64,000 nucleotides of DNA, from positions 1 to 64,000 of the forward strand of contig DATAUW010000038.1 in NCBI GenBank assembly GCA_036268055.1, given 5' to 3'. The stretch comes from Verrucomicrobiia bacterium (GTDB lineage Bacteria; Verrucomicrobiota; Verrucomicrobiia; Limisphaerales; Pedosphaeraceae). Each line of letters begins with the position of its first letter. Position 1 is the stretch's first letter. The position numbers and the translations under genes were made by a program. Shown piece after piece: positions 1 to 64,000 of this stretch. The notes beneath the pieces are model-generated. The model searched no databases. It was not told where the DNA came from and worked only from the letters and a program-made list of their open reading frames with translations.

Positions 1-1007
1 CCACGCTCAATCATTTCCCCCCGTTCACCGCCCCCCTGCGCCGCCTTCAACATCGCCTCCACCCAATCATTCTCGCGCAACGGGTCCAGCATGATCCCCC
101 CGTCCCCCACCACTTCCGGCAAACTCGTTGTGTTCGAAGTGATCGCCAGCGTACGGCAAGCCATCGCCTCCAGCGGCGGAATCCCGAACCCTTCGTGCAG
201 CGACGGATACACCAGCGCCACACTTGAGCGATACAACTTCATCAAGTCCGCCTCGCTCGGAAACACCGAAACCTCCACCGCGTCCGTCAAACCGAGAAAA
301 TACAACTGCCATTTCTCATCCCCCGTAAGCGGCGATCCCGCCACCCGCAGGCGCAACTTGCCATTGACTTCCCGCGCCTTCGCAAACGCCCGCAACAAAA
401 ACGAAAAATTCTTATACCCACCGCGCCCGCCCACGAACAAAAAGGTCGGCTGCTCAAAAATCGTTTCCGCCGCCACCGGCGGCTGCACCTCAAAAGACGA
501 ACCCAAATAACTCACCGAAGTCTTGCCGCGTTTCTCCGGAAACCGTTCCAGCAATCCTTCCTCCGTCGCCTTGGAAATGCATACCACGTGATCCGCCCGC
601 TCGACGGCCTTCCGTTGGTCCCGCAGCACCCGGTCGGAGCCATCAATCACCTTCGCATACCAGGCATAGACAAAATCATAAACCGTCACCACCAGCGGCC
701 CCTTGAAATCCTCCAGCGCGTACCCCCACGTCACATCATAATAAGTCGGATGAAACACATCCACCCCGCGCAACAACTGAGGCTTCCACCACGCGTCGTA
801 AAATTGCGCGATGCCCGGTCGCGAAGCTCCCTTCAGCCGCGGCTGCTTCAAGTTCGGATGATTCGGCGCGTGATTCCCAAAATCCTCCACCCCCGTCACC
901 AGCGGCTCATATTCCGCCGGCAAACCGGAAATCACCTCCGCAAAATAACGGTTGATCCCTCCCGCCTTCTGCATCTGAAAAATGCGCCCGTCGTAAAAAA
1001 TCCTCAT
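1..1007 (-). CDS. GT4-family glycosyltransferase (C-terminus cut by window edge)
   Basis: Retaining GT-B glycosyltransferase, expected to add a sugar from a nucleotide donor to a lipid-linked glycan on the cytoplasmic side. The 335 visible residues begin MRIFYDGRIFQMQKAGGINR, with the glycine-rich acceptor loop (GGI.RY). FVGGRGGYKNF (about 191-201) opens the second Rossmann domain, and YPSLHEGFGIPPLEAM (about 267-282) is the E-G-F-G-x-P-x-x-E donor-site signature. The gene runs off the left edge, so some tens of residues are missing. The ATG lies 37 bases after the TAG of the upstream methyltransferase gene, and that TAG is in frame, so no longer start exists. It is the last visible gene of the exopolysaccharide operon. 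Confidence 0.9.
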   Translation of the reverse strand, partial: MRIFYDGRIFQMQKAGGINRYFAEVISGLPAEYEPLVTGVEDFGNHAPNHPNLKQPRLKGASRPGIAQFYDAWWKPQLLRGVDVFHPTYYDVTWGYALEDFKGPLVVTVYDFVYAWYAKVIDGSDRVLRDQRKAVERADHVVCISKATEEGLLERFPEKRGKTSVSYLGSSFEVQPPVAAETIFEQPTFLFVGGRGGYKNFSFLLRAFAKAREVNGKLRLRVAGSPLTGDEKWQLYFLGLTDAVEVSVFPSEADLMKLYRSSVALVYPSLHEGFGIPPLEAMACRTLAITSNTTSLPEVVGDGGIMLDPLRENDWVEAMLKAAQGGGERGEMIER

Positions 1008-1043
1008 AAAGAAATTCGCGAAATGCTTTTCAATGCCAAAACG

Positions 1044-1847
1044 CTATTTCTTTCTTAGAATTTCGTTTGCGATCAAATCGTGGTCCTTCATGGTGAACGA
1101 GGGCCGCGTCGGCAATGTCTTTCTCTCTTTCCAAAATTGCCAGCGGGGCGGCAACGGAGGCTGATAAAAAATATTTTGCGGAATGGCTCTTTTAGAGAAA
1201 ATATGAAGATCGTCCCCGTTGGTCGCCATCTGAAATCCAAATCGCCGCGCCAGCGCGTCCAGACTCTTGCGCGTGTATAAAGCGACGTGTTGTCCGTGCT
1301 CCAAGCCAAAGTACCACCAATCTTCCGGTTTCGGAGCGGGCTCCGGCAAAAGTTTCGTGCTCAAAACCAGGCATGTGGTGATCTTTGAAATGATCTCCAT
1401 TTCGTCACCCGGATTGACCAGATGCTCGAACACCTCGAAGGCCGTTACGCACTCGAACGGCCCGGCCAGTGGTGTTGGCGCTTCAAATCCGCGGCTGAAA
1501 AGATTTTCGCAATACATATCCGCCCAGCGGAAATCGTATCCCGCATCGCGCATCAGCCGGACAAACATTCCATATCCAGCGGCATAATCCAAAAAAATGC
1601 CCGCTGGATTCAAATACGTCTCGATGCAGTAGCGCATTTTATCGCGCGCCCAAAGATTTCGCGAAACATAGCCCGTGTCCGAGCGGTTGATCGGCTCGGC
1701 ATACACTTCCGCGATCCACGTTGGTTCGGGAACAAAAATAAATCCGCAATCTTCACACCGGACAAATAGCGCCTGGTATTTGTTTTTGATGAGCGTGCGG
1801 GCGTGCTCAACCGTTGAACCATTACAAATCTTGCAAGGCATTGGCAT
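1044..1847 (-). CDS. Class I SAM-dependent methyltransferase with N-terminal zinc-ribbon-like cysteines
   Basis: Predicted methyltransferase acting on a sugar or lipid-linked glycan. Two CxxC pairs (Cys5/Cys8 and Cys31/Cys34) make a small zinc-ribbon-like head. The SAM-binding motif I, FLDYAAGYGMF, lies near residues 85-95 and is followed by an acidic strand (RWADMY). This layout is that of Methyltransf_23-type proteins in surface-glycan clusters. The length, 267 residues, is normal for the group. It sits between the ABC exporter ATPase and a GT4 enzyme on the same strand, so methylation of the exported polymer or its terminus is a reasonable inference. The acceptor cannot be read from the sequence. 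Confidence 0.82.
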   Translation of the reverse strand: MPMPCKICNGSTVEHARTLIKNKYQALFVRCEDCGFIFVPEPTWIAEVYAEPINRSDTGYVSRNLWARDKMRYCIETYLNPAGIFLDYAAGYGMFVRLMRDAGYDFRWADMYCENLFSRGFEAPTPLAGPFECVTAFEVFEHLVNPGDEMEIISKITTCLVLSTKLLPEPAPKPEDWWYFGLEHGQHVALYTRKSLDALARRFGFQMATNGDDLHIFSKRAIPQNIFYQPPLPPRWQFWKERKTLPTRPSFTMKDHDLIANEILRKK

Positions 1848-1900
1848 TGGTTTTAGAAATTTTCAACCGCATTCGCCACCGGTGGCAAATGGACTGTGCT

Positions 1901-3202
1901 TCAATGGCGAACGCCGCACTCAGCAGGCTTGTTGCTGGAAGTTCGCCATTTTAATTGCGGGCAAACCACGCCCGGCCATTTTTCCGCAAAACGGCCGCTC
2001 GTTCCGCCCGTTTGCTCGACAGAAATGCTTAACGCCCGTTCTGCCAAAAAAAGAACTTTTTGAAACGGTATGTCGGCGCTGAGTTGCAAATCGTACGAGC
2101 CCTCATTGAGCAAATTTCCGTCAACCGAACAAACCGCCGTATAAACTCCCGGCTCACAGGACTTGCTTTCGTAACTCTCGTCAGAACTTTCGGAAGTCGT
2201 AAAGGCCACCGTTCCATCCGGCGTCATGAACCTCAACGCAATTCGAAAAGGAGGAAGCGTCTCCAAAATTTCGTACTCTATTTCGACCGTGAAGGGCTGG
2301 CGGATGTCAAAATTGCTGGATATATCCCGGTCGGGCGACAAGGTGCGGATCGCGCGAATTTTTAAGCGTGAATCTTTATTGCTCTCATCCGTTCCATTCC
2401 ACGTTCTATAACCATCGGTATGTTTTCCACTGTTCAAATAATGAGGAATAACTGCTTCTGTCAGCCCAAATTCGATTAGTTGTCCGGACTTCATCAGTGC
2501 GCACTTTTGGCAAAGTCTCGTGATGGCCGCCATGCTGTGGCTGACGAAAAGCACCGTCCGCCCGCCCTTGCTCACGTCCTGCATTTTCCCCATGCACTTC
2601 TTTTGAAACTCCGCGTCACCGACGGCCAGCACTTCATCGCAAATCAAAATCTCCGGCTCCAGATGCGCCGCCACCGCGAACGCCAGCCGCACATACATCC
2701 CGCTCGAATACCGCTTCACTGGCGTCTCCAAAAATTTCTCGATCTCGGAGAACGCCACGATTTCGTCAAACTTGCGTTTGATCTCCACCTTGCTCATCCC
2801 GAGGATGGCGCCGTTGAGAAAAATATTTTCCCGGCCCGTCAACTCCGGGTGAAAGCCTGTACCCACTTCAAGCAGGCTCGCCACCCGCCCCTTGAGCGTG
2901 ATGCGTCCCGACGTCGGCTCGGTGATCCGGCTTAGGACTTTCAGCAATGTGGATTTGCCCGCGCCGTTGCGGCCAATGAATCCCACCACTTCTCCCTGCT
3001 TGATCTCAAACGAAACGTCCTTAAGCGCCCAAAAATCTTCCGTGCCTTTTTTCTTCGGCTCGCCGCTGCCATTCCCTTTGAACCATTTCGCCGGGTTCAA
3101 CCAGCCTTCCATGCGATGGCGCAAGTCATCCTTGGGATCGCGCTTCCCCCCGATCGCATATTTTTTCGAGACGTTCTCGACTTTGATGACCGCGTCACTC
3201 AT
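1901..3202 (-). CDS. Polysaccharide ABC exporter, ATP-binding subunit (Wzt-like) with C-terminal carbohydrate-binding-type domain
   Basis: ATPase that powers export of a lipid-linked polysaccharide across the inner membrane with the permease encoded just upstream. Visible motifs are Walker A GFIGRNGAGKST (about 74-85), the ABC signature YSSGMYVRLAFA (about 165-176) and Walker B ILICDEVLAVGD (about 185-196). The nucleotide-binding domain ends near residue 250. The remaining roughly 170 residues form a beta-rich extension like the Wzt C-terminal domain, which in O-antigen systems recognises the modified end of the glycan. An adjacent methyltransferase is consistent with terminal methylation as the recognition mark, but that is inference. 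ATG start; 26 bases separate it from the permease gene. Confidence 0.92.
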   Translation of the reverse strand: MSDAVIKVENVSKKYAIGGKRDPKDDLRHRMEGWLNPAKWFKGNGSGEPKKKGTEDFWALKDVSFEIKQGEVVGFIGRNGAGKSTLLKVLSRITEPTSGRITLKGRVASLLEVGTGFHPELTGRENIFLNGAILGMSKVEIKRKFDEIVAFSEIEKFLETPVKRYSSGMYVRLAFAVAAHLEPEILICDEVLAVGDAEFQKKCMGKMQDVSKGGRTVLFVSHSMAAITRLCQKCALMKSGQLIEFGLTEAVIPHYLNSGKHTDGYRTWNGTDESNKDSRLKIRAIRTLSPDRDISSNFDIRQPFTVEIEYEILETLPPFRIALRFMTPDGTVAFTTSESSDESYESKSCEPGVYTAVCSVDGNLLNEGSYDLQLSADIPFQKVLFLAERALSISVEQTGGTSGRFAEKWPGVVCPQLKWRTSSNKPAECGVRH

Positions 3203-3228
3203 GACTAAGATTTAAAATGATTTTTCGC

Positions 3229-4059
3229 TCAGATCACGTCCGCAAATGACTTTTCCGTCTTGCGAAAATACCAGATGCCGGATGCCAGCAGCAGCGTGAT
3301 CACCACAATCGCGAACACGAAGCTGGGCCAGTAAAAATAATTCCCGTTGCCAAGAATGCACCAGCGAAACCCGTCAATCACCCCCGCCATCGGATTCAAC
3401 GAATACACGATCCGCCATTTCGGCCCCAATCTCTCAGTGACCGTGCTGCTCAAATAAGCTACCGGCGTAACATAAAGCCCAAACTGAACCAGGAACGGCA
3501 CGATCACGCGAAAATCGCGATACTCCACCATCAGTGCCGCAATCCAAATTCCCGCCCCCAGCGATGCCGCCACCGCCATCAAAACAAAAAACGGCAGGAA
3601 CACGATATTCGCGCTCGGCACGAAATGATACCACAGCATCAGCACGACCAGGAACGTGGACGACACCGCAAAATCCACAAAGCTGGTGATCACGCTGCTC
3701 GCCGGTACGATCAACCGCGGGAAATAAATCTTCGAGATCAAATTGGAGTTCGCCACCAGACTGCTGCCACTCTCCGACAACGCCGTTGAGAAAAACTGCC
3801 ACGGCAGCGTGCCGCAAAGCACCATCAGCGCATAAGGCACGCCACCCGATGGCATGTGCCCCACCGCGCCAAACACCACCGTCAGCACTGCCACCGTCAG
3901 CAACGGGCGGATCACCGACCACGCCACGCCCACCACCGTCTGCTTGTAACGGACGAGCAAGTCGCGCCACGCTAGGAAATAAAACAGTTCGCGGTAGCGC
4001 CACAAATCGCGCCAGTAATGCCGCTCCGCCCGTCCCGCTTCTAAAACAAGTTCCTGCAT
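3229..4059 (-). CDS. Polysaccharide ABC exporter, permease subunit (Wzm-like, ABC-2 type)
   Basis: Membrane subunit of the ABC-2 exporter, partner of the Wzt-like ATPase. The protein (276 residues from the ATG at 4059) has a cytoplasmic amphipathic N-terminus (YRELFYFLAWRDLLVRYKQT), typical of Wzm/TagG-type permeases. About six hydrophobic segments follow, and it ends in a short basic tail. An in-frame TTG at 4080 would add seven residues; ATG is preferred. The two exporter genes are adjacent in the usual permease-then-ATPase order. Export of an undecaprenyl-linked glycan is family knowledge; the substrate itself is not known. Confidence 0.92.
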   Translation of the reverse strand: MQELVLEAGRAERHYWRDLWRYRELFYFLAWRDLLVRYKQTVVGVAWSVIRPLLTVAVLTVVFGAVGHMPSGGVPYALMVLCGTLPWQFFSTALSESGSSLVANSNLISKIYFPRLIVPASSVITSFVDFAVSSTFLVVLMLWYHFVPSANIVFLPFFVLMAVAASLGAGIWIAALMVEYRDFRVIVPFLVQFGLYVTPVAYLSSTVTERLGPKWRIVYSLNPMAGVIDGFRWCILGNGNYFYWPSFVFAIVVITLLLASGIWYFRKTEKSFADVI

Positions 4060-4146
4060 ATCAAATCTATATATCGGCAAAGACTACCCTATCGTTAAGC
4101 CAAATCAAACCGCATCCCGTTCCGCCGGAATATTTCACATCGCGCT

Positions 4147-4851
4147 TCATTGAAAATTCGCCTCGTCCGGATGTCGCGTCGGATGAAAAATCAGCTTCGC
4201 GTAAAAATACGCGATGCTTTCGCTGATGGTTTCGCGCACCCCTTCGCTCGACCGCCACCAATGCGCCCGGTCATATTCATCATCCACGAGGCACACCACC
4301 CCCACACTCACACTGTCGCCCATCGCCTCTTGGAACAACATCCGCGACCGCCGCGCGTGTGCGCCCAGGGTCAACACATCAATGCTCGTGGGTTTCAAAT
4401 GATTTGCGTCCAGCCAATTTCTCACCGCCAGCGCCGAGTGATAAGTGCGGTCCCTTTCCGTCAACGGCCCCGGCACACACGCCAGAGAATTCGTATCAAA
4501 CCCGATATGCTGAAGTTCCTCCGCCGCCAGCAAGGCATACGTTACATTGTGTTCGTAACTCCACTGCCCCTTCGCCTGCCCGCCGCTCGTGATGATTTTT
4601 TTGTAATGGCCGATCTTGAATTCGTTCGTCGAATCATCAATCGCGTAAGCCGGCATCCACCCTTCGACCACCAAATAATCCCCGCGCAACGGCGCATTGA
4701 GACTCAAAAACGGCTGGATCCATCCCTTGAATCCCAGCGCCCCGACAACCAACACCATCAGCACGACCAACCGGGCCGGCCACGAAAGCCTCCAGCCCGT
4801 CCGGCGAACCAACATTCCAAAGAAACGCCGCTCATGGGTTGAATCAGGCAT
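4147..4851 (-). CDS. YdcF/ElyC-like DUF218 membrane-anchored protein
   Basis: DUF218-family protein of about 234 residues. A single hydrophobic segment (LVVLMVLVVGALGFKGWI) near residues 27-44 anchors it, leaving the DUF218 domain outside. Recognisable pieces are VVEGWMP, the IITSGGQAKG strand-loop, the E-R-x-x-T-x-x-S-A segment (ERDRTYHSAL) and a late LGAHARRSRMLF helix. Family members (ElyC, SanA, YdcF) are linked to envelope glycan or undecaprenyl-phosphate balance, but no reaction is firmly assigned. In-frame TTG lies at 4863; ATG at 4851 is preferred. It sits between the exporter permease and a GT2 gene. Confidence 0.75.
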   Translation of the reverse strand: MPDSTHERRFFGMLVRRTGWRLSWPARLVVLMVLVVGALGFKGWIQPFLSLNAPLRGDYLVVEGWMPAYAIDDSTNEFKIGHYKKIITSGGQAKGQWSYEHNVTYALLAAEELQHIGFDTNSLACVPGPLTERDRTYHSALAVRNWLDANHLKPTSIDVLTLGAHARRSRMLFQEAMGDSVSVGVVCLVDDEYDRAHWWRSSEGVRETISESIAYFYAKLIFHPTRHPDEANFQ

Positions 4852-4872
4852 GAATTTAAACAATGCCGCGAT

Positions 4873-5814
4873 TCACTTGCGTTGCGACAGCGGCTGCAAG
4901 CCGTTCGCCGCGATAAAATTCACCGCGCCGTTTTGGCCCTGCGCCATCGCCCACTGGCATTGCATCGAAAATTTCCCGTTCTTGAGCCCATGCAATAAAA
5001 TCCGGATCCACTGCGCCAGACTGATCCGCCGATGCCGCAACCCCGTCAACAGATAAGCCAGGATGTCCTGCGAAAAACGATGCCCCTGGATCAGCCGCAC
5101 GAAATACGGTTGATTGAGCCGCTGCGCAAAAATCAAATGCGTGATGCTCAACTCGGGAAAAATCCCGAAACCTTTTCCACACGCCGCCGCCGCCCACGAA
5201 AATAAATCGTCTCCTCCGCTAAAGAGAAGTTTCCCGCGCCGATCCAAAACTTCCTGCGCATTCAATCGCCGGACCAGCTCCGGATAATAGTCAGCCGTTT
5301 GCCGCGTCACACACAAGCCCGCGCCCCACGGATAACACGCCGAGTCCTTGGGATTATTGCTCCAAAGCTCCGTTGAGACAGTTCGCAACGCCAGCATGGA
5401 TAATTTTGGAACCAATTCCGGCGGCGGCGGCGTCTCAAATTCCGGCTCCAATCTCCCCGCGCCAAACGCCCCCAGATGCGGGCATCGCGCCGCGATCCCG
5501 ACCGCGCGCTCCAAAAATTCCGGCCCGAGAATATTATCGTCGTCAATGAACAGCAGCAATTCACCCTTCGCTTCGCGGATGCCGCGCAACCGCGCCGGCG
5601 TAAGTCCAAGCTGATCTTCACGGACGTGGCGGGCATTCGGCTGCCACGTCATGTCCCACGCTTCCGACAGATTTTTCTCCGAATGATTGTCCACCAGCAG
5701 CAGCTCCCATCGCTCGCGTGGAAGCGTCTGCGCCTGGAGCGCGCTCATCACCCGCTCCAGCGAATACTGCCGCGGATTGTGCGTGCAAATGATTACCGAC
5801 AAGGAAATCGCCAT
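4873..5814 (-). CDS. GT2-family glycosyltransferase
   Basis: GT-A fold inverting glycosyltransferase. It starts with the family pattern SVIICTHN at residues 6-13, then has an LLVDNHSE strand. The metal/nucleotide-binding motif is FIDDDNILGPEFLE around residue 90, a D-D-D-N version of DxD. The C-terminal third contains long helices with few clear transmembrane stretches, so it is probably membrane-associated rather than integral. It follows another GT2 gene on the same strand by 43 bases. Donor and acceptor are not readable. Confidence 0.88.
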   Translation of the reverse strand: MAISLSVIICTHNPRQYSLERVMSALQAQTLPRERWELLLVDNHSEKNLSEAWDMTWQPNARHVREDQLGLTPARLRGIREAKGELLLFIDDDNILGPEFLERAVGIAARCPHLGAFGAGRLEPEFETPPPPELVPKLSMLALRTVSTELWSNNPKDSACYPWGAGLCVTRQTADYYPELVRRLNAQEVLDRRGKLLFSGGDDLFSWAAAACGKGFGIFPELSITHLIFAQRLNQPYFVRLIQGHRFSQDILAYLLTGLRHRRISLAQWIRILLHGLKNGKFSMQCQWAMAQGQNGAVNFIAANGLQPLSQRK

Positions 5815-5857
5815 AGCAACCGATCACTGCGAAAATTCTGCGAACTCAATCGCAACT

Positions 5858-6862
5858 TTATTTTGCCAGCTTGAAACACGTCTTGTCCCAGAAACGGTAC
5901 GCTGAAATCTTGATTTGCGGCACCAGTGCATGCGCCCGCTTCGCCACGCTCCAGCCGAACAATTTTTGCACGATCGCATACCGCCGGTTCCACAACCGCG
6001 GTTCCGTCAAGGTTCCGCCTAGCGCATTCACCATCTTTTCCGTTTCGCGAAACAAGTCCGGCCGGTTGGGCAAAAAATAAAACGACCACGTCCGCAAATA
6101 ATCCACCGCCGTCGCCCGCGTCGCGTCGCTCTCTTCCACCGCGAAAAAATATTGCAGATGCAACCGCATGGACAACATCAGCGATTCCATTTTTTTATTC
6201 GATTCGCCGACCACGCTCATGCTGCCCGAACCCGAACTGCGATAATAGGATTTTGCTTCCGGCACGAATTTTACCGCGTCGCTCAACGCCACGATCCGAG
6301 TGAAATATTCCCCGTCGTCGTCAAAATTAAGCCGCGTATCCCACGGTCCCGCCTGTTGCGTGAGTTCGCGGCTGACCAGCCACACGATCGGCGGCAGATA
6401 AAGACATGGCCCCATTTTTAACTTTAGCCATTCAAGCGGACTCAAATCGTTCCAAAAATCATTAGGACTGAACTTGGCTTTGTTCGCGCGGTAAAAAAAC
6501 ATACCCCAGCTCGACGAAAAAATCGTCCGCGGACTCGTGTTCTCTTCGGCCGCCTTCATCTGGCTCGCGATTTTATCCGGCGCGAGCAGATCGTCCGCGT
6601 CCAGCCATTGAATATACTCGCCCTGCGAAACCGCGAACGCCTTGTTCCGCGCCGCCGAGCCGCCCTGGTTGGTTTGCGCGACGAGCTTGACGCCTTGCGA
6701 AATAAATTGCCGCGCCACATCCGCCGTCCGGTCCGTCGAACCATCATCCACCACGATCACTTCAATGTTCGGCCAGGTCTGCGCCAGCGCCGAACGAATC
6801 GTTTCGGCCAGCCATTTCTCCGCGTTATACGCGGGTATCAATATGGAAACAAGCGGCGGCAT
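5858..6862 (-). CDS. GT2-family glycosyltransferase
   Basis: GT-A fold enzyme of 334 residues with all N-terminal landmarks: VSILIPAYNAEKWL, VIVVDDGSTDRTADV and QWLDADDLLAPDKIASQM (a D-A-D-D version of the metal site, about residues 87-104). The region after residue 220 matches the helical C-terminal extension of surface-polysaccharide GT2 enzymes. Its ATG lies one base before the stop region of the preceding GT4 gene, so translational coupling is likely. Role inferred: one step in assembly of the repeat unit. Confidence 0.9.
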   Translation of the reverse strand: MPPLVSILIPAYNAEKWLAETIRSALAQTWPNIEVIVVDDGSTDRTADVARQFISQGVKLVAQTNQGGSAARNKAFAVSQGEYIQWLDADDLLAPDKIASQMKAAEENTSPRTIFSSSWGMFFYRANKAKFSPNDFWNDLSPLEWLKLKMGPCLYLPPIVWLVSRELTQQAGPWDTRLNFDDDGEYFTRIVALSDAVKFVPEAKSYYRSSGSGSMSVVGESNKKMESLMLSMRLHLQYFFAVEESDATRATAVDYLRTWSFYFLPNRPDLFRETEKMVNALGGTLTEPRLWNRRYAIVQKLFGWSVAKRAHALVPQIKISAYRFWDKTCFKLAK

Positions 6863-6863
6863 T

Positions 6864-8039
6864 TTAATTTTGTAAAACCTGCTGATAAACTTTCTCGGTC
6901 AATTTCCCAATCCGTTCCCAGGAATAACGCTCGGCGGCGTATTCGCGGATGCGCGCGCGATGACTTTCCGGGTCGCGCATAAAATCGCTGGCGAGGTATT
7001 CCTCCAAAGCCTGCGTGAGACCCGCCGCGTCATTCGTCTGGCAAACCACGCCGGCGTTCGCCGCTTCCACGTCTTCACGCAATGAGCCGACATCCGTGAC
7101 GGCCACCGGAAGACCAAAGCGATACGTCAGAAACAAAGCACCGCTCTGAAAAATCTCGCGGTACGGCAACACCATCACGTCAGCGGCCTTCAAATAAATC
7201 TCCACGTCCTCGTCGGGCACATGCCGCAAATCGGTGCGAACATTTTTTTTCAAACTGCACTGCTCGATCAGCCCTTCGATTTTTTCCCAATAATCGCGGC
7301 ATTCTTTTACCCGGCCAACGATGACTAATTTGAACGTCTTTCCTTTTTTAGCCAGCGCCCCGCAAGCTTCGACCAGCGTCTCAATTCCCTTATACGGCGT
7401 GATCAATCCGAAAAATAAGATCACCGGTTCGTCCTGCGGCAATTCGAGTTTCGTCCGTGCCGCTTCGCGCGTCAAATTCGTGTCCGGCACGCAGGTCATG
7501 ACGCCGTGCGGGATGACCGAGATGCGCGACTCGGGCACGCCAAAAATTTTTACCAGTTGCTCCTTCATTTTACCGGTGTGAACGATCAGATGATTCACGT
7601 TCCGGTAAAAGAAACGCAGGGACGCATGCCGAAGCCACGTCGAAGTCCCGTCACGCGCATCCGCGTCCACGTTGTGCGCGGTGAAAATAATTTTCTTTCC
7701 GAGCAGTTTGTAATAAAGCAACAGCAGCGTGCGATCGAAAAGCACCAGCTTGTACGGCCACTGGATATGGAACAACTTCGAGTCGGTCGTCGCGGCGTAA
7801 CGGATCATTTTCCAATAGACGCCCGCGACCTTCAGCAATTTTCGCAGCTTGGAAATCCTGGGATCCGATCCGCCTTGGAAATTTCTAAAATTGACCCGCG
7901 CATTGCCGGCCAATGCGGGCTCCAATTCATCCCCTCCGATCACGTCAAGCGCTATGTTCTGATTGACCAAACCCTGGATCAGGCCGGTCTCATAGTGCGG
8001 CGCGCCCCCGGTCGTAAGCGTGATTTTCATTCTGCCCAT
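6864..8039 (-). CDS. GT4-family glycosyltransferase
   Basis: GT-B enzyme of 391 residues. ITLTTGGAPHYETG opens domain 1. IIFTAHNVDAD and LIVHTGKMKEQL match the acceptor-side strand pattern. ILFFGLITPYKGIETL (about 210-225) begins domain 2. The donor site is unusual: VLPYREIFQSGALFLTYRFG replaces the more common EGxxxxxxE string, keeping the S-G-A-L-x-x-A/Y helix start of the GT4 group that uses Q/S-G. Alternative ATG at 8030. It couples to the following GT2 gene with a one-base gap. Confidence 0.88.
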   Translation of the reverse strand: MGRMKITLTTGGAPHYETGLIQGLVNQNIALDVIGGDELEPALAGNARVNFRNFQGGSDPRISKLRKLLKVAGVYWKMIRYAATTDSKLFHIQWPYKLVLFDRTLLLLYYKLLGKKIIFTAHNVDADARDGTSTWLRHASLRFFYRNVNHLIVHTGKMKEQLVKIFGVPESRISVIPHGVMTCVPDTNLTREAARTKLELPQDEPVILFFGLITPYKGIETLVEACGALAKKGKTFKLVIVGRVKECRDYWEKIEGLIEQCSLKKNVRTDLRHVPDEDVEIYLKAADVMVLPYREIFQSGALFLTYRFGLPVAVTDVGSLREDVEAANAGVVCQTNDAAGLTQALEEYLASDFMRDPESHRARIREYAAERYSWERIGKLTEKVYQQVLQN

Positions 8040-8057
8040 TGCTTGAAAAACCGGCGC

Positions 8058-8678
8058 TCAACCGCCTTGATTGAATATCACCACCACGGCGCCGCCCGGA
8101 ATCAGGGATTTATTTTCGACCACTTTGAAGGCCGATTCGATCATCGTCAGAATTTTTCCCTCGGCATTGGCGTCGTGCAACCGGACCATGATCACGCCGC
8201 CGGGTTTCAGATGCGTGAGGTAGCGTTCCAGCATGGCCACGATTTTCGGCGCCGGAATATAATAAATGGATTCGCGAAAAAGGATGACGTCGTATTTTTC
8301 GCCGGGAGTGAAATCGAAAATATCCGAGCGCAAATAATTATTGCGACCGGCCCGCTGTAATGCGGTGCTGCGCTGCCGGGCTTTTTCCAAAGCCACTTCG
8401 GAAATATCCACGCCGAGATATTTCTGATAGGTGCTGTCGGCCAGTTCACAGCCCGTATTGCCCGAGCCGCAACCCAAATCCAAAAGGTTTCCGTTGCGGC
8501 AGTATTTCTCGATGAAACCATAGATCGGATCGTCCGAAGTGTTCTCGATGAAATCCCATCGGCCGGAAGCGAACTCCGCGTCCCACAATTTTTGTTTCTG
8601 CCGGGCGCTTCCCCATTTCTGGACGCGTCCGCGAATGACTGAATGAATGCGGGTTTTGACTTTCGCGATGAGACTCAT
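8058..8678 (-). CDS. Class I SAM-dependent methyltransferase
   Basis: Predicted methyltransferase of 206 residues. Motif I is LLDLGCGSGNTG near residues 70-81, followed by YLGVDISEVALEKAR (the acidic residue that binds the ribose) and a motif IV-like YDVILFRESIYYI. This is the Methyltransf_11/25 layout. A basic N-terminal helix (KVKTRIHSVIRGRVQKWG) may hold it near the membrane. It lies between the beta-helix gene and a GT4 gene on the same strand, and a hairpin-containing gap precedes it. The acceptor could be a sugar of the repeat unit; this is inference from context. Confidence 0.85.
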   Translation of the reverse strand: MSLIAKVKTRIHSVIRGRVQKWGSARQKQKLWDAEFASGRWDFIENTSDDPIYGFIEKYCRNGNLLDLGCGSGNTGCELADSTYQKYLGVDISEVALEKARQRSTALQRAGRNNYLRSDIFDFTPGEKYDVILFRESIYYIPAPKIVAMLERYLTHLKPGGVIMVRLHDANAEGKILTMIESAFKVVENKSLIPGGAVVVIFNQGG

Positions 8679-8708
8679 GGATGGAACCTCTCAGATCAGC
8701 AGGCCAAA

Positions 8709-8730
8709 GCCACGCCTAAAAGTGCGTGGC
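8709..8730. terminator. Intergenic hairpin between the beta-helix and methyltransferase genes
   Basis: Perfect 7-bp stem (GCCACGC/GCGTGGC) with an 8-base loop. On the minus strand it lies 56 bases downstream of the beta-helix stop codon and is followed by TTTGG rather than a long T tract. It could be a weak terminator, an mRNA-processing site or a target for the NusG-like factor at the head of the operon. Confidence 0.4.
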
Positions 8731-8785
8731 CGTGCCAGCGGAACGTGATGAAACTCGGGTGGTCGCGCGCGGCGGACAAGCCGGG

Positions 8786-10612
8786 TTAATTGAGCAAGTG
8801 CAAATTTGTCGGCGCGGGTGGCCGGCTGGGCGGTTGCGGGTTGCTGCCGACGGCTCCCGAAGGCGTGCTGTTAAAGACAAAGCGATAACCGGCGGGCAGA
8901 TTGGTCACTACCGCCGCGCTGGGATTGAAAGGATCAATCGGAGGCCACGCGAGACTGCCAAACCAGCTCGGCTTCGAAGTCAAATACATTGACGGAGGAA
9001 TCGTATGATCGGCAACCGACGGGTTCCAAACAATCGAGTTGTCGGCCACGTCATAATTGCCGTGACGGAACTGAAGCTGGGAACCGAGCATGGATCCCGC
9101 CGCTGGTGAACCGCCAATGGTGTAAACGCCCATCCAGTAAATCGCGTTGGGGGGATATGCATTCGGCACAAATTGAACATTGAATTCGTAATTCTTGTGG
9201 AAGCCCGCCGTTCCAAACACGCATCCGACAAAATTTTGGTAAAAATTGGTTCCCTGCACGGACACCGCGTAAGTGTAGCTCTGTTTGCCCGGCTCATAAC
9301 CAATCATGCGCTCGCGGAAATGAGTGTTGTGGCTGGAAGAACCGTGAATGTAATCATGGCCGATTTGCGTTCCATAATTTCCCTCGAACAGATTCATCGT
9401 AGGATGCGCGCCATGCGTGGTTTCACAACCTTCCGCGAGGTTGATGCCCGGGTAGATCATGTTGGTCATGTAATTATATCCAAAAACGTTTCCCGAGCAG
9501 CCCTGATCGAGCAACAGCGGCGAAGTGATGGCGTTGAAAATATTGTTTTCCACCAAACTATCGGAAGTGCCGTAAGCGATGTTGACGCCGTAGGAAACCG
9601 AACCGCCACCGCTGGCGACGTCGTGAAAATAGGAATCGCGGATTTCGAGATGCGAACAAACCAGCGTGCCAACCGCGGCATATTGGGAGTGAGTCGTCTC
9701 CACATTTTTAAGCCAGCAGTTCAAACAATTTTGAAACAGGATCGTGTTCGGGAAAGTGCCGCCGACCGCCGCGTTGTCAATGGTCATGTTCTCCAGGCCG
9801 CACATCTGGAGCGGATTGGGCGACCAAGTGGCTTGGGGCGCTAACGAAGCGCTCCAGTTGGTCATGTAAATCGGCGGGTCAATCGTAAGCGTCTTGCCGT
9901 TGATCGCCGTCACGCGCACGGTCTGGACCTGATTGCGGATCAGTTCGGGATGGTTCACCGGGTCGCTGCCGCCGCGGCAAAAATTAACCTGCGTGCTTTC
10001 CACTCCGACCGGGTCAACAAAAGTGAATGTCGAACTGCTCGTGGCGTCCTGCTGGTCCAAAACCAGCAGCGTGCCGACAGCGAGACTGGCCGGCACGTTA
10101 TCGAGCGTGATGCTGGTGCTCCCCTGCGCATAGCCGCCCGTCCAGTTGGCTACGAAGCTATTGTTGGGACCGGTGGAATAATTCGCCGGTAAAAATGAAA
10201 TGGTTCCGAAGGGTTGTGCGCAATTATGGAAACGGATGATCGTCTGCCCGGGACCGGCTCCGCGCAGCACCATGCCATTGCCCTGGCCCAATGGAGAGAA
10301 ACTCGATTTGCCGATGATGAGTGACGCCGTCAAATCATAAGTTCCGGGCGATAAGACCACCGCCGAATTACTCGGGCAGGTCAGGAGCGCCGCCTGGATT
10401 TTGGCCGCCGAGGCGTTCGTATCCAGAGTGATCCAAATGTTCGTCACGTTGGGGATGCCTCCGAGGACACCGGGACGGTTCGCCTGCCAGTTCACTACGG
10501 AACCCGCGGGAAAAATAGTGGCGAGCGCGCTGCCGGCCACGAAGACCGACAGGAACATCACTGAAAAATATCGTAATTTTTGCATTAGCCTAAAAAAGGA
10601 AAAAATCTTCAT
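8786..10612 (-). CDS. Secreted parallel beta-helix protein
   Basis: Secreted protein with a right-handed parallel beta-helix, the fold of pectate lyases, epimerases and polysaccharide-binding proteins. From the ATG at 10612 a signal peptide is clear (hydrophobic YFSVMFLSVFVAGSALA, cleavage after ALA); an internal ATG at 10585 gives a shorter leader. Early coils resemble a Pectate_lyase_3-like start (IQAALLTCPSNSAVVLSPGTY), and repeated N-x-I/F coils (SLVENNIFNAI) follow in the middle. The last residues, PPAPTNLHLL, look like the first strand of an FN3 domain that then stops. It may trim, epimerise or bind the exported glycan; no catalytic residues can be assigned by eye. Confidence 0.75.
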   Translation of the reverse strand: MKIFSFFRLMQKLRYFSVMFLSVFVAGSALATIFPAGSVVNWQANRPGVLGGIPNVTNIWITLDTNASAAKIQAALLTCPSNSAVVLSPGTYDLTASLIIGKSSFSPLGQGNGMVLRGAGPGQTIIRFHNCAQPFGTISFLPANYSTGPNNSFVANWTGGYAQGSTSITLDNVPASLAVGTLLVLDQQDATSSSTFTFVDPVGVESTQVNFCRGGSDPVNHPELIRNQVQTVRVTAINGKTLTIDPPIYMTNWSASLAPQATWSPNPLQMCGLENMTIDNAAVGGTFPNTILFQNCLNCWLKNVETTHSQYAAVGTLVCSHLEIRDSYFHDVASGGGSVSYGVNIAYGTSDSLVENNIFNAITSPLLLDQGCSGNVFGYNYMTNMIYPGINLAEGCETTHGAHPTMNLFEGNYGTQIGHDYIHGSSSHNTHFRERMIGYEPGKQSYTYAVSVQGTNFYQNFVGCVFGTAGFHKNYEFNVQFVPNAYPPNAIYWMGVYTIGGSPAAGSMLGSQLQFRHGNYDVADNSIVWNPSVADHTIPPSMYLTSKPSWFGSLAWPPIDPFNPSAAVVTNLPAGYRFVFNSTPSGAVGSNPQPPSRPPAPTNLHLLN

Positions 10613-10765
10613 ACGTCGAGACTCGTTAGCAGGTTCGTTGCCGCAATGTTTTCGGGCACACCATACGAAACATTTGACCATCTGACAAGGAACCTATCTC
10701 GTCAGAAAAATCCTCCCTTTGCACTGTCCAAATATCCTACATGACTGCCTCAAAAATACACAAAC

Positions 10766-12163
10766 TCAGAAAGCCGGATTGGAAGGTTCGGCCTCGAAAG
10801 TCTCTTCGGTGGATTCATTTTCCAGTTCTTCATCCGCGTATTCGTAAAGCGGAGTGTTATACGTGGGATAGTCAATCGCCACCAGCAGGAACGCCATCCA
10901 AATGACACTTTGCCGGCCGAAATGGGCCTCAGTGATATTATAAATGATGTTGATCACGATAAAGATCAAGCGGATGTCGTCCACGCTTCCGCCTTCGATC
11001 GCTTTCTTTGAAAGCCGGCGGAAGCACGTGAACAGCAGCACGATCAGCAGCGCCAGGCCGATCAAACCGCCGTCCACGTAAGTCTCAAGATATCCATTGT
11101 GCGCCTCGGTCAGATGAAAGAAGAAACCGTCCGAAACGAAGTCCACCCGGCTGCCCATCCAGAAAGAATAAAACCCGACGCCAATCAGCGGATTGATTTT
11201 GATCTGCAAAACGCGGTCCCAAATCTCGGTGCGCCCGGTAAAGGTCGCGTCGCGCCCCAGCATGCTTAAAATCACTGTGCCAAACTTGAAGTTGACCTCC
11301 AGCCAGACCAGCAGCAACGTGCCGGCACAGAGGAAAATCGCGTAGCGCGCCACCATCAATCTCAGCCCCGGGTTGCGCATCATCAAAAAAAGGATTATCC
11401 CCATGATCGTGCATACCAGCGACGTTGAACTGCGTGCCTCATGCAACAGCCAGAAACTCGTCAGCAGCAATAGCGCAAAAATCAGCGGATACCGTTTGTC
11501 TTCGCGTTCCTCACCGTCACGCACGGCGAAATAATTCCACACCAGGAACACGGTGAAAACGATCAGGGAGCCGCCCAGTTCATTTTTATCGCGGGTCACC
11601 CCGCCGTACGAATATTGCCACGTCATCGGATTATAATAACGCCCGATGTCCGCGTAATATTTGATGAACAAAACCGACAGCGGCATCAGGATGTAAGCCG
11701 TCCGCACAAATAATTTTCTGATCGCCAGCGTCTGGTTTTCTTCTGTCAGCACCACCATGACCATGACGACGTTGCCGAAATCTTTGATCCATCTTTTGAA
11801 GGAGACGAATGGCGCATCTGACCACACCGCGCTCACGGCGAAATAAATGAAGAACAGCATCAGCCATTTGTTTTTGCGGAACAGCGTGCCCCAGGAAAAA
11901 CCGCGCTTGGTCAGGATCATGACGCCAAGAATTTCCAGCACCAAAAAAACATTTCGGTTCAGGGCGTTTCCTTCGCTGATGTCGTCTATGGACACATAAT
12001 CTTGCCCCGGGTTGAACCACATCGAAATTGGCCGTGAACCCAGGATCAAAACCCATAGCGTCGGAACCCACAGCGTCTTGGACACGCCTTCGGTGGAGCG
12101 ATGATCTCGCACCAGCAGCCAGGCGATGAAACCGAGCGTCAGGATGAGGGCTACTTGTTGCAT
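10766..12163 (-). CDS. O-antigen ligase/polymerase-like membrane protein (Wzy/WaaL family)
   Basis: Polytopic membrane protein of about 465 residues with 10 or more hydrophobic segments. A large periplasmic loop contains the Wzy_C/O-antigen ligase hallmark, here HLTEAHNGYLETYVDGGLIG, preceded by GVGFYSFW. Such proteins either polymerise lipid-linked repeat units or ligate glycan to an acceptor. In this locus, which also has a Wzc-like protein, a polymerase role is the simpler guess. The acidic C-terminal tail (after residue 440) is cytoplasmic by prediction. ATG at 12163 is chosen because it lies just downstream of the asparagine-synthetase-like stop; an upstream in-frame start at 12211 would overlap that gene. 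Confidence 0.85.
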   Translation of the reverse strand: MQQVALILTLGFIAWLLVRDHRSTEGVSKTLWVPTLWVLILGSRPISMWFNPGQDYVSIDDISEGNALNRNVFLVLEILGVMILTKRGFSWGTLFRKNKWLMLFFIYFAVSAVWSDAPFVSFKRWIKDFGNVVMVMVVLTEENQTLAIRKLFVRTAYILMPLSVLFIKYYADIGRYYNPMTWQYSYGGVTRDKNELGGSLIVFTVFLVWNYFAVRDGEEREDKRYPLIFALLLLTSFWLLHEARSSTSLVCTIMGIILFLMMRNPGLRLMVARYAIFLCAGTLLLVWLEVNFKFGTVILSMLGRDATFTGRTEIWDRVLQIKINPLIGVGFYSFWMGSRVDFVSDGFFFHLTEAHNGYLETYVDGGLIGLALLIVLLFTCFRRLSKKAIEGGSVDDIRLIFIVINIIYNITEAHFGRQSVIWMAFLLVAIDYPTYNTPLYEYADEELENESTEETFEAEPSNPAF

Positions 12164-12179
12164 GACGACAAAGCAAAGT

Positions 12180-14021
12180 CTAACGCAAAACTGGCGATGC
12201 CGCCCCGTCAATCATCTGCCGCTGCAATAACTCCATGGTCAGCACGCGATGGATCTCGGTGGTATAGTTGGCATTCCCCTTCACGTGGCCATTGACCATT
12301 TTTTCCACGAATTTGCCGTTTAAATAACCGCGATTGCGCGCGCGCGCATCCAGCAGCACTTGTTTGAGATAATCTCCAAACCGGTCGCGATACCAGACGC
12401 GAAAGTGATGAAACTTGTGGCGTCCGAGAAAAAGTTTTTCAAAATGCAGCGGCGCAAAAACGTGATCCGCCTTTGCGAGCCATTGCGGCATGCCGTAGTC
12501 GTAGGCGTATTCGGCTTTGAACGTGAACTCCTGGAATTGATGGCGCAGTTGCGTCAACCCCGGAATCGCATCCAGGCGGCTGGCGCGGTCCGTGCCGATT
12601 TGTTTTAACACCGGTTTCGCGCCTGCGATCATGCGGAATGGCACATCGTACGTTTGCATTTCCGGCGACGCCTGAAAAGCCAGCGCGACCAAATCATTAT
12701 CGAAATAAGGCGAGCGGATGGTGATTTGCGAACGCTCGGATTGCAGCCGCGAATAGAGATGCCACGCGGATTGCTTGAAAGCGATGAACGACAACCGGTG
12801 CTGCTGCTTTTCGCGCGCGTAAGTCGTGCTCGCATCGGCGACATGCTGGGCAAATTTCGCTTCGAGCAACTCCGGCGTGGGCGCCCAGGGCTTGAACATG
12901 ATGATGCTGCGCAGGATTTCGCCGCCGTTCAAACCGGTGATGCGCACCGGCGCAATTTTTCGCGCCACCTGGTTCGCGTAAACATCCACCGAGCCGCTCA
13001 CATCCAATGTCCCGTCCGTCACCGAAACAGTTTTTTCCGCCATCGCGGGAAATTGTTTCCAGAAATCCTCGGCTAGCGGAATGGTCTGGTAAGGCTGCTC
13101 ACACAACGCCGCGATTTCACGCGAGATGGTCACGTCCGCGCAATCGCGATACGACCCCGCAAACGTATAGCAAGGCAGCGTGCCCGGCGCGCTTTTGGCA
13201 TAAGCCAAAATCAACCGGCTATCCACCCCACCCGTCAGCGAAAGTCCCTTGGCTTCCTGGCCGCGAAAATAGCGCGGGAGAATCCGCTGCCAGGTGGCGT
13301 CGAGTTTTTCGTAATAGTCCGCGCTGCTAAGGGCGGGCTGATCTTCCCACAATTCTTTTTTGAAATAGGCGGATTTGCGAACCGGCTCACCCGGCGAGAA
13401 AACCCATTCCGCGCCGCCGGGAAGCAAATAAACGCCCGTGAAGAAGGAACGATTTTGCAGCACGCAACCGCAGGAGAAAAATTCGCCAAGGCTCTTCAAA
13501 TCCAACTCGCGCGTCTTGGGAAGCACCCGCAACAATGCCTTCGCTTCGGACGCGAAATAAAATCCGTCCTCGTTCTCATGAAAATAAATGCGGCTCGCCC
13601 CGTAACGGTCGTTAAATAAAATCGCCTTGCGCTCGCGCAAGTCCACCAGCAGGCCGCTGAACCAGCCGTTCAATTTTTCCAGAAACGCCGCGCCGTGCTC
13701 TTCGTAAAGATGGACGAGATAACTCGCATTGTCCGCGGCGAACTCGTGGCCCTTCGCGCGCAGGTTCGCAAGGACGGGCGCATCGGCAAAATCTTCGCCG
13801 GTAAAAATCAGGCAGACGTCGTGGCGCTCGTTCCAAATCGGGAGGCAATCGGAAAAAGTTCCCGCGTGAGTCGTCCAACCGACCGCCACGCCGGCAGTTT
13901 CAAACACGCTCGCCCCGGAAGTATAAAACGACTCGTGCACCATGGTTTTAATCATGGCTTCAGCGGTCGCCCGGTCATTTTCCCGGATACGGGGTGTGAT
14001 AAATCCAGCAATTCCTGGCAT
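12180..14021 (-). CDS. Asparagine synthetase (glutamine-hydrolysing)-like protein lacking the N-terminal cysteine
   Basis: AsnB-type two-domain protein of 613 residues. The N-terminal Ntn-hydrolase domain normally starts Met-Cys-Gly, the Cys being the glutaminase nucleophile; here it starts MPGIAGFITPR, so Cys2 is proline and glutamine hydrolysis should be lost. The C-terminal ATP-pyrophosphatase domain keeps its P-loop as LSLTGGVDSRLIL near residue 262. Asn synthetase homologues occur in many surface-polysaccharide clusters and are thought to amidate uronic acids or amino sugars using ammonia, which fits the AlgD-like dehydrogenase nearby. That link is inference. It is followed closely by the Wzy-like gene. 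Confidence 0.85.
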   Translation of the reverse strand: MPGIAGFITPRIRENDRATAEAMIKTMVHESFYTSGASVFETAGVAVGWTTHAGTFSDCLPIWNERHDVCLIFTGEDFADAPVLANLRAKGHEFAADNASYLVHLYEEHGAAFLEKLNGWFSGLLVDLRERKAILFNDRYGASRIYFHENEDGFYFASEAKALLRVLPKTRELDLKSLGEFFSCGCVLQNRSFFTGVYLLPGGAEWVFSPGEPVRKSAYFKKELWEDQPALSSADYYEKLDATWQRILPRYFRGQEAKGLSLTGGVDSRLILAYAKSAPGTLPCYTFAGSYRDCADVTISREIAALCEQPYQTIPLAEDFWKQFPAMAEKTVSVTDGTLDVSGSVDVYANQVARKIAPVRITGLNGGEILRSIIMFKPWAPTPELLEAKFAQHVADASTTYAREKQQHRLSFIAFKQSAWHLYSRLQSERSQITIRSPYFDNDLVALAFQASPEMQTYDVPFRMIAGAKPVLKQIGTDRASRLDAIPGLTQLRHQFQEFTFKAEYAYDYGMPQWLAKADHVFAPLHFEKLFLGRHKFHHFRVWYRDRFGDYLKQVLLDARARNRGYLNGKFVEKMVNGHVKGNANYTTEIHRVLTMELLQRQMIDGAASPVLR

Positions 14022-14090
14022 ACGAAATCAAACGATTGGGATCAAACTATTTCTTGAAGTGAGGAAATCTCCGTGAGCGCCCGAAAGCAT

Positions 14091-14185
14091 TGGCGGAGAG
14101 GGGAAGGATTCGAACCTCCGATACAGCTTTTGGCTGTATAACAACTTTTGCAAGTCGCTGCCTTAAACCGCTCAGCCACCTCTCC
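14091..14185 (-). tRNA. Type II (serine-like) tRNA with an 8-base anticodon loop
   Basis: Cloverleaf with an encoded CCA. The acceptor stem has 7 perfect pairs (GGAGAGG/CCTCTCC), and the discriminator is G73. The D stem is GCT/GGC with an 11-base loop. The variable arm is long: 7 bp (ATACAGC/GCTGTAT) with loop CAAAA. The T loop is TTCGAAT on a GGAGG/CCTTC stem. G73 and the long arm point to serine identity. Two features are abnormal. The anticodon stem GCGAC/GTTGT encloses eight bases (TTGCAAAA) instead of seven, and one extra C sits between the T stem and the 3' acceptor strand. The anticodon is therefore ambiguous (GCA, TGC or CAA). It may be a degenerate copy or an unusual functional tRNA. 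Confidence 0.75.
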
Positions 14186-14259
14186 ATTGCAACCGAGCTT
14201 ACGCGCCCGGCCAAATTCTGCAAGTCTTACTGACTTCATCGGCATGATTGCGAAAAAGA

Positions 14260-15204
14260 TTAATCAGGATTTTGCACCGGCGCGTTCGGCTTGATGTCCA
14301 GTTTCGCCGGAGCGCTCGCCGTCGCTTCGCCGGAATTTTTCCCCTGACGAAACGCCGTCCAGCGATTGCGCAAATCCACCGCCTTGTCCACCCACTTTTC
14401 CGGGATGCGGCTTCTCAAGGGCTGATGCAATTTTAATTTCAACGCGAGCGCGCCCTTCAAATTCAGCGGCACATAATATCTCGGTATCTGCTGCGGCACG
14501 AAGCAATGGTTGATTTTGAAAACGCCCATGCCCCGGCGCGCCCAGATTCCGTAATGCAAAAACTTCGCCTTGCGCGCCGCGGAAATCTCGATGGCTTTTG
14601 CCAGCAGCCCATTGGTCGGCGCCTTGTCCCGATGCGCCACTTTGGAAATGATATGGATGAAATTCACGATCTCGCCCGCATAAATCAGTTTGATGAAACC
14701 AACCATTTCATCCTTGAAATAAGCGCCCACGAAAATGCTGCGATCGGGAAACGTGCCGAGCATTTTTCTCATTTCTTCAAGGCTCTTTTGGTAATGCCAA
14801 TTCTTGCGGCCCTGCACAAATGGCGACTCGTTATAAATGCCGATCACGCCGCGCACGAAGTCATCCGTCAATTCACTCTGGCGCAATTCAACGCCGTTTT
14901 TCCCGACCTTGCGGACTTTGTTGCGGGTCTTGAAATCAATCTGGTTCTTGAACCAATCGTCGTAAGTCGTGATCGGCAGCACGGCGTAAGTATCGAACTC
15001 ATGCGGCAAATCATATTTCGGCTCCGTCTCGCTGATGCGTTGCGAGAAACTAAAAACATCCGCGCTCACGCCGGCCTTTTTCAGTTGCTTGGCAAAATCT
15101 TTGGCGTCGGGAACGACTTCGTACGGTTCATCCTTGAGCCGCGCGATTCGGCAGAACTTTCCGCTCACCGCCAATGTCTGATTCAAAGCCGTGATTTCGT
15201 TCAT
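14260..15204 (-). CDS. GNAT/FemAB-like acyltransferase of the polysaccharide locus
   Basis: 314-residue protein with a GNAT-fold core of the FemAB/LicD-neighbour type. Visible pieces are RNKVRKVGKNGVELR (the N-terminal half-domain ending in a basic patch), FVGAYFKDEMVGFIKLIY (beta-4/5 strands) and NGLLAKAIEISAARKAKFLHYG. The C-terminal 60 residues are basic then proline/alanine-rich and probably disordered. Such proteins transfer an acyl or aminoacyl group to a lipid- or sugar-linked substrate, but no specific reaction can be claimed. It lies on the operon strand between the ChbG-like gene and the tRNA. Confidence 0.65.
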   Translation of the reverse strand: MNEITALNQTLAVSGKFCRIARLKDEPYEVVPDAKDFAKQLKKAGVSADVFSFSQRISETEPKYDLPHEFDTYAVLPITTYDDWFKNQIDFKTRNKVRKVGKNGVELRQSELTDDFVRGVIGIYNESPFVQGRKNWHYQKSLEEMRKMLGTFPDRSIFVGAYFKDEMVGFIKLIYAGEIVNFIHIISKVAHRDKAPTNGLLAKAIEISAARKAKFLHYGIWARRGMGVFKINHCFVPQQIPRYYVPLNLKGALALKLKLHQPLRSRIPEKWVDKAVDLRNRWTAFRQGKNSGEATASAPAKLDIKPNAPVQNPD

Positions 15205-15238
15205 ATCAAACCGTTAAATAATTTCCACAAATCGCGAT

Positions 15239-15988
15239 TCACAAACGCGTATAATCAACCAATTTCAAACCGCGCGTGCTCGTCAAAAAATCTTCGCTCA
15301 TCAGCCAGTCGAGTTCCGGGGATTTCTCCGGGTGCGTCATCAATTCAACTTTGCCCGACTTTGCTAAATCCACAACCCGCCCCACCCGCTTATTTTGCAA
15401 ACATTGTTCGAGCGAAAAAAAATAATCGGTGATCGTGTGATCCTTCGCCAGTTTCCGATCCACCCACGCGCGATAACTGCGGTTCAATCCGCTTTTCTCT
15501 CCGGGCCAAAATGAAAAATTCCGGCGGACTTTTTTTCCGGCCGGAATGATCCGGTCCAACAGCATGTTCAGGCAAAGGTGTTTGTGCTGGTGTCCGTCTA
15601 TGTGCGACGGCTCTTGGCCATACAACCGCCGAAACTCTTCAAGCTGCGCCTCGAAATCATGGCGAAAGTTTTGCCGCAGCCACGGGTTGTAAAGCAACTG
15701 CGCATATTTATTTTTCACCAAAAACCGGACGACTTTTTCGTGGTTCTCGTTGACGGCTGCGGAAACTTTTCCGTCAAAGCGCTGGTTCAGGTTGACGTGC
15801 AAACCCACCGAAAGATTCGCCGCTTTCGCAAGTTCAGCGGCCCGTTCGGTGTCCGCCATGAACATCATCGCCGTCACCGACGTGATGCGTCCGGCCCGAA
15901 AACACGCGAGCGCGGCGTCGGTGGCTTTGCGCCAGCCGCCCCAATCATCGGCATTGATGATCAGGAGGCCATCGTTCGCGCCGATCAT
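15239..15988 (-). CDS. ChbG/HpnK (YdjC)-family carbohydrate deacetylase
   Basis: Metal-dependent N-deacetylase family. The protein begins MIGANDGLLIINADDWGGWR; the NADDWG string supplies the metal-binding aspartates. LSVGLHVNLNQRF supplies a histidine near residue 60, and PSHIDGHQHKHLCLNM supplies further metal-binding histidines around residue 130. The length, 249 residues, suits the family. An open frame extends about 105 codons upstream, but that part overlaps the preceding GT2 gene. The ATG at 15988 forms a four-base ATGA overlap with that gene's stop, so it is the better start. Likely role: deacetylation of an N-acetylated sugar in the glycan or its precursor. Confidence 0.85.
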   Translation of the reverse strand: MIGANDGLLIINADDWGGWRKATDAALACFRAGRITSVTAMMFMADTERAAELAKAANLSVGLHVNLNQRFDGKVSAAVNENHEKVVRFLVKNKYAQLLYNPWLRQNFRHDFEAQLEEFRRLYGQEPSHIDGHQHKHLCLNMLLDRIIPAGKKVRRNFSFWPGEKSGLNRSYRAWVDRKLAKDHTITDYFFSLEQCLQNKRVGRVVDLAKSGKVELMTHPEKSPELDWLMSEDFLTSTRGLKLVDYTRL

Positions 15989-16893
15989 GACTGGCCAACG
16001 CCCGCCTCGGGCACCGCGCGGCGGCCAGTGAAGAACCGCTTGAGCCGCGTCATCTGTTCGCGGCGTTGAAACGCAACCAGTTCTTTGGAAACCGGACGCT
16101 CCAATCCGCGCACCATGGACCACATGTAACCCGCAAAAAGTGTGACGCCGCCGATGATCACCGGCTTGCGGCTGATTTGATAAACCGAGCGGAACAATTG
16201 CCACAACGGGTGACGCCCGAGCATATAATCTTTTTGCCCGAGCTTGAAACCGTTCATGAAAACATTGTGCTTCGCGGAGCCCATCACGCGATGATGCTCG
16301 CAAAATTTTTCCGGGTAAGTGCGCGTCAGCCAGCCGTGCATGCGCGAACTCAACACGGCGATGACGTCAATTCCCCCGCCCTTCACCGGCGTGTATCCGC
16401 CGATGGCTTCGAAGCATTGGCGGCGAAATAACTGGCACGCGCCGGAAACGTGTTCGGTGCTGGTGAAACGATAATCGTAACTCACGTTGCCTTCGCGGAA
16501 CGGCGTGCCGACCAGTCCGAGCTTGGGATTTTCGGCCAGCTTGCCGAGCAGAAATTCGAAATAGACGGGCTCGAATGAAATATCCGCATCGAGGCTGCCA
16601 ATGACATCGTAGGGAATGTCCTTCAACCGCTCATAACCGGAATTGAAACAATCCACTTTGCCGGCGAAGTGGCGCACCTTGCGCTCCGGACGGCGGACCA
16701 ATTCGATCCACGGATACTCGGCGGCGTACTTCTTGACGATTTCATCCGTGCGGTCGGTGGAACCATCGCTGACGATCACCCATTTCGCCGGCAGCACCGT
16801 TTGGTTGATCACCGACTTGATCGTAAGCTCGATGTAATCCTCTTCGTTGCGCGCGGGCGATACCAACACGTAGGTAAGTGGACTCGTTTTCAT
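15985..16893 (-). CDS. GT2-family glycosyltransferase
   Basis: GT-A enzyme of 302 residues with VLVSPARNEEDYIE at the start, WVIVSDGSTDRTDEIV near residue 38 and the DxD site as GSLDADISFEPVYFE around residue 98. A C-terminal hydrophobic stretch (VIIGGVTLFAGYMWSMV, about 245-262) suggests membrane anchoring. Its stop overlaps the start of the deacetylase gene by ATGA, indicating translational coupling. The context suggests it acts on an N-acetylated sugar later deacetylated, which is speculative. Confidence 0.9.
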   Translation of the reverse strand: MKTSPLTYVLVSPARNEEDYIELTIKSVINQTVLPAKWVIVSDGSTDRTDEIVKKYAAEYPWIELVRRPERKVRHFAGKVDCFNSGYERLKDIPYDVIGSLDADISFEPVYFEFLLGKLAENPKLGLVGTPFREGNVSYDYRFTSTEHVSGACQLFRRQCFEAIGGYTPVKGGGIDVIAVLSSRMHGWLTRTYPEKFCEHHRVMGSAKHNVFMNGFKLGQKDYMLGRHPLWQLFRSVYQISRKPVIIGGVTLFAGYMWSMVRGLERPVSKELVAFQRREQMTRLKRFFTGRRAVPEAGVGQS

Positions 16894-16966
16894 GCCGTCA
16901 ATTCTTTCAGGAATGATGAAGTGCTGGTTTCAGCAACAGGAAATTCTGACACGCAAGCGGCGTAAA

Positions 16967-18229
16967 TCAAGCCGACGCGAGTTCGCTCGACTTGGTGGGC
17001 TGGCTCGCGGTGCCGGGAACTTTTTCATTCAAATATTCGTCGAGCAACGCAAGCGCGGCGAACATCGTAGCCTGGCCCCAATGCAGCGTCGGCGTCTTGT
17101 TCGTAAGCACCGGGTATTTGCGATAATAAAAATAGCCCGTGCGGTCCTGCATGTTATTGATCGTCCACTGCGCCACCGAAATAGCGGTCTCGATGCTGCG
17201 GGGATGCAGGTCGCGCAAATTGACAAGCGTCTCAATCGCCTGCGAGGCGCATTGGATGTCGAGCGGACGCGTCTTGTAATCGTAATAGCGCGGGGTTCCG
17301 TCCGCTTCAAAAAAAGTCTCCACGAAAAACGTGTAACCTTTTTTCAATTCCGGCAAAAATGTTTTGTCATTTTTCCAGCGGATATAATGGTCGAGCGCTT
17401 CGAGATTGTAACCCGTGTGGAAGGAGTCCACCCACGCCCATTTGGGATGATTGCCGTAATTCCATGCGCCGTTCGGCATCTGGTCGCGGATGGTGAACTT
17501 CACGCCTTTCTCAGCGAGTTCCAAATAAATCGGCTTCGGCGAATGACTGTTCAGGCGCGCGAGAAAACCGGCGCCAAGAATATTCGAATTATGAATGCCG
17601 TACTCGCCCTGGATCGGCTTGCCTTCCGGCGTTGGCGTGTAGCTGATGCAAATATCGCCGTGAGACGTGGCGATGTGGCCAAGTTCGTTGCTGGTGAATT
17701 CAGCGATGCCGCGCGCGACTTCAAGATAACGCTCTTCCTGCAACGCGTCATAAGCATCCAAAAACGCATGACCGATTAAGCTCGTCCAAACCACCGTCGG
17801 CGTGCCGGGTGCGATGCGTCCGCTGCGCGATTCGTAATCAAAATGATTGCCCCACGCGTAACCCTTGAATTGCGGGCAGCGATTTTTGATGAGCCACTCC
17901 AGGCACGAATGCATCTTGGCGAGATATTTTTTATCGCCGGTCGTTTGATAAAGATGCAGATAGCCTTGCGCGAAAAATCCCATGCCCTTGCTGCTGTTCG
18001 AGGGCTTGATGCCGAGCAGCGGACGGATGTTCATCGGGAACCGGCGGACGCCCTGCTGCCACACGCGCTTCATGAACGGATTGCCGAACGAGAAGATCGG
18101 CGCCAGCGGTGAGGACAAACCGTCGAACGTATCGTAACCCTTCCATTGCGCCTGCGTGGACCAGTCGTCCAGTTTCAGGAGTGATTCTCGGATTTGGCGG
18201 CTGGCGTTGGTGTTGGCCATTGTCGTCAT
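16967..18229 (-). CDS. (alpha/alpha)6-barrel, six-hairpin glycosidase-like protein
   Basis: About 420 residues with repeated helical hairpins and conserved aromatic/His clusters typical of six-hairpin glycosidases and sugar epimerases: GMGFFAQGYLHLYQTTGDKK, WGNHFDYESRSG, VWTSLIGHAFLDAYDA, WAWVDSFHTGYNLEALDHY and LHWGQATMFAALALLDEYL. No signal peptide is seen, so it is probably cytoplasmic. It is often found next to GT4 and nucleotide-sugar genes, but its reaction is unknown. The start at 18229 makes an ATGA overlap with the preceding GT4 gene; an internal ATG at 18220 and an upstream one at 18280 are less likely. Confidence 0.72.
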   Translation of the reverse strand: MTTMANTNASRQIRESLLKLDDWSTQAQWKGYDTFDGLSSPLAPIFSFGNPFMKRVWQQGVRRFPMNIRPLLGIKPSNSSKGMGFFAQGYLHLYQTTGDKKYLAKMHSCLEWLIKNRCPQFKGYAWGNHFDYESRSGRIAPGTPTVVWTSLIGHAFLDAYDALQEERYLEVARGIAEFTSNELGHIATSHGDICISYTPTPEGKPIQGEYGIHNSNILGAGFLARLNSHSPKPIYLELAEKGVKFTIRDQMPNGAWNYGNHPKWAWVDSFHTGYNLEALDHYIRWKNDKTFLPELKKGYTFFVETFFEADGTPRYYDYKTRPLDIQCASQAIETLVNLRDLHPRSIETAISVAQWTINNMQDRTGYFYYRKYPVLTNKTPTLHWGQATMFAALALLDEYLNEKVPGTASQPTKSSELASA

Positions 18230-19467
18230 TTGAGCAAAGTCTGGTAGGCAGTTAATAAATTCCGGCCGGTCACGGCCCATTGCAAATCACTCTCCACGCG
18301 TTCGCGGCCAAAGCGGCCCATCTTCGAGCGTAGCTTTTCATCGTCCATCAATTTCACGATGCCCTTGGCAAAAGCCATCTCGTCATTCGCCGGAACAAAC
18401 AACGCCGCCTGTTGCGCGGAGAAGCGCGTCTCTTTCAAATCGAATGAAACGATCGGCTTGGAGAACGCCATGTATTCCATGATCTTGATCCAGGTCGAGA
18501 CGTCGTTGAGCGGGCTCGACGGATCGGGATCCATGCAGATGTCTGCCGCGGACAAATTTTCCATCAATACCTGGTCGGAAACGAAACCGGGCAGTTCGAC
18601 GTACGCCTCAAGCTTCAATTCCCGCGACAGTTTGCGCAGGTCTTCGAGCGAGTCACCCATGCCCATGATGACACAATAAAAATCCGTGCGCTTGAGGTCG
18701 TGAACCAAATGACCCAAGGCACGGAGCAAGTAATCAACGCCGTCCTGCGGGTTAAGGCTGCCGATGTAACAAAAGATCATTTTGTTCATCGCCCGAAGAC
18801 GGGGACTCGACGGTGGAACCTGCATCCGTTCAAGGTTCGGACCGTTGCGGACCAGAAAAATAGTTTCAGCTTTGCGACCGCCGCGCGCGATCTGGATTTC
18901 CTTATACGACTCGTTCGTCGCGATGGTGACGTTCGCCAGCTTGAGATTGCACCACTCGAAAATGCGCAGCAGCGTCGTGTAAAATCCTCCGCGCGAACCG
19001 TAGCGCGACTGATAAAGCTCCGGGCAAAGATCGTGATGATCGAAAACGAATTTCTTGCCGATCAACTTATACGGCAGCGCGACCAGGAACAGCGTGTCCG
19101 GCGGATTATGCGCGTGAATGGCGTCGAACCCGCGCGTGAAAAAAATCTTCAGGCTGACGAGAAAGCACGCGGTGGTGAAATAGCTGTACTCGATGCAATA
19201 GCCGAGAAACGATTTCGCCAGCAGAAATAATTTGCCGATGAACGATAATTTATCGGAAGGCGTCTTCTGAAAAAGTTCGATGCGCGGCAGCCGGTGGACA
19301 TGAATGCCATTGAGCACTTCATAGGGCGCCTGGTTTTTCTTGCGAAGACAAATCACCGAAACCGTATAGCCGGCTTCGTTCAACAGCGTTGCTTCATTTT
19401 TGACCCGGGTATCCTGGGGAAAATTGTTTTCCACCAGCATTAATATCCGGCCGAGGGATTTCGGCAT
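18226..19467 (-). CDS. GT4-family glycosyltransferase
   Basis: GT-B enzyme of 413 residues. LMLVENNFPQDTRVKNEA (the D-T-R-V-x-x-E acceptor motif) begins domain 1, and DAIHAHNPPDTLFLVALPY follows near residue 120. FVFDHHDLCPELY resembles WbuB/fucosyltransferase-like members. FCYIGSLNPQDGVDYLLRAL opens domain 2, and ADICMDPDPSSPLNDVSTW replaces the usual E-G-x-P donor motif, as in that subgroup. The stop overlaps the next gene by ATGA. Substrate not assigned. Confidence 0.88.
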   Translation of the reverse strand: MPKSLGRILMLVENNFPQDTRVKNEATLLNEAGYTVSVICLRKKNQAPYEVLNGIHVHRLPRIELFQKTPSDKLSFIGKLFLLAKSFLGYCIEYSYFTTACFLVSLKIFFTRGFDAIHAHNPPDTLFLVALPYKLIGKKFVFDHHDLCPELYQSRYGSRGGFYTTLLRIFEWCNLKLANVTIATNESYKEIQIARGGRKAETIFLVRNGPNLERMQVPPSSPRLRAMNKMIFCYIGSLNPQDGVDYLLRALGHLVHDLKRTDFYCVIMGMGDSLEDLRKLSRELKLEAYVELPGFVSDQVLMENLSAADICMDPDPSSPLNDVSTWIKIMEYMAFSKPIVSFDLKETRFSAQQAALFVPANDEMAFAKGIVKLMDDEKLRSKMGRFGRERVESDLQWAVTGRNLLTAYQTLLK

Positions 19468-19487
19468 AACAAATAATCAGGGACAAC

Positions 19488-20792
19488 TTACCAGCAGATG
19501 CCTTCGTAGCTTGAAGGGGCTTGGGATGGTTCAATGATGCGGACCAGGTCAATCACAGTGACGCCTGGCGGTACTTGGTTCACGACTGCCTGGAATTCCT
19601 TATTGCGCTTGCTCACGATGACGATGTCGCAGTCCTTCAGGACATCCGCAGCCTTCGCGACCAGCAGCGACGAGATGTGCGGGATGGTCGCCTCGATGTA
19701 ACGGCGGTTGGAGCCGATCAACTGCGAAAGCGAAACTTCTTCGTCATATACTTTGAGTTGATACCCCTTGCCCAAAAGTTGCTCGATCAAGATCACGATC
19801 GGGCTTTCGCGCAAGTCGTCCGTGCCCGCCTTAAAACTCAGGCCCAGGACGCCGACGCGTTTCTTGCCCGTCTTGCGCACGAGATTGAACGCGTGGTCGA
19901 GATGGCGGCGGTTGCTTTCCAGCAGGGAATTCAACACCGGGAAATCGAGGTCCTGCTGGCGCGCGAGATGCAAAATGGCGCGCAAATCCTTTGGCAGGCA
20001 CGACCCGCCAAAAGCAAACCCGGGCTTCAGATAGTAAGGAGACAAGTTCAATTTGCCGTCTTTGCAAAAAACTTCCATGACTTTGTGGCTGTCAATTCCC
20101 AAGCTCTTGCTGAGAACGCCCACTTCGTTGGCAAAGCAGACTTTCAGCGCGTGAAAGGCATTGCAAGAATATTTTATCATTTCCGCCACTGCGATCGGCG
20201 TTTTTTCCAGCGGTGCGGCCAGGCTCTCGTAGAGTTTGCCGACGGTATTGATGCTGCGCTCGTCCAAACCGCCGATGACCGTGAAGGGCGGATTGTGAAA
20301 ATCCTGCACAGCGGTCGTCTCGCGCAAAAATTCCGGATTCATGCACACGCCAAAATCTTTTCCGGGCGTCTTGCCGGAGCGTTCGGCGAGCAAGGGAATG
20401 ATGATATTTTCGACCGTGCCGGGAATGACGGTGCTGCGGACATTGACGACGTGATAGGCCGAACGCTCGCGCAATTTATCGCCGAGATGCGAGACGACAC
20501 GCTGAACGTGATCGAGACAAAGGCTGCCGTTGCTGTTGCTCGGCGTGCCGACACAGATGATGGAAACATCACCCAGATCTTCGACTTCGCGGCGGGCTTG
20601 CAGACGGCCGGACGAAACGCCCTTGCCGATCAAATCCTCGAGGCCGGGCTCGATGAGCGGGCTGTGGCCGGAGTTGATGAGGTCAATTTTGTTCTGGTCG
20701 AGGTCCACGCCCGTGACGTGATGCCCGCAGGACGCGAGGCACGCCGAGGTGACACACCCCACATAACCCATGCCAAAGATGGTGACTTTCAT
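19488..20792 (-). CDS. algD: GDP-mannose 6-dehydrogenase (AlgD-like)
   Basis: NAD-dependent oxidation of a GDP-sugar (GDP-mannose to GDP-mannuronate) by the UDP-Glc/GDP-Man dehydrogenase family. Motifs in order: Rossmann VTIFGMGYVGCVTSACLA, VGTPSNSNGSL, RSTVIPGTVENIIIP, NPEFLRETTAV, KYSCNAFHALKV, the catalytic GGSCLPKDLRAI (Cys near residue 267) and GLSFKAGTDDLRESP. The C-terminal EGICW ending and the phrasing of several blocks match AlgD more closely than UDP-glucose dehydrogenases, which supports the GDP-mannose assignment. Length 434 residues, as expected. A uronic acid in the exported polymer follows from this. Confidence 0.85.
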   Translation of the reverse strand: MKVTIFGMGYVGCVTSACLASCGHHVTGVDLDQNKIDLINSGHSPLIEPGLEDLIGKGVSSGRLQARREVEDLGDVSIICVGTPSNSNGSLCLDHVQRVVSHLGDKLRERSAYHVVNVRSTVIPGTVENIIIPLLAERSGKTPGKDFGVCMNPEFLRETTAVQDFHNPPFTVIGGLDERSINTVGKLYESLAAPLEKTPIAVAEMIKYSCNAFHALKVCFANEVGVLSKSLGIDSHKVMEVFCKDGKLNLSPYYLKPGFAFGGSCLPKDLRAILHLARQQDLDFPVLNSLLESNRRHLDHAFNLVRKTGKKRVGVLGLSFKAGTDDLRESPIVILIEQLLGKGYQLKVYDEEVSLSQLIGSNRRYIEATIPHISSLLVAKAADVLKDCDIVIVSKRNKEFQAVVNQVPPGVTVIDLVRIIEPSQAPSSYEGICW

Positions 20793-20820
20793 GATGGTAA
20801 AAACTGGTTGAACTTTGAAA

Positions 20821-21810
20821 TTATTTTGCGGGCGAATTTTCCCGCATTGCCGGAGGACGCTTGACGTCCTGGGTTTGCAGATACCACTGGACCAGATCTT
20901 TCGGGAGCGTTTGCCAATACTGCCCGGCGTACTTGGTCTTCACGTACTCCAAAAACTTTTGATACAACGCGGCGGGAAATTCGCGCGGGCCGCTTTTGCC
21001 GGGACCAAAATTCACGTAATCGGGATGCACGATGAGCATCGCCATGCCGCCACGGGAAACGATCCAGTCGAGCTTCTTCGTCCAAATATCAATCGAGGTT
21101 TCCTGGAGCGAGATGAACAGCGTTGAGTCCTGCACCAGCGTGTAAGGCAGTTCAACATAGCCATTGCCGGTCCCGTTCTTTTTCAGGAACGGAAAAATGG
21201 TGCCGACCCCGTCCGGCTCCGGCTCGAAAGGATCCGTGTCGAACGTGGAGGCATCATACTGGATATTCAACTGATGCAGCCACTCGAGATTGCGCAGCAT
21301 GAAACCGGAACGAAAACCGGTTGAGCCCCACTCCTTCAGGTAACGGTTGATCTGCCGCGCTTTTTTCGCGAAGTCTTCCTTCGTCCAATACAACTTCCCG
21401 TCGTGATGCAGGTCGTGGACGCCGATCTCGCAACCGGCCGCCTGCAATTCCTCGCGCAATTCGCGCGGGACATTGTATTCGCCTTCGGGAACAAAATTGA
21501 AAGACGAGCAAAAGCCCAGTCCCTTTTCTAACTGCATCAACTGGCGGCAGCGCGTCACTCCCAGCGGGCCTTCTACGTCATGGGTCAGGACGAAGGCGAA
21601 TTTTTTGCCATCGGGCCAGCCCGGCCAGCCCGGCGGAGTGAAGCCCGCGGCGGGATTGATCGGCCAGGTGTGTTGACTGTCGCGGCGGGCGCGGCGGGCC
21701 AGAACGCGGCGGGCGGCAATGCGCAAACGCCACGGCAAATAGGGCTTTAGATGATAATAAAGAGCGAGGTTAAACACGTGACGATCGTTTGAGGAAAAAC
21801 GGGGATTCAA
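20821..21810 (-). CDS. Polysaccharide deacetylase-family (NodB-like) protein
   Basis: NodB-homology deacetylase of about 329 residues. FAFVLTHDVEGPLGV holds the first motif (T-H-D). GCEIGVHDLHHDGKLYW holds the metal-binding H-x-x-x-H region, and GFRSGFMLRN the R-containing third motif. No signal peptide is visible, so it may act on the cytoplasmic or membrane-bound precursor. The frame opens at a TTG (21810); a GTG at 21777 is an alternative and no ATG is available near the N-terminus. Together with the ChbG-like enzyme this gives the locus two unrelated sugar deacetylases. Confidence 0.8.
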   Translation of the reverse strand: MNPRFSSNDRHVFNLALYYHLKPYLPWRLRIAARRVLARRARRDSQHTWPINPAAGFTPPGWPGWPDGKKFAFVLTHDVEGPLGVTRCRQLMQLEKGLGFCSSFNFVPEGEYNVPRELREELQAAGCEIGVHDLHHDGKLYWTKEDFAKKARQINRYLKEWGSTGFRSGFMLRNLEWLHQLNIQYDASTFDTDPFEPEPDGVGTIFPFLKKNGTGNGYVELPYTLVQDSTLFISLQETSIDIWTKKLDWIVSRGGMAMLIVHPDYVNFGPGKSGPREFPAALYQKFLEYVKTKYAGQYWQTLPKDLVQWYLQTQDVKRPPAMRENSPAK

Positions 21811-21908
21811 AAAACGATATTTTGCAACTTGTATGGCGCTGAACCGGAAGCACAGCCCGACGGGAAATCATCGGAAAACAATCTGCGCGCCCGGCCCATT
21901 TGCCAAGT

Positions 21909-24227
21909 TCAAAATTCCTGGTGAAAGCGTTTGGGGATGTAAGTGCGGGTCTTGTTGAGCACCACACTGACGTTGGCTTTCGATTCAGTCAGCAAACCGC
22001 CGGCTTGTTTGACCACGTCGCGGCTGGTCTTTTCCGCTTCCACGACGAGCAGCATCATGTCCATGAAACCGGCAAGGCGTTGCGTCACGCCGGTGCGCGC
22101 GATGGGCGGCATGTCGAAGATGATGTAATCGTAATCGCTGGCCTTGAGCTTGGGCAAAAGGTTGGCGAAACGCTTGGGCAGCATGCGCGAGAGCTGGTCG
22201 CCGTTCGATTTGCCGGAGACGACGTAAAGGTTGTTCTGCACCATCGCGCTGTCGCGGGTTTCGTTGGCAAGCGCGGCGTCGAGTTCGCAATTCGGTTTGC
22301 CGTTGTAGAACTCCTGCGTGGCGCCATGCTCAAGGTTCATGTCAATCAGCAGCACATTGCCATCACCCGTTTCGGAAAGCGAAGCCGCAAGGCCCGCCGC
22401 GATGGTAGTCGTGCCCGCGCCCTGCTCGGAACCGGTGACGGCGACAAGCTTGGGTTTGTGATTGAGATTGTTGACTTCGAAATACGAAATCAAACGGTCG
22501 CGCAAGGCTTCATAATAATTGTGCAGCGAATGATTGCGGTCCCACGGCGCGACTTCAAGCCGGTTGCCCTTGGCGCCCGCGCCATTGACAGCCACGCCGG
22601 ATGCCGCCGGAGCAGCGCCATTGGCGGCAGTGCTGCCGTTGCCATTCACGGTTTCAGGAAGCAACGCGGCTGGTTTGCCATTTCGCTTTTTCGCGCCCGT
22701 GCCAAGGAAGCGCGAGCCATTGGAATAGACATCGGGGATGGAAAGGAAGAGGCGCATGCCGAGGCTGCCTTCGATTTCCTTGGGACGGCGCACGCTGTGG
22801 TCGAGATAAAGTTCAACGAAAAAGGCCCAGACCAATCCGGCCAGGATTCCCATGACCGCGGCGATGCCCATCATCTTGGGCGTCTTGGAACGCTCTAGCG
22901 AAGGGGGAGTCGGCTTTTGGGTGACCTGAATGTTGGCGTTCTTGCCGGCGGTGACGTCGTTTTCGATCTTGGCCTGTTCGAGGCTGTTCAAATAATTGCG
23001 ATAATATTCCTCGCGATAATGAACCTGGCGCTCGAGTTCCTGAATGGCCGGCGCAGCGGCATCCAGGTTCGTGGACTCGGCGTGAAGTTCGACCATGTCC
23101 GCTTGAAGGATCTTGATTTTTTCCTGCAAGTCGTCAATCGCGTCCTGTTCATCGGTGATACGGTCGTCGGTGGTCTTGACGGTGGAACGAGTGCCATCAG
23201 TATTGGAAGCGATCTTCAAATGGCGCAGGCGCGGGTCGGCTTTTTCCAGGTCTTGTTTTTTCTTCAATGCGATTTTGAGCTGGGCAAACTTCTCCTGAAC
23301 GAGGCTGTTGTGCTCAGGCAGCTCAACGCGCATGTTGTCATAACTTTTCTTGATCAGATTGTAGGCTTCCCGGGCATCGTTATATTCATCAATTTGATCA
23401 TCCGTCAGTTCCGGCAATGTATTGGAAGACGTCACGGATGAGGCTGCCACATGGTTGGTGGAATCCTGCAGTTTCTTCAAATTGTTTTGGCGCTGAGTCA
23501 ACTGGCTTACCGCGGCCATAAGGTCATAACGGATTGAAGACATCTTCTGGCTCGTGGATTTCCGGGCTTCGTCGAGATCGCTTATGTTGGCCTTGGCTTT
23601 TTCCCGGCGCAGATTGTCTTCGGCCGCATCCAATTCACTTTTGAGAGTGCTCGTTTCCGACTGCAACGTGTCATAGGAGGAGTTGGCGGAACTATTCAGT
23701 TCGGCATGGCGGCTTTGGTAATCCACCACGATTTCCTCAAGGACGCGTTGCACCAGATCCTTGTCCGGATGTGAAAAGATGACTCGCAATACCGGGCTGT
23801 GCGGGACGCGCTGGATCAAAAGATTATCATGGATCGCCGTGGCAGCGGCGACCACATCGCTTCCTCCACCCAGCTTGGCGAGGACTTTTTCCGGCCCGAC
23901 ATTGGTCGCAACTTGCTTGGCCAGGTCGAAGCTATTAATGATGGTGATTTCCGTATTGATGATGTCGTCGCCATCATGGTACGGGACGATGGTATCCACC
24001 GCCGAAGGCGTCGGACTGACCGGCTTGGTGCTTTCGACGTATTTGATCCAGACGTCCGCCTCGGATTGATACGTGGTGCCACGATAAAAATAAATGCCGG
24101 CGGCAGTCGCGAGACCAAGGATGGAAAAAATAAGTATCTTCCACTTGTGCCGGAAAAGCACGTAGTAGATGTCGTTCAAGGCCAATCCCACAACCGGCGG
24201 ATGATTGGCGTTTCGTTTCTCGTTCAT
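21909..24227 (-). CDS. Wzc-like polysaccharide co-polymerase fused to a BY-kinase-type ATPase
   Basis: Inner-membrane protein of about 772 residues that controls chain length and export of exopolysaccharide. The first membrane segment, KWKILIFSILGLATAAGIYF, opens a Wzz domain. A long coiled-coil-rich periplasmic part follows, then a second membrane segment, IAAVMGILAGLVWAFFVE. After it comes an Asn/Gly/Ala-rich linker (coded near 22560-22660) and a P-loop domain with VTGSEQGAGTTTIAAG (Walker A), VLLIDMNLE (A') and DYIIFDMPP (B). A C-terminal tyrosine cluster is absent; only one Tyr lies near the end (TYIPKRFHQEF), so tyrosine-kinase autophosphorylation is doubtful. The ATG at 24227 is preferred over upstream in-frame codons. 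Confidence 0.9.
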   Translation of the reverse strand: MNEKRNANHPPVVGLALNDIYYVLFRHKWKILIFSILGLATAAGIYFYRGTTYQSEADVWIKYVESTKPVSPTPSAVDTIVPYHDGDDIINTEITIINSFDLAKQVATNVGPEKVLAKLGGGSDVVAAATAIHDNLLIQRVPHSPVLRVIFSHPDKDLVQRVLEEIVVDYQSRHAELNSSANSSYDTLQSETSTLKSELDAAEDNLRREKAKANISDLDEARKSTSQKMSSIRYDLMAAVSQLTQRQNNLKKLQDSTNHVAASSVTSSNTLPELTDDQIDEYNDAREAYNLIKKSYDNMRVELPEHNSLVQEKFAQLKIALKKKQDLEKADPRLRHLKIASNTDGTRSTVKTTDDRITDEQDAIDDLQEKIKILQADMVELHAESTNLDAAAPAIQELERQVHYREEYYRNYLNSLEQAKIENDVTAGKNANIQVTQKPTPPSLERSKTPKMMGIAAVMGILAGLVWAFFVELYLDHSVRRPKEIEGSLGMRLFLSIPDVYSNGSRFLGTGAKKRNGKPAALLPETVNGNGSTAANGAAPAASGVAVNGAGAKGNRLEVAPWDRNHSLHNYYEALRDRLISYFEVNNLNHKPKLVAVTGSEQGAGTTTIAAGLAASLSETGDGNVLLIDMNLEHGATQEFYNGKPNCELDAALANETRDSAMVQNNLYVVSGKSNGDQLSRMLPKRFANLLPKLKASDYDYIIFDMPPIARTGVTQRLAGFMDMMLLVVEAEKTSRDVVKQAGGLLTESKANVSVVLNKTRTYIPKRFHQEF

Positions 24228-24289
24228 ATGATTGATGTTCCCGACCGACCCGGTGAAAATCTTGTTTGATCTTCGATAAAAAATTCTGC

Positions 24290-25387
24290 TTATGCCCAAT
24301 GGCGATACAAAGCCGCCCCGACCCATCGCGATGCAAATATCGGCATGCGATTAAAAAGCTGATTGTGCCACCCGGAAGATTCGTCGCGATCCTGCACGAA
24401 CCGTTCCTGCCGAAAATCATATTTCACATATTCAATCGGGTGCTCGGCAGCGCCCCAATTCAACTTAAACCGCCGCAGACCTTCATTGCCCAGCGACGTC
24501 CGGCCAAGATGCAAACTCGCACAACCCATTGCCGCGTGCCACTTGATCGCTTCCCACATCACGAGGTTGTTGCCCCGCAACTGCTGGACCGTCTCATCCG
24601 AAGCGCCGTATTTGTATATGGCACGTTTGCCAAGCCGAAAATAAACCGCCGCCGCGATCGGCCGCCCCTCGAACCGGGCGATAAAAATATTCCCAAAATT
24701 CTTGGACAACACCTGCCGGTGGATATTCTCAAAAAAACCCAACGGTTGTGGCGGCATCCCGTGTTTTTTACGCGTCTGACACAGCAAATCGTAAAAAACT
24801 CGCATCGCTTCCAGCGATTCCGACACTTCGACCGTTACTCCGGCTTTTTCCGCTTTGCGGATTCCGCGCCGTACCGAGCCATCCACCCGCTCGAAAAGCC
24901 GCGCTTCACCCGCCATCAAATCCAACTCGTGCCCGTAAAACGAAACCGAGGCTGGCACATCGCCAAACCATTTTCTGCCGCCGCGGAATTCAACATATTT
25001 CCATTTCCGCGACCTGCCAAATTCGAGCACCGCGTCACTCACCTTTTTGAATGCCCCGGCATCGGCATAAAAAGGTTCGCTATCATCAGTGAACGGCAGC
25101 GAAACTCCGCGCCGTCCCGTCAGCCAGCTATCCACTTCCATCATGGGCAGCAACGCTTCCATGCCGCCCGCGCCCGCCACCGTGAAATATTGTGGCACGA
25201 AACCGTATCCTGCCAAAACTTCCGTCCACTCGGCGCTTTGAAAAAACGAACTGTTCGGCAATGCAGCCAACTGTTCATCCCAGCCCGGCTGCCCGGCGGG
25301 ATTGACGCGTTGCACAGCGGCTTTCACAGGGGTGCGAGCCCCGGCAGGCGCGTCACTCGCGCTCAAAGCCAGTGGCGCCGGCTGCAT
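24290..25387 (-). CDS. FemAB/GNAT-like acyltransferase
   Basis: About 365 residues with the FemAB-type double GNAT fold seen in exopolysaccharide and PEP-CTERM loci. FFQSAEWTEVLAGYGFVPQY is the N-terminal strand-helix. SVRRGIRKAEKAGVTVEV is the basic crossover helix. FIARFEGRPIAAAVYFRLGKR and GNNLVMWEAIKWHAAMGC form the second half. The start ATG at 25387 overlaps the TAA of the preceding gene (TAATG), so translation is coupled; a GTG at 25405 lies upstream. Probable transfer of an amino-acyl or acyl group to a sugar or lipid carrier; substrate unknown. Confidence 0.7.
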   Translation of the reverse strand: MQPAPLALSASDAPAGARTPVKAAVQRVNPAGQPGWDEQLAALPNSSFFQSAEWTEVLAGYGFVPQYFTVAGAGGMEALLPMMEVDSWLTGRRGVSLPFTDDSEPFYADAGAFKKVSDAVLEFGRSRKWKYVEFRGGRKWFGDVPASVSFYGHELDLMAGEARLFERVDGSVRRGIRKAEKAGVTVEVSESLEAMRVFYDLLCQTRKKHGMPPQPLGFFENIHRQVLSKNFGNIFIARFEGRPIAAAVYFRLGKRAIYKYGASDETVQQLRGNNLVMWEAIKWHAAMGCASLHLGRTSLGNEGLRRFKLNWGAAEHPIEYVKYDFRQERFVQDRDESSGWHNQLFNRMPIFASRWVGAALYRHWA

Positions 25388-25908
25388 TACGTCACCTGGG
25401 CACACTCGTTAGTGACCAACCGATTGGATTTTTTAACGACGCGCGCTGGATTACCAGCGACGATTGCGCCCGCAGGCACGTCTTTGGTCACGACGCTGCC
25501 CGCGCCGACCAAAGCGTTTTCGCCCACCGTCACGCCGCACAGAAGTGTCGCTCCCGAACCAATGGACGCGCCGCGTTTCACAAGCGTGCCGACGCAGGCC
25601 CAATCGGCCTCGGTTTGCAACTGGCCGTTGCCAGCGGTTGCACGCGGATGACGATCGTTGATGAACGTCACGTTGTGGCCGATGAAAACCTCGTCTTCAA
25701 TCGTCACGCCTTCGCAGATGAATGTGTGGCTGGAAATCTTGCAGCGGCTTCCGATCTTCGCGCCTTTCTGGATTTCCACGAAGGTGCCGACCTTGGTGTC
25801 GTCACCGATCTCACAACCGTAAAGGTTGGTGAAATCATACACCTTCGTATTGTTGCCGAGTTTCACGTCGGCCGAGATGCGCTTGAACGCTATGGGAGTG
25901 GAACTCAT
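25387..25908 (-). CDS. Left-handed beta-helix (hexapeptide) acetyltransferase, WlbB/WbpD-like
   Basis: 173-residue acetyltransferase made almost wholly of hexapeptide repeats: NNTKVYDFTNLYGCEIGDD, GTFVEIQKGAKIGSRCKISS, DEVFIGHNVTFINDRHPRA and ENALVGAGSVVTKDVPAGAI. The Phe-Ile-Asn-Asp-Arg-His-Pro loop is the one seen in WlbB/WbpD and QdtC-type enzymes that N-acetylate amino-sugar nucleotides. The gene lies three bases from a Gfo/Idh/MocA oxidoreductase gene, repeating the WlbA-WlbB arrangement. The aminotransferase that normally links the two steps is not seen nearby. Expected trimer in the cytoplasm. Confidence 0.85.
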   Translation of the reverse strand: MSSTPIAFKRISADVKLGNNTKVYDFTNLYGCEIGDDTKVGTFVEIQKGAKIGSRCKISSHTFICEGVTIEDEVFIGHNVTFINDRHPRATAGNGQLQTEADWACVGTLVKRGASIGSGATLLCGVTVGENALVGAGSVVTKDVPAGAIVAGNPARVVKKSNRLVTNECAQVT

Positions 25909-25911
25909 GGA

Positions 25912-27111
25912 TCAGCGTCCGCTGACTTCGAGTTTGGGCGTTCCACCGCGCGGCGTGCGCTTTTTCGCCGGCGCAGCCGCCGGAGGGGTGAAAGCGACTT
26001 TGACCGCGAGATCAGCAGTCGTGCCGTTGGCGCCGTTGCCATTGCCATTGGTTCCGTTCACACCGTTGGTGTGACCGTTCGTGTATGGCTTCGAGGTCAA
26101 CTCAACCGGCCCGCCACCGCGACGCAGCGATTCCGAAGAGGCTTCGAGAATTTGCACCAACTCAAGTCCGCGGCTGCCGCTGGTGAGCGGGGCCGTGCCG
26201 TGGCGAATGCAATCGAGAAAATGCTGGCACTCGATCTTGAGTGGTTCTTCCTGCTTGATGTACGGGACATAAACATCGCCGTAGTGATAAGCGTAATGAA
26301 ATTCGGCAAAGGTGTCGTAATGCGGTGGGCGTTCCACGCGGGCATCAAAGATCTTGATCTTTTCCTGCTGCACCACGTCGTCATAAACGATCATGCGCTT
26401 GCTGCCGACGATGGTCATTTCGCGGACTTTGCGCGGATCGAGCCAACTGCTGTGAATGATCGCGGTCCGCTGGCGCTGGAAGCTCAGGCACATCGTGGTC
26501 ACGTCTTCGACGCCCGGGGTGACGTGCGCGCTGCCGCGGCAATTAATGGTCACGGGTTGTTCGCCCATGATGTATTGGATGATTGAGATGTCGTGCGGCG
26601 CGAGGTCCCAGGCCACATTGATGTCCTTCTGGAAAAGGCCGAGATTCAAACGGCGGGCGGAGATGTAGCGGATTTCGCCGACGTCGCCGCTGTCCACGAT
26701 TTCCTTGATCTTGCGCACGGCGGGCGAATACAGAAACGTGTGGCCGATCATCAGCACGAGACCGTTTTTCCTGGCGATGTCCACCAGTTCTTCACATTCA
26801 GCCACGGACGACGCCATGGGCTTTTCGATGAACGTATGTTTGCCGGCGAGCAGCGCGGCCTTCGCCATCGGAAAATGGAATTTAACCGCGGTGGCGATGA
26901 CGACGGCGTCGAGGCCCGCGCCGTTCAAGGCGTGGCTGAAATCGGCGGTTCCTTCGACTTCAGGATAAAGCGCGCCGAGATGCTTCAAGCGGGCTTCGCT
27001 CAGGTCGCACATTACTTTGAGATTGCAGTCGGCAAGCGAACGGAAATTTCGAATGAGGTTTGGTCCCCAATATCCACAGCCAACTACTCCGACGTTTATT
27101 TGCTTTTTCAT
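25912..27111 (-). CDS. Gfo/Idh/MocA-family oxidoreductase (WlbA-like) with NG-rich tail
   Basis: NAD-dependent sugar-nucleotide oxidoreductase. The Rossmann start is VGVVGCGYWGPNLIRNF, the EKPMASS motif holds the conserved lysine near residue 98, and the body is typical to about residue 340. Beyond that is an unusual tail of about 60 residues, rich in Asn-Gly repeats (NGHTNGVNGTNGNGNGANG) and ending basic. Homologues paired with a WlbB-type acetyltransferase oxidise C3 of UDP-GlcNAcA. The same chemistry is plausible here but not proven. Its ATG is 20 bases after the sugar-transferase stop. Confidence 0.85.
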   Translation of the reverse strand: MKKQINVGVVGCGYWGPNLIRNFRSLADCNLKVMCDLSEARLKHLGALYPEVEGTADFSHALNGAGLDAVVIATAVKFHFPMAKAALLAGKHTFIEKPMASSVAECEELVDIARKNGLVLMIGHTFLYSPAVRKIKEIVDSGDVGEIRYISARRLNLGLFQKDINVAWDLAPHDISIIQYIMGEQPVTINCRGSAHVTPGVEDVTTMCLSFQRQRTAIIHSSWLDPRKVREMTIVGSKRMIVYDDVVQQEKIKIFDARVERPPHYDTFAEFHYAYHYGDVYVPYIKQEEPLKIECQHFLDCIRHGTAPLTSGSRGLELVQILEASSESLRRGGGPVELTSKPYTNGHTNGVNGTNGNGNGANGTTADLAVKVAFTPPAAAPAKKRTPRGGTPKLEVSGR

Positions 27112-27131
27112 GTTGTTCCTAGGTTTGTGAT

Positions 27132-27905
27132 CTAATCCGTATCAATAATGGGTTTGAAAGTTCTCGCGGGCACGGGCCGGGCGGACTTCTGCTCGGCTTG
27201 TTCAGTGTGCGCCGTATTTTCGGCGGCGCGGCGGCGGGCGCGGGTCTCCAACATCTGGACGATCAGCGCGGGGATGGTCTTGAAAATGATTTTGATGTCC
27301 AACCAAAGATTGCTTTTCCGGGAATAATGAATATCCAGCCGCATCATTTCCTCAAAAGTCGTATTGTTCTTGCCGCTGACTTGCCAAAGACCAGTCAAAC
27401 CGGGCAGCACATTGAAACGCTCCTTCTGCCATGCAAGATATTTGTCAAATTCGTATGGCACGCAGGGGCGCGGACCGACCAAGCTCATGTCGCCCATCAA
27501 CACATTGAATATCTGCGGCAATTCATCGAGGCCGGAAGAACGCAGCGGCACGCCAAATGGAATGATGCGCGGATCGCCGTGGGCATCCATCTTCACCATC
27601 GGCGCATTGGAATCCATCAGGCGCGTCAAATGGCCCTGATGCACGGCGGTGTTGTTGCCGACGTGCATCGTGCGGAATTTGAAGCAGCGAAAACGCGAGC
27701 CGCGATGGCCCACGCGTTCCTGGCGGAAGAGCACCGGCCCCGCCGAGACGCAACGGACAAACAGCGCGATGCCCAGCATCACCGGGAACAGCACCGGGAG
27801 AGCCAGCAGAATAAGCGCGATGTCCAGGACACGCTTCCAGCGCGGAATCTCCAGCGTGGAGAACTCAGGCGCTGGATTGGGCTGGCTGTCGTTACCGATT
27901 TCCAT
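27132..27905 (-). CDS. Undecaprenyl-phosphate sugar phosphotransferase (initiating, ExoY/EpsL type)
   Basis: Starts glycan assembly by moving a sugar-1-phosphate from a UDP-sugar to undecaprenyl phosphate at the inner membrane. One membrane segment (VLDIALILLALPVLFPVMLGIALFV) is followed by the bacterial sugar transferase core: GPVLFRQERVGHRGSRFRCF, KFRTM, LRSSGLDELPQIFNVLMGDM, SLVGPRP and LPGLTGLWQVSG. This is the short, single-anchor form without the WcaJ-type N-terminal domain. A basic, Ala-rich tail follows. It heads the biosynthetic part of the operon, which fits an initiating role. Confidence 0.93.
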   Translation of the reverse strand: MEIGNDSQPNPAPEFSTLEIPRWKRVLDIALILLALPVLFPVMLGIALFVRCVSAGPVLFRQERVGHRGSRFRCFKFRTMHVGNNTAVHQGHLTRLMDSNAPMVKMDAHGDPRIIPFGVPLRSSGLDELPQIFNVLMGDMSLVGPRPCVPYEFDKYLAWQKERFNVLPGLTGLWQVSGKNNTTFEEMMRLDIHYSRKSNLWLDIKIIFKTIPALIVQMLETRARRRAAENTAHTEQAEQKSARPVPARTFKPIIDTD

Positions 27906-28069
27906 TTGGGCAATTCTTAAATTTTCAACATCAGTTGGTACGTCCCGTCGCGGTCATTCGTAAGCAATTATTACTCCACCATCACACTATACGAACGACA
28001 GATGGCATTCGGATGCCTTTTAAGTGAACTCGCGGAAACAAGGTTGTAAGTCATAAGTTTGGTTGTGAG

Positions 28070-29158
28070 TTACACTTTGGAGCCGAGTAATTGAAAATCC
28101 GTTTCCTGCATGGCCTCGCTCGTGCGCTTTTGCTGGAAGCTGCATGAAATCAGCGTGCCCCCGGTGGCATTGCGATGCACCTGCAAGCGCCCGCCCGCCA
28201 TGGTGGTGCGGAATTTGATGATGCTGAGGCCGATGCCGAAATTCCGCGCCTCGTCCTCGTCGCTGCCCAGGCCGTTGTCTGTCACGCTCAAATGAATGTT
28301 GTCACCCTCTTGCGAAAGGCGGATCAAAATCTGGCTGGGGTTGGCGTGCTTGATTGCGTTCTGCACGGCTTCTTGCGCTATGCGGTAAAGATGCGTCGCC
28401 ACGGCGTATTCGTGAATGAACACCGCTTCGGAACAATCCGCGCCGCAAACCACGCCGGAACCGTGGCTGACATTGCTGGCAAGTCCGCGCAAAGCAATCG
28501 CGAGTCCGTCGCCCGCCAGATTCACCGGGCACAGGGCGTTGGACAAATTGCGCGCCTGGGTGATGGCGCTATCGAGCAAGGCGGTGATCTTCGCCGCGCG
28601 AACGGCTTCTCCGGGAGATTTGGCGATCAAATCGCGACGCAACAGGTCCGTGGCGAAAGCGATGCTCACGAGTTGCTGGCAGATACCGTCGTGTAAGTCC
28701 TGGCCGAGACGCGAACGCTCGCGGTCGTTGATCTCGATGACTTCTTTTTCGAGCAGGCGATGTTCGGTGATGTCTTCGGCAATGGCCGCGATCCGATAGA
28801 CTTCACCTTTTTCATTGCGGACAGGAAAACCACGGTCACGCACCCAGCGCATCGAACCATCGGGACGGAGGATGCGATATTCCTCGTCGTAGCCGCAATG
28901 CTTCTTGATGCTCAAAGCAACTTCCAGCATGCGGTCGCGGTCTTCGGCGTGAATGGCGTCGAACCACGCGCGGGACGACTGATAAAGAATATCGCAAGAG
29001 CGGCCCCAAATTTCCTCGTAGCCGGGGCTGACGTAAACGATCTGCCCTTCATCGGCGTCGGTGATGCGGAAGACGGCGCCGATGGCCTCGGCCAGTTGAC
29101 GAAAACTTTGTTCGCTGGCGCACGCCTCAGCGCTTCCTTTTTGCGGTGGTATGGACAT
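28070..29158 (-). CDS. PAS-domain sensor histidine kinase (HisKA_3 type)
   Basis: Cytoplasmic two-component kinase of about 362 residues. An N-terminal PAS/PAC unit (GQIVYVSPGYEEIWGRSCDI to YRIAAIAEDITEHR) is followed by the HisKA_3 H-box, RSRLGQDLHDGICQQLVSIA. HATPase_c blocks include HEYAVATHLYRIAQEAVQNA, the N-box IKHANPSQI and the G-box VTDNGLGSDEDEARNFGIGL. No transmembrane segment is visible, so the PAS domain must sense an internal signal. The ATG at 29158 is preceded by GAGAGA; an upstream frame reaches 29221. No response regulator is next to it, so it is an orphan kinase at the head of the polysaccharide operon. Confidence 0.9.
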   Translation of the reverse strand: MSIPPQKGSAEACASEQSFRQLAEAIGAVFRITDADEGQIVYVSPGYEEIWGRSCDILYQSSRAWFDAIHAEDRDRMLEVALSIKKHCGYDEEYRILRPDGSMRWVRDRGFPVRNEKGEVYRIAAIAEDITEHRLLEKEVIEINDRERSRLGQDLHDGICQQLVSIAFATDLLRRDLIAKSPGEAVRAAKITALLDSAITQARNLSNALCPVNLAGDGLAIALRGLASNVSHGSGVVCGADCSEAVFIHEYAVATHLYRIAQEAVQNAIKHANPSQILIRLSQEGDNIHLSVTDNGLGSDEDEARNFGIGLSIIKFRTTMAGGRLQVHRNATGGTLISCSFQQKRTSEAMQETDFQLLGSKV

Positions 29159-29314
29159 GGATGGATCTCTCTTTTGGTTAGCGGACTGGCTGTCTCCAGG
29201 TGAGGCGGCTGAATCCGGCAAGGCTCCGCACTTGTTGGGCGCGGAGGATTTTCCGCAAAACCAACTTTCGCGCTCCCGGGAGGCCGGAAGCTTGAGTTTT
29301 TTCTGGCATTACAA

Positions 29315-30007
29315 CTAGATCCGCAACATGGCTGGTTGCGGCGCGGCCAGCAGTGGCACCAGGCTCGCCATGGTGTTTTTCTCCAGCGCTACAAATCGCC
29401 GGTCCACTTCTACGGCCGTCGGGCGGCCTAAAATATCCAATAACACCTGCACCCGCCGCCCCGCCGGCATCACCCGCAGAACCGAGGCATGCATGCCGGT
29501 AAAGGCGCCTTCGCCGAGGACCACATCCACACCGGGCACAAGCTGTTCTTCCACCGGCATCGGCTCCTCCGCAGTAAAACACGCCCGCAAGTCGGCAATG
29601 ACTTCATCTGACACGGGAGGAATGCGGTCGGCAAAATGCACAATCGAACTCACGCCATTGGTATAACGGATTTCGTCGAGCCGCTCTTGAATCACGCAAT
29701 GGACGAAGACGTAGCAGGGAAAAAGCGGTTCCACCACGCGAACCAGGCCGCGGCGAGTCGAGCGTTCCATCCGCAGTTGCGGATTGAACACTTCTATTCC
29801 CAAGTGTTTGCGCATGTTCGCCGTGGCGATATGCTCGTGCTTGGGCTTGGTTCTGGCACAGTACCAAGCTGGATGATTAGTAATCATTCTCAGATCGGGA
29901 AATAAGCAGCTTTCTTTCCAAAATTTCTCGGCAGCCGGGTTTTGGCGAAGACCGATGTAGTCCTGAGGATGACTTTTGACACGTTTTCGCATGAAAGCAA
30001 GTGACAT
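29315..30007 (-). CDS. NusG-paralogue antiterminator (RfaH/UpxY-like)
   Basis: Specialised NusG-like elongation factor, expected to help RNA polymerase through the long polysaccharide operon that follows on the same strand. The NGN domain is clear: WYCARTKPKHEHIATANMRK, then PLFPCYVFVHCV and GVSSIVHFADRIPPVSDEVI. A C-terminal KOW domain follows (GVDVVLGEGAFTGMHASVLR). The family usually starts just before the WY..Y/R motif, so the ATG at 29887 (MITNHPAWYCAR) may be the true start; the frame given opens at ATG 30007 with about 40 extra residues. Location upstream of the operon is as for UpxY and RfaH. Confidence 0.87.
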   Translation of the reverse strand: MSLAFMRKRVKSHPQDYIGLRQNPAAEKFWKESCLFPDLRMITNHPAWYCARTKPKHEHIATANMRKHLGIEVFNPQLRMERSTRRGLVRVVEPLFPCYVFVHCVIQERLDEIRYTNGVSSIVHFADRIPPVSDEVIADLRACFTAEEPMPVEEQLVPGVDVVLGEGAFTGMHASVLRVMPAGRRVQVLLDILGRPTAVEVDRRFVALEKNTMASLVPLLAAPQPAMLRI

Positions 30008-30443
30008 GTCAAAGATCCACCTTGGGCAGAAAAATCCCCGAAACAGGCGGCTTTTAATAGAAATACAATCGGTCCAGCAATCATGCGGCGGAAGTTATCC
30101 TACAAATCAAATCGGTTGTCTGTCGTGGCCCGCCCTCATTTTTCTGTGGCGTGCCATTGGACAGCTTGTAATGGCAACCGCCACAAACTTTTTTTCTGGC
30201 GTGGCTTAAAAGTATTGCAGAAAGTCGGCGAATGCCTCGTTTAAGGGTATTTTGCTAGCCATCAATGGTTTGGGTTTCCATAATTTGCGACACTGGCCTG
30301 TCTGTTTCTGTCATTTTTAAGACAGTCGTCCCGGAGCCCATTACATTGGCAGAAGAAACCGCCGTAGGGGAATACGCCAAAAGCGTAGAGGGCGGAAATT
30401 GCTTTCCGCCCTCGATCACTATGTATCCACTTTAACCTGAAAA
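30008..30443. other. 436-base non-coding gap between the NusG-like and CTERM genes
   Basis: No convincing reading frame. It should hold the promoter and leader of the NusG-like gene, but no clear -35/-10 or -24/-12 pair was found for it. A perfect hairpin at 30389-30414 is described separately. Confidence 0.5.
30389..30414 (-). terminator. Hairpin downstream of the CTERM gene
   Basis: Perfect 11-bp inverted repeat with a 4-base loop. The left arm is GAGGGCGGAAA and the right arm its exact complement. It starts about 30 bases past the stop codon of the minus-strand CTERM gene, as expected of an intrinsic terminator. The following minus-strand bases (TACGCTTTTGG) are only partly T-rich. Confidence 0.6.
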
Positions 30444-31205
30444 TCAGCTTCGGCGCAGCTTTCGATTGGCCACACCCAAGGCGCCCACTACCAGGCCGAG
30501 CAACCCCAAAGTAGAGGCCGCATCGGGACTCGGCGTGAGGTCCGTCGTGGTGGTGGTCTCATACAACAACCCTTGCGAACCGCCGACCATGCCATTCGGT
30601 TCGACCGGCGCCAGCCATTCCACATTGTTCGGAGTCGGATCGTTGGCCAGATTGCTGAGCAATGACGTCGCGTAGCTCTCCACCGCGAGGCTTTGCATAT
30701 CCGAAGTAGTGATATAAAAACCATTGTTGGCGGCACTGGTAAAGCTGAAGCCACTGCTGATGTTGTTATAAAGCAATTCCCAGATGGCCAGTTGCAGGCC
30801 CGCGGTCGTGACCGCGCCACCCGCCGTGGCCGCATTGCGATCTGCGGCCCAAAGCCGCGCCACATTTTGAATACCGCCGCTGATCCAAGTAGGACTTACG
30901 CCGGTCGGCGAAGAAGCCGTGATCGGCGTCGGGCTATATGTATAGCTATTTTGCAGGAACGCCCCCACGTCGGTGCAATAAGTCAAAAGCGGTGTCGTGA
31001 ACCCCGGAGTCGTCGAAGTCATGACAAATTCCCCAACCAACGCGCCCCCATTATAGTCAGCGGTGTGGATGCCCATAATGACGCCGCCGCCGGTTTCGCC
31101 AGTATAGTTGTACTGCACCACAGCCGCCGCGGAAGAGACTTGGACTGCTGAGGCCAACCCGGCAGCCGCGAGTGCGACCTTGCCGAGTAAAGGAATGTTT
31201 TTCAT
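30444..31205 (-). CDS. Secreted PEP/VPDSG-CTERM-like sorting-signal protein
   Basis: 253-residue secreted protein. The signal peptide KVALAAAGLASAVQVSSA is cleaved near AAA. The middle is Ser/Thr/Gly/Asn-rich, without recognised enzyme motifs. The tail is a sorting signal: SPDAASTLGLLGLVVGALG then ANRKLRRS, i.e. a short P-D motif, one membrane helix and an Arg/Lys cluster. This is the layout of PEP-CTERM and the verrucomicrobial VPDSG-CTERM variants cut by exosortases. CTERM proteins are usually tied to exopolysaccharide loci, as here. No exosortase gene lies within the window. A sigma-54-like promoter precedes it. Confidence 0.83.
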   Translation of the reverse strand: MKNIPLLGKVALAAAGLASAVQVSSAAAVVQYNYTGETGGGVIMGIHTADYNGGALVGEFVMTSTTPGFTTPLLTYCTDVGAFLQNSYTYSPTPITASSPTGVSPTWISGGIQNVARLWAADRNAATAGGAVTTAGLQLAIWELLYNNISSGFSFTSAANNGFYITTSDMQSLAVESYATSLLSNLANDPTPNNVEWLAPVEPNGMVGGSQGLLYETTTTTDLTPSPDAASTLGLLGLVVGALGVANRKLRRS

Positions 31206-31253
31206 AGTTTTTTTACCGATCGCAACATTTACAATGCTGCCGGGTATGATATA

Positions 31254-31268
31254 GCAAAAGGATTGCCA
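31254..31268 (-). promoter_or_regulatory. Sigma-54 (-24/-12)-like promoter of the CTERM gene
   Basis: Reads TGGCAATCCTTTTGC on the minus strand, preceded by C and followed by T. GG and GC are 12 bases apart, as in the YTGGCACG-N4-TTGCW consensus. The predicted transcription start falls near 31242, giving a leader of about 40 bases to the ATG at 31205. PEP-CTERM genes elsewhere are known to be driven by sigma-54 with PrsK/PrsR-type regulators, which supports the reading. Confidence 0.55.
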
Positions 31269-31329
31269 GAAGGTTTCTTATTTTTATTAATTCCTTTCTA
31301 TTAACGATTTATGAATATTCAATTTTAAG

Positions 31330-31356
31330 AAATCCGTAGTGCTGCGGATTTTTTTT
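31330..31356 (+). terminator. Intrinsic terminator on the plus strand with no upstream plus-strand gene
   Basis: Stem AAATCCG/CGGATTT around a short inner stem, followed by eight T residues. It is well formed for the plus strand. The only plus-strand DNA before it is the 120-base leader region of the divergent CTERM gene, so it may end a small RNA or shield the Wza-like gene. Confidence 0.55.
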
Positions 31357-31792
31357 CGTGGAGTTTTATGTAAAACAAACCGACGTTTTTCTGGCGACTC
31401 CAGCTTTTATCCTGTAAATCAATGATTTGTCCGTGAAAACGCGCCTTTTGCCGCACACAAAATGGAGATTTTTCACTTTTATTGAAAAATGCCGGACGAC
31501 TACCGACAACCCTCTCCGTAGCAGTTCGTAGAAAAATTTTCATTATTTTGTAAAGAGTTCCGACAGCGTTCAAAAACCAGGTAGTCTTGCTCTAAATACG
31601 CTTTGTTTGGCGTGTCGGATGCACTCAGATTGACTTGGAAGATTGCTCAACATACATACACAGCTTGCCGAGCAACATCGGAGGCCGAAAAAATCCGTGT
31701 TTCTTCAGTGGTTCAATCCGTGGCGAAAAAATCTCTCCTTTATTGATCCACTCGATGATTCATCGCCCACCCCGAAATAATCTTTACTTTGA
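31357..31792. other. Non-coding region upstream of the Wza-like gene
   Basis: 436 bases, AT-rich for this genome, with no protein-like frame on either strand. It contains a possible -24/-12 element at 31608-31622 on the plus strand. The leader to the Wza-like gene would be long (roughly 180-240 bases). Confidence 0.5.
31608..31622 (+). promoter_or_regulatory. Weaker sigma-54-like promoter upstream of the Wza-like gene
   Basis: TGGCGTGTCGGATGC, followed by A. GG and GC have the required 12-base spacing, but the -12 part is ATGC rather than TTGC. Orientation fits the Wza-like gene, whose start lies some 200 bases downstream. Together with the matching element of the CTERM gene it suggests shared control. 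Confidence 0.35.
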
Positions 31793-31870
31793 GTGCAGAA
31801 TGTTCTTACGCTCGGCCCCATGTTCTCATCCTTTAAAACAAAAAAGGTCTCACACCTCAACTCAAACCAA

Positions 31871-32632
31871 ATGAGTGCTCTACAAAGGAATTCACCAGCG
31901 GCCGCGATTTCTTCCGCCGCGACGGAACAAACCAATTCTGCCGGCCGGTCGGCGATCGCCCGCGGGCTTTTCCTCAAACTCGCCGTGCTCATTGCGGCCC
32001 TTGCCATCGTCACCGGTTGCGAAACACAACATTTGCGCTTTGACGACGCCCAGCTTCAGCAGGAGATGGGGACCAATGAAATGGGCATCAACGGCATGGC
32101 GATGAGTTCCATGTCCAACACCAATGAGCATTCCGAAACCATTCTCCTTCGCGAAGGTGATGTGCTCAAAATCACTTTTCCCACGGCGGCGAACTTGAAT
32201 ACGACCACCACCATCCGCCGCGATGGCAAGATCGCTCTGACGCTCGTTGGCGATGTTCAGGCCGCCAACAAGACGCTCAAGGACCTCAAGCAGGACATCC
32301 TCACGCTCTACAAAGATCAGATAGACACGCATGAAATGACCTTGGAATTAGTTTCCTCGCTTTTCCCCGTGTTCGTGACTGGCGCAGTATTGAGCCCGCA
32401 CAAAGTTATGTCCGACCATCCGATCACCGCGCTTGAAGCGATCATGGAATGCGGTGGATTTGATTACGCCAAGGCCAACTTGAAATCAGTAACGGTGCTG
32501 CGCTGGGAAAAATCCCACTTGCAGGCGTATCACCTGAACTTGAAAAGTGTGATGCGGGGAAACGATGAAAAGCGTTTTTACATGGAGCCCGGCGATATTC
32601 TTTTCATCAAGGAGAAGTTTACCTGGTTCTAA
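31871..32632 (+). CDS. Outer-membrane polysaccharide export lipoprotein (Wza-like, Poly_export domain)
   Basis: Exopolysaccharide export protein. A hydrophobic leader ends in the lipobox VTGC, so it is a lipoprotein; the leader has an unusually long polar N-region of about 30 residues. The Poly_export domain runs from ETILLREGDVLKITFPTAAN to VGDVQAANKTLKDLKQDILT, and one SLBB-like unit follows (VFVTGAVLSPHKVMSDHPIT to AIMECGGFDYAKANLKSV). At about 250 residues it is shorter than E. coli Wza and lacks the C-terminal helix, as in many Gram-negative EPS loci. ATG at 31871 gives the shortest leader; ATG 31820 and GTG 31793 are in frame upstream. It is divergent from the main operon. Confidence 0.85.
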   Translation: MSALQRNSPAAAISSAATEQTNSAGRSAIARGLFLKLAVLIAALAIVTGCETQHLRFDDAQLQQEMGTNEMGINGMAMSSMSNTNEHSETILLREGDVLKITFPTAANLNTTTTIRRDGKIALTLVGDVQAANKTLKDLKQDILTLYKDQIDTHEMTLELVSSLFPVFVTGAVLSPHKVMSDHPITALEAIMECGGFDYAKANLKSVTVLRWEKSHLQAYHLNLKSVMRGNDEKRFYMEPGDILFIKEKFTWF

Positions 32633-32739
32633 GTCCGCACTGGACTCGACCCTTGCTTGCGCAAGCGGTGTTGGGCGGACTGGAGAAGCAACACCTTTTC
32701 TGACCACTGCACCGCACGCCCTTCAACGGGCGTTACAAC

Positions 32740-32916
32740 TTAGTAGGCGGAGCGCCAATCACTCGACTTGCTGACGGGCTCGGCGCCCAGATGAAAACCG
32801 TTCTCGTCCTGGTAACCCACAGGCACTTGCTTATCCATGGCGGCGCGCACCTTGGCGAGGATGCCGGCGAACAACATTGTGACCACGATAGCGTAGAATG
32901 AATTCTTATTTGTCAT
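32740..32916 (-). CDS. Small membrane protein, function unknown
   Basis: About 58 residues: MTNKNSFYAIVVTMLFAGIL forms one hydrophobic segment, followed by a polar tail containing VGYQDENGFHLGAEPVS. No family recognised. Charge and hydrophobicity look protein-like, and ATG at 32916 gives a typical short membrane leader; an upstream ATG at 32946 is in frame. It is convergent with the Wza-like gene, ending 108 bases after it. Confidence 0.45.
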   Translation of the reverse strand: MTNKNSFYAIVVTMLFAGILAKVRAAMDKQVPVGYQDENGFHLGAEPVSKSSDWRSAY

Positions 32917-33257
32917 ACGCTTTATTGAAAGCATCGTAAGTGCCAAGGCAGAAATCGACTATTTTTGGCGCATTTTGATGATATTTCACCCGAACTGTCC
33001 TGTTTTCCACCTAAAACTGTCTACTGTCCTGTGTCTTGTGTCTCAGAAGAAGACACTTCACGCGTCAAAATGCCCCATCAAATCTCCTTCTGTTCCCTGG
33101 CAAATATCTGCCTCACTTAAGATTGTTGATATATAAACAATCTGGTGGCGGAGGCGGTTTGATCTGCATTCCTCACTCAGGAAAAAATAATCTTCCCGTT
33201 ATAGATTGAGCGACCGGATTAACGCGATTCTTCTAGCCCGAAAATTCTCAGGTTTAA

Positions 33258-33277
33258 AATTCTTATCTATAAGAATT
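33258..33277. promoter_or_regulatory. Perfect palindrome, operator-like
   Basis: AATTCTTATCTATAAGAATT: nine bases mirrored around a CT spacer. Size and symmetry suit a dimeric repressor site; the regulator is unknown. Confidence 0.35.
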
Positions 33278-33413
33278 GCGAAACAGTAGCTTAACGAAAC
33301 CGGAATGAATTAATTCTAGACAATGTCTTGTTTGTCTGTCCTGCTCCGCGTCAACCTATCTGAAATTGCCGCCGTTTTCTTTCCAAAACCCGTCCGTAAT
33401 CTCAGCGCGCTTT

Positions 33414-33431
33414 CATTGATTTTAATCAATG
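33414..33431. promoter_or_regulatory. Second palindrome, operator-like
   Basis: CATTGATTTTAATCAATG: eight bases mirrored around TT. It lies about 140 bases from the first palindrome and has a different sequence. Confidence 0.3.
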
Positions 33432-33527
33432 TTTGCAATGGTTTAATCCACCACTGCTGATTCATCAAATCCGCCCCTGTCTGCCCTTTATCGGCTTGGC
33501 GAGGCAAATGCTTTAATGGGTTTAGGC

Positions 33528-33549
33528 AAGTTACTTCGGTAACTTTTTT
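33528..33549 (+). terminator. Intrinsic terminator with TTCG tetraloop
   Basis: Stem AAGTTAC/GTAACTT closed by TTCG and followed by a T run. Strong plus-strand terminator placed before the FN3-like gene and about 900 bases after the last plus-strand coding region, implying an unannotated plus-strand transcript upstream. Confidence 0.65.
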
Positions 33550-33592
33550 AGTTAGGTTTTAATTTTTAGTTTTTAGAAAAGATCAATTATTC

Positions 33593-34219
33593 ATGAACGC
33601 ACGGATTGGCGATTTCTTTTTTGCTTATCCGGCTTCGCAAAGCCAAATGAAAACTTCCACTGAATTGGATATGCGACATGAAGGCAGCAAGGAAGCCGCC
33701 CCGAAAAAGAGCTGGACGTTTGCCAGCCTGGTGATGTTTTTCCTTCTCTGCCTTACTGCTCGCGCGGATCAAAGTGTCATGCTCGGGTGGACTCCTTCCA
33801 CCAATACGGTCGCCGGATATTTCGTTCACTACGGCGGCGTCAGCCACAATTATGCGGCCAAGCTGGATGTCGGCACCAACCTCGTCGCCAATTTTTCCAA
33901 CATGCAGCCCGGTGCCACGAATTATTTCGCCGTTACCGCCTATGACTCGGCCGGCAACGAAAGCGATTATTCCACTGAGGTTGCGTTCATCGTTCCGGGT
34001 GTGATTCGTTTCCGTAATGCGATGGCCGCCAATCAAGCCGCGATGCTCGAATTCCCCGTGGCTCCTGGCCATTGGTACGAAGTTCAAGCCAGCACCGACC
34101 GGCAGAACTGGAGCACGATCGCCACGACGGCCATGTGCACCTCGAATTTTTGGAACTCATTTCAGGATCCCAAGTCCCGCGCGTTTCGCAGCCGCTTCTA
34201 TCGCCTCGCACTGCATTGA
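33593..34219 (+). CDS. Secreted fibronectin type III-like protein
   Basis: 208 residues. A hydrophobic segment, WTFASLVMFFLLCLTARA, follows a long polar start; internal ATGs at 33647 and 33671 would give a normal signal peptide. The mature part has one FN3-like beta sandwich (VMLGWTPSTNTVAGYFVHYG to ATNYFAVTAYDSAGNESDYS) and then a second beta-rich piece (FPVAPGHWYEVQASTDRQNW), as in many verrucomicrobial surface proteins. No catalytic motif is visible. It lies just after a terminator, so it is likely to have its own promoter. Confidence 0.7.
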   Translation: MNARIGDFFFAYPASQSQMKTSTELDMRHEGSKEAAPKKSWTFASLVMFFLLCLTARADQSVMLGWTPSTNTVAGYFVHYGGVSHNYAAKLDVGTNLVANFSNMQPGATNYFAVTAYDSAGNESDYSTEVAFIVPGVIRFRNAMAANQAAMLEFPVAPGHWYEVQASTDRQNWSTIATTAMCTSNFWNSFQDPKSRAFRSRFYRLALH

Positions 34220-34647
34220 TTAAAACGCGCGGCACGCGCCAAACGCCGAACGCGCAAAAAATTGGGAAACCTCTGGAAGCATCAAAGTCGTTTTGAGAAA
34301 CCGCAAACCCTGAATTCCATCGTCGAATGAAATTGCACAATCATCAGGGCAAACCCACCGACGTAGCACAACTTCGCGCCAGCCTGCGATTGATCATGGC
34401 GTTGCGTTTCGGTCATCAACTTCCTTTCAGACTGCGGCCAGTAGTTGATTTTCCTTTGCGGAATATATCCCCCTCCCACGCCAGTCTGATCACTCCAGCC
34501 CGCAATTTATTTCCTGCCGGAAATTTTGTTGGTTGCCGCTCCCTCTGTAGCTGCCGCTCGTGCCGTCGGCAACTTCGCAGGTATCTTCCCGCCGCCGCCT
34601 CCCGGCTGAATTAAAAGCTTCGGCGCTCCTTCTCCAAACACTAAACG
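34220..34647. other. 428-base region without a recognisable gene
   Basis: Short overlapping frames on both strands lack family features or compositional support. No hairpin or repeat stands out. Confidence 0.45.
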
Positions 34648-35358
34648 TCAGCGCCAATACCCCGGAACGCGGTGCCATCCGTAAGGGCCATAATCCCAAC
34701 GCGCGCCAACCCACACCGCGTGCGGATAAGGTCCCACTACCCAGCGTCCCCGAACCCACACCCACGCAAAGCCATTCCAGACATATTCGCCGCTGACATA
34801 AGTATAATTCGGCCCCGGAGCCGCTACCACAGTTTCAGTCACCGGAGTTGGCGGCGCCTGGCTGACGGTGGCATTGCTCGTATTGATCATGTACGAAATG
34901 ACTTTTTGGCTGACGCCGGAACTGCTCAGGTCAATGATCGCATTCGCATCCAAGTGATAGACCGTGTGCGTATTGTTGATCTGAACAATGATATTGTCGT
35001 CAGTGACGCCGGACTTGGTCATCGCCTTCACCTGATCAATTGTCAACGGCTGCGCGGCGGGCGCGGGCACATAGACGGGAGCTGGTGGCGGTGCGGAATA
35101 ATATTGGCGGCGCGCTTCGTTCTGCTCGTCCACACTGTGACCCACCAGGCCTCCGGCAATCAAGCCAGCCGCTCCGCCGATCAATGCCCCCGCGCCGGGA
35201 TTTCGCCGGTCCACAAGCGCCCCGATCGTCGCGCCACTGGCTCCGCCGATCAACGCGCCGGAAGCGGTATTGTCCGGCCGACCATCAGGCGAATAACAAC
35301 CCGCCAGCAGCGCAACCAATCCTCCACAAGTAGAAACCTTAATCAAAGTCGCTTTCAT
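34648..35358 (-). CDS. Lipoprotein with glycine-zipper and WxxGxW-type C-terminus
   Basis: 236 residues. The lipobox is VALLAGCYS. A glycine-zipper helix pair (GALIGGASGATIGALVDRR and GALIGGAAGLIAGGLVG) suggests membrane insertion or oligomerisation. Next is a helical module, LTIDQVKAMTKSGVTDDNII to IDLSSSGVSQKVISYM, and the C-terminus carries aromatic WxxGxW-like repeats (WNGFAWVWVRGRWV, WVGARWDYGPYGWHRVPGYW). The helical module is shared with the neighbouring upstream gene product, so the two are modular paralogues. Probable envelope role; no enzyme function is suggested. Confidence 0.75.
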   Translation of the reverse strand: MKATLIKVSTCGGLVALLAGCYSPDGRPDNTASGALIGGASGATIGALVDRRNPGAGALIGGAAGLIAGGLVGHSVDEQNEARRQYYSAPPPAPVYVPAPAAQPLTIDQVKAMTKSGVTDDNIIVQINNTHTVYHLDANAIIDLSSSGVSQKVISYMINTSNATVSQAPPTPVTETVVAAPGPNYTYVSGEYVWNGFAWVWVRGRWVVGPYPHAVWVGARWDYGPYGWHRVPGYWR

Positions 35359-35393
35359 AAATTATAGACTCTTCCTTCTTACCAAGACCCACG

Positions 35394-35417
35394 CCCGGGC
35401 GAAAAGTTACGCCCGGG
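35394..35417. terminator. GC-rich hairpin between the two paralogous genes
   Basis: Perfect 8-bp stem CCCGGGCG/CGCCCGGG with loop AAAAGTTA. It lies 24 bases after the stop of the minus-strand gene at 35441-36127 and before the next gene on that strand. No T tract follows on the minus strand, so it may attenuate rather than stop transcription. Confidence 0.45.
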
Positions 35418-35440
35418 TTTGCTCCTCTGAAATCACCGGC

Positions 35441-36127
35441 TCAGCGATGTCCGTGAAATCCGCCACCGCCATGAAAACCACCGCCGCGGAATCCACCGTA
35501 GTAGCCTCCACGATACCCACCCCAACGGCCTCCGTAATAACCTCCCCAACCCCAGCCATAACCAACGCCGATGCGCAACCAACCGGGCCCAACCCAAAGA
35601 CCATCCACGCCATAATAACCCGGTGACCAATAATAATCCGGTCCCGGCGAAACGTATTGCACGTCAGGTTGCTGAACCACAACCGTGGTGGGAGCGGGCT
35701 GCTGCACCACCGCCTGATTTGGATCCGCCGGCGCGGGCGGCGGAGCTTGAGTCGTTTGGGTTGGCGCAGGCGTATTGGCATAACCGCCCGGACCGTAAGG
35801 ATTGTTGTTTCGCAACATCATATCGTGATTGAGCATCGCAGTGATCACCGAGGACGAAACCCCCGCTTCCTTGAGATGCACAATGTCGTTCGCCGACAAA
35901 TTATATAGCGACTGCGAACCGTTCACATAGGACAACACCACATCGTTGCCCAACCCGGCGCTCGACAACTTGACGATCTCATTCACGTTCGGTGGAAGCA
36001 CCATCGAAGGCACAGTCGCTGCCGGTGCCGGCGCCGGTGTTGTCACTGTGTTGGTCTGCGCATACCCCGCAAGGGGCAATGCCACTGCTAACATCAATCC
36101 CGCCTTGTTCAAAAAATTTAGTTTCAT
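35441..36127 (-). CDS. Secreted protein with a repeated helical module and a Gly/Tyr-rich tail
   Basis: 228 residues. The signal peptide is NKAGLMLAVALPLAGYAQ. The helical module, PNVNEIVKLSSAGLGNDVVL to VHLKEAGVSSSVITAML, matches the module of the downstream lipoprotein. A Pro/Gln/Ala-rich spacer follows, then a low-complexity tail of Gly, Tyr, Trp, Arg and His (YGWGWGGYYGGRWGGY, GGGFHGGGGFHGHR). The His-rich end could bind metal, but this is a guess. Same strand as its paralogue with 82 bases between. Confidence 0.7.
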   Translation of the reverse strand: MKLNFLNKAGLMLAVALPLAGYAQTNTVTTPAPAPAATVPSMVLPPNVNEIVKLSSAGLGNDVVLSYVNGSQSLYNLSANDIVHLKEAGVSSSVITAMLNHDMMLRNNNPYGPGGYANTPAPTQTTQAPPPAPADPNQAVVQQPAPTTVVVQQPDVQYVSPGPDYYWSPGYYGVDGLWVGPGWLRIGVGYGWGWGGYYGGRWGGYRGGYYGGFRGGGFHGGGGFHGHR

Positions 36128-36349
36128 AAAAAGCTCACCTTCTACGGCTTCTCGCCGTTATACCATTGGACTGCTAATGCCTCGGATTATTCAGGCGCTT
36201 CGATGTGCGCACAACTGGCATCCGCTCATCCACTTAAAGTAACCTCACCGATTTAAGTGAAAAAGTCAAAAGCCCGAAGTCTCCCTTGTCCTCCTCCAAA
36301 AACCCTATAACGATAAATTCCCGCAACCGTCACACCTGCAAGCCCATCT

Positions 36350-37354
36350 TTACGCCGTCGGACTCGTTATGCTTTCCGAGCCATGCGCCGCGTAATGCGC
36401 CGCGCCCAGCAACGCCGTTTTTTGATTCAACACCACGCGAATCGGCATCGCTTCCAATAGTGGCCGCATCCGGCCTTTGCTGAAAAATGCGTTCAGAAAT
36501 GCGCCCTTCTCCAAATGCGGCAAAATCTTCGGCGCAATTCCCCCGCCGATATACACGCCGCCGATGGACATTAATTTCAGCGCCAGGTTGCCCGCCTCCG
36601 ACCCGTAATAAGTCACGAACATGTCCAGCGCTTGCGCACAACGCGAACTCGTGCCTTTTAATCCCGCCACGGAAACCACCGCGCTCGGATCGCCCTTCGC
36701 CATTTCGTCCGCGAGCGATGCCGGCTCTTCGCCGCGCTTGGTGTCGCGCAAAAATTGATAGATGTTATAAAGCCCCTGCCCCGATAAAACTTTTTCCCAA
36801 CTCACATGCCCGAACTTGTCATTCAAGTAAGCGAATAATTCCGCATCCAGTTTCGTGAGCGGCGCAAAATCCGAATGACCGCCTTCGCAGGCGAACGGAT
36901 GAAATTGTTTGCCGTCCCAAAAAAGTCCCGCCTCGCCCAGTCCCGTGCCCGCGGAAATCATCGCCGCGTTTCCGGTTGCATCCGCTTCGCCGGCATTCAG
37001 CGTGTGCAAATCCTCTGGCGGCAATTCTGCCAGGCCATAACCGTTCGCCTCAAGATCGTTGATCATCGAGACGGGGCCGAGTTTTAGTTCGTCAGAGATT
37101 TCGCCCGCCTCAACTTTCCAGGAAAGATTCGTGGCCTTCACGACGCCCTTGCGCACCGGACCCGCAACCCCGAAACACGCGCGCTCTATCTTCGGCTCGC
37201 CAACCTCACCCAAAAACTCCTTCACCAAATCTTGCAGCCGCGCGTAGGCCTTGCTCGGGCGCGTGCCCTCGCGCACTAATTTTAGCTGGCGCCCATTTAC
37301 TTCAAAAAGCCCCAGATTAACTTTCGTCCCGCCAATATCTCCAGCCAGAATCAT
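36350..37354 (-). CDS. glk: Glucokinase (Glk family)
   Basis: ATP-dependent phosphorylation of glucose to glucose 6-phosphate. N-terminal ATP-binding MILAGDIGGTKVNLGLF, the substrate loop VSMINDLEANGYGLAEL, and the second phosphate loop MISAGTGLGEAGLFWDG are all present. FACEGGHSDFAPLTKLDAEL holds the sugar-binding E-G-G-H-x-D-F-A-P pattern of the Glk rather than the ROK family. IGGVYIGGGIAPKILP is the adenosine motif. About 334 residues, normal. ATG at 37354 is chosen since D-I-G-G-T-x should start near residue 5. It stands alone. Confidence 0.92.
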   Translation of the reverse strand: MILAGDIGGTKVNLGLFEVNGRQLKLVREGTRPSKAYARLQDLVKEFLGEVGEPKIERACFGVAGPVRKGVVKATNLSWKVEAGEISDELKLGPVSMINDLEANGYGLAELPPEDLHTLNAGEADATGNAAMISAGTGLGEAGLFWDGKQFHPFACEGGHSDFAPLTKLDAELFAYLNDKFGHVSWEKVLSGQGLYNIYQFLRDTKRGEEPASLADEMAKGDPSAVVSVAGLKGTSSRCAQALDMFVTYYGSEAGNLALKLMSIGGVYIGGGIAPKILPHLEKGAFLNAFFSKGRMRPLLEAMPIRVVLNQKTALLGAAHYAAHGSESITSPTA

Positions 37355-37381
37355 GCGCCCGATTAAACTGCATCGCCGCAA

Positions 37382-38034
37382 ATATTCCAGCGTAATATTT
37401 CACAGGTTTCATTATACCCACTCACGCGCACCGAGACGCACCAAACCGCCGTTCGACCTAATTCTCGGAAAATATTTATCCCAGTCTAAGCGAGCTTAAG
37501 CGAGCCAAGGCGGACTTATCCGAACCAACGCGAACCATTTTGGCGAACTTATCCGAGCCAAACCGCATCAACTGGCTTTTTTTATCCACTTCAGCCTTCA
37601 GAACACCCCGAATCGCTAAAACCGGCCTTGGTATAAACTCTCATCTCCATTGTCAAAGAACTGCCCCCACTATGCCACATCCTCCAAACACAATCCACCC
37701 TTCCATAGGTTACAAATGCATATTTCCCAGAGGCGCATTTTGACACTGTTCTGAAATGCAGGAAGGCGGATTTTTATTCCCGGGGAGCGCACGCGCCCTC
37801 GCGTGCAGTGGTTGGCGCCCTCGCCAACCACATCCGAGATGGTTCGGGAAATTCGCCTATCCGCTTAATAGCTTGTTCACCCAACCACCATCGGCGAGGG
37901 CGCCGATGGCAGCACGCGAGGGCGCGTGCGCTCCCCGGGACAAGACCGGCAATCGTACCCCTCGGACATGTGGACGCAAACTTCAAGAACAGTGATGAGA
38001 TACGCCCGTTTCCCAGCCTCGTCACTCTGAACGA
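37382..38034. other. 653-base non-coding region with short repeats and a long inverted repeat
   Basis: The first part has degenerate direct repeats: TAAGCGAGC at 37487 and 37497, and ACTTATCCGAACC/ACTTATCCGAGCC at about 37514 and 37547. The second part holds the large inverted-repeat element at 37780-37938. No gene is supported. Confidence 0.6.
37780..37938. repeat. Nested inverted-repeat element (REP/BIME or MITE-like)
   Basis: The outer arms, 37780-37806 and 37912-37938, are exact 27-base inverted copies, each itself rich in GCGC palindromes. Inside each arm sits another palindrome: TTGGCGCCCTCGCCAA near 37812 and ATCGGCGAGGGCGCCGAT near 37890. The core between them is about 60 bases and not coding. 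The shape suits a REP/BIME or a MITE; no transposase is present in the window. Confidence 0.7.
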
Positions 38035-38079
38035 TTGCCAAATAATTTAGTCGTGATACCGTTGACGCACCTGCCAGCC

Positions 38080-38622
38080 ATGATTCTTCAGGCATTATTC
38101 ACCGTCGCATCCCGATGGACGCTTTTTCTTTTCCTCTCGCTAAGTATTCTTGCGCCCTCTCCACTCTTTGCCGCAAGCGGCTTATTTCCCAAAATGCCTC
38201 CGGCGACCAATGCTTTCGTGTTTGATATTTCAAACGATGGTGGAAATGCAAAAATGACGGCCTGGTGCCTGCAAGGCGTCGTAAATCAGAAATCGGCGCA
38301 AGTATATTTGATTAACAATCCTTGGGATGTCGAGCCGTTGCAACGGTGCGGGCGGCCTTTCGTGAATGTGCCGGCCTTGACCGGGACCAACGCCGGGTTG
38401 AGAACTCTGTTCCAGAAATTTCAGGGTCGTGTCGAGAGAATGTTCATCTACGACCCGCAGAAGGATTGGACGTGGTATCTGGCATTGATGTCCGCTTCCC
38501 AACAAAATGGAATCGCCGTCACCGAACCCATTCAGCACGCCCTCGCGTCCGAGTTTGGCTGGAAAGGCGAAGTGCAGGACTACCGGGCAATTTGGTCCAC
38601 CCGGATACAAGCCTACGATTAG
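38080..38622 (+). pseudogene. N-terminal part of a GxGYxYP-family protein, cut by an in-frame TAG
   Basis: Begins at ATG 38080 with a signal peptide (WTLFLFLSLSILAPSPLFA), then the N-terminal domain of the GxGYxYP family: NAFVFDISNDGGNAKMTAWC, LQGVVNQKSAQVYLIN. The frame ends at TAG 38620-38622 after IQAYD and continues without frameshift into the next feature, where it reads ALVNLMPGC. One base change (TGG to TAG) would explain the break, giving AYDWALVNLMPGC. Upstream TTG 38035 is in frame but ATG is better placed for the signal peptide. Confidence 0.7.
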
Positions 38623-38637
38623 GCGCTGGTTAATTTA

Positions 38638-40149
38638 ATGCCGGGTTGCACTAGAAAGGTGATCTTCGCAACCGCCAATCGGCTATTGGATCCGGTAAAA
38701 GGGCGCGTCATGGACACCAATCGCATCGGCAATCCCATCACTGATTACGCCGTCGCGAGCAAAGGATTTGTTTTTTGGCTGGATTTTAATTCCGAACGAT
38801 CTGAAGTAGAAAAAATCTTCCGCAGCGGTTATGGCGTTGGAACCTCATTGATGGGTTATTCGAGCGCCGGAGATGACGGCAATCTGCTGGCCAATCCGCA
38901 AGGCATCGGTTCGGTGGTTAGTGAGCTATACGCCAACGGAAGTTTCTGGGCGAGTTTTCCAAATACAACCCATGCCCATGCGCAAGCCAGGGGGCACGCC
39001 GTCAAGGCTGAACCGGGGAAAATCTATGCTCACATCATGTGGAGTGACGGCGACAATCTGGAAATGGATCAGAACCCGCTCTACAAATTTTGGCACGATC
39101 CCGCCCGCGGCAAAATTCCCGTGGCCACCGCCCTCAGCGTCACGCTTCAGGAGCTAAACCCGCCGTTGCTCGATTGGTATTACACCAACCTGAGCGATAA
39201 TGACGAATTGATGGCCGGAGCCACTGGCCTTCAATTCATTTACATTCATAATTATCTCGAGAAACTATTTCCTTTTTGGTGTCAGTTAAGCCGGAAATGG
39301 TCCGATGACGCGGGGTTTCGCTGTTGCCGTATCTGGCTGGCGGACAAGCCAAGCGTTGAATATGGCGAATACATGGCCACATGCGGATTTGACGGCGTCA
39401 TGGGCGAAGGCTTTTCCGTTAAATCTGGTTTCCCCATTGGGCTGGATGCCTGGGGAGCCTTTAGCGAAGAAGAATTGTTTCAACAATTTCTCTCAGTAAA
39501 GCCAGATCCAACCAAGCCGGTCTTCACCGGTTTCACCTGTATCCTCGACGGTTTCTATCAAGGAGATCGCGGTTATTCAGCAGTGAAACGGCAAATGGAC
39601 CGGGTTGAAAAGCTCTATCCCGGCCGCTACGTCTTCATGTTGCCCAGGGATGAATTCGCCACGATTCAAGCTTATTACAATTACGATGTGCAGCAAATCT
39701 CCGCGCAACCGGATTCGTCTGATGGATTGACTGCGCTCGACGAGGGCGATGGAAAAGCAGCGGTGGTTCAGCGCAACGGCCTGTCGGGCTGGCTGGTATC
39801 AAAGCATGATCCTCCAGGCTATCTTTACTTCCGTGTCGAACCGAAGTTTCAACCCAAGCCAGGACAAACACTCGAACTCCGATTGGTTTATCTCGATGCC
39901 GGCGTTGGTGACATCGCGCTCGAATATGACTCTTATGATGCTTTTGCTCCGTGGTCGCAAGGGGGCACTTATAAGCGGCACGCCTCTGTGATTCACCGCC
40001 TTAATACCGGACGCTGGCAGACGGCTCGCTTTTTTTTCAAAGACGCCGGTTTTGGAAAACTGCAAAATGGCGGCGCTGATTTTCGCATATTCAATGGCGG
40101 AGACGACCTTGCAATTCACATGGTGAGAATAAGCCGCGTCGGACCTTGA
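38638..40149 (+). CDS. C-terminal part of the GxGYxYP-family protein (probable gene disrupted by a stop codon)
   Basis: 503 residues in the same frame as the preceding fragment; the first ATG after the TAG is at 38638. It carries the family's large central domain (HIMWSDGDNLEMDQNPLYKF, GGTYKRHASVIHRLNTGRW) and a beta-rich C-terminal domain. GxGYxYP proteins are putative secreted glycoside hydrolases, but the reaction is not firmly known. Without the upstream signal peptide it would stay in the cytoplasm, so it is probably non-functional unless the stop is read through or is a sequencing error. Confidence 0.75.
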   Translation: MPGCTRKVIFATANRLLDPVKGRVMDTNRIGNPITDYAVASKGFVFWLDFNSERSEVEKIFRSGYGVGTSLMGYSSAGDDGNLLANPQGIGSVVSELYANGSFWASFPNTTHAHAQARGHAVKAEPGKIYAHIMWSDGDNLEMDQNPLYKFWHDPARGKIPVATALSVTLQELNPPLLDWYYTNLSDNDELMAGATGLQFIYIHNYLEKLFPFWCQLSRKWSDDAGFRCCRIWLADKPSVEYGEYMATCGFDGVMGEGFSVKSGFPIGLDAWGAFSEEELFQQFLSVKPDPTKPVFTGFTCILDGFYQGDRGYSAVKRQMDRVEKLYPGRYVFMLPRDEFATIQAYYNYDVQQISAQPDSSDGLTALDEGDGKAAVVQRNGLSGWLVSKHDPPGYLYFRVEPKFQPKPGQTLELRLVYLDAGVGDIALEYDSYDAFAPWSQGGTYKRHASVIHRLNTGRWQTARFFFKDAGFGKLQNGGADFRIFNGGDDLAIHMVRISRVGP

Positions 40150-40351
40150 AGTCAGCCCCGGCAAAAACGACTGCGCCTTTCGCACAAGCCCGGCCTTGTT
40201 TCAATCTTGCAAAATCCCATTTGACCAAACGCCCGATGCGATTACTTTACGCCCGTGAAGGCTGGTTTAGCTTCACGCTGTAACCGCTCTTTCGTGGCGT
40301 TGTTCCGCCTGTTTTACCACGGCGGGAGTTATGTAACTCGCAGTAAAAGCT

Positions 40352-40379
40352 TGACCTGCCACTAGCGCATGTTATCTTT
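40352..40379 (+). promoter_or_regulatory. Possible sigma-70 promoter of the TetR-family gene
   Basis: TTGACC (40352-40357) and TATCTT (40374-40379) are spaced by 16 bases and lie about 27 bases before the ATG at 40406. Both boxes are imperfect. Confidence 0.35.
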
Positions 40380-40405
40380 ACCAGTCAGTCAACAAAACGC
40401 ACTTT

Positions 40406-41008
40406 ATGGGCCGAACGAGTGATGCCAAAGAACGTTTGCTCCGGGTGGCCTTCGAGCTAATTTGGGAGCAAAGTTATGGCTCCGTGTCCGTGGATAACAT
40501 CTGCGCACGCGCGAAAGTGAAGAAGGGCAGCTTCTATTATTTCTTCCCCTCCAAGTCCGATCTTGCCATCGCTGCTTACGAAGAACACTGGCAACAAAGC
40601 CGCCCCTGTTACGACCGCATTTTTTCCCCGCTCGTCCCTCCCCTGCAACGCATCGAAAATTATTGCCAGAATGTTTATGAGAAACAGCGGGACAAATATG
40701 CCAAGACCGGTTGTGTTCTCGGCTGCCCCTTCGGCTGTCTCGGCGCGGAGTTGAGCACGCAGGACGAAAAAATCCGCGCGAAATCCCAGGAGATGTTCGA
40801 CCGTCATTGCAAATATTTTGAGAACACCTTGCGCGATGCCCACAAGGAAAACCTCATCGAGTCGAATGATTTCGCCGACAAGTCCCAAGCCATTTTTTGT
40901 TTCATCATGGGCATGCTCCTCCAGGCCAAAGTCAAAAACGATCCCGAAGTCCTGCGCCACCTCAGTTGCCACATTATGCAGATGATCGGCGCGGCGGTTC
41001 CTGCCTGA
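40406..41008 (+). CDS. TetR/AcrR-family transcriptional regulator
   Basis: 200 residues. The N-terminal HTH is clear: AFELIWEQSYGSVSVDNICA, RAKVKKGSFYYFFPSKSDLA, with the K-K-G-S-F-Y-Y-F-F-P-S-K recognition helix and turn. The ligand-binding half has a cysteine cluster (GCVLGCPFGCLGAEL, about residues 99-113). This matches the conserved G-C-L-x-x-N/G patch of one TetR subgroup but is richer in Cys than usual. No operon partner; the neighbouring sigma-factor gene is convergent. Target unknown. Confidence 0.9.
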   Translation: MGRTSDAKERLLRVAFELIWEQSYGSVSVDNICARAKVKKGSFYYFFPSKSDLAIAAYEEHWQQSRPCYDRIFSPLVPPLQRIENYCQNVYEKQRDKYAKTGCVLGCPFGCLGAELSTQDEKIRAKSQEMFDRHCKYFENTLRDAHKENLIESNDFADKSQAIFCFIMGMLLQAKVKNDPEVLRHLSCHIMQMIGAAVPA

Positions 41009-41019
41009 CGCGCTGGGCG

Positions 41020-42573
41020 TTAGTAATTCTTGTCGTCCGGATCTCCCGCTTCGCCAATGCCGGTGGCTACCACCGACGAAGTCCCCGCGCCGAACTTGAT
41101 GCGCGTATCATAATCCTTGTCCACTGGCGCTTTTTCCGTCGCGAGCCAGGTTCCCGCCGGCAGATCGGCGTACTTCCCGGTCTGCAAAAGCTGATAGCGA
41201 TTTAATATCGCATCCAGGTTTGCTTCATCGGCCGGCGAATTTACACCCTTCCAATCCGAAACTGAACTGTCGGTGACGGGAGCTTGAAAATATTTTTTAA
41301 GTTGTGAGATGTCCGTTGGCAACTGCCCGTCGTTATCATGGATGTAGGACCACAATGCGCGCCCAAGCGGTAAATTATTTTTTGCCACCCGGCGCAATTC
41401 CCGTAGCGAACGGCGAATATCCGCCTCGGTGTCGAAGTCGGCCTTCTTCGCTGCGTTAAGCCAATCGTCCGTGGTGAGAAATTCCAATTCTGGAATTTTT
41501 TTATCCGGCATTTGTTGAAGGTATTGATTCAACTGTTCTGCGCGCACCGTCCAATTTTGCGCCAACTGCTCGAGCGGATCGCTGGTGTCCGCATTGCTGC
41601 CTAGCGCGCCGCTCCCTAACCGCGTCAATTCTCCCCGCAGCTTCAAGACCTCCGTCCTGCTTTGCGAGAGCCGGGCGTTTTCATCGCGCAAACTTCCTAG
41701 TTCAGCTTTCGCGGCATCACGTTCGCGCGCAAGTTGCTGGCTCGCGTCTTCCGACTGCGCCTGCTGTTCGGCCAGCGCCTGGACTTGTTGTTGCAGCGAC
41801 GCCACCCGGTGAGTTTGATAAACGCCCGCGCCAACAGTCACCGCCAGCGCCGCCGTAATGGATATTTTTTGCAAAGTAGTCATGGCAATGGTTTTGATCG
41901 TGGTTGCAGTTGCGGAGGTGACGGCGGTGGTCGCGGCCAAACTTGCGGTGATGGTGGCCGCCAATCCGATCGGCGCGGCTTGAACTCCGTTGGCCGCGAG
42001 GACCGTCGCCAAACTTCCCGCGCCCACGGCGACACCGCGCTTCACAAAAATTTCGCGCAATCGTTCCATCGCGCGGCTCACGCGTTTCTGCGCGGCGGCA
42101 TCGCTGATGCCCAAAGCTTGGGCCATCTCCCGCGCGGATTTGCGCTGGAAAAAATGCAGCCACAGCGCGTCGCGATCCGGGTCGTTTAATTCGCCCAGGG
42201 CGTCATCGAGCAGCGGCGAAATATTTTCCCACGACGCGGAAGTTTCGTCCGCCATCAATTCATTCATGGCCAAGGCCTCCTGTTCGCGATTTCGCCGGCG
42301 CACTTCCGTGCGCACCGTGTTCGCCGCCAGATTTTGCGCCGTGCGATGCAGCCAGCCCGAAAGCACGGGATGACCCGCAAGTTGCCGCGCATTTTTAGCG
42401 CACGCAACCAACACGCTTTGCGTCACATCCTCCGCAAGCTGCTCATCCCGCACCATCCGCAGCGCCGCCGAATAAACGAAATCCACATGCCGCCGCACCA
42501 ACTCCGCAAACGCGCTCTCCGTTTTGCGCTCGGCATATTCCCGCAATAATTCCTGGTCCGTCTGTTCGTTCAC
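41020..42573 (-). CDS. ECF sigma factor with a long membrane-anchored C-terminal extension
   Basis: 517 residues. Residues 1 to about 170 are a normal ECF sigma-70 factor: region 2 (FAELVRRHVDFVYSAALRMV, EDVTQSVLVACAKNA, GWLHRTAQNLAANTVR) and region 4 (LHFFQRKSAREMAQALGISD, AQKRVSRAMERLRE). The rest is an Ala/Thr-rich stretch, one membrane helix (ISITAALAVTVGAGVYQTH), a coiled coil and a C-terminal domain with no recognised family. The anchor implies that the sigma domain is held at the membrane and may be released or controlled by the extracytoplasmic part. Starts at GTG 42573 directly after an in-frame TGA. No anti-sigma gene is adjacent. Confidence 0.88.
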   Translation of the reverse strand: MNEQTDQELLREYAERKTESAFAELVRRHVDFVYSAALRMVRDEQLAEDVTQSVLVACAKNARQLAGHPVLSGWLHRTAQNLAANTVRTEVRRRNREQEALAMNELMADETSASWENISPLLDDALGELNDPDRDALWLHFFQRKSAREMAQALGISDAAAQKRVSRAMERLREIFVKRGVAVGAGSLATVLAANGVQAAPIGLAATITASLAATTAVTSATATTIKTIAMTTLQKISITAALAVTVGAGVYQTHRVASLQQQVQALAEQQAQSEDASQQLARERDAAKAELGSLRDENARLSQSRTEVLKLRGELTRLGSGALGSNADTSDPLEQLAQNWTVRAEQLNQYLQQMPDKKIPELEFLTTDDWLNAAKKADFDTEADIRRSLRELRRVAKNNLPLGRALWSYIHDNDGQLPTDISQLKKYFQAPVTDSSVSDWKGVNSPADEANLDAILNRYQLLQTGKYADLPAGTWLATEKAPVDKDYDTRIKFGAGTSSVVATGIGEAGDPDDKNY

Positions 42574-42699
42574 TCATTAAACAGTAACCGCCGAAGTGAA
42601 AACCAGACAGGCGGAATGAAGTTTTTTTCGACGGCGGTCTATGGCACGGTGCTTATAACCGTCGAGCCTCCCAACTCGCCAATACACTCCCAAATAACC

Positions 42700-42911
42700 C
42701 ACCCACACAGTAGGGCGGAGCTGCCGCTCCGCCGTCCGAAGTCCCGCAGGGACGGCCGAACTTAGCCCAGCCACTTATGGCTGGGTTTATATCCGTTCCA
42801 AATCAAGTCCCGTAGGGACGACAGAAATCAACGACCCAACCAACGCCATCCCCGCCACCTGCAATCGCCAACCCGACGCACTCCACTTTCTCGCCCCGCG
42901 ACCGCGCGGGG
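42700..42911. repeat. Cluster of intergenic palindromes
   Basis: Stem-loops in the gap between the topoisomerase IV subunit A gene and the ECF gene: GGCGGAGC/GCTCCGCC with loop TGCC (42714-42733); GTCCCGCAGGGAC (42741-42753); CCCAGCC/GGCTGGG (42766-42785); GTCCCGTAGGGAC (42807-42819); CCCCGCG/CGCGGGG with loop ACCG (42894-42911). The last lies 37 bases past the topoisomerase stop on the minus strand and may help terminate it. The first has a covarying relative at 47030. Confidence 0.7.
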
Positions 42912-42947
42912 AGAGAGCCGGAGAGAGGGGTTCTTATTTCTTCTACT

Positions 42948-45077
42948 TCAAACCCCAAACTGTAACTTGCTCACCGGTGCCTCCGGATCCCAACCACGGC
43001 TCGGCTTGCTATTGATCGAGGAAACCTCCTTGATCGAAATCTGGTTGCCGCGCGCCTTCGCCCCTTTCACCGCCAGTTCCTCCGGCTTGCACGTCTGCTG
43101 GTTGATCTTCTGATACGGCGCGGGCTTGTACCGAATATAAAGTTCCGCCGGCGTGTCCATTTCGAAAAATAGAATGCGCGATTTTTCGGGAATGCAAAAA
43201 TATTCCTTGTTCATGATCGTGCCGCCGAACGTGAACCGCTTCACATACGTCGCGTCGCGATTCGTGTACGCCAGCGTGAACACCCGATCACGCTCCGGCA
43301 ACCCGCAATAAACCAGGTCCGGCCCCACGAACAATTTTTCCGGCAACTCCGTCACCTTGTAATGCCCATCCTTGAACACCATGATGAGCTTGTCGAACTT
43401 CGTGCACTCGACGCGGAATTCTTCACCCGAAACTTTGTAACCCACGTAACCCGACTCGCGATCATACGCCACCTTGAACGACTTGAACGCGACTTCCTTC
43501 GCCTCGACTTCGTCGTAACGGCTGCTCTTCGTGAGCCGCGGATACATTGGGCCATATTTTTCCAGCAACCCTTCAAGCCGTCCGATGGCGTATTTCGTGA
43601 CCGACTTGAGATGCTTGCGCGTCTCTTCCAAATCGGCCTTCACCTTGTCCATCTCTTCGCGATGCTTGTTGATGTCGAACAGCGAAATCCGGCGGATGCG
43701 CACGCCGAGCAATGATTCCACGTCCTCATTCGTCAGGTCGCGATACATCTCCTTGCGATACGGCTTGAAACCGTCATGCACCGCTTCAAGCACGGATTCA
43801 TTCGTCTTCGCCTGCTCGATTTTTTTGTAAATGCGGTTCTCGATGAAAATGCGCACGAGCGTTTTGAAATGCAATTCCTCCTCAAGCTGCCCCTGCTTCA
43901 ATTCCAACTCGCGCTTCAAATCCGCCACGAGTTTCTCCGTGTTCTCGCGCAGGACTTCGGACACCGTCATCTCGACCGGTCGGTTATTTTTGATGACGAT
44001 GATGCGGCTGCTGATGCTCACTTCGCAATCGGTGAACGCATACAACGCATCCACCAGCTTCTCCGCGCTCACGCCATTCGGCGCCTTGATTTCAATCTCC
44101 ACGTCCTCCGACGTAAAATCATTAACCGTCTTGACCTTGAGTTTGCCCTTCGCCGCCGCGTCTTCAATCGAGCCGATCAGCGAATCCGTCGTCGTCATCG
44201 GCGGGATTTCCTTGATGATCACCGTGGACTCGTCCTTGACCTTGATCTTCGCGCGGACCTTGATGCTGCCCTTGCCATCGGCATATTCGCGCGCGTCCAT
44301 CAAGCCGCCGGTGATAAAATCCGGCAGGCATTTGAAGGGCTGCTTCTTGAGTATCGCGATCTGCGCTTCGAGCAACTCGGGAAAATTATGCGGCAATATT
44401 TTGCACGCCATTCCCACGGCGATGCCTTCCGTCCCCAGCATCAGCAGCAACGGCAGCTTCGCTGGCAATGCCACCGGTTCCTGGTTGCGCCCGTCGTAAC
44501 TCGGCACAAACTCAGTCAGGTCATTATTAAAAATTTCGTTGCGCGCCAATTCAGTCAGCCGGCATTCGATATATCGCGATGCCGCCGCCGGATCGCCCGT
44601 GAAAATATTGCCGAAGTTCCCCTGCCCTTCGATGAGATAGCGCTTGTTGGTCAGCACCACGAGCGCGTCGTCAATGGACGCGTTGCCGTGCGGATGATAT
44701 TGCGCGCAATGCCCCGAGATGGTCGCGACCTTGATGAAACGCCCATCGTCCTTCTCATGCAACGCCCAAAGAATGCGCCGTTGCACCGGCTTCAAACCGT
44801 CGGAAAGATTAGGAATCGCGCGGTCGCGAATGACGTACGACGCGTATTCCATGAAGCTCGTATTCACGCGCCGATGCAGCGCCAAATCCATTTTGCCCGG
44901 TGAAAACGGCACATGCTCAATCGCCGGAACTTCTTCGGCAAGCACGTGGCTTTCGCCGTTCGACTTCGGCGTTTTCGCCGCGTCTTCTTTTGCCGGCGTG
45001 CTGGCGTTCGCGGCGGTATCGCCATCAATCGGCAACTCTGGTTGGTCCGGCGTCTTTTTACGTTTGGCTGCGCTCAT
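42948..45077 (-). CDS. parC: DNA topoisomerase IV subunit A (ParC, Bacteroidetes-like form)
   Basis: Breakage-reunion subunit of a type IIA topoisomerase. An acidic low-complexity start of about 60 residues precedes YVIRDRAIPNLSDGLKPVQR. QYHPHGNASIDDALVVL and GQGNFGNIFTGDPAAASRYI lead to the catalytic tyrosine (S-R-Y-I-E). LPLLLMLGTEGIAVGMACKI belongs to the core and a coiled coil follows. The C-terminal DNA-wrapping domain is short and lacks a GyrA box, and the H-P-H-G-x-A-S-I-x-D-A-L wording is as in Bacteroidetes ParC; both favour ParC over GyrA. Length 709. It follows the B subunit gene by 22 bases. Confidence 0.85.
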   Translation of the reverse strand: MSAAKRKKTPDQPELPIDGDTAANASTPAKEDAAKTPKSNGESHVLAEEVPAIEHVPFSPGKMDLALHRRVNTSFMEYASYVIRDRAIPNLSDGLKPVQRRILWALHEKDDGRFIKVATISGHCAQYHPHGNASIDDALVVLTNKRYLIEGQGNFGNIFTGDPAAASRYIECRLTELARNEIFNNDLTEFVPSYDGRNQEPVALPAKLPLLLMLGTEGIAVGMACKILPHNFPELLEAQIAILKKQPFKCLPDFITGGLMDAREYADGKGSIKVRAKIKVKDESTVIIKEIPPMTTTDSLIGSIEDAAAKGKLKVKTVNDFTSEDVEIEIKAPNGVSAEKLVDALYAFTDCEVSISSRIIVIKNNRPVEMTVSEVLRENTEKLVADLKRELELKQGQLEEELHFKTLVRIFIENRIYKKIEQAKTNESVLEAVHDGFKPYRKEMYRDLTNEDVESLLGVRIRRISLFDINKHREEMDKVKADLEETRKHLKSVTKYAIGRLEGLLEKYGPMYPRLTKSSRYDEVEAKEVAFKSFKVAYDRESGYVGYKVSGEEFRVECTKFDKLIMVFKDGHYKVTELPEKLFVGPDLVYCGLPERDRVFTLAYTNRDATYVKRFTFGGTIMNKEYFCIPEKSRILFFEMDTPAELYIRYKPAPYQKINQQTCKPEELAVKGAKARGNQISIKEVSSINSKPSRGWDPEAPVSKLQFGV

Positions 45078-45099
45078 TCAAAAAATATTTCGTCAAAAA

Positions 45100-46932
45100 T
45101 TAATCTTCCACCGGCACCACCAGATTTTCCATGATGAAATCCTTGCGGTCAGGCGTGTTCTTGCCCATGTAGAAACCGAGAATATTTTGCACCTCCGGTT
45201 TCGTCGCGTATTCGACTTTGCTCAAGCGCATGTTATCGCCGATGAATTGTTTGAATTCCGCCGGTGAAATTTCTCCCAGGCCTTTGAATCGCGTGATCTC
45301 GCAACTTTTTCCAAGCTTGGTGGAGGCCGTATCGCGTTCGGCTTCAGAGTAACAATAAATCGTTTCGTTTTTATTCCGCACGCGGAACAACGGCGTCTCG
45401 AGCACGAACAAATGTCCGTCGTGAACCACCTGCTCGAAGAAGCGGAAGAAATAAGTGATGAGCAAATTGCGTATATGCAGGCCGTCCACGTCAGCGTCGG
45501 TCGCGAGAATAACTTTGTCGTAGCGCAAACCCTCAAGGTTGTCTTCGATGTCCAGGCTGCGCATCAGATTATACATCTCATCGTTTTTATAAACGATGTC
45601 GCGCTTGAGGTCCCAGACGTTCAGCGGTTTGCCCTTCAGCGTAAAAATCGCCTGCATATTCACATCGCGGCAACTCACGATCGAACCCGCCGCCGACTGC
45701 CCTTCCGTGATGAACACCATCGAGCCTTTGCCTTTGCCCTTCGCCTTGTCGAGATGGACTTTGCAATCCTTCAACTGCGGAATGCGGATGGTGATCGCCT
45801 TGGCGCGTTCGCGCGCGAGCTTTTTCACTTCCTGCAATTCCTTGCGCAACTGCTGGGTGTCCTTCACTTTCTCGACCAATTTTTCCGCAACATCTTTGTT
45901 GCGATTAAAGAAGTGCAGCAACTCCTCGCGCACCTGATTCACGAGGTCGGAACGGATTTCCGTATTGCCCAATTTATTTTTCGTCTGCGACTCGAACACC
46001 GGGTCCTTCAACCGGATCGCCACCGCGCCGACCATGCACTCGCGCACGTCATCGCCTTCGTATTTGCCTTTCGCGTATTCGTTGACGGCCTTCAACAAGC
46101 CTTCGCGAAATGCGCTCAAGTGCGTGCCGCCATCCGAAGTGTATTGCCCATTGACGAAAGAATAAAACGTCTCGCCGTACCGGCTGTTGCTGTGCGTGAA
46201 ACAAAATTCCAGCGTCTTGCTCGCGTAATGCAGCGGTGGATAAATCGGTTCGCTGTTGTCCGCCTGCAAATCTTCCAGCACCAAATCCATCAGCCCGCGC
46301 TTCGATTGAAACGTCTGCCCGTTGTAAATTAATTTTAGCCCGGTGTTGAGATAACTGTAATGCCGCAGCCGTTTTTCAATCAGCTCCTGCCGAAATTCAA
46401 TCGTTTTGAAAATCGTGGGGTCCGGCTCAAAACGGATCAGCGTGCCGTCGGGTTCATTGGCAAGCTTGCCGTCTTTTTCATTTTTAAGTTTGCCCTGCTT
46501 GAAAGCGGCCTCCGCGAATTCCCCGCCGCGATGGCTCCGCACATAAAAATCTTTCGAGAGCGCGTTGACGGCTTTCGTGCCGACGCCGTTCAAGCCCACG
46601 CTGAATTGAAAAACTTCGTCGTTATATTTCGCGCCGGTATTGATTTTGGAAACGCAATCCACCACTTTGCCGAGCGGAATGCCGCGCCCATGATCGCGCA
46701 CCGTCACGGTCGAACCTTCGATGGTGATGTTCACTTCCTTGCCGTAACCCATGATGAATTCATCAATGGCGTTATCAATGACCTCCTTCAATAAAATGTA
46801 ACAGCCGTCGTCGTAATGCGAACCGTCGCCGATGCGCCCGATATACATGCCGGTGCGCAGGCGGATGTGTTCCAGCGAGGACAACGTCTTGATTTTGCTC
46901 TCGTCGTAAACGTGCTTCTTATTTTCTGCCAT
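45100..46932 (-). CDS. parE: DNA topoisomerase IV subunit B (ParE)
   Basis: ATPase subunit paired with the ParC gene downstream. GHKL motifs: EVIDNAIDEFIMGYGK, VRDHGRGIPLG, KYNDEVFQFSVGLNGVGTKA. Toprim motifs: FITEGQSAAGSIVSCRD and YDKVILATDADVDGLHIRN. The C-terminal TQRFKGLGE-like segment is ITRFKGLGEISPAEF. At 610 residues it is shorter than GyrB and lacks the GyrB insert, consistent with ParE. ATG at 46932; gene order parE-parC on one strand. Confidence 0.87.
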   Translation of the reverse strand: MAENKKHVYDESKIKTLSSLEHIRLRTGMYIGRIGDGSHYDDGCYILLKEVIDNAIDEFIMGYGKEVNITIEGSTVTVRDHGRGIPLGKVVDCVSKINTGAKYNDEVFQFSVGLNGVGTKAVNALSKDFYVRSHRGGEFAEAAFKQGKLKNEKDGKLANEPDGTLIRFEPDPTIFKTIEFRQELIEKRLRHYSYLNTGLKLIYNGQTFQSKRGLMDLVLEDLQADNSEPIYPPLHYASKTLEFCFTHSNSRYGETFYSFVNGQYTSDGGTHLSAFREGLLKAVNEYAKGKYEGDDVRECMVGAVAIRLKDPVFESQTKNKLGNTEIRSDLVNQVREELLHFFNRNKDVAEKLVEKVKDTQQLRKELQEVKKLARERAKAITIRIPQLKDCKVHLDKAKGKGKGSMVFITEGQSAAGSIVSCRDVNMQAIFTLKGKPLNVWDLKRDIVYKNDEMYNLMRSLDIEDNLEGLRYDKVILATDADVDGLHIRNLLITYFFRFFEQVVHDGHLFVLETPLFRVRNKNETIYCYSEAERDTASTKLGKSCEITRFKGLGEISPAEFKQFIGDNMRLSKVEYATKPEVQNILGFYMGKNTPDRKDFIMENLVVPVED

Positions 46933-47029
46933 AAATCAGGGACAATGAATATTCAGCGGAATCGCCAACTTGCCAATGGAAGAATTTTGCGAAGTCTCCA
47001 CAACATATTTCAATACCATCGCATGGTAG

Positions 47030-47049
47030 GGCGGCGCTGCCGCGCCGCC
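47030..47049. repeat. Palindrome covarying with the repeat at 42714
   Basis: GGCGGCGC/GCGCCGCC with loop TGCC, preceded by TAGG as is the copy at 42714. One A-T pair of that copy is C-G here, so both halves changed together. Confidence 0.6.
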
Positions 47050-47098
47050 GCGGTTGAAGCGCCATCTCCGCTCGGCCGCTACAAATAAACACGGAAAC

Positions 47099-47473
47099 TT
47101 ATTTCCCATTCGGATGACGGCGATTCCATTCCTTCTCGGCGCGCACGCAATCGTCGCAAATATACACCACACATTTGTTGCATTGATCTGGCAATGCAAA
47201 TGGATAGGTGTGCGGGAACGCTTGTTGCCGCGCGATGACGTATTCAATGGTCTTCGCCGGTGGATGATCGTTATCAATCAATTCCGTGCGCATCAATACG
47301 TGATGTATCTCGCACTCTTCCGAAGGCCCGCGCGCGTCGCAGGTGGAATGGCAGCCGGTGAGAACCAGCCCCATCGCCAGCATGATCGAGGCTAAAACAA
47401 AACGGATCGTGATCCGCAAACTCGTTTGGATTTTCACGCTCGAATAATATATACGCGTGAATGGCGTGTCCAT
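47099..47473 (-). CDS. Small lipoprotein with cysteine-rich C-terminus, function unknown
   Basis: About 124 residues. The lipobox is GLVLTGCHS at the end of a hydrophobic leader. The mature part includes CDARGPSEECEIHHVLM and a late CxxC plus CxxC cluster (DQCNKCVVYICDDCVRAEKEW) that looks like a metal-binding knuckle. ATG at 47473 is chosen; the frame extends to a GTG at 47506. No family recognised. It lies between the sulfate-assimilation operon and parE. Confidence 0.65.
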   Translation of the reverse strand: MDTPFTRIYYSSVKIQTSLRITIRFVLASIMLAMGLVLTGCHSTCDARGPSEECEIHHVLMRTELIDNDHPPAKTIEYVIARQQAFPHTYPFALPDQCNKCVVYICDDCVRAEKEWNRRHPNGK

Positions 47474-47512
47474 TGCAAATGGCCTTCTCCACGAATCACA
47501 ACGCACCGCGAA

Positions 47513-49408
47513 TTAAATCGAAATCGCCGTTTCTTCTTCCTGGACGTGCAAATACTCCAAAACTTTCGCCACGGATTCCGCCGTGGTGAGCTGATCTGTG
47601 CGCAATTCCAATTCCGGTTTTTCCGGCGCTTCGTACGGCGCGGATACGCCGGTGAATTCTTTGATCTGGCCCGTGCGCGCCTTCGCGTAAAGTCCCTTCA
47701 CGTCGCGCTCCTCGCAAACTTTCAGCGGCGCGTTCACATAGACTTCGATGAATTGATCTTCCTCAAGAAGCTTGCGCACCAAATCGCGGTCGGAACGATA
47801 CGGCGAAATGAACGCGGTGATGCAAATAATTCCCGCGTCCGCAAACAACTTCGCGACTTCGCCGATGCGCCGGATATTTTCCTTGCGATCAGCGGGCGAG
47901 AATGCGAGGTCGTTGCAAAGGCCGTGGCGAATCTTATCGCCATCGAGCACGTAAGCGTGCTTGCCCGCGTTGAACAATTCGCGTTCGAGTTCGTTTGCTA
48001 TGGTGGATTTGCCCGCGCCGGAAAGACCGGTCAGCCACACCACGCAACCCGCATGGCCGTTGCGCAGCGCGCGCTGTTTCGCCGTGACCGTGCCGTGGCT
48101 CCAGAAAATATTATCGCTCTTGTGCAGGCCGTCCGACGTGCGTTGCGGATAATCGCTTTCCGCCACGATGCCCCCGCCCGAAACTTCAAATCCGTCCACG
48201 ATGACGAACCGCCCCGTCGGCACAATCTCCGAATGCACATCAAACGCCACCGGCCGCTTGGTGCGAATGGTCAACTCGGCGACCTCATGGCGACCGACAA
48301 AAATTTCGTTGTGCGCGCGCGAAATAGTTTCGAGCGTCGAGGCATCAATGACTTTTTCGATGGACTCGATTTCGCAATCCGCTTCCTGCGTCGCGAGCTT
48401 GAGCTTGTAAATTTTGCCCTTGGTGAACGGCTTGCGGCCAAGCCAGAACAGCCGCGCCTTGAAACGGGTCAACTCGTATGGCGGAGCCGTTTCCAACGCC
48501 GCGACCGCGCCGCGCTCCACGAAAATCTGTTCCGTCAAAGTGATGCCGATGGATTCGCCCGCGCTGGCGCTGTCCTGCGCCGGCGCGCTCCAACGCTCGA
48601 TGGTTTTCACCGTGCTCGTTTTGTTGGTTGGGCTGAAAAGCAGTTTGTCGCCGACCTTGATCGAACCGGCTTCAACGCGCCCCGCGAGAATGCGGCGTTC
48701 GTCAAACCGATAAATGTCCTGGATGGGAAAACGCAGCGGCTGATTCGCCGGACGGTCGAGAACCTTGAATTCGTCCAGTGCGGACAAAACCGTCGGCCCT
48801 TTCCACCACGGCATGTTCGGGCTGAGCGAGGCGATGTTGTCGCCGAGCTTCGCGGACATGGGGATGAATATTTTTGGCTGCACGCCGATGCCCGCGAGGA
48901 ACGCGCGATAATCCCGTTCGATCTGCTCGAAGCGCTCCTGCGAGTAATCCTGCAAATCCATTTTATTCACGAGCACGGCGATTTGGCGGATGCCCAGCAG
49001 ATTGAGGATATAACCGTGGCGGCGCGATTGCTCCTGGATGCCTTCGTTCGCGTCAATCAACAGCAGCGCAGCCTCGGCGTTCGCCGCGCCGGTGATCATG
49101 TTCTTGAGAAATTCCTTGTGGCCCGGCGCGTCAATGATGACGTACTGGCGCTTCTTCGTCTGGAACCAGATTTGCGCGGTATCAATCGTGATGTTCTGGT
49201 CGCGCTCGGATTGCAAAGCGTCCATCAGGTTCGCCCACTCGAAAGGCACGCCGCGGCGCTCGGCAATTTTTTGCAACTGCTCAAGCTTGCCTTCGGGCAG
49301 CGAGCCGGTGTCGTTGAAAAGGCGTCCGACGAAAGTGGATTTGCCGTGGTCCACGTGGCCGACGATGACGATTTTAAGTTGTTCGCTGGGAGCGCTGGTG
49401 GGATTCAT
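47513..49408 (-). CDS. cysNC: Bifunctional sulfate adenylyltransferase large subunit / APS kinase (CysN-CysC fusion)
   Basis: The N-terminal part is the GTPase subunit of ATP sulfurylase: [19 protein letters not shown] (G1), [20 protein letters not shown] (G3) and [11 protein letters not shown] (G4). The second part, from about residue 445, is APS kinase: [39 protein letters not shown] and [15 protein letters not shown]. Products are APS and then PAPS. Length 631 matches NodQ/CysNC fusions. Ends the cysI-cysH-cysD-trx-cysNC operon, 27 bases after the thioredoxin gene. PAPS may also feed sulfation reactions, since the reductase in this operon looks APS-specific. Confidence 0.93.
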
Positions 49409-49435
49409 TCTGAAATTCTAAAATGGAAAATAAAA

Positions 49436-49750
49436 TTAATTGCGGCCGTCAATCCAGGCCGTGAACAGTTTTTTGGAACGCGCGCCGATGATCTGCCGCT
49501 GCGGCGCGCCGTCCTGGAAAAGAATAAACGTCGGCATGGCGGTCACGCGAAATTGCGCGGCCAACTGCGGGTTTTCGCCGGCATCCACCTTGACGATCTT
49601 GAGCGCATCGCCGCGCTCGCGGGAAATTTCATCGAGCAACGGCGCCATCGCGCGGCACGGGCCGCAATCGGGCGTGTAAAAATCCACGAGCACCGGCCCG
49701 CTGGACAACAGGACTTCCTGGCCAAAATTTTCCGAAGTGGCGCTTGTCAT
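49436..49750 (-). CDS. Thioredoxin-like protein of the sulfate-reduction operon
   Basis: 104-residue thioredoxin fold: VLLSSGPVLVDFYTPDCGPC with active site D-C-G-P-C (W of the usual W-C-G-P-C is D), then KIVKVDAGENPQLAAQFRV, the cis-proline TAMPTF and ILFQDGAPQRQI. ATG at 49750 is preceded by AAGAGATT, a fair ribosome-binding site; an open frame runs further upstream but its basic Arg/Ser-rich sequence looks non-coding. Placed between cysD and cysNC, it is the likely electron donor to the CysH-type reductase. Confidence 0.88.
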   Translation of the reverse strand: MTSATSENFGQEVLLSSGPVLVDFYTPDCGPCRAMAPLLDEISRERGDALKIVKVDAGENPQLAAQFRVTAMPTFILFQDGAPQRQIIGARSKKLFTAWIDGRN

Positions 49751-49760
49751 AATCTCTTTC

Positions 49761-50624
49761 TTACATGTAACCATCGCGGCGCAATTTCTCGAAAGCGTCC
49801 TCGCTTTCCTTGTCCTGCGCGCGACCGGAGCGTTCCGAAGTTTTCGTGTGGCGCAATTCCTCGATGATCTCGCGGACGTTGCTCGCCTTCGACTTGATGG
49901 GAAAAGTGCAGGGCGCGCAACCGAGGCTGCGATAGCGCTCGCCTTTTTCATTCGCGAAATAAAGTGGGATGATGGGAATATTTTCGCGCTCGATATATTC
50001 CCAGATGTTCAATTCCGTCCAGTGCAGCAGCGGATGGATGCGGATGTGCGTGCCCTTGTCGAAATCGGTCTTGAACTGGTCCCACAATTCCGGCGGCTGG
50101 TCCTCGACGTTCCATTCCATGTTTTTATCGCGCGGGCTGAAGTAACGCTCCTTCGCGCGCGTGGGCTCCTCGTCGCGGCGCACGCCGACGATGACGCCCG
50201 TAAAATGATGCTGATCCAGAACCTGCTTGAGGCCGTCCTTCTTCAACGTGCCGCAGCACTCGACGCGCGTCGCGCGGCCATTGGGAAAGGTCACGCCGCT
50301 CTTGAGCACCGGCTCGTTCTTGCCCACGACCAACTGCAATTTCCAATCCTTCACCAGCTTATCGCGATACTCAATCATGGAAGCGATCTTGTACGTGGTG
50401 TCCACGTGCACCAGCGGAAACGGCACATGGCCGAAAAACGCCTTGCGCGCGAGCCACAAAAGCACGGTTGAATCCTTGCCGATGCTCCACAGCATGGCGA
50501 GGTTTTCAAATTTGTTGAACGCCTCGCGCATGATATAGACGCTTTGGTTCTCGAGCTTGGAGAGATAATCCATTCCGCCAGTGTCACTGGGTTTGGCCAC
50601 GGATTCAGGTGCAGAGGTTGTCAT
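49761..50624 (-). CDS. cysD: Sulfate adenylyltransferase subunit 2 (CysD)
   Basis: ATP-pyrophosphatase subunit that makes APS with CysN. The P-loop is [60 protein letters not shown] and [20 protein letters not shown] follow. [14 protein letters not shown] is the C-terminal landmark. 287 residues, normal. It lies four bases after the cysH stop and ten bases before the thioredoxin gene. Confidence 0.94.
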
Positions 50625-50628
50625 TTAT

Positions 50629-51411
50629 TTAAATCTGAAAGTCCGCCTTTTTAGGCAGGAAAGTGTGAATGCCGCATTCGACTTTGTTGAAACCCGTCCA
50701 ACGGCCCGCGCGTTCACTGTCGGCTTCACCCGTCTTGCGCGTGCAAGGCCAGCAACCGATGGAGCGATAACCCTGGTCGTGCAACGGATTGTAAGGAATT
50801 TTGTGGTCCTTGATATATTTCCAAACGGCGTCGCGCGACCAGTTGGCCATCGGATTCAATTTAACAATGTCGCGGCCGCCGGATTGTTCCAGCGTGTAAA
50901 GTTCAATGATGCCGATGCCCGCGCGGGTGTCCGATTGTTCGCGGCGCAATCCCGTGATCCAGCAATCCAGGTCCGAAAGCTTGCCCTGCAAGGGAAGCAC
51001 CTTGCGCATGGTGCAGCAAAGGTCGGGATCGCTCTTCCACAACTCCGGGCCCTGCGCGGCCTCCTGTTGTTCAACGGTCAGGTCGGGCACGAGCGATTCG
51101 ATTTTAAAACCGTAAAAATCCTCGAGGCGTTTCTGGAGTTCAACCGTTTCCTTGAACAACAAACCCGTGTCCAAAGTGAATACCGGAAATTGAATTCCGT
51201 TTTGTTTGGCGAGATGCATCATCACCAAACCCGCGCCCTGGAAACTCGTGCCGATCGCGGCGCGATTGCCAAAACGCTGCCACGCCCACGCGAGCACTTT
51301 CTCAGTGGGCAGGCTGTTGAACTGCTCGTTCAACTCGCGGACGGTGGCCGGCGTCAGTTCGACGCCAGAATCGCCGCTGGTGGCAAGCGTATCTGAAATG
51401 TTGGCAGACAA
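50629..51411 (-). CDS. cysH: Assimilatory adenylylsulfate (APS) reductase, CysH family with Fe-S cysteines
   Basis: Thioredoxin-dependent reduction of APS (or PAPS) to sulfite. The core is IGTSFQGAGLVMMHLAKQNG and FTLDTGLLFKETVELQKRL. The Cys-Cys pair in DLCCTMRKVLPLQ and the CxxC in GCWPCTRKTGEAD are the four ligands of a [4Fe-4S] cluster, the mark of APS reductases rather than E. coli PAPS reductase. ECGIH near the C-terminus holds the catalytic cysteine. Starts at TTG 51411, six bases past the sulfite reductase stop; no ATG is available near the N-terminus. Confidence 0.92.
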   Translation of the reverse strand: MSANISDTLATSGDSGVELTPATVRELNEQFNSLPTEKVLAWAWQRFGNRAAIGTSFQGAGLVMMHLAKQNGIQFPVFTLDTGLLFKETVELQKRLEDFYGFKIESLVPDLTVEQQEAAQGPELWKSDPDLCCTMRKVLPLQGKLSDLDCWITGLRREQSDTRAGIGIIELYTLEQSGGRDIVKLNPMANWSRDAVWKYIKDHKIPYNPLHDQGYRSIGCWPCTRKTGEADSERAGRWTGFNKVECGIHTFLPKKADFQI

Positions 51412-51417
51412 GATGGT

Positions 51418-53112
51418 TCAGTTCTGAGCGGGCGCCGGAATTTCTTTCAGCAAAACCCGTTCGCAATAATCGCCGAAGTGTTCGCCGCCGCTGCGTTCCT
51501 TCACGAAGCGCGTGAAGACCGGGCGTAGCTCGTTGATGATGTCCTCGTTCTTGACGCTTTCTTTGTAAAGGGTATTCAGGCGCGTGCAGGTGTGGTTGCC
51601 GCCGAGATAAATCTGATATTTGCCCGGCGCTTTGCCGATGAATCCCAGTTCCGCCATGGACGACCGCGCGCAGCCGTTCGGGCAGCCGGTCATGCGAATG
51701 ATGATCTCCTCACCGTTGAGGCCGACTTCCGTCATGAGACTCTCAATGCGTCCCAGCAAGTCCGGGAAAATACGCTCCGACTCCGCGAGCGCAAGGCCGC
51801 AGGTCGGCAATGCCGGACAAACCATCGAGGCGCGATGAATCACCGTGGATTGGTTCTCCACTTTAATGCCGTGCTCGCCCAAAACTTTCGTGATGGCATC
51901 GCGGTCGGAAGACTTCACACCCACGATCAAAAGATTTTGCGAAGGCGTCAGCCGGATTTCGACGCGATATTGCTCGACGATTTTTCGCAGCGCGCTCCTG
52001 AGGTTCACGCCATTGGCGTCCTTGATGCGGCCACTTTCAACATGCAAGCCGACGAAGAAATTTCCGTCGAGCTGCTTATGCCAGCCGAAAGTATCGCCCT
52101 GGCGGGTGAATTCAAACTTGCGCGCGGGCGCGAGTTTGAAACCGATTTGTTTTTCCAATTCGTCGCGGAACCAGTCCACGCCTTTTTCTTCGAGCACATA
52201 TTTAAGGCGCGCGTGTTTGCGATTCGTGCGGTCGCCAAAATCACGGTGCACTCGAACGACGCCCTGCGCCGCGGCGACGATCTGGTCGCGCGTGACGAAA
52301 CCAACGACATCGGCAAGGCGCGGATACGTCTGCACATTGCCGTGGCTCATGCCCATGCCGCCGCCCGCGAGCAAATTGTAGCCGGCGAGAACACCGTTCT
52401 CGACGATGGCCACAAAGCCGAGGCAATTCGTAAAGACATCAATATCGTTCACCGGTGGAATGACGAAGGCCGTTTTGAATTTGCGCGGCAGATACGTTTT
52501 GCCGTACAGCGGGTCCACGAAATCTTTGGCTTCGTTTTCCAAATTCAGCGCCACACCTTCGACCCAGATCTGATGATACGCCTTGGTCTTGGGGAGAAGC
52601 GCGTCAGAAACTTTGTGCGCGTCCGCCTGCACTTCAGCCACGACGGGGCTGCTCGCGGGCGTCGGCGAAGCCATGACATTGCGATTCACGTCACCGCAAG
52701 CGGCAAGCGTGGTCGCGAGCGCCTCGTTGATGCCCTTCATCATCGGGCCGAGGCCGGACTTGACGATGCCGTGAAATTGAAATCCTTGGCGCGAGGTGAT
52801 GCGCAACGTCTGGTTGCCGTATTTCGTCGCGAGCGAATCGAACGCGAGATAATGATCGGGCTGCACCACGCCGCCCGGCAGACGTCCGCGCACCATGAAC
52901 ATATAATGCTTGGCGGTCTTGCGCAGGTCACGGTCGTCCTGCTGATAAATGCCGTGAAATTTCAAAAATTCGTAGTCATCATCGGAAAACCGATCTACGG
53001 AGGTATCCGCGAGCGTGGCGCTAATGTTACCGGCCAAGGTAGGCGATGCCTCCTTAAGCCCCTCATTACGAGTCAGTTTAGGCGGTGCTCCGGGTGCTGC
53101 TGTTGTAATCAT
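51418..53112 (-). CDS. Sulfite reductase, haemoprotein (siroheme/Fe-S)
   Basis: Reduces sulfite to sulfide with a siroheme-[4Fe-4S] centre. The N-terminal half holds RGFLPGGVVQPDHYLAFDSL-type reductase folds (here RGRLPGGVVQPDHYLAFD), and MGMSHGNVQTYPRLADVVGF follows. The cluster ligands are CPALPTCGLALAESE and GCPNGCARSSMAELGFIG, the C-x5-C and C-x3-C pattern. 564 residues. First gene of the sulfate-reduction operon. Nitrite reductase is possible in the family, but neighbours argue for sulfite. Confidence 0.92.
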   Translation of the reverse strand: MITTAAPGAPPKLTRNEGLKEASPTLAGNISATLADTSVDRFSDDDYEFLKFHGIYQQDDRDLRKTAKHYMFMVRGRLPGGVVQPDHYLAFDSLATKYGNQTLRITSRQGFQFHGIVKSGLGPMMKGINEALATTLAACGDVNRNVMASPTPASSPVVAEVQADAHKVSDALLPKTKAYHQIWVEGVALNLENEAKDFVDPLYGKTYLPRKFKTAFVIPPVNDIDVFTNCLGFVAIVENGVLAGYNLLAGGGMGMSHGNVQTYPRLADVVGFVTRDQIVAAAQGVVRVHRDFGDRTNRKHARLKYVLEEKGVDWFRDELEKQIGFKLAPARKFEFTRQGDTFGWHKQLDGNFFVGLHVESGRIKDANGVNLRSALRKIVEQYRVEIRLTPSQNLLIVGVKSSDRDAITKVLGEHGIKVENQSTVIHRASMVCPALPTCGLALAESERIFPDLLGRIESLMTEVGLNGEEIIIRMTGCPNGCARSSMAELGFIGKAPGKYQIYLGGNHTCTRLNTLYKESVKNEDIINELRPVFTRFVKERSGGEHFGDYCERVLLKEIPAPAQN

Positions 53113-53119
53113 AAGTTAA

Positions 53120-53137
53120 TTACCAATGTTACTAATG
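53120..53137. promoter_or_regulatory. Tandem 9-base repeat upstream of the sulfite reductase gene
   Basis: TTACCAATG directly followed by TTACTAATG, 8 to 25 bases before the sulfite reductase ATG. A TTGACA (minus strand, 53167-53172) lies upstream with AT-rich sequence between. It could be an operator for sulfur control; the regulator is unknown. Confidence 0.35.
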
Positions 53138-53382
53138 TATAATATTTTCGGTGAGACTGCCGAGGTTGTCAAATGGAATTTAAATTCCTTTTTCATGCCG
53201 CTTCAACATCTGTTTTTTGGCATCCAACCCTCGCTTCTTCGCGGTTCACCCGCGCGCACATTTCCATCGTTATTGTTCCCTGTCGAAAAAATCTTTCCTC
53301 ATTTTTACTTACACATCCGTTTTCGGTTTTTCGTTGGCGATTCATTCGCTGAGCATTTATAGTTACGCTTCACTGGTGTGCC

Positions 53383-54588
53383 ATGAGTCATAAACCGCAG
53401 AAAATTTTTTATTTCGATAACAACGCCACGACCCGCGTCGCGCCGGAAGTCGTGACCGCGATGCTCCCGTTCCTGAGCGAGGCTTACGGCAACCCTTCGA
53501 GCGCTTATACCTTCGGCAAAACGGTCGCCCACGACCTCAAGGTCGCCCGCGAAAAAGTCGCCGCCTTGATTCATGCCGATCCGCGCGAAGTTATCTTCAC
53601 CAGTTGCGGCACGGAAAGCAACAATTCCGCGATCCACAGCGCGCTCGTGACGCACCCCGGCAAACGCCACGTCATCACCACCGCCGTCGAGCATTCCTCG
53701 AATATCAAATTTTGCAATTTTCTCGAGAAGCGCGGTTACGAGGTCACTTATCTTCCGGTCGAGCACGATGGTTCGGTTGATATTCATCTGCTCGAAAAAT
53801 CCATTCGCCCGGACACCGCAATCGTCTCAGTCATGTGGGCGAACAACGAAACCGGCGTAATTTTTCCGCTGGAAGAAATCGCTGCCATTTGCCGCAGCAA
53901 AGGCGTGTTGTGCCACACCGACGCCGTTCAGGTGCCCGGCAAAGTGAAGATCAACGTCGCCGATATGGGCGTGGATTTCCTTTCCTTGTCCGCGCACAAG
54001 CTCCATGCGCCAAAAGGCATTGGCATGCTTTACGTGAAACGCCGCACCAAATATCAGCCGTATGTCATCGGTGGCGGCCAGGAACAGGGGCGTCGCGGCG
54101 GCACGGAGAATGTGCCTTACATCGTCGGTTTCGGACGCGCGGCGGAATTAGCGATGGCCAGTCTCTCGGATGAAAACACCCGCATCCGTGTCCTGCGCGA
54201 CAAACTCGAAAAAAATATTTTAAGCGCGATACCGAACACGCACCGCAACGGTGATCGCGAGGCGCGTCTGCCGAACACGACAAACCTCGCGTTCGATTAC
54301 GTGGAAGCCGAGGCGATTCTGCTGCTGCTCGACCAGGCGGGAATTTGCGTGTCGAGCGGTTCAGCCTGCACGACCGGTTCATTGGATCCGTCGCACGTTC
54401 TCGTGGCGATGGGTCTCACGCCCACGCGCGCGCGCGGCTCGATCCGTTTCAGCCTTGGCATCTATAATACCGCCGAAGAAGTGGATTATTTGATCGAGCA
54501 CCTCCCGCCCATTATCGCCAAACTGCGCGCCGTATCACCGCTCACACCGCGCGGGCACAAGCCGGCCAAACATCCGGTCTCGGGTTAA
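53383..54588 (+). CDS. Cysteine desulfurase (NifS/IscS family)
   Basis: PLP enzyme that takes sulfur from cysteine for Fe-S clusters and other sulfur compounds. YFDNNATTRVAPEVVTAML, TSCGTESNNSAIHSAL and AVEHSSNIKFCNFLE come first. The PLP lysine lies in DFLSLSAHKLHAPKGIGML. The mobile catalytic-cysteine loop is CVSSGSACTTGSLDPSHVL. Length 401, group I NifS-like. Encoded divergently from the sulfate-reduction operon with 270 bases between, a natural pairing of sulfur uptake and sulfur delivery. Confidence 0.93.
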   Translation: MSHKPQKIFYFDNNATTRVAPEVVTAMLPFLSEAYGNPSSAYTFGKTVAHDLKVAREKVAALIHADPREVIFTSCGTESNNSAIHSALVTHPGKRHVITTAVEHSSNIKFCNFLEKRGYEVTYLPVEHDGSVDIHLLEKSIRPDTAIVSVMWANNETGVIFPLEEIAAICRSKGVLCHTDAVQVPGKVKINVADMGVDFLSLSAHKLHAPKGIGMLYVKRRTKYQPYVIGGGQEQGRRGGTENVPYIVGFGRAAELAMASLSDENTRIRVLRDKLEKNILSAIPNTHRNGDREARLPNTTNLAFDYVEAEAILLLLDQAGICVSSGSACTTGSLDPSHVLVAMGLTPTRARGSIRFSLGIYNTAEEVDYLIEHLPPIIAKLRAVSPLTPRGHKPAKHPVSG

Positions 54589-54612
54589 ATTACTTTTGCG
54601 GCCCGCAGAATT

Positions 54613-55464
54613 TCAAGTCGCCGGCACGAAGCGTTGAAACGCCAGCGCCAGCAGTAGGAGAATAATAAACACCAGCGCGAATGCGTGCGGTACATCAGCT
54701 ACCGCGAGCAAATCCACCAGCACAATCCCCGCCAGCAATCCTGAAACCGCGCGGCCAATGCTTCGTTCCGCCGCGCGATATGCGAAACGCAGCGAGCGCA
54801 CCACCCAAAGCACGAGAACGATCGAGAGCAGCAGCGCATTCTGGCGATAGCTTCCGGGGTTCATCAGCCACGCGAGAAAAATCGGCGCCGCCAAAAAGGC
54901 GCATGGCCAATAATTGACTTCCACGCCCGTGCTTTCCTTCCGCGCGAGAAAACTCAAACCGACGATGTAACACGCCAACGCCAGCGCGCTCCAAACCGCC
55001 GCGCCGACGACACCATTTACCGCAATCGAAGCCGCGACGAGATAAAGAAAAAACCGGCAGGCAGCCATGATGACCGGCGAGAGGGTGATGACCTTATGGA
55101 TGGCGTCGTAAATCAAAATGCACAAAACGAGCAGTACGCCCAAAATTCCCGTGGTCTTTCCGAGAAAGAATAAAATGATCAATCCCGCCCCGAGCAAACC
55201 GAAGCCGATTTGCCAGACGCTTTTCACATTGATGACGCCGGAGGGAATTGGCCGGTCGCGGCGATGTTGCGCGTCGAAGTTTGCGTCGAAGGCATCATTC
55301 AAATACATTCCGCCGACGTAAAGCAGCGTCGCGCCGAGCAGCAGTGGAAAAAGTTTATGCGCATTGCCGCCGCCCGCGAGCCACCAACCAGCGAGGCAAT
55401 TCGACCACACGGTGGGCAGATTCGAAGTGCGGCCAAGGACCAGCAATGTGCGCAGCGAAAACAT
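54613..55464 (-). CDS. eboC: UbiA-family membrane prenyltransferase-like protein (EboC-like)
   Basis: Polytopic UbiA-type protein of 283 residues, about nine hydrophobic segments. The first Asp-rich motif is YLNDAFDANFDAQHRRDRPI (N-D-x-x-D-x-x-x-D) near residue 54. The second, LIYDAIHK near residue 118, is reduced. EboC is a UbiA-like member of the ebo cluster, and the gene next to this one encodes an EboE-like protein, so eboC is the best label. The name rests on context; a plain UbiA prenyltransferase is the alternative. Confidence 0.78.
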   Translation of the reverse strand: MFSLRTLLVLGRTSNLPTVWSNCLAGWWLAGGGNAHKLFPLLLGATLLYVGGMYLNDAFDANFDAQHRRDRPIPSGVINVKSVWQIGFGLLGAGLIILFFLGKTTGILGVLLVLCILIYDAIHKVITLSPVIMAACRFFLYLVAASIAVNGVVGAAVWSALALACYIVGLSFLARKESTGVEVNYWPCAFLAAPIFLAWLMNPGSYRQNALLLSIVLVLWVVRSLRFAYRAAERSIGRAVSGLLAGIVLVDLLAVADVPHAFALVFIILLLLALAFQRFVPAT

Positions 55465-55554
55465 TTCAATTTAATGTGCGGCAACGGGCAAACTCAAAAA
55501 TTGGGTTGTCACAATCTTGCGAGTGTAACTTGCGCGGCGGGCGTTGGGCAATCT

Positions 55555-56727
55555 TCAAACGGTGAAGCCGCGTTCGGCAAGCCGTTTCAGCGTCCAATCG
55601 TATTCGGCGACAAGCTGGCCGACGACATCGCGATTTTTCAATTCGGGCGGCAAAACTTCCCACGTGTAGGTTTCCATTTCGAGATGCGAGCACAGCGCGG
55701 GATTTTGTTTCAACAAATCGAGCACGCCAAGAACATGGTCCGACGTGTTGCCGTACCAGGCGGTCGGCGGACTGTGCAGTGGAATATGAAAATGAATGCG
55801 CCACTCGGTGCTTTCGGGCTGCGCAAACGCGGCGGGCATTTCGAGCGCGGGCGCAAGGTCTTTGAAAACCCGCCGCGCGCCATCCGCTTCGCGCGTGATG
55901 ACCTGATGCAAATAAATATCGTCCGCGAACGCCGCGAGTGATCGCCGCACCTCAGCAGTTGGATGAACTTTCAACGCCGAACTCAAGTGCAGTTTGCTGA
56001 TTTTGATTTGATGCCGCGTGAGCGCGCCGATGACGTTCGCCGGTTCCTCGAATTCCACCGCGAGATGGCAGGTGTCGTAATTGACGCCAAGATGTTCGTT
56101 CAAACGCGGATCGTTCGGATGCTCATCGCGAAGCTTTTCAAAAAACCGAATTGTCTCCGCGCTCGTTTCAAACCAGCCGAGTGGTTCCGGTTCGAGTCCG
56201 AGATGAAGTTTTCGCCCGGTGCGCTCGCTCAATTTTGAAATGTGCTCGACGCATCGCCAGATGTTGTCGCGGATAATCCTTTCCTGCGCCGGTTGCGTGA
56301 TGAATTCCTTGAACGAGCCCGGCAACGTGCTCACGCTGCCCTCGATTCCTTCCGGCACAAGCTCGGCCAGCAAATCGAAAAGCAGATTCGTATAGGCGAG
56401 CCGTTCGGGCGAAGTCCAATCAGGCAGATACACCCGCTCCTTCACGCGCGTGCCGTGGAATTGGCCGTAGGGAAAACCATTGATCGTGAAAACGTAGCAG
56501 TCGTGTTGCGCCAGCCAGGCTTTGAATTCGCGAAATGTTTTTGCATCGCTTAATTCCTGCGCGGCGCGCTGGCTCAATCGCAGTCCGATGGCGTAAGGTT
56601 TGTTGGGCGAAACTTTTTCGCGCACCGCCAGCGTGTGGCGATTCAACGAATCAAAAGTCTCCGCCCAATTTTCACCGCGATGAATATTGGTGCAATACGC
56701 AAGCTGCAAACCGTGAGTCAGTTTCAT
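55555..56727 (-). CDS. eboE: EboE-like TIM-barrel metabolite traffic protein
   Basis: 390 residues, xylose-isomerase-like TIM barrel. The N-terminus LAYCTNIHRGENWAETFDSL, then YAIGLRLSQRAAQELSD, YVFTINGFPYGQFHGTRVKE, VYLPDWTSPERLAYTN and EGSVSTLPGSFKEF match EboE as I know it. Metal-type residues sit in LGLEPEPLGWFETS, VNYDTCHLAVEFEE and KISKLHLSSALKV. In cyanobacteria and other bacteria ebo proteins are linked to moving a metabolite precursor to the periplasm. Here only eboC and eboE are in the window. Confidence 0.85.
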   Translation of the reverse strand: MKLTHGLQLAYCTNIHRGENWAETFDSLNRHTLAVREKVSPNKPYAIGLRLSQRAAQELSDAKTFREFKAWLAQHDCYVFTINGFPYGQFHGTRVKERVYLPDWTSPERLAYTNLLFDLLAELVPEGIEGSVSTLPGSFKEFITQPAQERIIRDNIWRCVEHISKLSERTGRKLHLGLEPEPLGWFETSAETIRFFEKLRDEHPNDPRLNEHLGVNYDTCHLAVEFEEPANVIGALTRHQIKISKLHLSSALKVHPTAEVRRSLAAFADDIYLHQVITREADGARRVFKDLAPALEMPAAFAQPESTEWRIHFHIPLHSPPTAWYGNTSDHVLGVLDLLKQNPALCSHLEMETYTWEVLPPELKNRDVVGQLVAEYDWTLKRLAERGFTV

Positions 56728-56782
56728 GAAACGTCAGCGCCCAACTTCGTCACGATTTTTCAAAATGCAAGCGGCCCACCCA

Positions 56783-57793
56783 CTACTTCTTGAGAAAACC
56801 CTGCTCCTTCAACCAGTAAATGCAATCGCTCGTCCACGGATGCATGCGCGCGGGGTCGTATTTGCTGCCACCATAACCGCCAAGACCGCCGCCGTGCGGA
56901 CCCTTTTCAAAGATGTGCAAAGCGAACGGCACGCCCGCGCGTTGCAATGCGGCCGCGAATTGCAAACTGTTTTCAACCGGCACAACGGTGTCGTTGGCGG
57001 TGTGAAAAATAAAACAGGGCGGTGTGTCCTTGGTGACTTGCAGTTCGTTGGAAAGCGACTTGATCAATTCGGGCGAAGGATTTTTGCCGAGCAAATTTTC
57101 GCGCGAACCGCCGTGCGTTTTTTCACCCATCGTGATCACCGCGTAGCAAAGGATTCCTGCATCGGGCCGCGAACTGGCGCGTTCGATGGGATCGGCGGAG
57201 TCCGGTTTGCCGGCGTCGTAGTGAGTGAGCATTGTCGAAGCCAAATGTCCGCCGGCGGACGAGCCCATGATGCCGATGCGTTTCGGATCAATGTTCCACG
57301 CGGCGGCGTTTGCGCGGACGGTTCGCATCGCGCGAGTGGCGTCCTCCAACATCACCGGATGATGATAGCCTGAGGAACCGAGGCGATATTTCAGCACAAA
57401 ACACGCGATGCCTTCATGGCTCAACCAAAGCGCGTATTCCTTGCCTTCGTGTTCGGCAAGATGCGCATAACCGCCGCCCGGACAAATGACCATCGCCGCG
57501 CCGGTGGCCTTGTTGGGATCGGGAAGATAAACGGTGAGCGTGGGAATATCCTGGTCCGCTTTTCCGAGCGCGCCGGGCGCATCGCCCTGCCAGAGCCGCA
57601 TGACACTGTTGGTGACGTTGGCGATGACGGAGAGGGCCATCGCGTTGGAGCTTCCATTGAAGTTCCACTGGTAAGTGAACGGCGCGGTGCCGTTGGCGGT
57701 TACGGTGAAGGTCGCTCCCGTGTTGGTTGTAGGCTGGGCGTTCGCAAATGAAGTAAGAAACAGGATCGGCAGCCATCGCATCAGAGATTTCAT
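56783..57793 (-). CDS. Secreted alpha/beta-hydrolase esterase with N-terminal Ig-like stub
   Basis: 336 residues. A signal peptide (LPILFLTSFANAQ) is followed by ATFTVTANGTAPFTYQWNFN, the first strands of an Ig-like domain that is cut short. The hydrolase then begins: VYLPDPNKATGAAMVICPGG, HGGG-like GGGYAHLAEHEG, the nucleophile elbow IGIMGSSAGGHLASTM (Ser), and HTANDTVVPVENSLQF with the acid. The His is in FEKGPHGGGLGG. The family is BD-FAE/acetylxylan esterase-like. Likely secreted deacetylase or esterase of plant or microbial glycans. Confidence 0.85.
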   Translation of the reverse strand: MKSLMRWLPILFLTSFANAQPTTNTGATFTVTANGTAPFTYQWNFNGSSNAMALSVIANVTNSVMRLWQGDAPGALGKADQDIPTLTVYLPDPNKATGAAMVICPGGGYAHLAEHEGKEYALWLSHEGIACFVLKYRLGSSGYHHPVMLEDATRAMRTVRANAAAWNIDPKRIGIMGSSAGGHLASTMLTHYDAGKPDSADPIERASSRPDAGILCYAVITMGEKTHGGSRENLLGKNPSPELIKSLSNELQVTKDTPPCFIFHTANDTVVPVENSLQFAAALQRAGVPFALHIFEKGPHGGGLGGYGGSKYDPARMHPWTSDCIYWLKEQGFLKK

Positions 57794-57853
57794 AGTAGTC
57801 AGGCAAGCTTAGGGGGAAACCGAAAAATTCGCCAGCACGTTTTCATTCCGGGT

Positions 57854-57964
57854 GGACCGCGGGTCTATGACCCGCAGCAACGCACAAAGAAGATTGCCGC
57901 TCAAGGCTGATTCGAGAACGGCTTTACCGGATGGACCTTGCTGCGGATCATAGACCCGCGATCC
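57854..57964. repeat. Inverted-repeat element, copy 1
   Basis: Arms at 57854-57880 and 57938-57964 are near-perfect inverted copies (25 of 27 bases pair). Each arm has an internal palindrome (GCGGGTCTATGACCCGC). The core holds CACAAAGAAGATTGCCGC, shared with the second copy at 62664. Non-coding. Confidence 0.75.
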
Positions 57965-57991
57965 GTCAGGAGTAATTTCCCACCAACGCAA

Positions 57992-58933
57992 CTACGCTTT
58001 TAACGCCTTCAACGCCGCCTTGAAATCTTCCGGCAACGGCGCTTCACACGTCAGTTTCTTTTTTTTGCGCGGATGCAAAATGGTCAGCTTGCGCGCGTGC
58101 AACAACTGGCGCGGCGCGGCGTAACCCGTCAATTCCATGAGCCGCTTGTTCTGTCGCGCGCCATAGGTGTCGTCACCCACCACGGGAAATCCCAGATGCT
58201 GAAAATGCACGCGGATCTGATGCGTGCGTCCGGTGTGCAGCAACGCCTCCATAAGCGTCGCCGCATGTAATCGCTGAAGCACGCGATAACTCGTCCACGC
58301 TTCCCGTCCGCTGCCATCCGTCGCCGCCATGCGTTTGCGATGGGTGGGATGCCGCGCAATCGCCGCGCGAATTTCACCCTGCGCGCGCGGCACTTCGCCG
58401 CAAACAATCGCCTCGTAAATTTTTTCCACCGTCCGCCCGGCGAATTGTTCCGCCAGCGCGACGTGCGTCTCGTCATTTTTCGCCACCACCAAACAGCCGC
58501 TGGTTTCCTGATCGAGCCGATGCACAATTCCCGGCCGCGCGACGCCGCCGATGCCGCTCAACTTTCCCGCGCAATGATGCAGCAACGCATTGACGAGTGT
58601 GTGCTCCTCATGGCCGGCGGCGGGATGCACCACGATTCCCGGCGGTTTGTTCAGCACGAGCAAATCGCGATCTTCAAAAAGAATTTCGAGCGGGATGTCT
58701 TCGGGTTGCGCTTCCGCGGGCCGCGCCTCGGGCCAATAAACCTGGATTTCTTCGCCCGCATGCGGATGGTGAGTGGGCTTGACGGTGCGGCCATTGACGC
58801 GGATGTGGCCTTCTTCGATCAAGCGTTGAATCGTGCCGCGCGACACGGCGGGAAATTTTTCGCGCAGCACACTGTCCAGCCGTTCCATCGGGCGGGAGAT
58901 TTCCACAATGAATGTTTCCGTGCGCGATGACAT
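57992..58933 (-). CDS. rluD: 23S rRNA pseudouridine synthase, RluD family
   Basis: S4 domain (ERLDSVLREKFPAVSRGTIQ, RLIEEGHIRVNGRTVKP) followed by the RluA-type catalytic domain. The motif PGIVHRLDQETSGCLVVAKN carries the catalytic Asp. HQIRVHFQHLGFPVVGDDTY and ARQLLHARKLTILHP close the domain. About 313 residues from ATG 58933; a TTG frame extends upstream. It follows lspA on the same strand, a common bacterial pairing. Which rRNA uridines are modified is assigned by family only. Confidence 0.9.
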   Translation of the reverse strand: MSSRTETFIVEISRPMERLDSVLREKFPAVSRGTIQRLIEEGHIRVNGRTVKPTHHPHAGEEIQVYWPEARPAEAQPEDIPLEILFEDRDLLVLNKPPGIVVHPAAGHEEHTLVNALLHHCAGKLSGIGGVARPGIVHRLDQETSGCLVVAKNDETHVALAEQFAGRTVEKIYEAIVCGEVPRAQGEIRAAIARHPTHRKRMAATDGSGREAWTSYRVLQRLHAATLMEALLHTGRTHQIRVHFQHLGFPVVGDDTYGARQNKRLMELTGYAAPRQLLHARKLTILHPRKKKKLTCEAPLPEDFKAALKALKA

Positions 58934-58962
58934 GTGCGGCAAAGTTAAATGGAGAATGGCTT

Positions 58963-59475
58963 CTACGCCGACGGCTGCGGCGCGGCGGGAACCTTTTCGT
59001 TTTTCAACGAGAGAATAAAAATCAATCCCACGCCGACACAAATCGCGCTATCGGCGATGTTGAATGCTGGAAAACCAATTTCCGAACCGCCGCGTTGATC
59101 GAGATAAAAATACAAAAAATCCGTCACGTAATGCGAAATCAACCGGTCAATCAGGTTGCCGATGATGCCGCCGAAAATCAGTCCCAGCGCGACCTGGCCC
59201 ATGAGCGTGTGGGCATCAAAATGATGGCGGCTGCGATAAAGTATGAACAAGGCGATGAGCGCGACGAGGGCGAGCAGGTTATTCCGTCCACTGAACAGGC
59301 TCCACGCCGCGCCGGTGTTGTGCCAATTCACGAATTTAAAAAACCCCGCGATGATCACGCGGTCTTCGTCAAAGTGCAGAAGATGTTTGACGAGTTGCTT
59401 GGTGACCTGGTCAAGCACCAGCACGAACGCGGCGACAAGCGCAATGCGGCGATTGGACGTGCTCAAGGCGGGCAT
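58963..59475 (-). CDS. lspA: Lipoprotein signal peptidase (LspA)
   Basis: Type II signal peptidase that cleaves before the lipid-modified Cys of lipoproteins. Four hydrophobic segments. VLDQVTKQLVKHLL is the first landmark; FVNWHNTGAAWSLFSGRNN the second. The two catalytic aspartates are in GGIIGNLIDRLISHYVTDF and FPAFNIADSAICVG. 170 residues, normal. Fits a genome with several lipoproteins in this window. Lies five bases after the GYF-domain gene. Confidence 0.94.
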   Translation of the reverse strand: MPALSTSNRRIALVAAFVLVLDQVTKQLVKHLLHFDEDRVIIAGFFKFVNWHNTGAAWSLFSGRNNLLALVALIALFILYRSRHHFDAHTLMGQVALGLIFGGIIGNLIDRLISHYVTDFLYFYLDQRGGSEIGFPAFNIADSAICVGVGLIFILSLKNEKVPAAPQPSA

Positions 59476-59480
59476 GGTCG

Positions 59481-60155
59481 TTAGCGTTTTACCGCTTTTA
59501 ATTGCATCGCTGCCTTCAATCCCATGAAAATGCGGAACAAGACGTATGCATGAAGCGCCAGCGCGATCCAGTCAGGTTCAAGTATGACCACTATGCCGTC
59601 CACCACATACAATAGCGCACCCACGATGAATGCCCAAACCTGCCCTTTTCGCGCAAACACTCCGAATACGGCAAAAAACGCCGATACAATAATGTAGGCG
59701 GCAACTCCTTCATTTAAGTTGCCACTGGAACCTGCGACTAATTCCAACGCCTTGCTCGCGAGCCCAAGTTCACCAAAAATAAGCTGGATGCCCGCATGTG
59801 CCAAACCGAGGACGATGTTGATGATGGACAAAGCGGCGATCCAATAAAACCATTGCGCGCCGCGGATTAATTGCACCACGACTCTGGGATCATATCCGCC
59901 AGCGGGCACAGCGCGCACCGGCGAAATCGGCGCGGGGGAAGTAGGCATGGGCGGAGGCACGAGCACATTCGCGGGCGCGACCGGAAAATTTAACTCTGGA
60001 TAACTCGAGGCCGGCAGCCACGACATAGTATCACTCCGCATCACTTTCGTATCGGGCAGGATGCGTCCCTCCGAAATCCAGGTTTGAAAATTGGGCAGCG
60101 TCACCGGGCCGTATTGCGCGCCGTCCGCGCCGATCATTGTATAGGTTATTTCCAT
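59481..60155 (-). CDS. GYF_2-domain membrane protein
   Basis: 224 residues. The N-terminal GYF_2 domain is YTMIGADGAQYGPVTLPNFQ, TWISEGRILPDTKVM, with the D-G-x-x-Y-G-P-V and W-x-x-x-G-R-I hallmarks. A Pro-rich linker (PPPMPTSPAPISPVRAV) joins it to about four hydrophobic helices. Such proteins are common in Verrucomicrobiota and are thought to bind proline-rich partners; role unknown. It precedes lspA with a five-base gap, so it is likely co-expressed. Confidence 0.8.
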   Translation of the reverse strand: MEITYTMIGADGAQYGPVTLPNFQTWISEGRILPDTKVMRSDTMSWLPASSYPELNFPVAPANVLVPPPMPTSPAPISPVRAVPAGGYDPRVVVQLIRGAQWFYWIAALSIINIVLGLAHAGIQLIFGELGLASKALELVAGSSGNLNEGVAAYIIVSAFFAVFGVFARKGQVWAFIVGALLYVVDGIVVILEPDWIALALHAYVLFRIFMGLKAAMQLKAVKR

Positions 60156-60288
60156 AGCGTCACCATGCAGGAAGCGACGGGTTATTTAATCGTTTGCCGG
60201 GCGAAAAACAATTCAATTATTTGCGCGGCGTTTGGGAAAATCCACTCCGCGCTTGCCTCGCGCCAAAACTTTCCCTACAAAACCGCGC

Positions 60289-61206
60289 ATGGCAGCAGCA
60301 AAACGCACCACCAAAAACACGTCCTTCGATTTGCCGGGTTATCTCAACTCCAGCACCGCCGCGGTGAACGCCGCGCTCGACCAGTTCCTGCCGTCGCAAT
60401 CCACCAAGCCCGCCACCATCCATCAGGCGATGCGCTACTCGCTTTTCGCCGGCGGCAAACGCATGCGTCCCGCGCTGGTGCTCGCGTCGGCGGAAGCTTG
60501 CGGCGGCAAGCAAAGCGATGCCCTGCCCTTCGCTTGCGCGGTCGAGTGCATCCATACTTATTCGCTGATCCACGACGACTTGCCGGCGATGGACAACGAC
60601 GATTTTCGCCGCGGCAAACCCACGAACCATAAAGTCTATGGCGAAGGCATCGCCGTGCTCGCGGGTGACGCGCTCCTGACACAAGCTTTTGAAATCGCGG
60701 CGCAATGCCGTTCATGGCCGCGATACTCTCATCAAACCATCGTGCTCGAAATCGCGCGCGCCTCGGGTTCGCTGCAACTCATCGCCGGGCAGGTCGCCGA
60801 TCTCGAAGGCGAAGGCAAAAAGATTTCCGTGAACCAGTTGAAATATATTCACGAGCGCAAGACCTCGGCGCTGCTGTGCTGCTCAGCGCGCCTCGGCGGC
60901 ATGAGCGCGAATTGCACCGCCGCGCAACTCGCCGCGCTGACGGATTTCGGTTATCATGTCGGCCTCGCGTTCCAGATCATTGACGACATCCTTGATGTCA
61001 CCCAAACCAGCGAGCAACTCGGCAAGACCGCCGGGAAAGATACCGCCGCGCAGAAAGCGACTTATCCCGCCATCATCGGATTGGAAAAATCGCGCGGCAT
61101 CGCCAAGCGCCTCACCGAACGCGCATTTGCATCCTTGAAGACTTTCGGAAAACGCGGCGCGGCGCTCGAAGCGCTGGCCACGTATCTTTTGCAGCGAAGC
61201 AACTGA
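60289..61206 (+). CDS. Polyprenyl (farnesyl/geranylgeranyl) diphosphate synthase
   Basis: Head-to-tail prenyltransferase. SLFAGGKRMRPALVLASAEA binds IPP; the first Asp-rich motif is IHDDLPAMDNDDFRRGKPTN (D-D-x4-D); GLAFQIIDDILDVTQTSEQL holds the second Asp-rich motif (D-D-x-x-D). Two residues lie between D-D and the last D in FARM-like spacing, typical of the bacterial IspA group. The ATG at 60289 (MAAAKR) is chosen; the frame extends to TTG 60232. About 305 residues. Chain length is not decided here. Plus strand, divergent from the GYF-lspA-rluD operon. Confidence 0.9.
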   Translation: MAAAKRTTKNTSFDLPGYLNSSTAAVNAALDQFLPSQSTKPATIHQAMRYSLFAGGKRMRPALVLASAEACGGKQSDALPFACAVECIHTYSLIHDDLPAMDNDDFRRGKPTNHKVYGEGIAVLAGDALLTQAFEIAAQCRSWPRYSHQTIVLEIARASGSLQLIAGQVADLEGEGKKISVNQLKYIHERKTSALLCCSARLGGMSANCTAAQLAALTDFGYHVGLAFQIIDDILDVTQTSEQLGKTAGKDTAAQKATYPAIIGLEKSRGIAKRLTERAFASLKTFGKRGAALEALATYLLQRSN

Positions 61207-61209
61207 CGA

Positions 61210-62616
61210 TCAGGTCCCGCCCGCGGCGTAATAATCGTCCACCTTTTGGGAGACGTCGCGATAGGCCATGTCAATTTCGTAGATCTGCTTGAACTGTTCG
61301 ATGGCCTCTTCCTTCTTGTTCATCTTTTCATAGACGCTGCCGAGCGTGTAAACCAAATCCTTCTTCTCTTCGTCGAAAGAAATCTTTTCCTTGAGGACTT
61401 CCTGCAACCGCCGCGCCGCGAGATCATACATGCCGCGCTGTTGAAAACATTTCGCAAGATAAGTGATGGATTGCACGCGGCGATTCGGGTTCGCCTGCGC
61501 CTTTTGAAATTCCGCGATCGCTTCGTTGATCTTGCCGGCGTGAAAATAAAATTCACCCAGCTTGAAACGAAATTGCAGATCGGTCGGGTAGCGTTCGACA
61601 AGTTGCTTGGTCGCATCAATTTGATACGCCTGCTTCTCGGCTTTGATGGCGGCGGATTTGTCGGCGTAATCTTCCGCCGTGGAATCCAGTTGCGACAACG
61701 CGTGGTTGAACTTCTTCACTTTAAGATCCACGACCTGTTGCATCATGGACGCATCACCGCCGCTCTCCGTCGCGAGGATGCGATCATAATAAGTCAAGGC
61801 CTTGTCGAACTCGTTGCGTTGTGCGTAAACCTCGCCGAGGTTGCGCAGCATTTTGACATTGTTCGGCTCGGTCTTGAGCCGCGCTTCCCATTCCTTGACC
61901 AGTGAATCCGCCGAGTCTTCGCTCTTTATCTGGCGATTGGCTTGTTCCAGATTTACCGCTTCGGCCTTGTTCTTGAGCACGTCGCGATACGAACCCTGGC
62001 CGCTGGCGAGCGCCTCGTAACCGCCTTCGTCGAGCGTCTTGCGCGCGGACAAATCCTTGAGCTTCGAGGAAATCTCCTGATCAGCCGGATAATATTTTTG
62101 CAATTCGCTCAACACATTTTCGCCTTCGGTCTTGCGACCGGAACCGGCGAGCGCATCGGCGAGTTGATAACTCAAGTCCTTGTCCTTGGGCGAATGGGCC
62201 ACGAGAATTTCCAGCGACATCACCGCGACCTTGGGCATCTCGGCGGCGAGCGCGGCTTCAGCCAGAAGCTTGTGTCCGCTGGCGTTGTTGGCGTCCGCGT
62301 TTAAAATTTGCTCCGCGATCTGCATCGCTTCGAGCGGATTTTTGCGCAAAGCCATCTGGCCCTTGGCGATCATCGGCGCGGCGCTGGCATTGCTCGATAA
62401 GCGCTTGAAGAAACCGCCGGCTTTCCCGCTCTTCGCCGTCTGGGCGGTCCGCAAAGTTTTGCGGATTTCAAAAACGTGAGGTTCCTTGGCTAAAATCTGG
62501 GTGAACATTTCGACTGCGTAATCGAAATTTTCCCGCTGGTAAGCTTCAAATCCCTTGGTGTACAACATCCGCAAGTCACGAGGCAAATCGTTCAGAGTTT
62601 TTTCTTGCATGGCCAT
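61210..62616 (-). CDS. Tetratricopeptide-repeat protein
   Basis: About 468 residues with several TPR units: LYTKGFEAYQRENFDYAVEM, VKMLRNLGEVYAQRNEFDKA, LQFRFKLGEFYFHAGKINEA and LVYTLGSVYEKMNKKEEAIE. No signal peptide or membrane helix. The N-terminal region FFKRLSSNASAAPMIAKGQM is less regular. The start at ATG 62616 (MAMQEKTL) or 62610 is preferred over a longer frame that runs into the repeat element. A scaffold for protein complexes; partner unknown. It ends three bases before the prenyl synthase stop on the other strand. Confidence 0.85.
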   Translation of the reverse strand: MAMQEKTLNDLPRDLRMLYTKGFEAYQRENFDYAVEMFTQILAKEPHVFEIRKTLRTAQTAKSGKAGGFFKRLSSNASAAPMIAKGQMALRKNPLEAMQIAEQILNADANNASGHKLLAEAALAAEMPKVAVMSLEILVAHSPKDKDLSYQLADALAGSGRKTEGENVLSELQKYYPADQEISSKLKDLSARKTLDEGGYEALASGQGSYRDVLKNKAEAVNLEQANRQIKSEDSADSLVKEWEARLKTEPNNVKMLRNLGEVYAQRNEFDKALTYYDRILATESGGDASMMQQVVDLKVKKFNHALSQLDSTAEDYADKSAAIKAEKQAYQIDATKQLVERYPTDLQFRFKLGEFYFHAGKINEAIAEFQKAQANPNRRVQSITYLAKCFQQRGMYDLAARRLQEVLKEKISFDEEKKDLVYTLGSVYEKMNKKEEAIEQFKQIYEIDMAYRDVSQKVDDYYAAGGT

Positions 62617-62663
62617 AAGTTGCCAGAATCCCGAAAAAAAATCCAGACCAAAGCTCTCAGGAC

Positions 62664-62851
62664 GGACCGCGGGTCTATGACCCGCAGCAATGCACAAAGA
62701 AGATTGCCGCTTCCGATCAAGGCAAGAATTTTGAAAACCACCAGACCTGGATGTTGCGGGATACGTCCGGCCGAAATTGTATCATGCGGTGGACTGAGCC
62801 GACAGCGGCTTGTCCGGATGTACCTTGCTGCGGGTCGCAGACCCGCGGTCC
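62664..62851. repeat. Inverted-repeat element, copy 2
   Basis: Arms at 62664-62690 and 62825-62851 are inverted copies matching those of the element at 57854. The core is about 80 bases longer than in copy 1 but shares the same end sequences (CACAAAGAAGATTGCCGCT and CCGGATG..CCTTGCTGC). Non-coding, between the TPR gene and the DUF1501 gene. Confidence 0.75.
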
Positions 62852-62921
62852 GTTCGGAAAAGGTTGAATGCGCGCTCGAATCCCACCGTCAAAACTTCAT
62901 TGGAAATCCGCGCGCCGCACG

Positions 62922-62930
62922 TGCTATAAT
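62922..62930 (+). promoter_or_regulatory. Extended -10 promoter of the DUF1501 gene
   Basis: TGCTATAAT, an extended -10 (TGnTATAAT). TTGGAA lies 19 bases upstream, too far for a strong -35. The start codon is only eight bases after it, so transcription would begin at or just before the ATG at 62939 and the mRNA would be leaderless. Confidence 0.5.
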
Positions 62931-62938
62931 AGAACGAC

Positions 62939-64000
62939 ATGAACCATCATGCACCCAACCCGGAACATCTCGCGCTGACGCGCCGGGATTTTCTGCGCCG
63001 CTGCGGCATGGGCATGGGCTCGCTTGGCTTGGCCAGTTTGCTCGGCAATTTGGGCTTCATCAACACCGCGCAAGCTGAGACTTACAGTTCTCCGCTGCTG
63101 CCGAAGTCCCCGCAATTTCCCGCGAAGGCCAAACGCGTTATTCACATTTTCGCCAACGGCGGCCCGTCGCACGTTGATACTTTTGATCCCAAGCCCGCGC
63201 TCGAAAAATATTCCGGCAAACTGTTGCCGATGGAAAATCTCGCGACCGAACGCAAAACCGGCGCGGCTTTCCCCTCCCCGTTCAAATTTCAAAAATACGG
63301 CCAGAGCGGCATCGAGGTCAGCGAATTGTTTCCCCACGTCGCTGAAAATATTGACGACATCTGCGTGATCCGTTCGATGACGGCGGACGTGCCGAACCAC
63401 GAGCCTTCGCTGCTGCTGATGAATTGCGGCGACGCGCGTTCGATCCGGCCGAGCATGGGTTCGTGGGTGACGTACGGCCTCGGCTCGGAGAACCAGAATT
63501 TGCCGGGCTTCATCGCCATGTGCCCGGGCGGCTATCCCATCCAGGAATCGCAGAATTGGCAGTCGGGATTTTTGCCGGGAGTTTATCAGGGCACTTACGT
63601 AAACACCGAGCATACGAAGATCGAGGAATTGATCCAGAACATCTCGAACAAATACACTTCGCAGCCGGAACAACGGCAGCAGCTCGACCTGCTCCAAAAG
63701 CTCAACGAGATTCACCAGGCCAAACGCCGCGACGATGCCCAACTCGAAGCGCGCATTCAGTCCTTCGAACTTGCGTACCGCATGCAGATGGATGCGAGCG
63801 ATGCCTTCGACATCAGCCGCGAGCCCGAGAGCATCCGCAAACTTTACGGCGAAGGCACGCAAGCGCGGCAACTGCTCATCACGCGCCGCCTGTTGGAGCG
63901 CGGCGTGCGTTTCGTGCAGGTATGGCACGGCGCGGGCCAGCCGTGGGACAGCCACGACGACATCAAGATCAATCACGCCCGGCTCGCGCGCGAATCGGAC
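62939..64000 (+). CDS. DUF1501 protein with Tat-type signal (C-terminus cut by window edge)
   Basis: 354 visible residues. A twin-arginine signal, LTRRDFLRRCGMGMGSLG, is followed by a hydrophobic part and an AQA cleavage site. The DUF1501 body begins AKRVIHIFANGGPSHVDTFD, then SGIEVSELFPHVAENIDDIC, PSMGSWVTYGLGSENQNLPG and LLERGVRFVQVWHGAGQPWD. The family is sulfatase/alkaline-phosphatase related, very common in Planctomycetes and Verrucomicrobiota, often beside DUF1549/DUF1553 cytochrome-type proteins. Its role is unknown. The gene runs off the right edge. Confidence 0.9.
   Translation, partial: MNHHAPNPEHLALTRRDFLRRCGMGMGSLGLASLLGNLGFINTAQAETYSSPLLPKSPQFPAKAKRVIHIFANGGPSHVDTFDPKPALEKYSGKLLPMENLATERKTGAAFPSPFKFQKYGQSGIEVSELFPHVAENIDDICVIRSMTADVPNHEPSLLLMNCGDARSIRPSMGSWVTYGLGSENQNLPGFIAMCPGGYPIQESQNWQSGFLPGVYQGTYVNTEHTKIEELIQNISNKYTSQPEQRQQLDLLQKLNEIHQAKRRDDAQLEARIQSFELAYRMQMDASDAFDISREPESIRKLYGEGTQARQLLITRRLLERGVRFVQVWHGAGQPWDSHDDIKINHARLARESD

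Follow-up and report, generated by a model that had tools for sequence, protein, structure and literature searches.

Staphylococcus aureus possesses dedicated tRNA-Gly genes whose products carry an altered G18G19, bind EF-Tu weakly and feed the Fem enzymes (PMC4052509). Enzymes of the FemABX-like type are also described from natural-product pathways, among them VlmA, DhpH-C, PacB, Orf11 and Sba18/Sbb17 (PMC12945691), and the text of that review mentions neither a 'tRNA gene' nor a 'dedicated' tRNA. Unusual tRNAs of serine identity exist in the form of the allo-tRNAs (PMC7609411). The anticodon plays no part in serine identity, the determinants for SerRS being the long variable arm and G73, and alanine identity is governed by G3:U70 (PMC9976931). 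No earlier description of anticodon-less or dedicated tRNAs in connection with Fem enzymes or exopolysaccharides was found in the freely accessible (non-subscription) literature searched.

The locus described here lies in a stretch of 64,000 nucleotides from a Verrucomicrobiia bacterium, referred to as the window. It contains a tRNA gene located between an asparagine-synthetase-like (asnB-like) gene and a predicted aminoacyltransferase gene, all within a polysaccharide cluster (Table 1). This tRNA very probably accepts serine without taking part in decoding and serves, through the adjacent FemX/MprF-fold transferase, as a donor for the decoration of an exopolysaccharide precursor.

Anatomy of the tRNA gene

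The tRNA at 14091-14185 on the minus strand is a genuine gene, which ARAGORN places at exactly these coordinates and reports as tRNA-??? with the anticodon gcaa. Its scores stay below the Rfam gathering scores of both tRNA-Sec (35.6 against 47 bits) and tRNA (23.8 against 29 bits), and among ordinary tRNAs it comes closest to tRNA-Ser(GCU), at about 80%. All of the cloverleaf parts listed in the original prediction were found, namely a perfect 7-bp acceptor stem, a canonical T loop, a 7-bp variable arm, G73 and the encoded CCA; the T stem has 5 bp, and the long variable arm and G73 bear out the serine-type body that had been recognized. The D stem is of the 3-bp Ser type, T8 stands opposite a C without pairing, and GG is retained at G18G19. 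The extra C reported at the junction of T stem and acceptor is likewise present, and it is common to all 14 single-copy Ser-type homologues listed.

The anticodon arm had been described as carrying an eight-base loop. It is indeed abnormal, but the loop is not open: the arm reads GCGACTT-GCAA-AAGTTGT, and the stretch TTGCAAAA between GCGAC and GTTGT consists of two T-A pairs and a GCAA tetraloop. Thermodynamic folding yields this 7-bp hairpin with its GCAA cap (fold z = -3.0), while the overall minimum-energy fold of the window tRNA is not a cloverleaf. Unmodified tRNAs often fail to give the cloverleaf as their minimum-energy fold. The seven pairs also form in the two close homologues L356 (ACAGCCT-GCAA-AGGCTGT) and L408 (GCAACCC-ACAA-GGGTTGT), with double-sided changes at three of the seven across the three sequences, including both pairs that close the tetraloop. 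Arm cells are paired in 100% of cases in this register, compared with 44-67% when the partner strand is slid. Taken by themselves, the three sequences offer modest covariation evidence, which is joined by that of larger homologue sets. Because the two extra pairs persist in homologues through compensatory changes, the window tRNA has no anticodon. The fold z-score, together with homologues that have the same extra C and arm, argues that the arm did not arise by chance; homologous loci in further genomes of the same order, and also in a second phylum, carry such tRNAs.

The host genome (5.1 Mb in 41 contigs, 96% complete) encodes Ser tRNAs with the anticodons TGA, CGA, GCT and GGA, a further Ser-type tRNA with ACT and a normal Cys(GCA) tRNA, so that decoding needs nothing from the window tRNA. 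The gene with anticodon ACT (L003:1501-1590, corresponding to G000:C1:156781-156870, minus strand) is seemingly ordinary; this anticodon is unusual for bacteria, where GCT, also present here, reads AGY.

A match of the window (14094-14149, plus strand) to Rfam family RF04351 is an artefact, as ordinary tRNA-Ser genes match too. RF04351 is a plastid 3'UTR family that matches the antisense of ordinary bacterial tRNA-Ser (also at L069, L071 and L002), and an antisense tRNA apparently forms part of its model. A T-arm pattern had no match in viral contigs, and there is thus no sign of a phage origin.

Table 1. Positions of the tRNA gene, its parts and the neighbouring genes in the window
Feature	Position	Strand	Basis
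Downstream cluster: O-antigen ligase-like gene, glycosyltransferases, Wzm/Wzt-type ABC exporter	1901..12211	-	
Asparagine-synthetase-like gene, Pro for N-terminal catalytic Cys, PP-loop SLTGGVDS	12180..14021	-	sequence
Non-decoding Ser-type tRNA gene, 95 nt including encoded CCA	14091..14185	-	ARAGORN, Rfam, fold, covariation
G73 discriminator, SerRS determinant, followed by encoded CCA	14094..14094	-	sequence; identity per PMC9976931
Extra C at junction of T stem and acceptor 3' strand (13 nt from T loop to G73)	14102..14102	-	sequence
Long variable arm, SerRS determinant	14121..14139	-	sequence; identity per PMC9976931
Anticodon arm remodelled to 7-bp stem GCGACTT/AAGTTGT, no anticodon	14141..14158	-	fold and compensatory pairs
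GCAA (GNRA) tetraloop in place of anticodon loop	14148..14151	-	fold and covariation; GCAA also in L356 and Ala-type L400
Aminoacyltransferase of FemX/MprF fold (double GNAT), proposed to use the charged tRNA	14260..15204	-	predicted structure
Upstream cluster: YdjC-like gene, two glycosyltransferases, GH88-like gene, UDP-sugar 6-dehydrogenase (19488-20792)	15239..20792	-	
Second FemAB-family gene (TIGR03019/PF02388-like), same cluster	24290..25405	-	
Hexapeptide acyltransferase, adjoining the UDP-GlcNAc 3-dehydrogenase-like gene	25387-25908		
UDP-GlcNAc 3-dehydrogenase-like oxidoreductase, possible step to a 3-amino sugar acceptor	25912..27111	-	

A tRNA-transferase cassette in two phyla

When 84,980 species genomes were scanned for a Ser D arm followed by YTGCAAA, the matches listed were nearly all ordinary tRNA-Cys genes. 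L113, from a soil MAG of Acidobacteria gp1, was the exception: it has the window's extra C and the same arm, and a homologue of the window's asnB-like gene lies downstream of its tRNA. The asnB-like protein was then used as bait in the window's relatives and in the order of the Acidobacteria MAG (two orders sampled), where it was found in 13 of 293 and 45 of 318 genomes, respectively. The cassette set comprises 54 neighbourhoods from two phyla (the window, L356 and L399-L450). A homologue of the transferase precedes the asnB-like gene in 52 of these loci, and in 32 a co-oriented tRNA gene is located between these two genes or immediately upstream of the transferase; a 33rd genome (G391) has its tRNA in this region too, at a distance of 11 kb. 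No tRNA was detected in the fetched neighbourhood at 21 of the 54 loci, which indicates that a dedicated tRNA is not a constant requirement of the enzyme family.

Across the 926 kb fetched, ARAGORN finds 21 tRNAs, all inside cassettes and none elsewhere. The Ser-type model R2 matches 13 of the 318 Acidobacteria genomes (E <= 1e-12), and 12 of these 13 belong to the 45 with an asnB-like gene. ARAGORN misses the Acidobacteria Ser-type tRNAs with a short D loop, save one that it leaves unnamed, and more generally automatic annotation misses or misnames the cassette tRNA genes.

A Thr-type tRNA stands beside the transferase at L477 on a contig without an asnB-like gene, and the tRNA-transferase pair therefore looks like the core of the system. 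No such transferase was found within the fetched DNA around the Thr-type tRNAs of L475 and L476 and the Ser-type tRNA of L479. The Thr-type cassette tRNA at L475:9724-9798 adjoins a different gene, of the GNAT_6 family (PF13480; L475:9894-11132), which suggests that other enzyme families use such tRNAs too. At the Acidobacteria loci L412, L414, L427, L430, L432 and L448, the transferase frame runs through the Thr-type tRNA gene, which is nested at its 3' end.

Kinds of cassette tRNA and their charging determinants

The cassette tRNAs are Ser-, Ala-, Thr-, Gly- or Asn-like. Four of the Ser-like tRNAs have the window's body, and ten, all from Acidobacteria, have a D loop of reduced length and an arm of 8 bp that is closed by CUUG, UUCG, UUGA and similar loops; in these ten, 97.5% of cells are paired and eight pairs show double changes. 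The Ala-like tRNAs L400 and L401 combine G3:U70 and A73 with a GCAA tetraloop and have no encoded CCA. The Thr-like tRNAs (n = 13) have the anticodon NGT, with an invariant G35-U36 (13/13) and T, C or A at position 34. Four of them have lost U33 and most have a broken G18G19, and the T stem of the Thr-like tRNAs contains a one-base bulge whose register is backed by covariation (99.6% of cells paired). The Gly-like L399 keeps TCC and has a T arm as in the Thr-like tRNAs, G18G19 being replaced in most relatives of the Thr and Gly types, and the Asn-like L411 has GTT. Nearly all cassette tRNAs depart from the norm in the T stem or at its junction with the acceptor, a part of the EF-Tu binding face.

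ThrRS reads G35-U36, and GlyRS reads the anticodon. Judged from their sequences, the cassette tRNAs retain the determinants of charging: the variable arm and G73 for serine, G3:U70 and A73 for alanine, and G35 and U36 for threonine. The anticodon is lost where SerRS and AlaRS ignore it, and the bases that are read are kept, while the others drift, where ThrRS and GlyRS need them, a pattern that points to charging without decoding. It is likely that these genes represent a class that extends across phyla, in which dedicated tRNAs, either anticodon-free (Ser, Ala) or impaired in decoding (Thr, Gly, Asn), stand beside FemX-like enzymes and provide bacterial polysaccharides with one particular amino acid. 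Each such tRNA would be reduced to a substrate for charging, its kind keeping only what its own synthetase reads.

The transferase and its genomic setting

The structure model of the transferase (pLDDT 90) has full-fold matches to FemX (Z 19.2), Sba18/Sbb17 (17.5-18.1), the Weissella enzyme FemXWv (17), FemA (17) and MprF (16), which span 226-250 residues. The protein itself has no significant Pfam match. Among its homologues, FemAB (PF02388) is matched in 8 of 31 at E values up to 1, the best being a weak 2.9e-4, and weak matches to GNAT and LPG_synthase_C also occur; the assignment is thus based on the fold and the homologues. A tree of 52 homologues (quick search, SH-aLRT support, no bootstrap) splits at SH-aLRT 100 into one clade that holds all of the Thr, Gly and Asn cassettes and another that holds all of the Ser and Ala cassettes. 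Both clades hold both phyla, and the five tRNA kinds need four changes on the tree, which is the minimum. The kind of tRNA follows the transferase phylogeny across phyla, and at L429 two transferase genes are each paired with the matching kind, a Ser-clade copy with a Ser-type tRNA and a Thr-clade copy, which is frameshifted, with a Thr-type one. The Ser-type tRNA of this locus (G614:C151) shows changes in the acceptor and T arm, and the Thr-clade transferase is split by the frameshift; the system at L429 may be decaying.

The N-terminal catalytic Cys of class B asparagine synthetases is absent from the product of 12180-14021, and MPG replaces MCG, with loss of the glutaminase Cys, in essentially all 54 asnB-like homologues. 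By a simple pattern, the PP-loop SLTGGxD[ST] is present in about three quarters of the family. Given the Pro in place of the catalytic Cys, the asnB-like protein probably uses an amine other than glutamine-derived ammonia.

The exopolysaccharide cluster also holds chain-length and sugar-phosphate transferase genes. A gene for a protein with a VPDSG-CTERM sorting motif lies beside it (window 30444-31205), in keeping with an origin in Verrucomicrobiota. At L479, the Ser-type tRNA gene comes immediately after those for a DegT-family sugar aminotransferase and an oxidoreductase resembling the UDP-GlcNAc 3-dehydrogenase-like one of the window. Considered together, this oxidoreductase of the window cluster and the neighbours of the tRNA at L479 make a 3-amino sugar, perhaps a 3-amino-uronic acid, a reasonable candidate for the acceptor.

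Proposed function

In the proposed pathway, ordinary SerRS would charge the window tRNA through the variable arm and G73, and the missing anticodon would exclude it from translation. The extra nucleotide between T stem and acceptor possibly helps this exclusion and could weaken EF-Tu binding. The FemX/MprF-fold transferase would then move serine onto an amino group of an exopolysaccharide precursor, with the asnB-like ligase and the remaining cluster genes acting in the same decoration or assembly pathway. Relatives would work alike, but with tRNAs of the Ala, Thr, Gly and Asn types, and the kind of tRNA would thus set the amino acid delivered.

If this is correct, tRNA-dependent aminoacylation reaches exopolysaccharides, and natural tRNAs without any anticodon have evolved. 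The loss of the anticodon with SerRS and AlaRS and its retention with ThrRS and GlyRS would constitute a clean natural experiment on synthetase identity. Moreover, genome sequence alone would predict the amino acid that decorates a given polysaccharide.

Alternative explanations

The original prediction offered GCA (Cys), TGC (Ala) or CAA (Leu) as a readable anticodon and raised the possibility of a +1 frameshift suppressor. A suppressor or misreading allo-tRNA, with an eight-base loop presenting GCA or a four-base GCAA, would insert serine at Cys codons or shift the frame, and both the ARAGORN reading and the bases TTGCAAA, which look like a Cys loop, lend themselves to this idea, as do the known serine-identity allo-tRNAs. 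It is nevertheless hardly credible, since two covarying pairs close the loop, homologues at the same locus carry ACAA, UUCA-type, CUUG, UUCG or UUGA loops and thus no anticodon, normal Cys(GCA) and Ser tRNAs are present in the genome, and the acceptor branch has a 7/5 layout with one added nucleotide in place of 8/4 or 9/3. A relationship to unusual serine-type tRNAs in other bacteria, suggested at the same time, is upheld. A decaying or pseudogene copy of tRNA-Ser(GCU), also envisaged at the outset, would account for the identity of the nearest ordinary relatives and for the low tRNA model score, yet it is highly improbable in view of the perfect stems, the compensatory changes in three homologue sets and across phyla, the synteny of the transferase/asnB-like cassette in two phyla and the extra C in every listed Ser-type copy. 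Random stem-breaking changes without linkage, as expected of plainly broken tRNA-Ser homologues, were not observed, and the copy in L429 that seems to be decaying looks different. A homopolymer sequencing error in the AAAA and CCCC runs was rejected, as the same extra C and arm recur in independent genomes and the adjacent frames are intact.

Other explanations accept the RNA as conserved but assign it a different role. As a cis-acting operon RNA, it would be a tRNA-like regulator or processing site of the mRNA rather than a free aminoacyl donor. The element does lie between co-oriented genes and, at several Acidobacteria Thr-type loci, sits inside the transferase frame at its 3' end, and tRNA-like mRNA regulators of ThrRS are known (PMC9976931). 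The acceptor stem, discriminator, CCA and synthetase-specific identity elements are, however, kept for at least four amino acids, the Ala-type tRNAs still have G3:U70 and A73 even without an encoded CCA, the tRNA may stand before or after the transferase gene, and its kind tracks the transferase clade, all of which makes a cis-acting role very unlikely. Use of the tRNA by the asnB-like ligase in place of the transferase, for example with an aminoacyl-tRNA as the amine nucleophile, would fit the missing glutaminase Cys, as no ammonia is made from glutamine in place. This option is quite improbable: the pair at L477 comes without an asnB-like gene in its contig, the kind of tRNA fits the transferase tree, and it is the transferase that has a tRNA-dependent fold. 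The donor role in serine transfer by the FemX/MprF-fold enzyme thus remains the preferred explanation.

Comparison with known systems

Allo-tRNAs resemble the window tRNA in their serine-type class II body and in an unusual anticodon arm and acceptor/T junction, and Acidobacteria are among their hosts (PMC7609411). They have a readable anticodon and a 12-bp branch (8/4 or 9/3), whereas the window tRNA is anticodon-free, with a 7/5 branch and one unpaired C. With tRNA-Sec (RF01852), its best-scoring Rfam family, the window tRNA shares the 13 nt from T loop to discriminator on the 3' side; it differs in its score below the gathering value, a 3-bp D stem in place of a long one, an unpaired position 8, and the absence of both the 8-bp acceptor stem and the UCA anticodon. 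The FemABX-like enzymes of natural-product pathways have the same fold and presumably the same chemistry as the transferase (PMC12945691), but here a tRNA gene travels with the enzyme.

The tRNA-Gly/FemXAB system of S. aureus (PMC4052509, PMC9976931) likewise couples dedicated tRNAs to a Fem-type transferase that acts on a cell-surface polymer. G18G19 is altered there as it is in most Thr- and Gly-type tRNAs here, and the cassette tRNAs would similarly escape EF-Tu. In contrast to S. aureus, the cassette tRNA genes adjoin the transferase gene, lie in polysaccharide clusters and belong to Gram-negative phyla. They would deliver Ser, Ala, Thr and Gly, and probably also Asn, and the Ser and Ala kinds are free of an anticodon. 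The window system is best read as an analogue of the peptidoglycan tRNA-Gly/FemXAB pathway, placed in a new setting and with an extreme form of tRNA.
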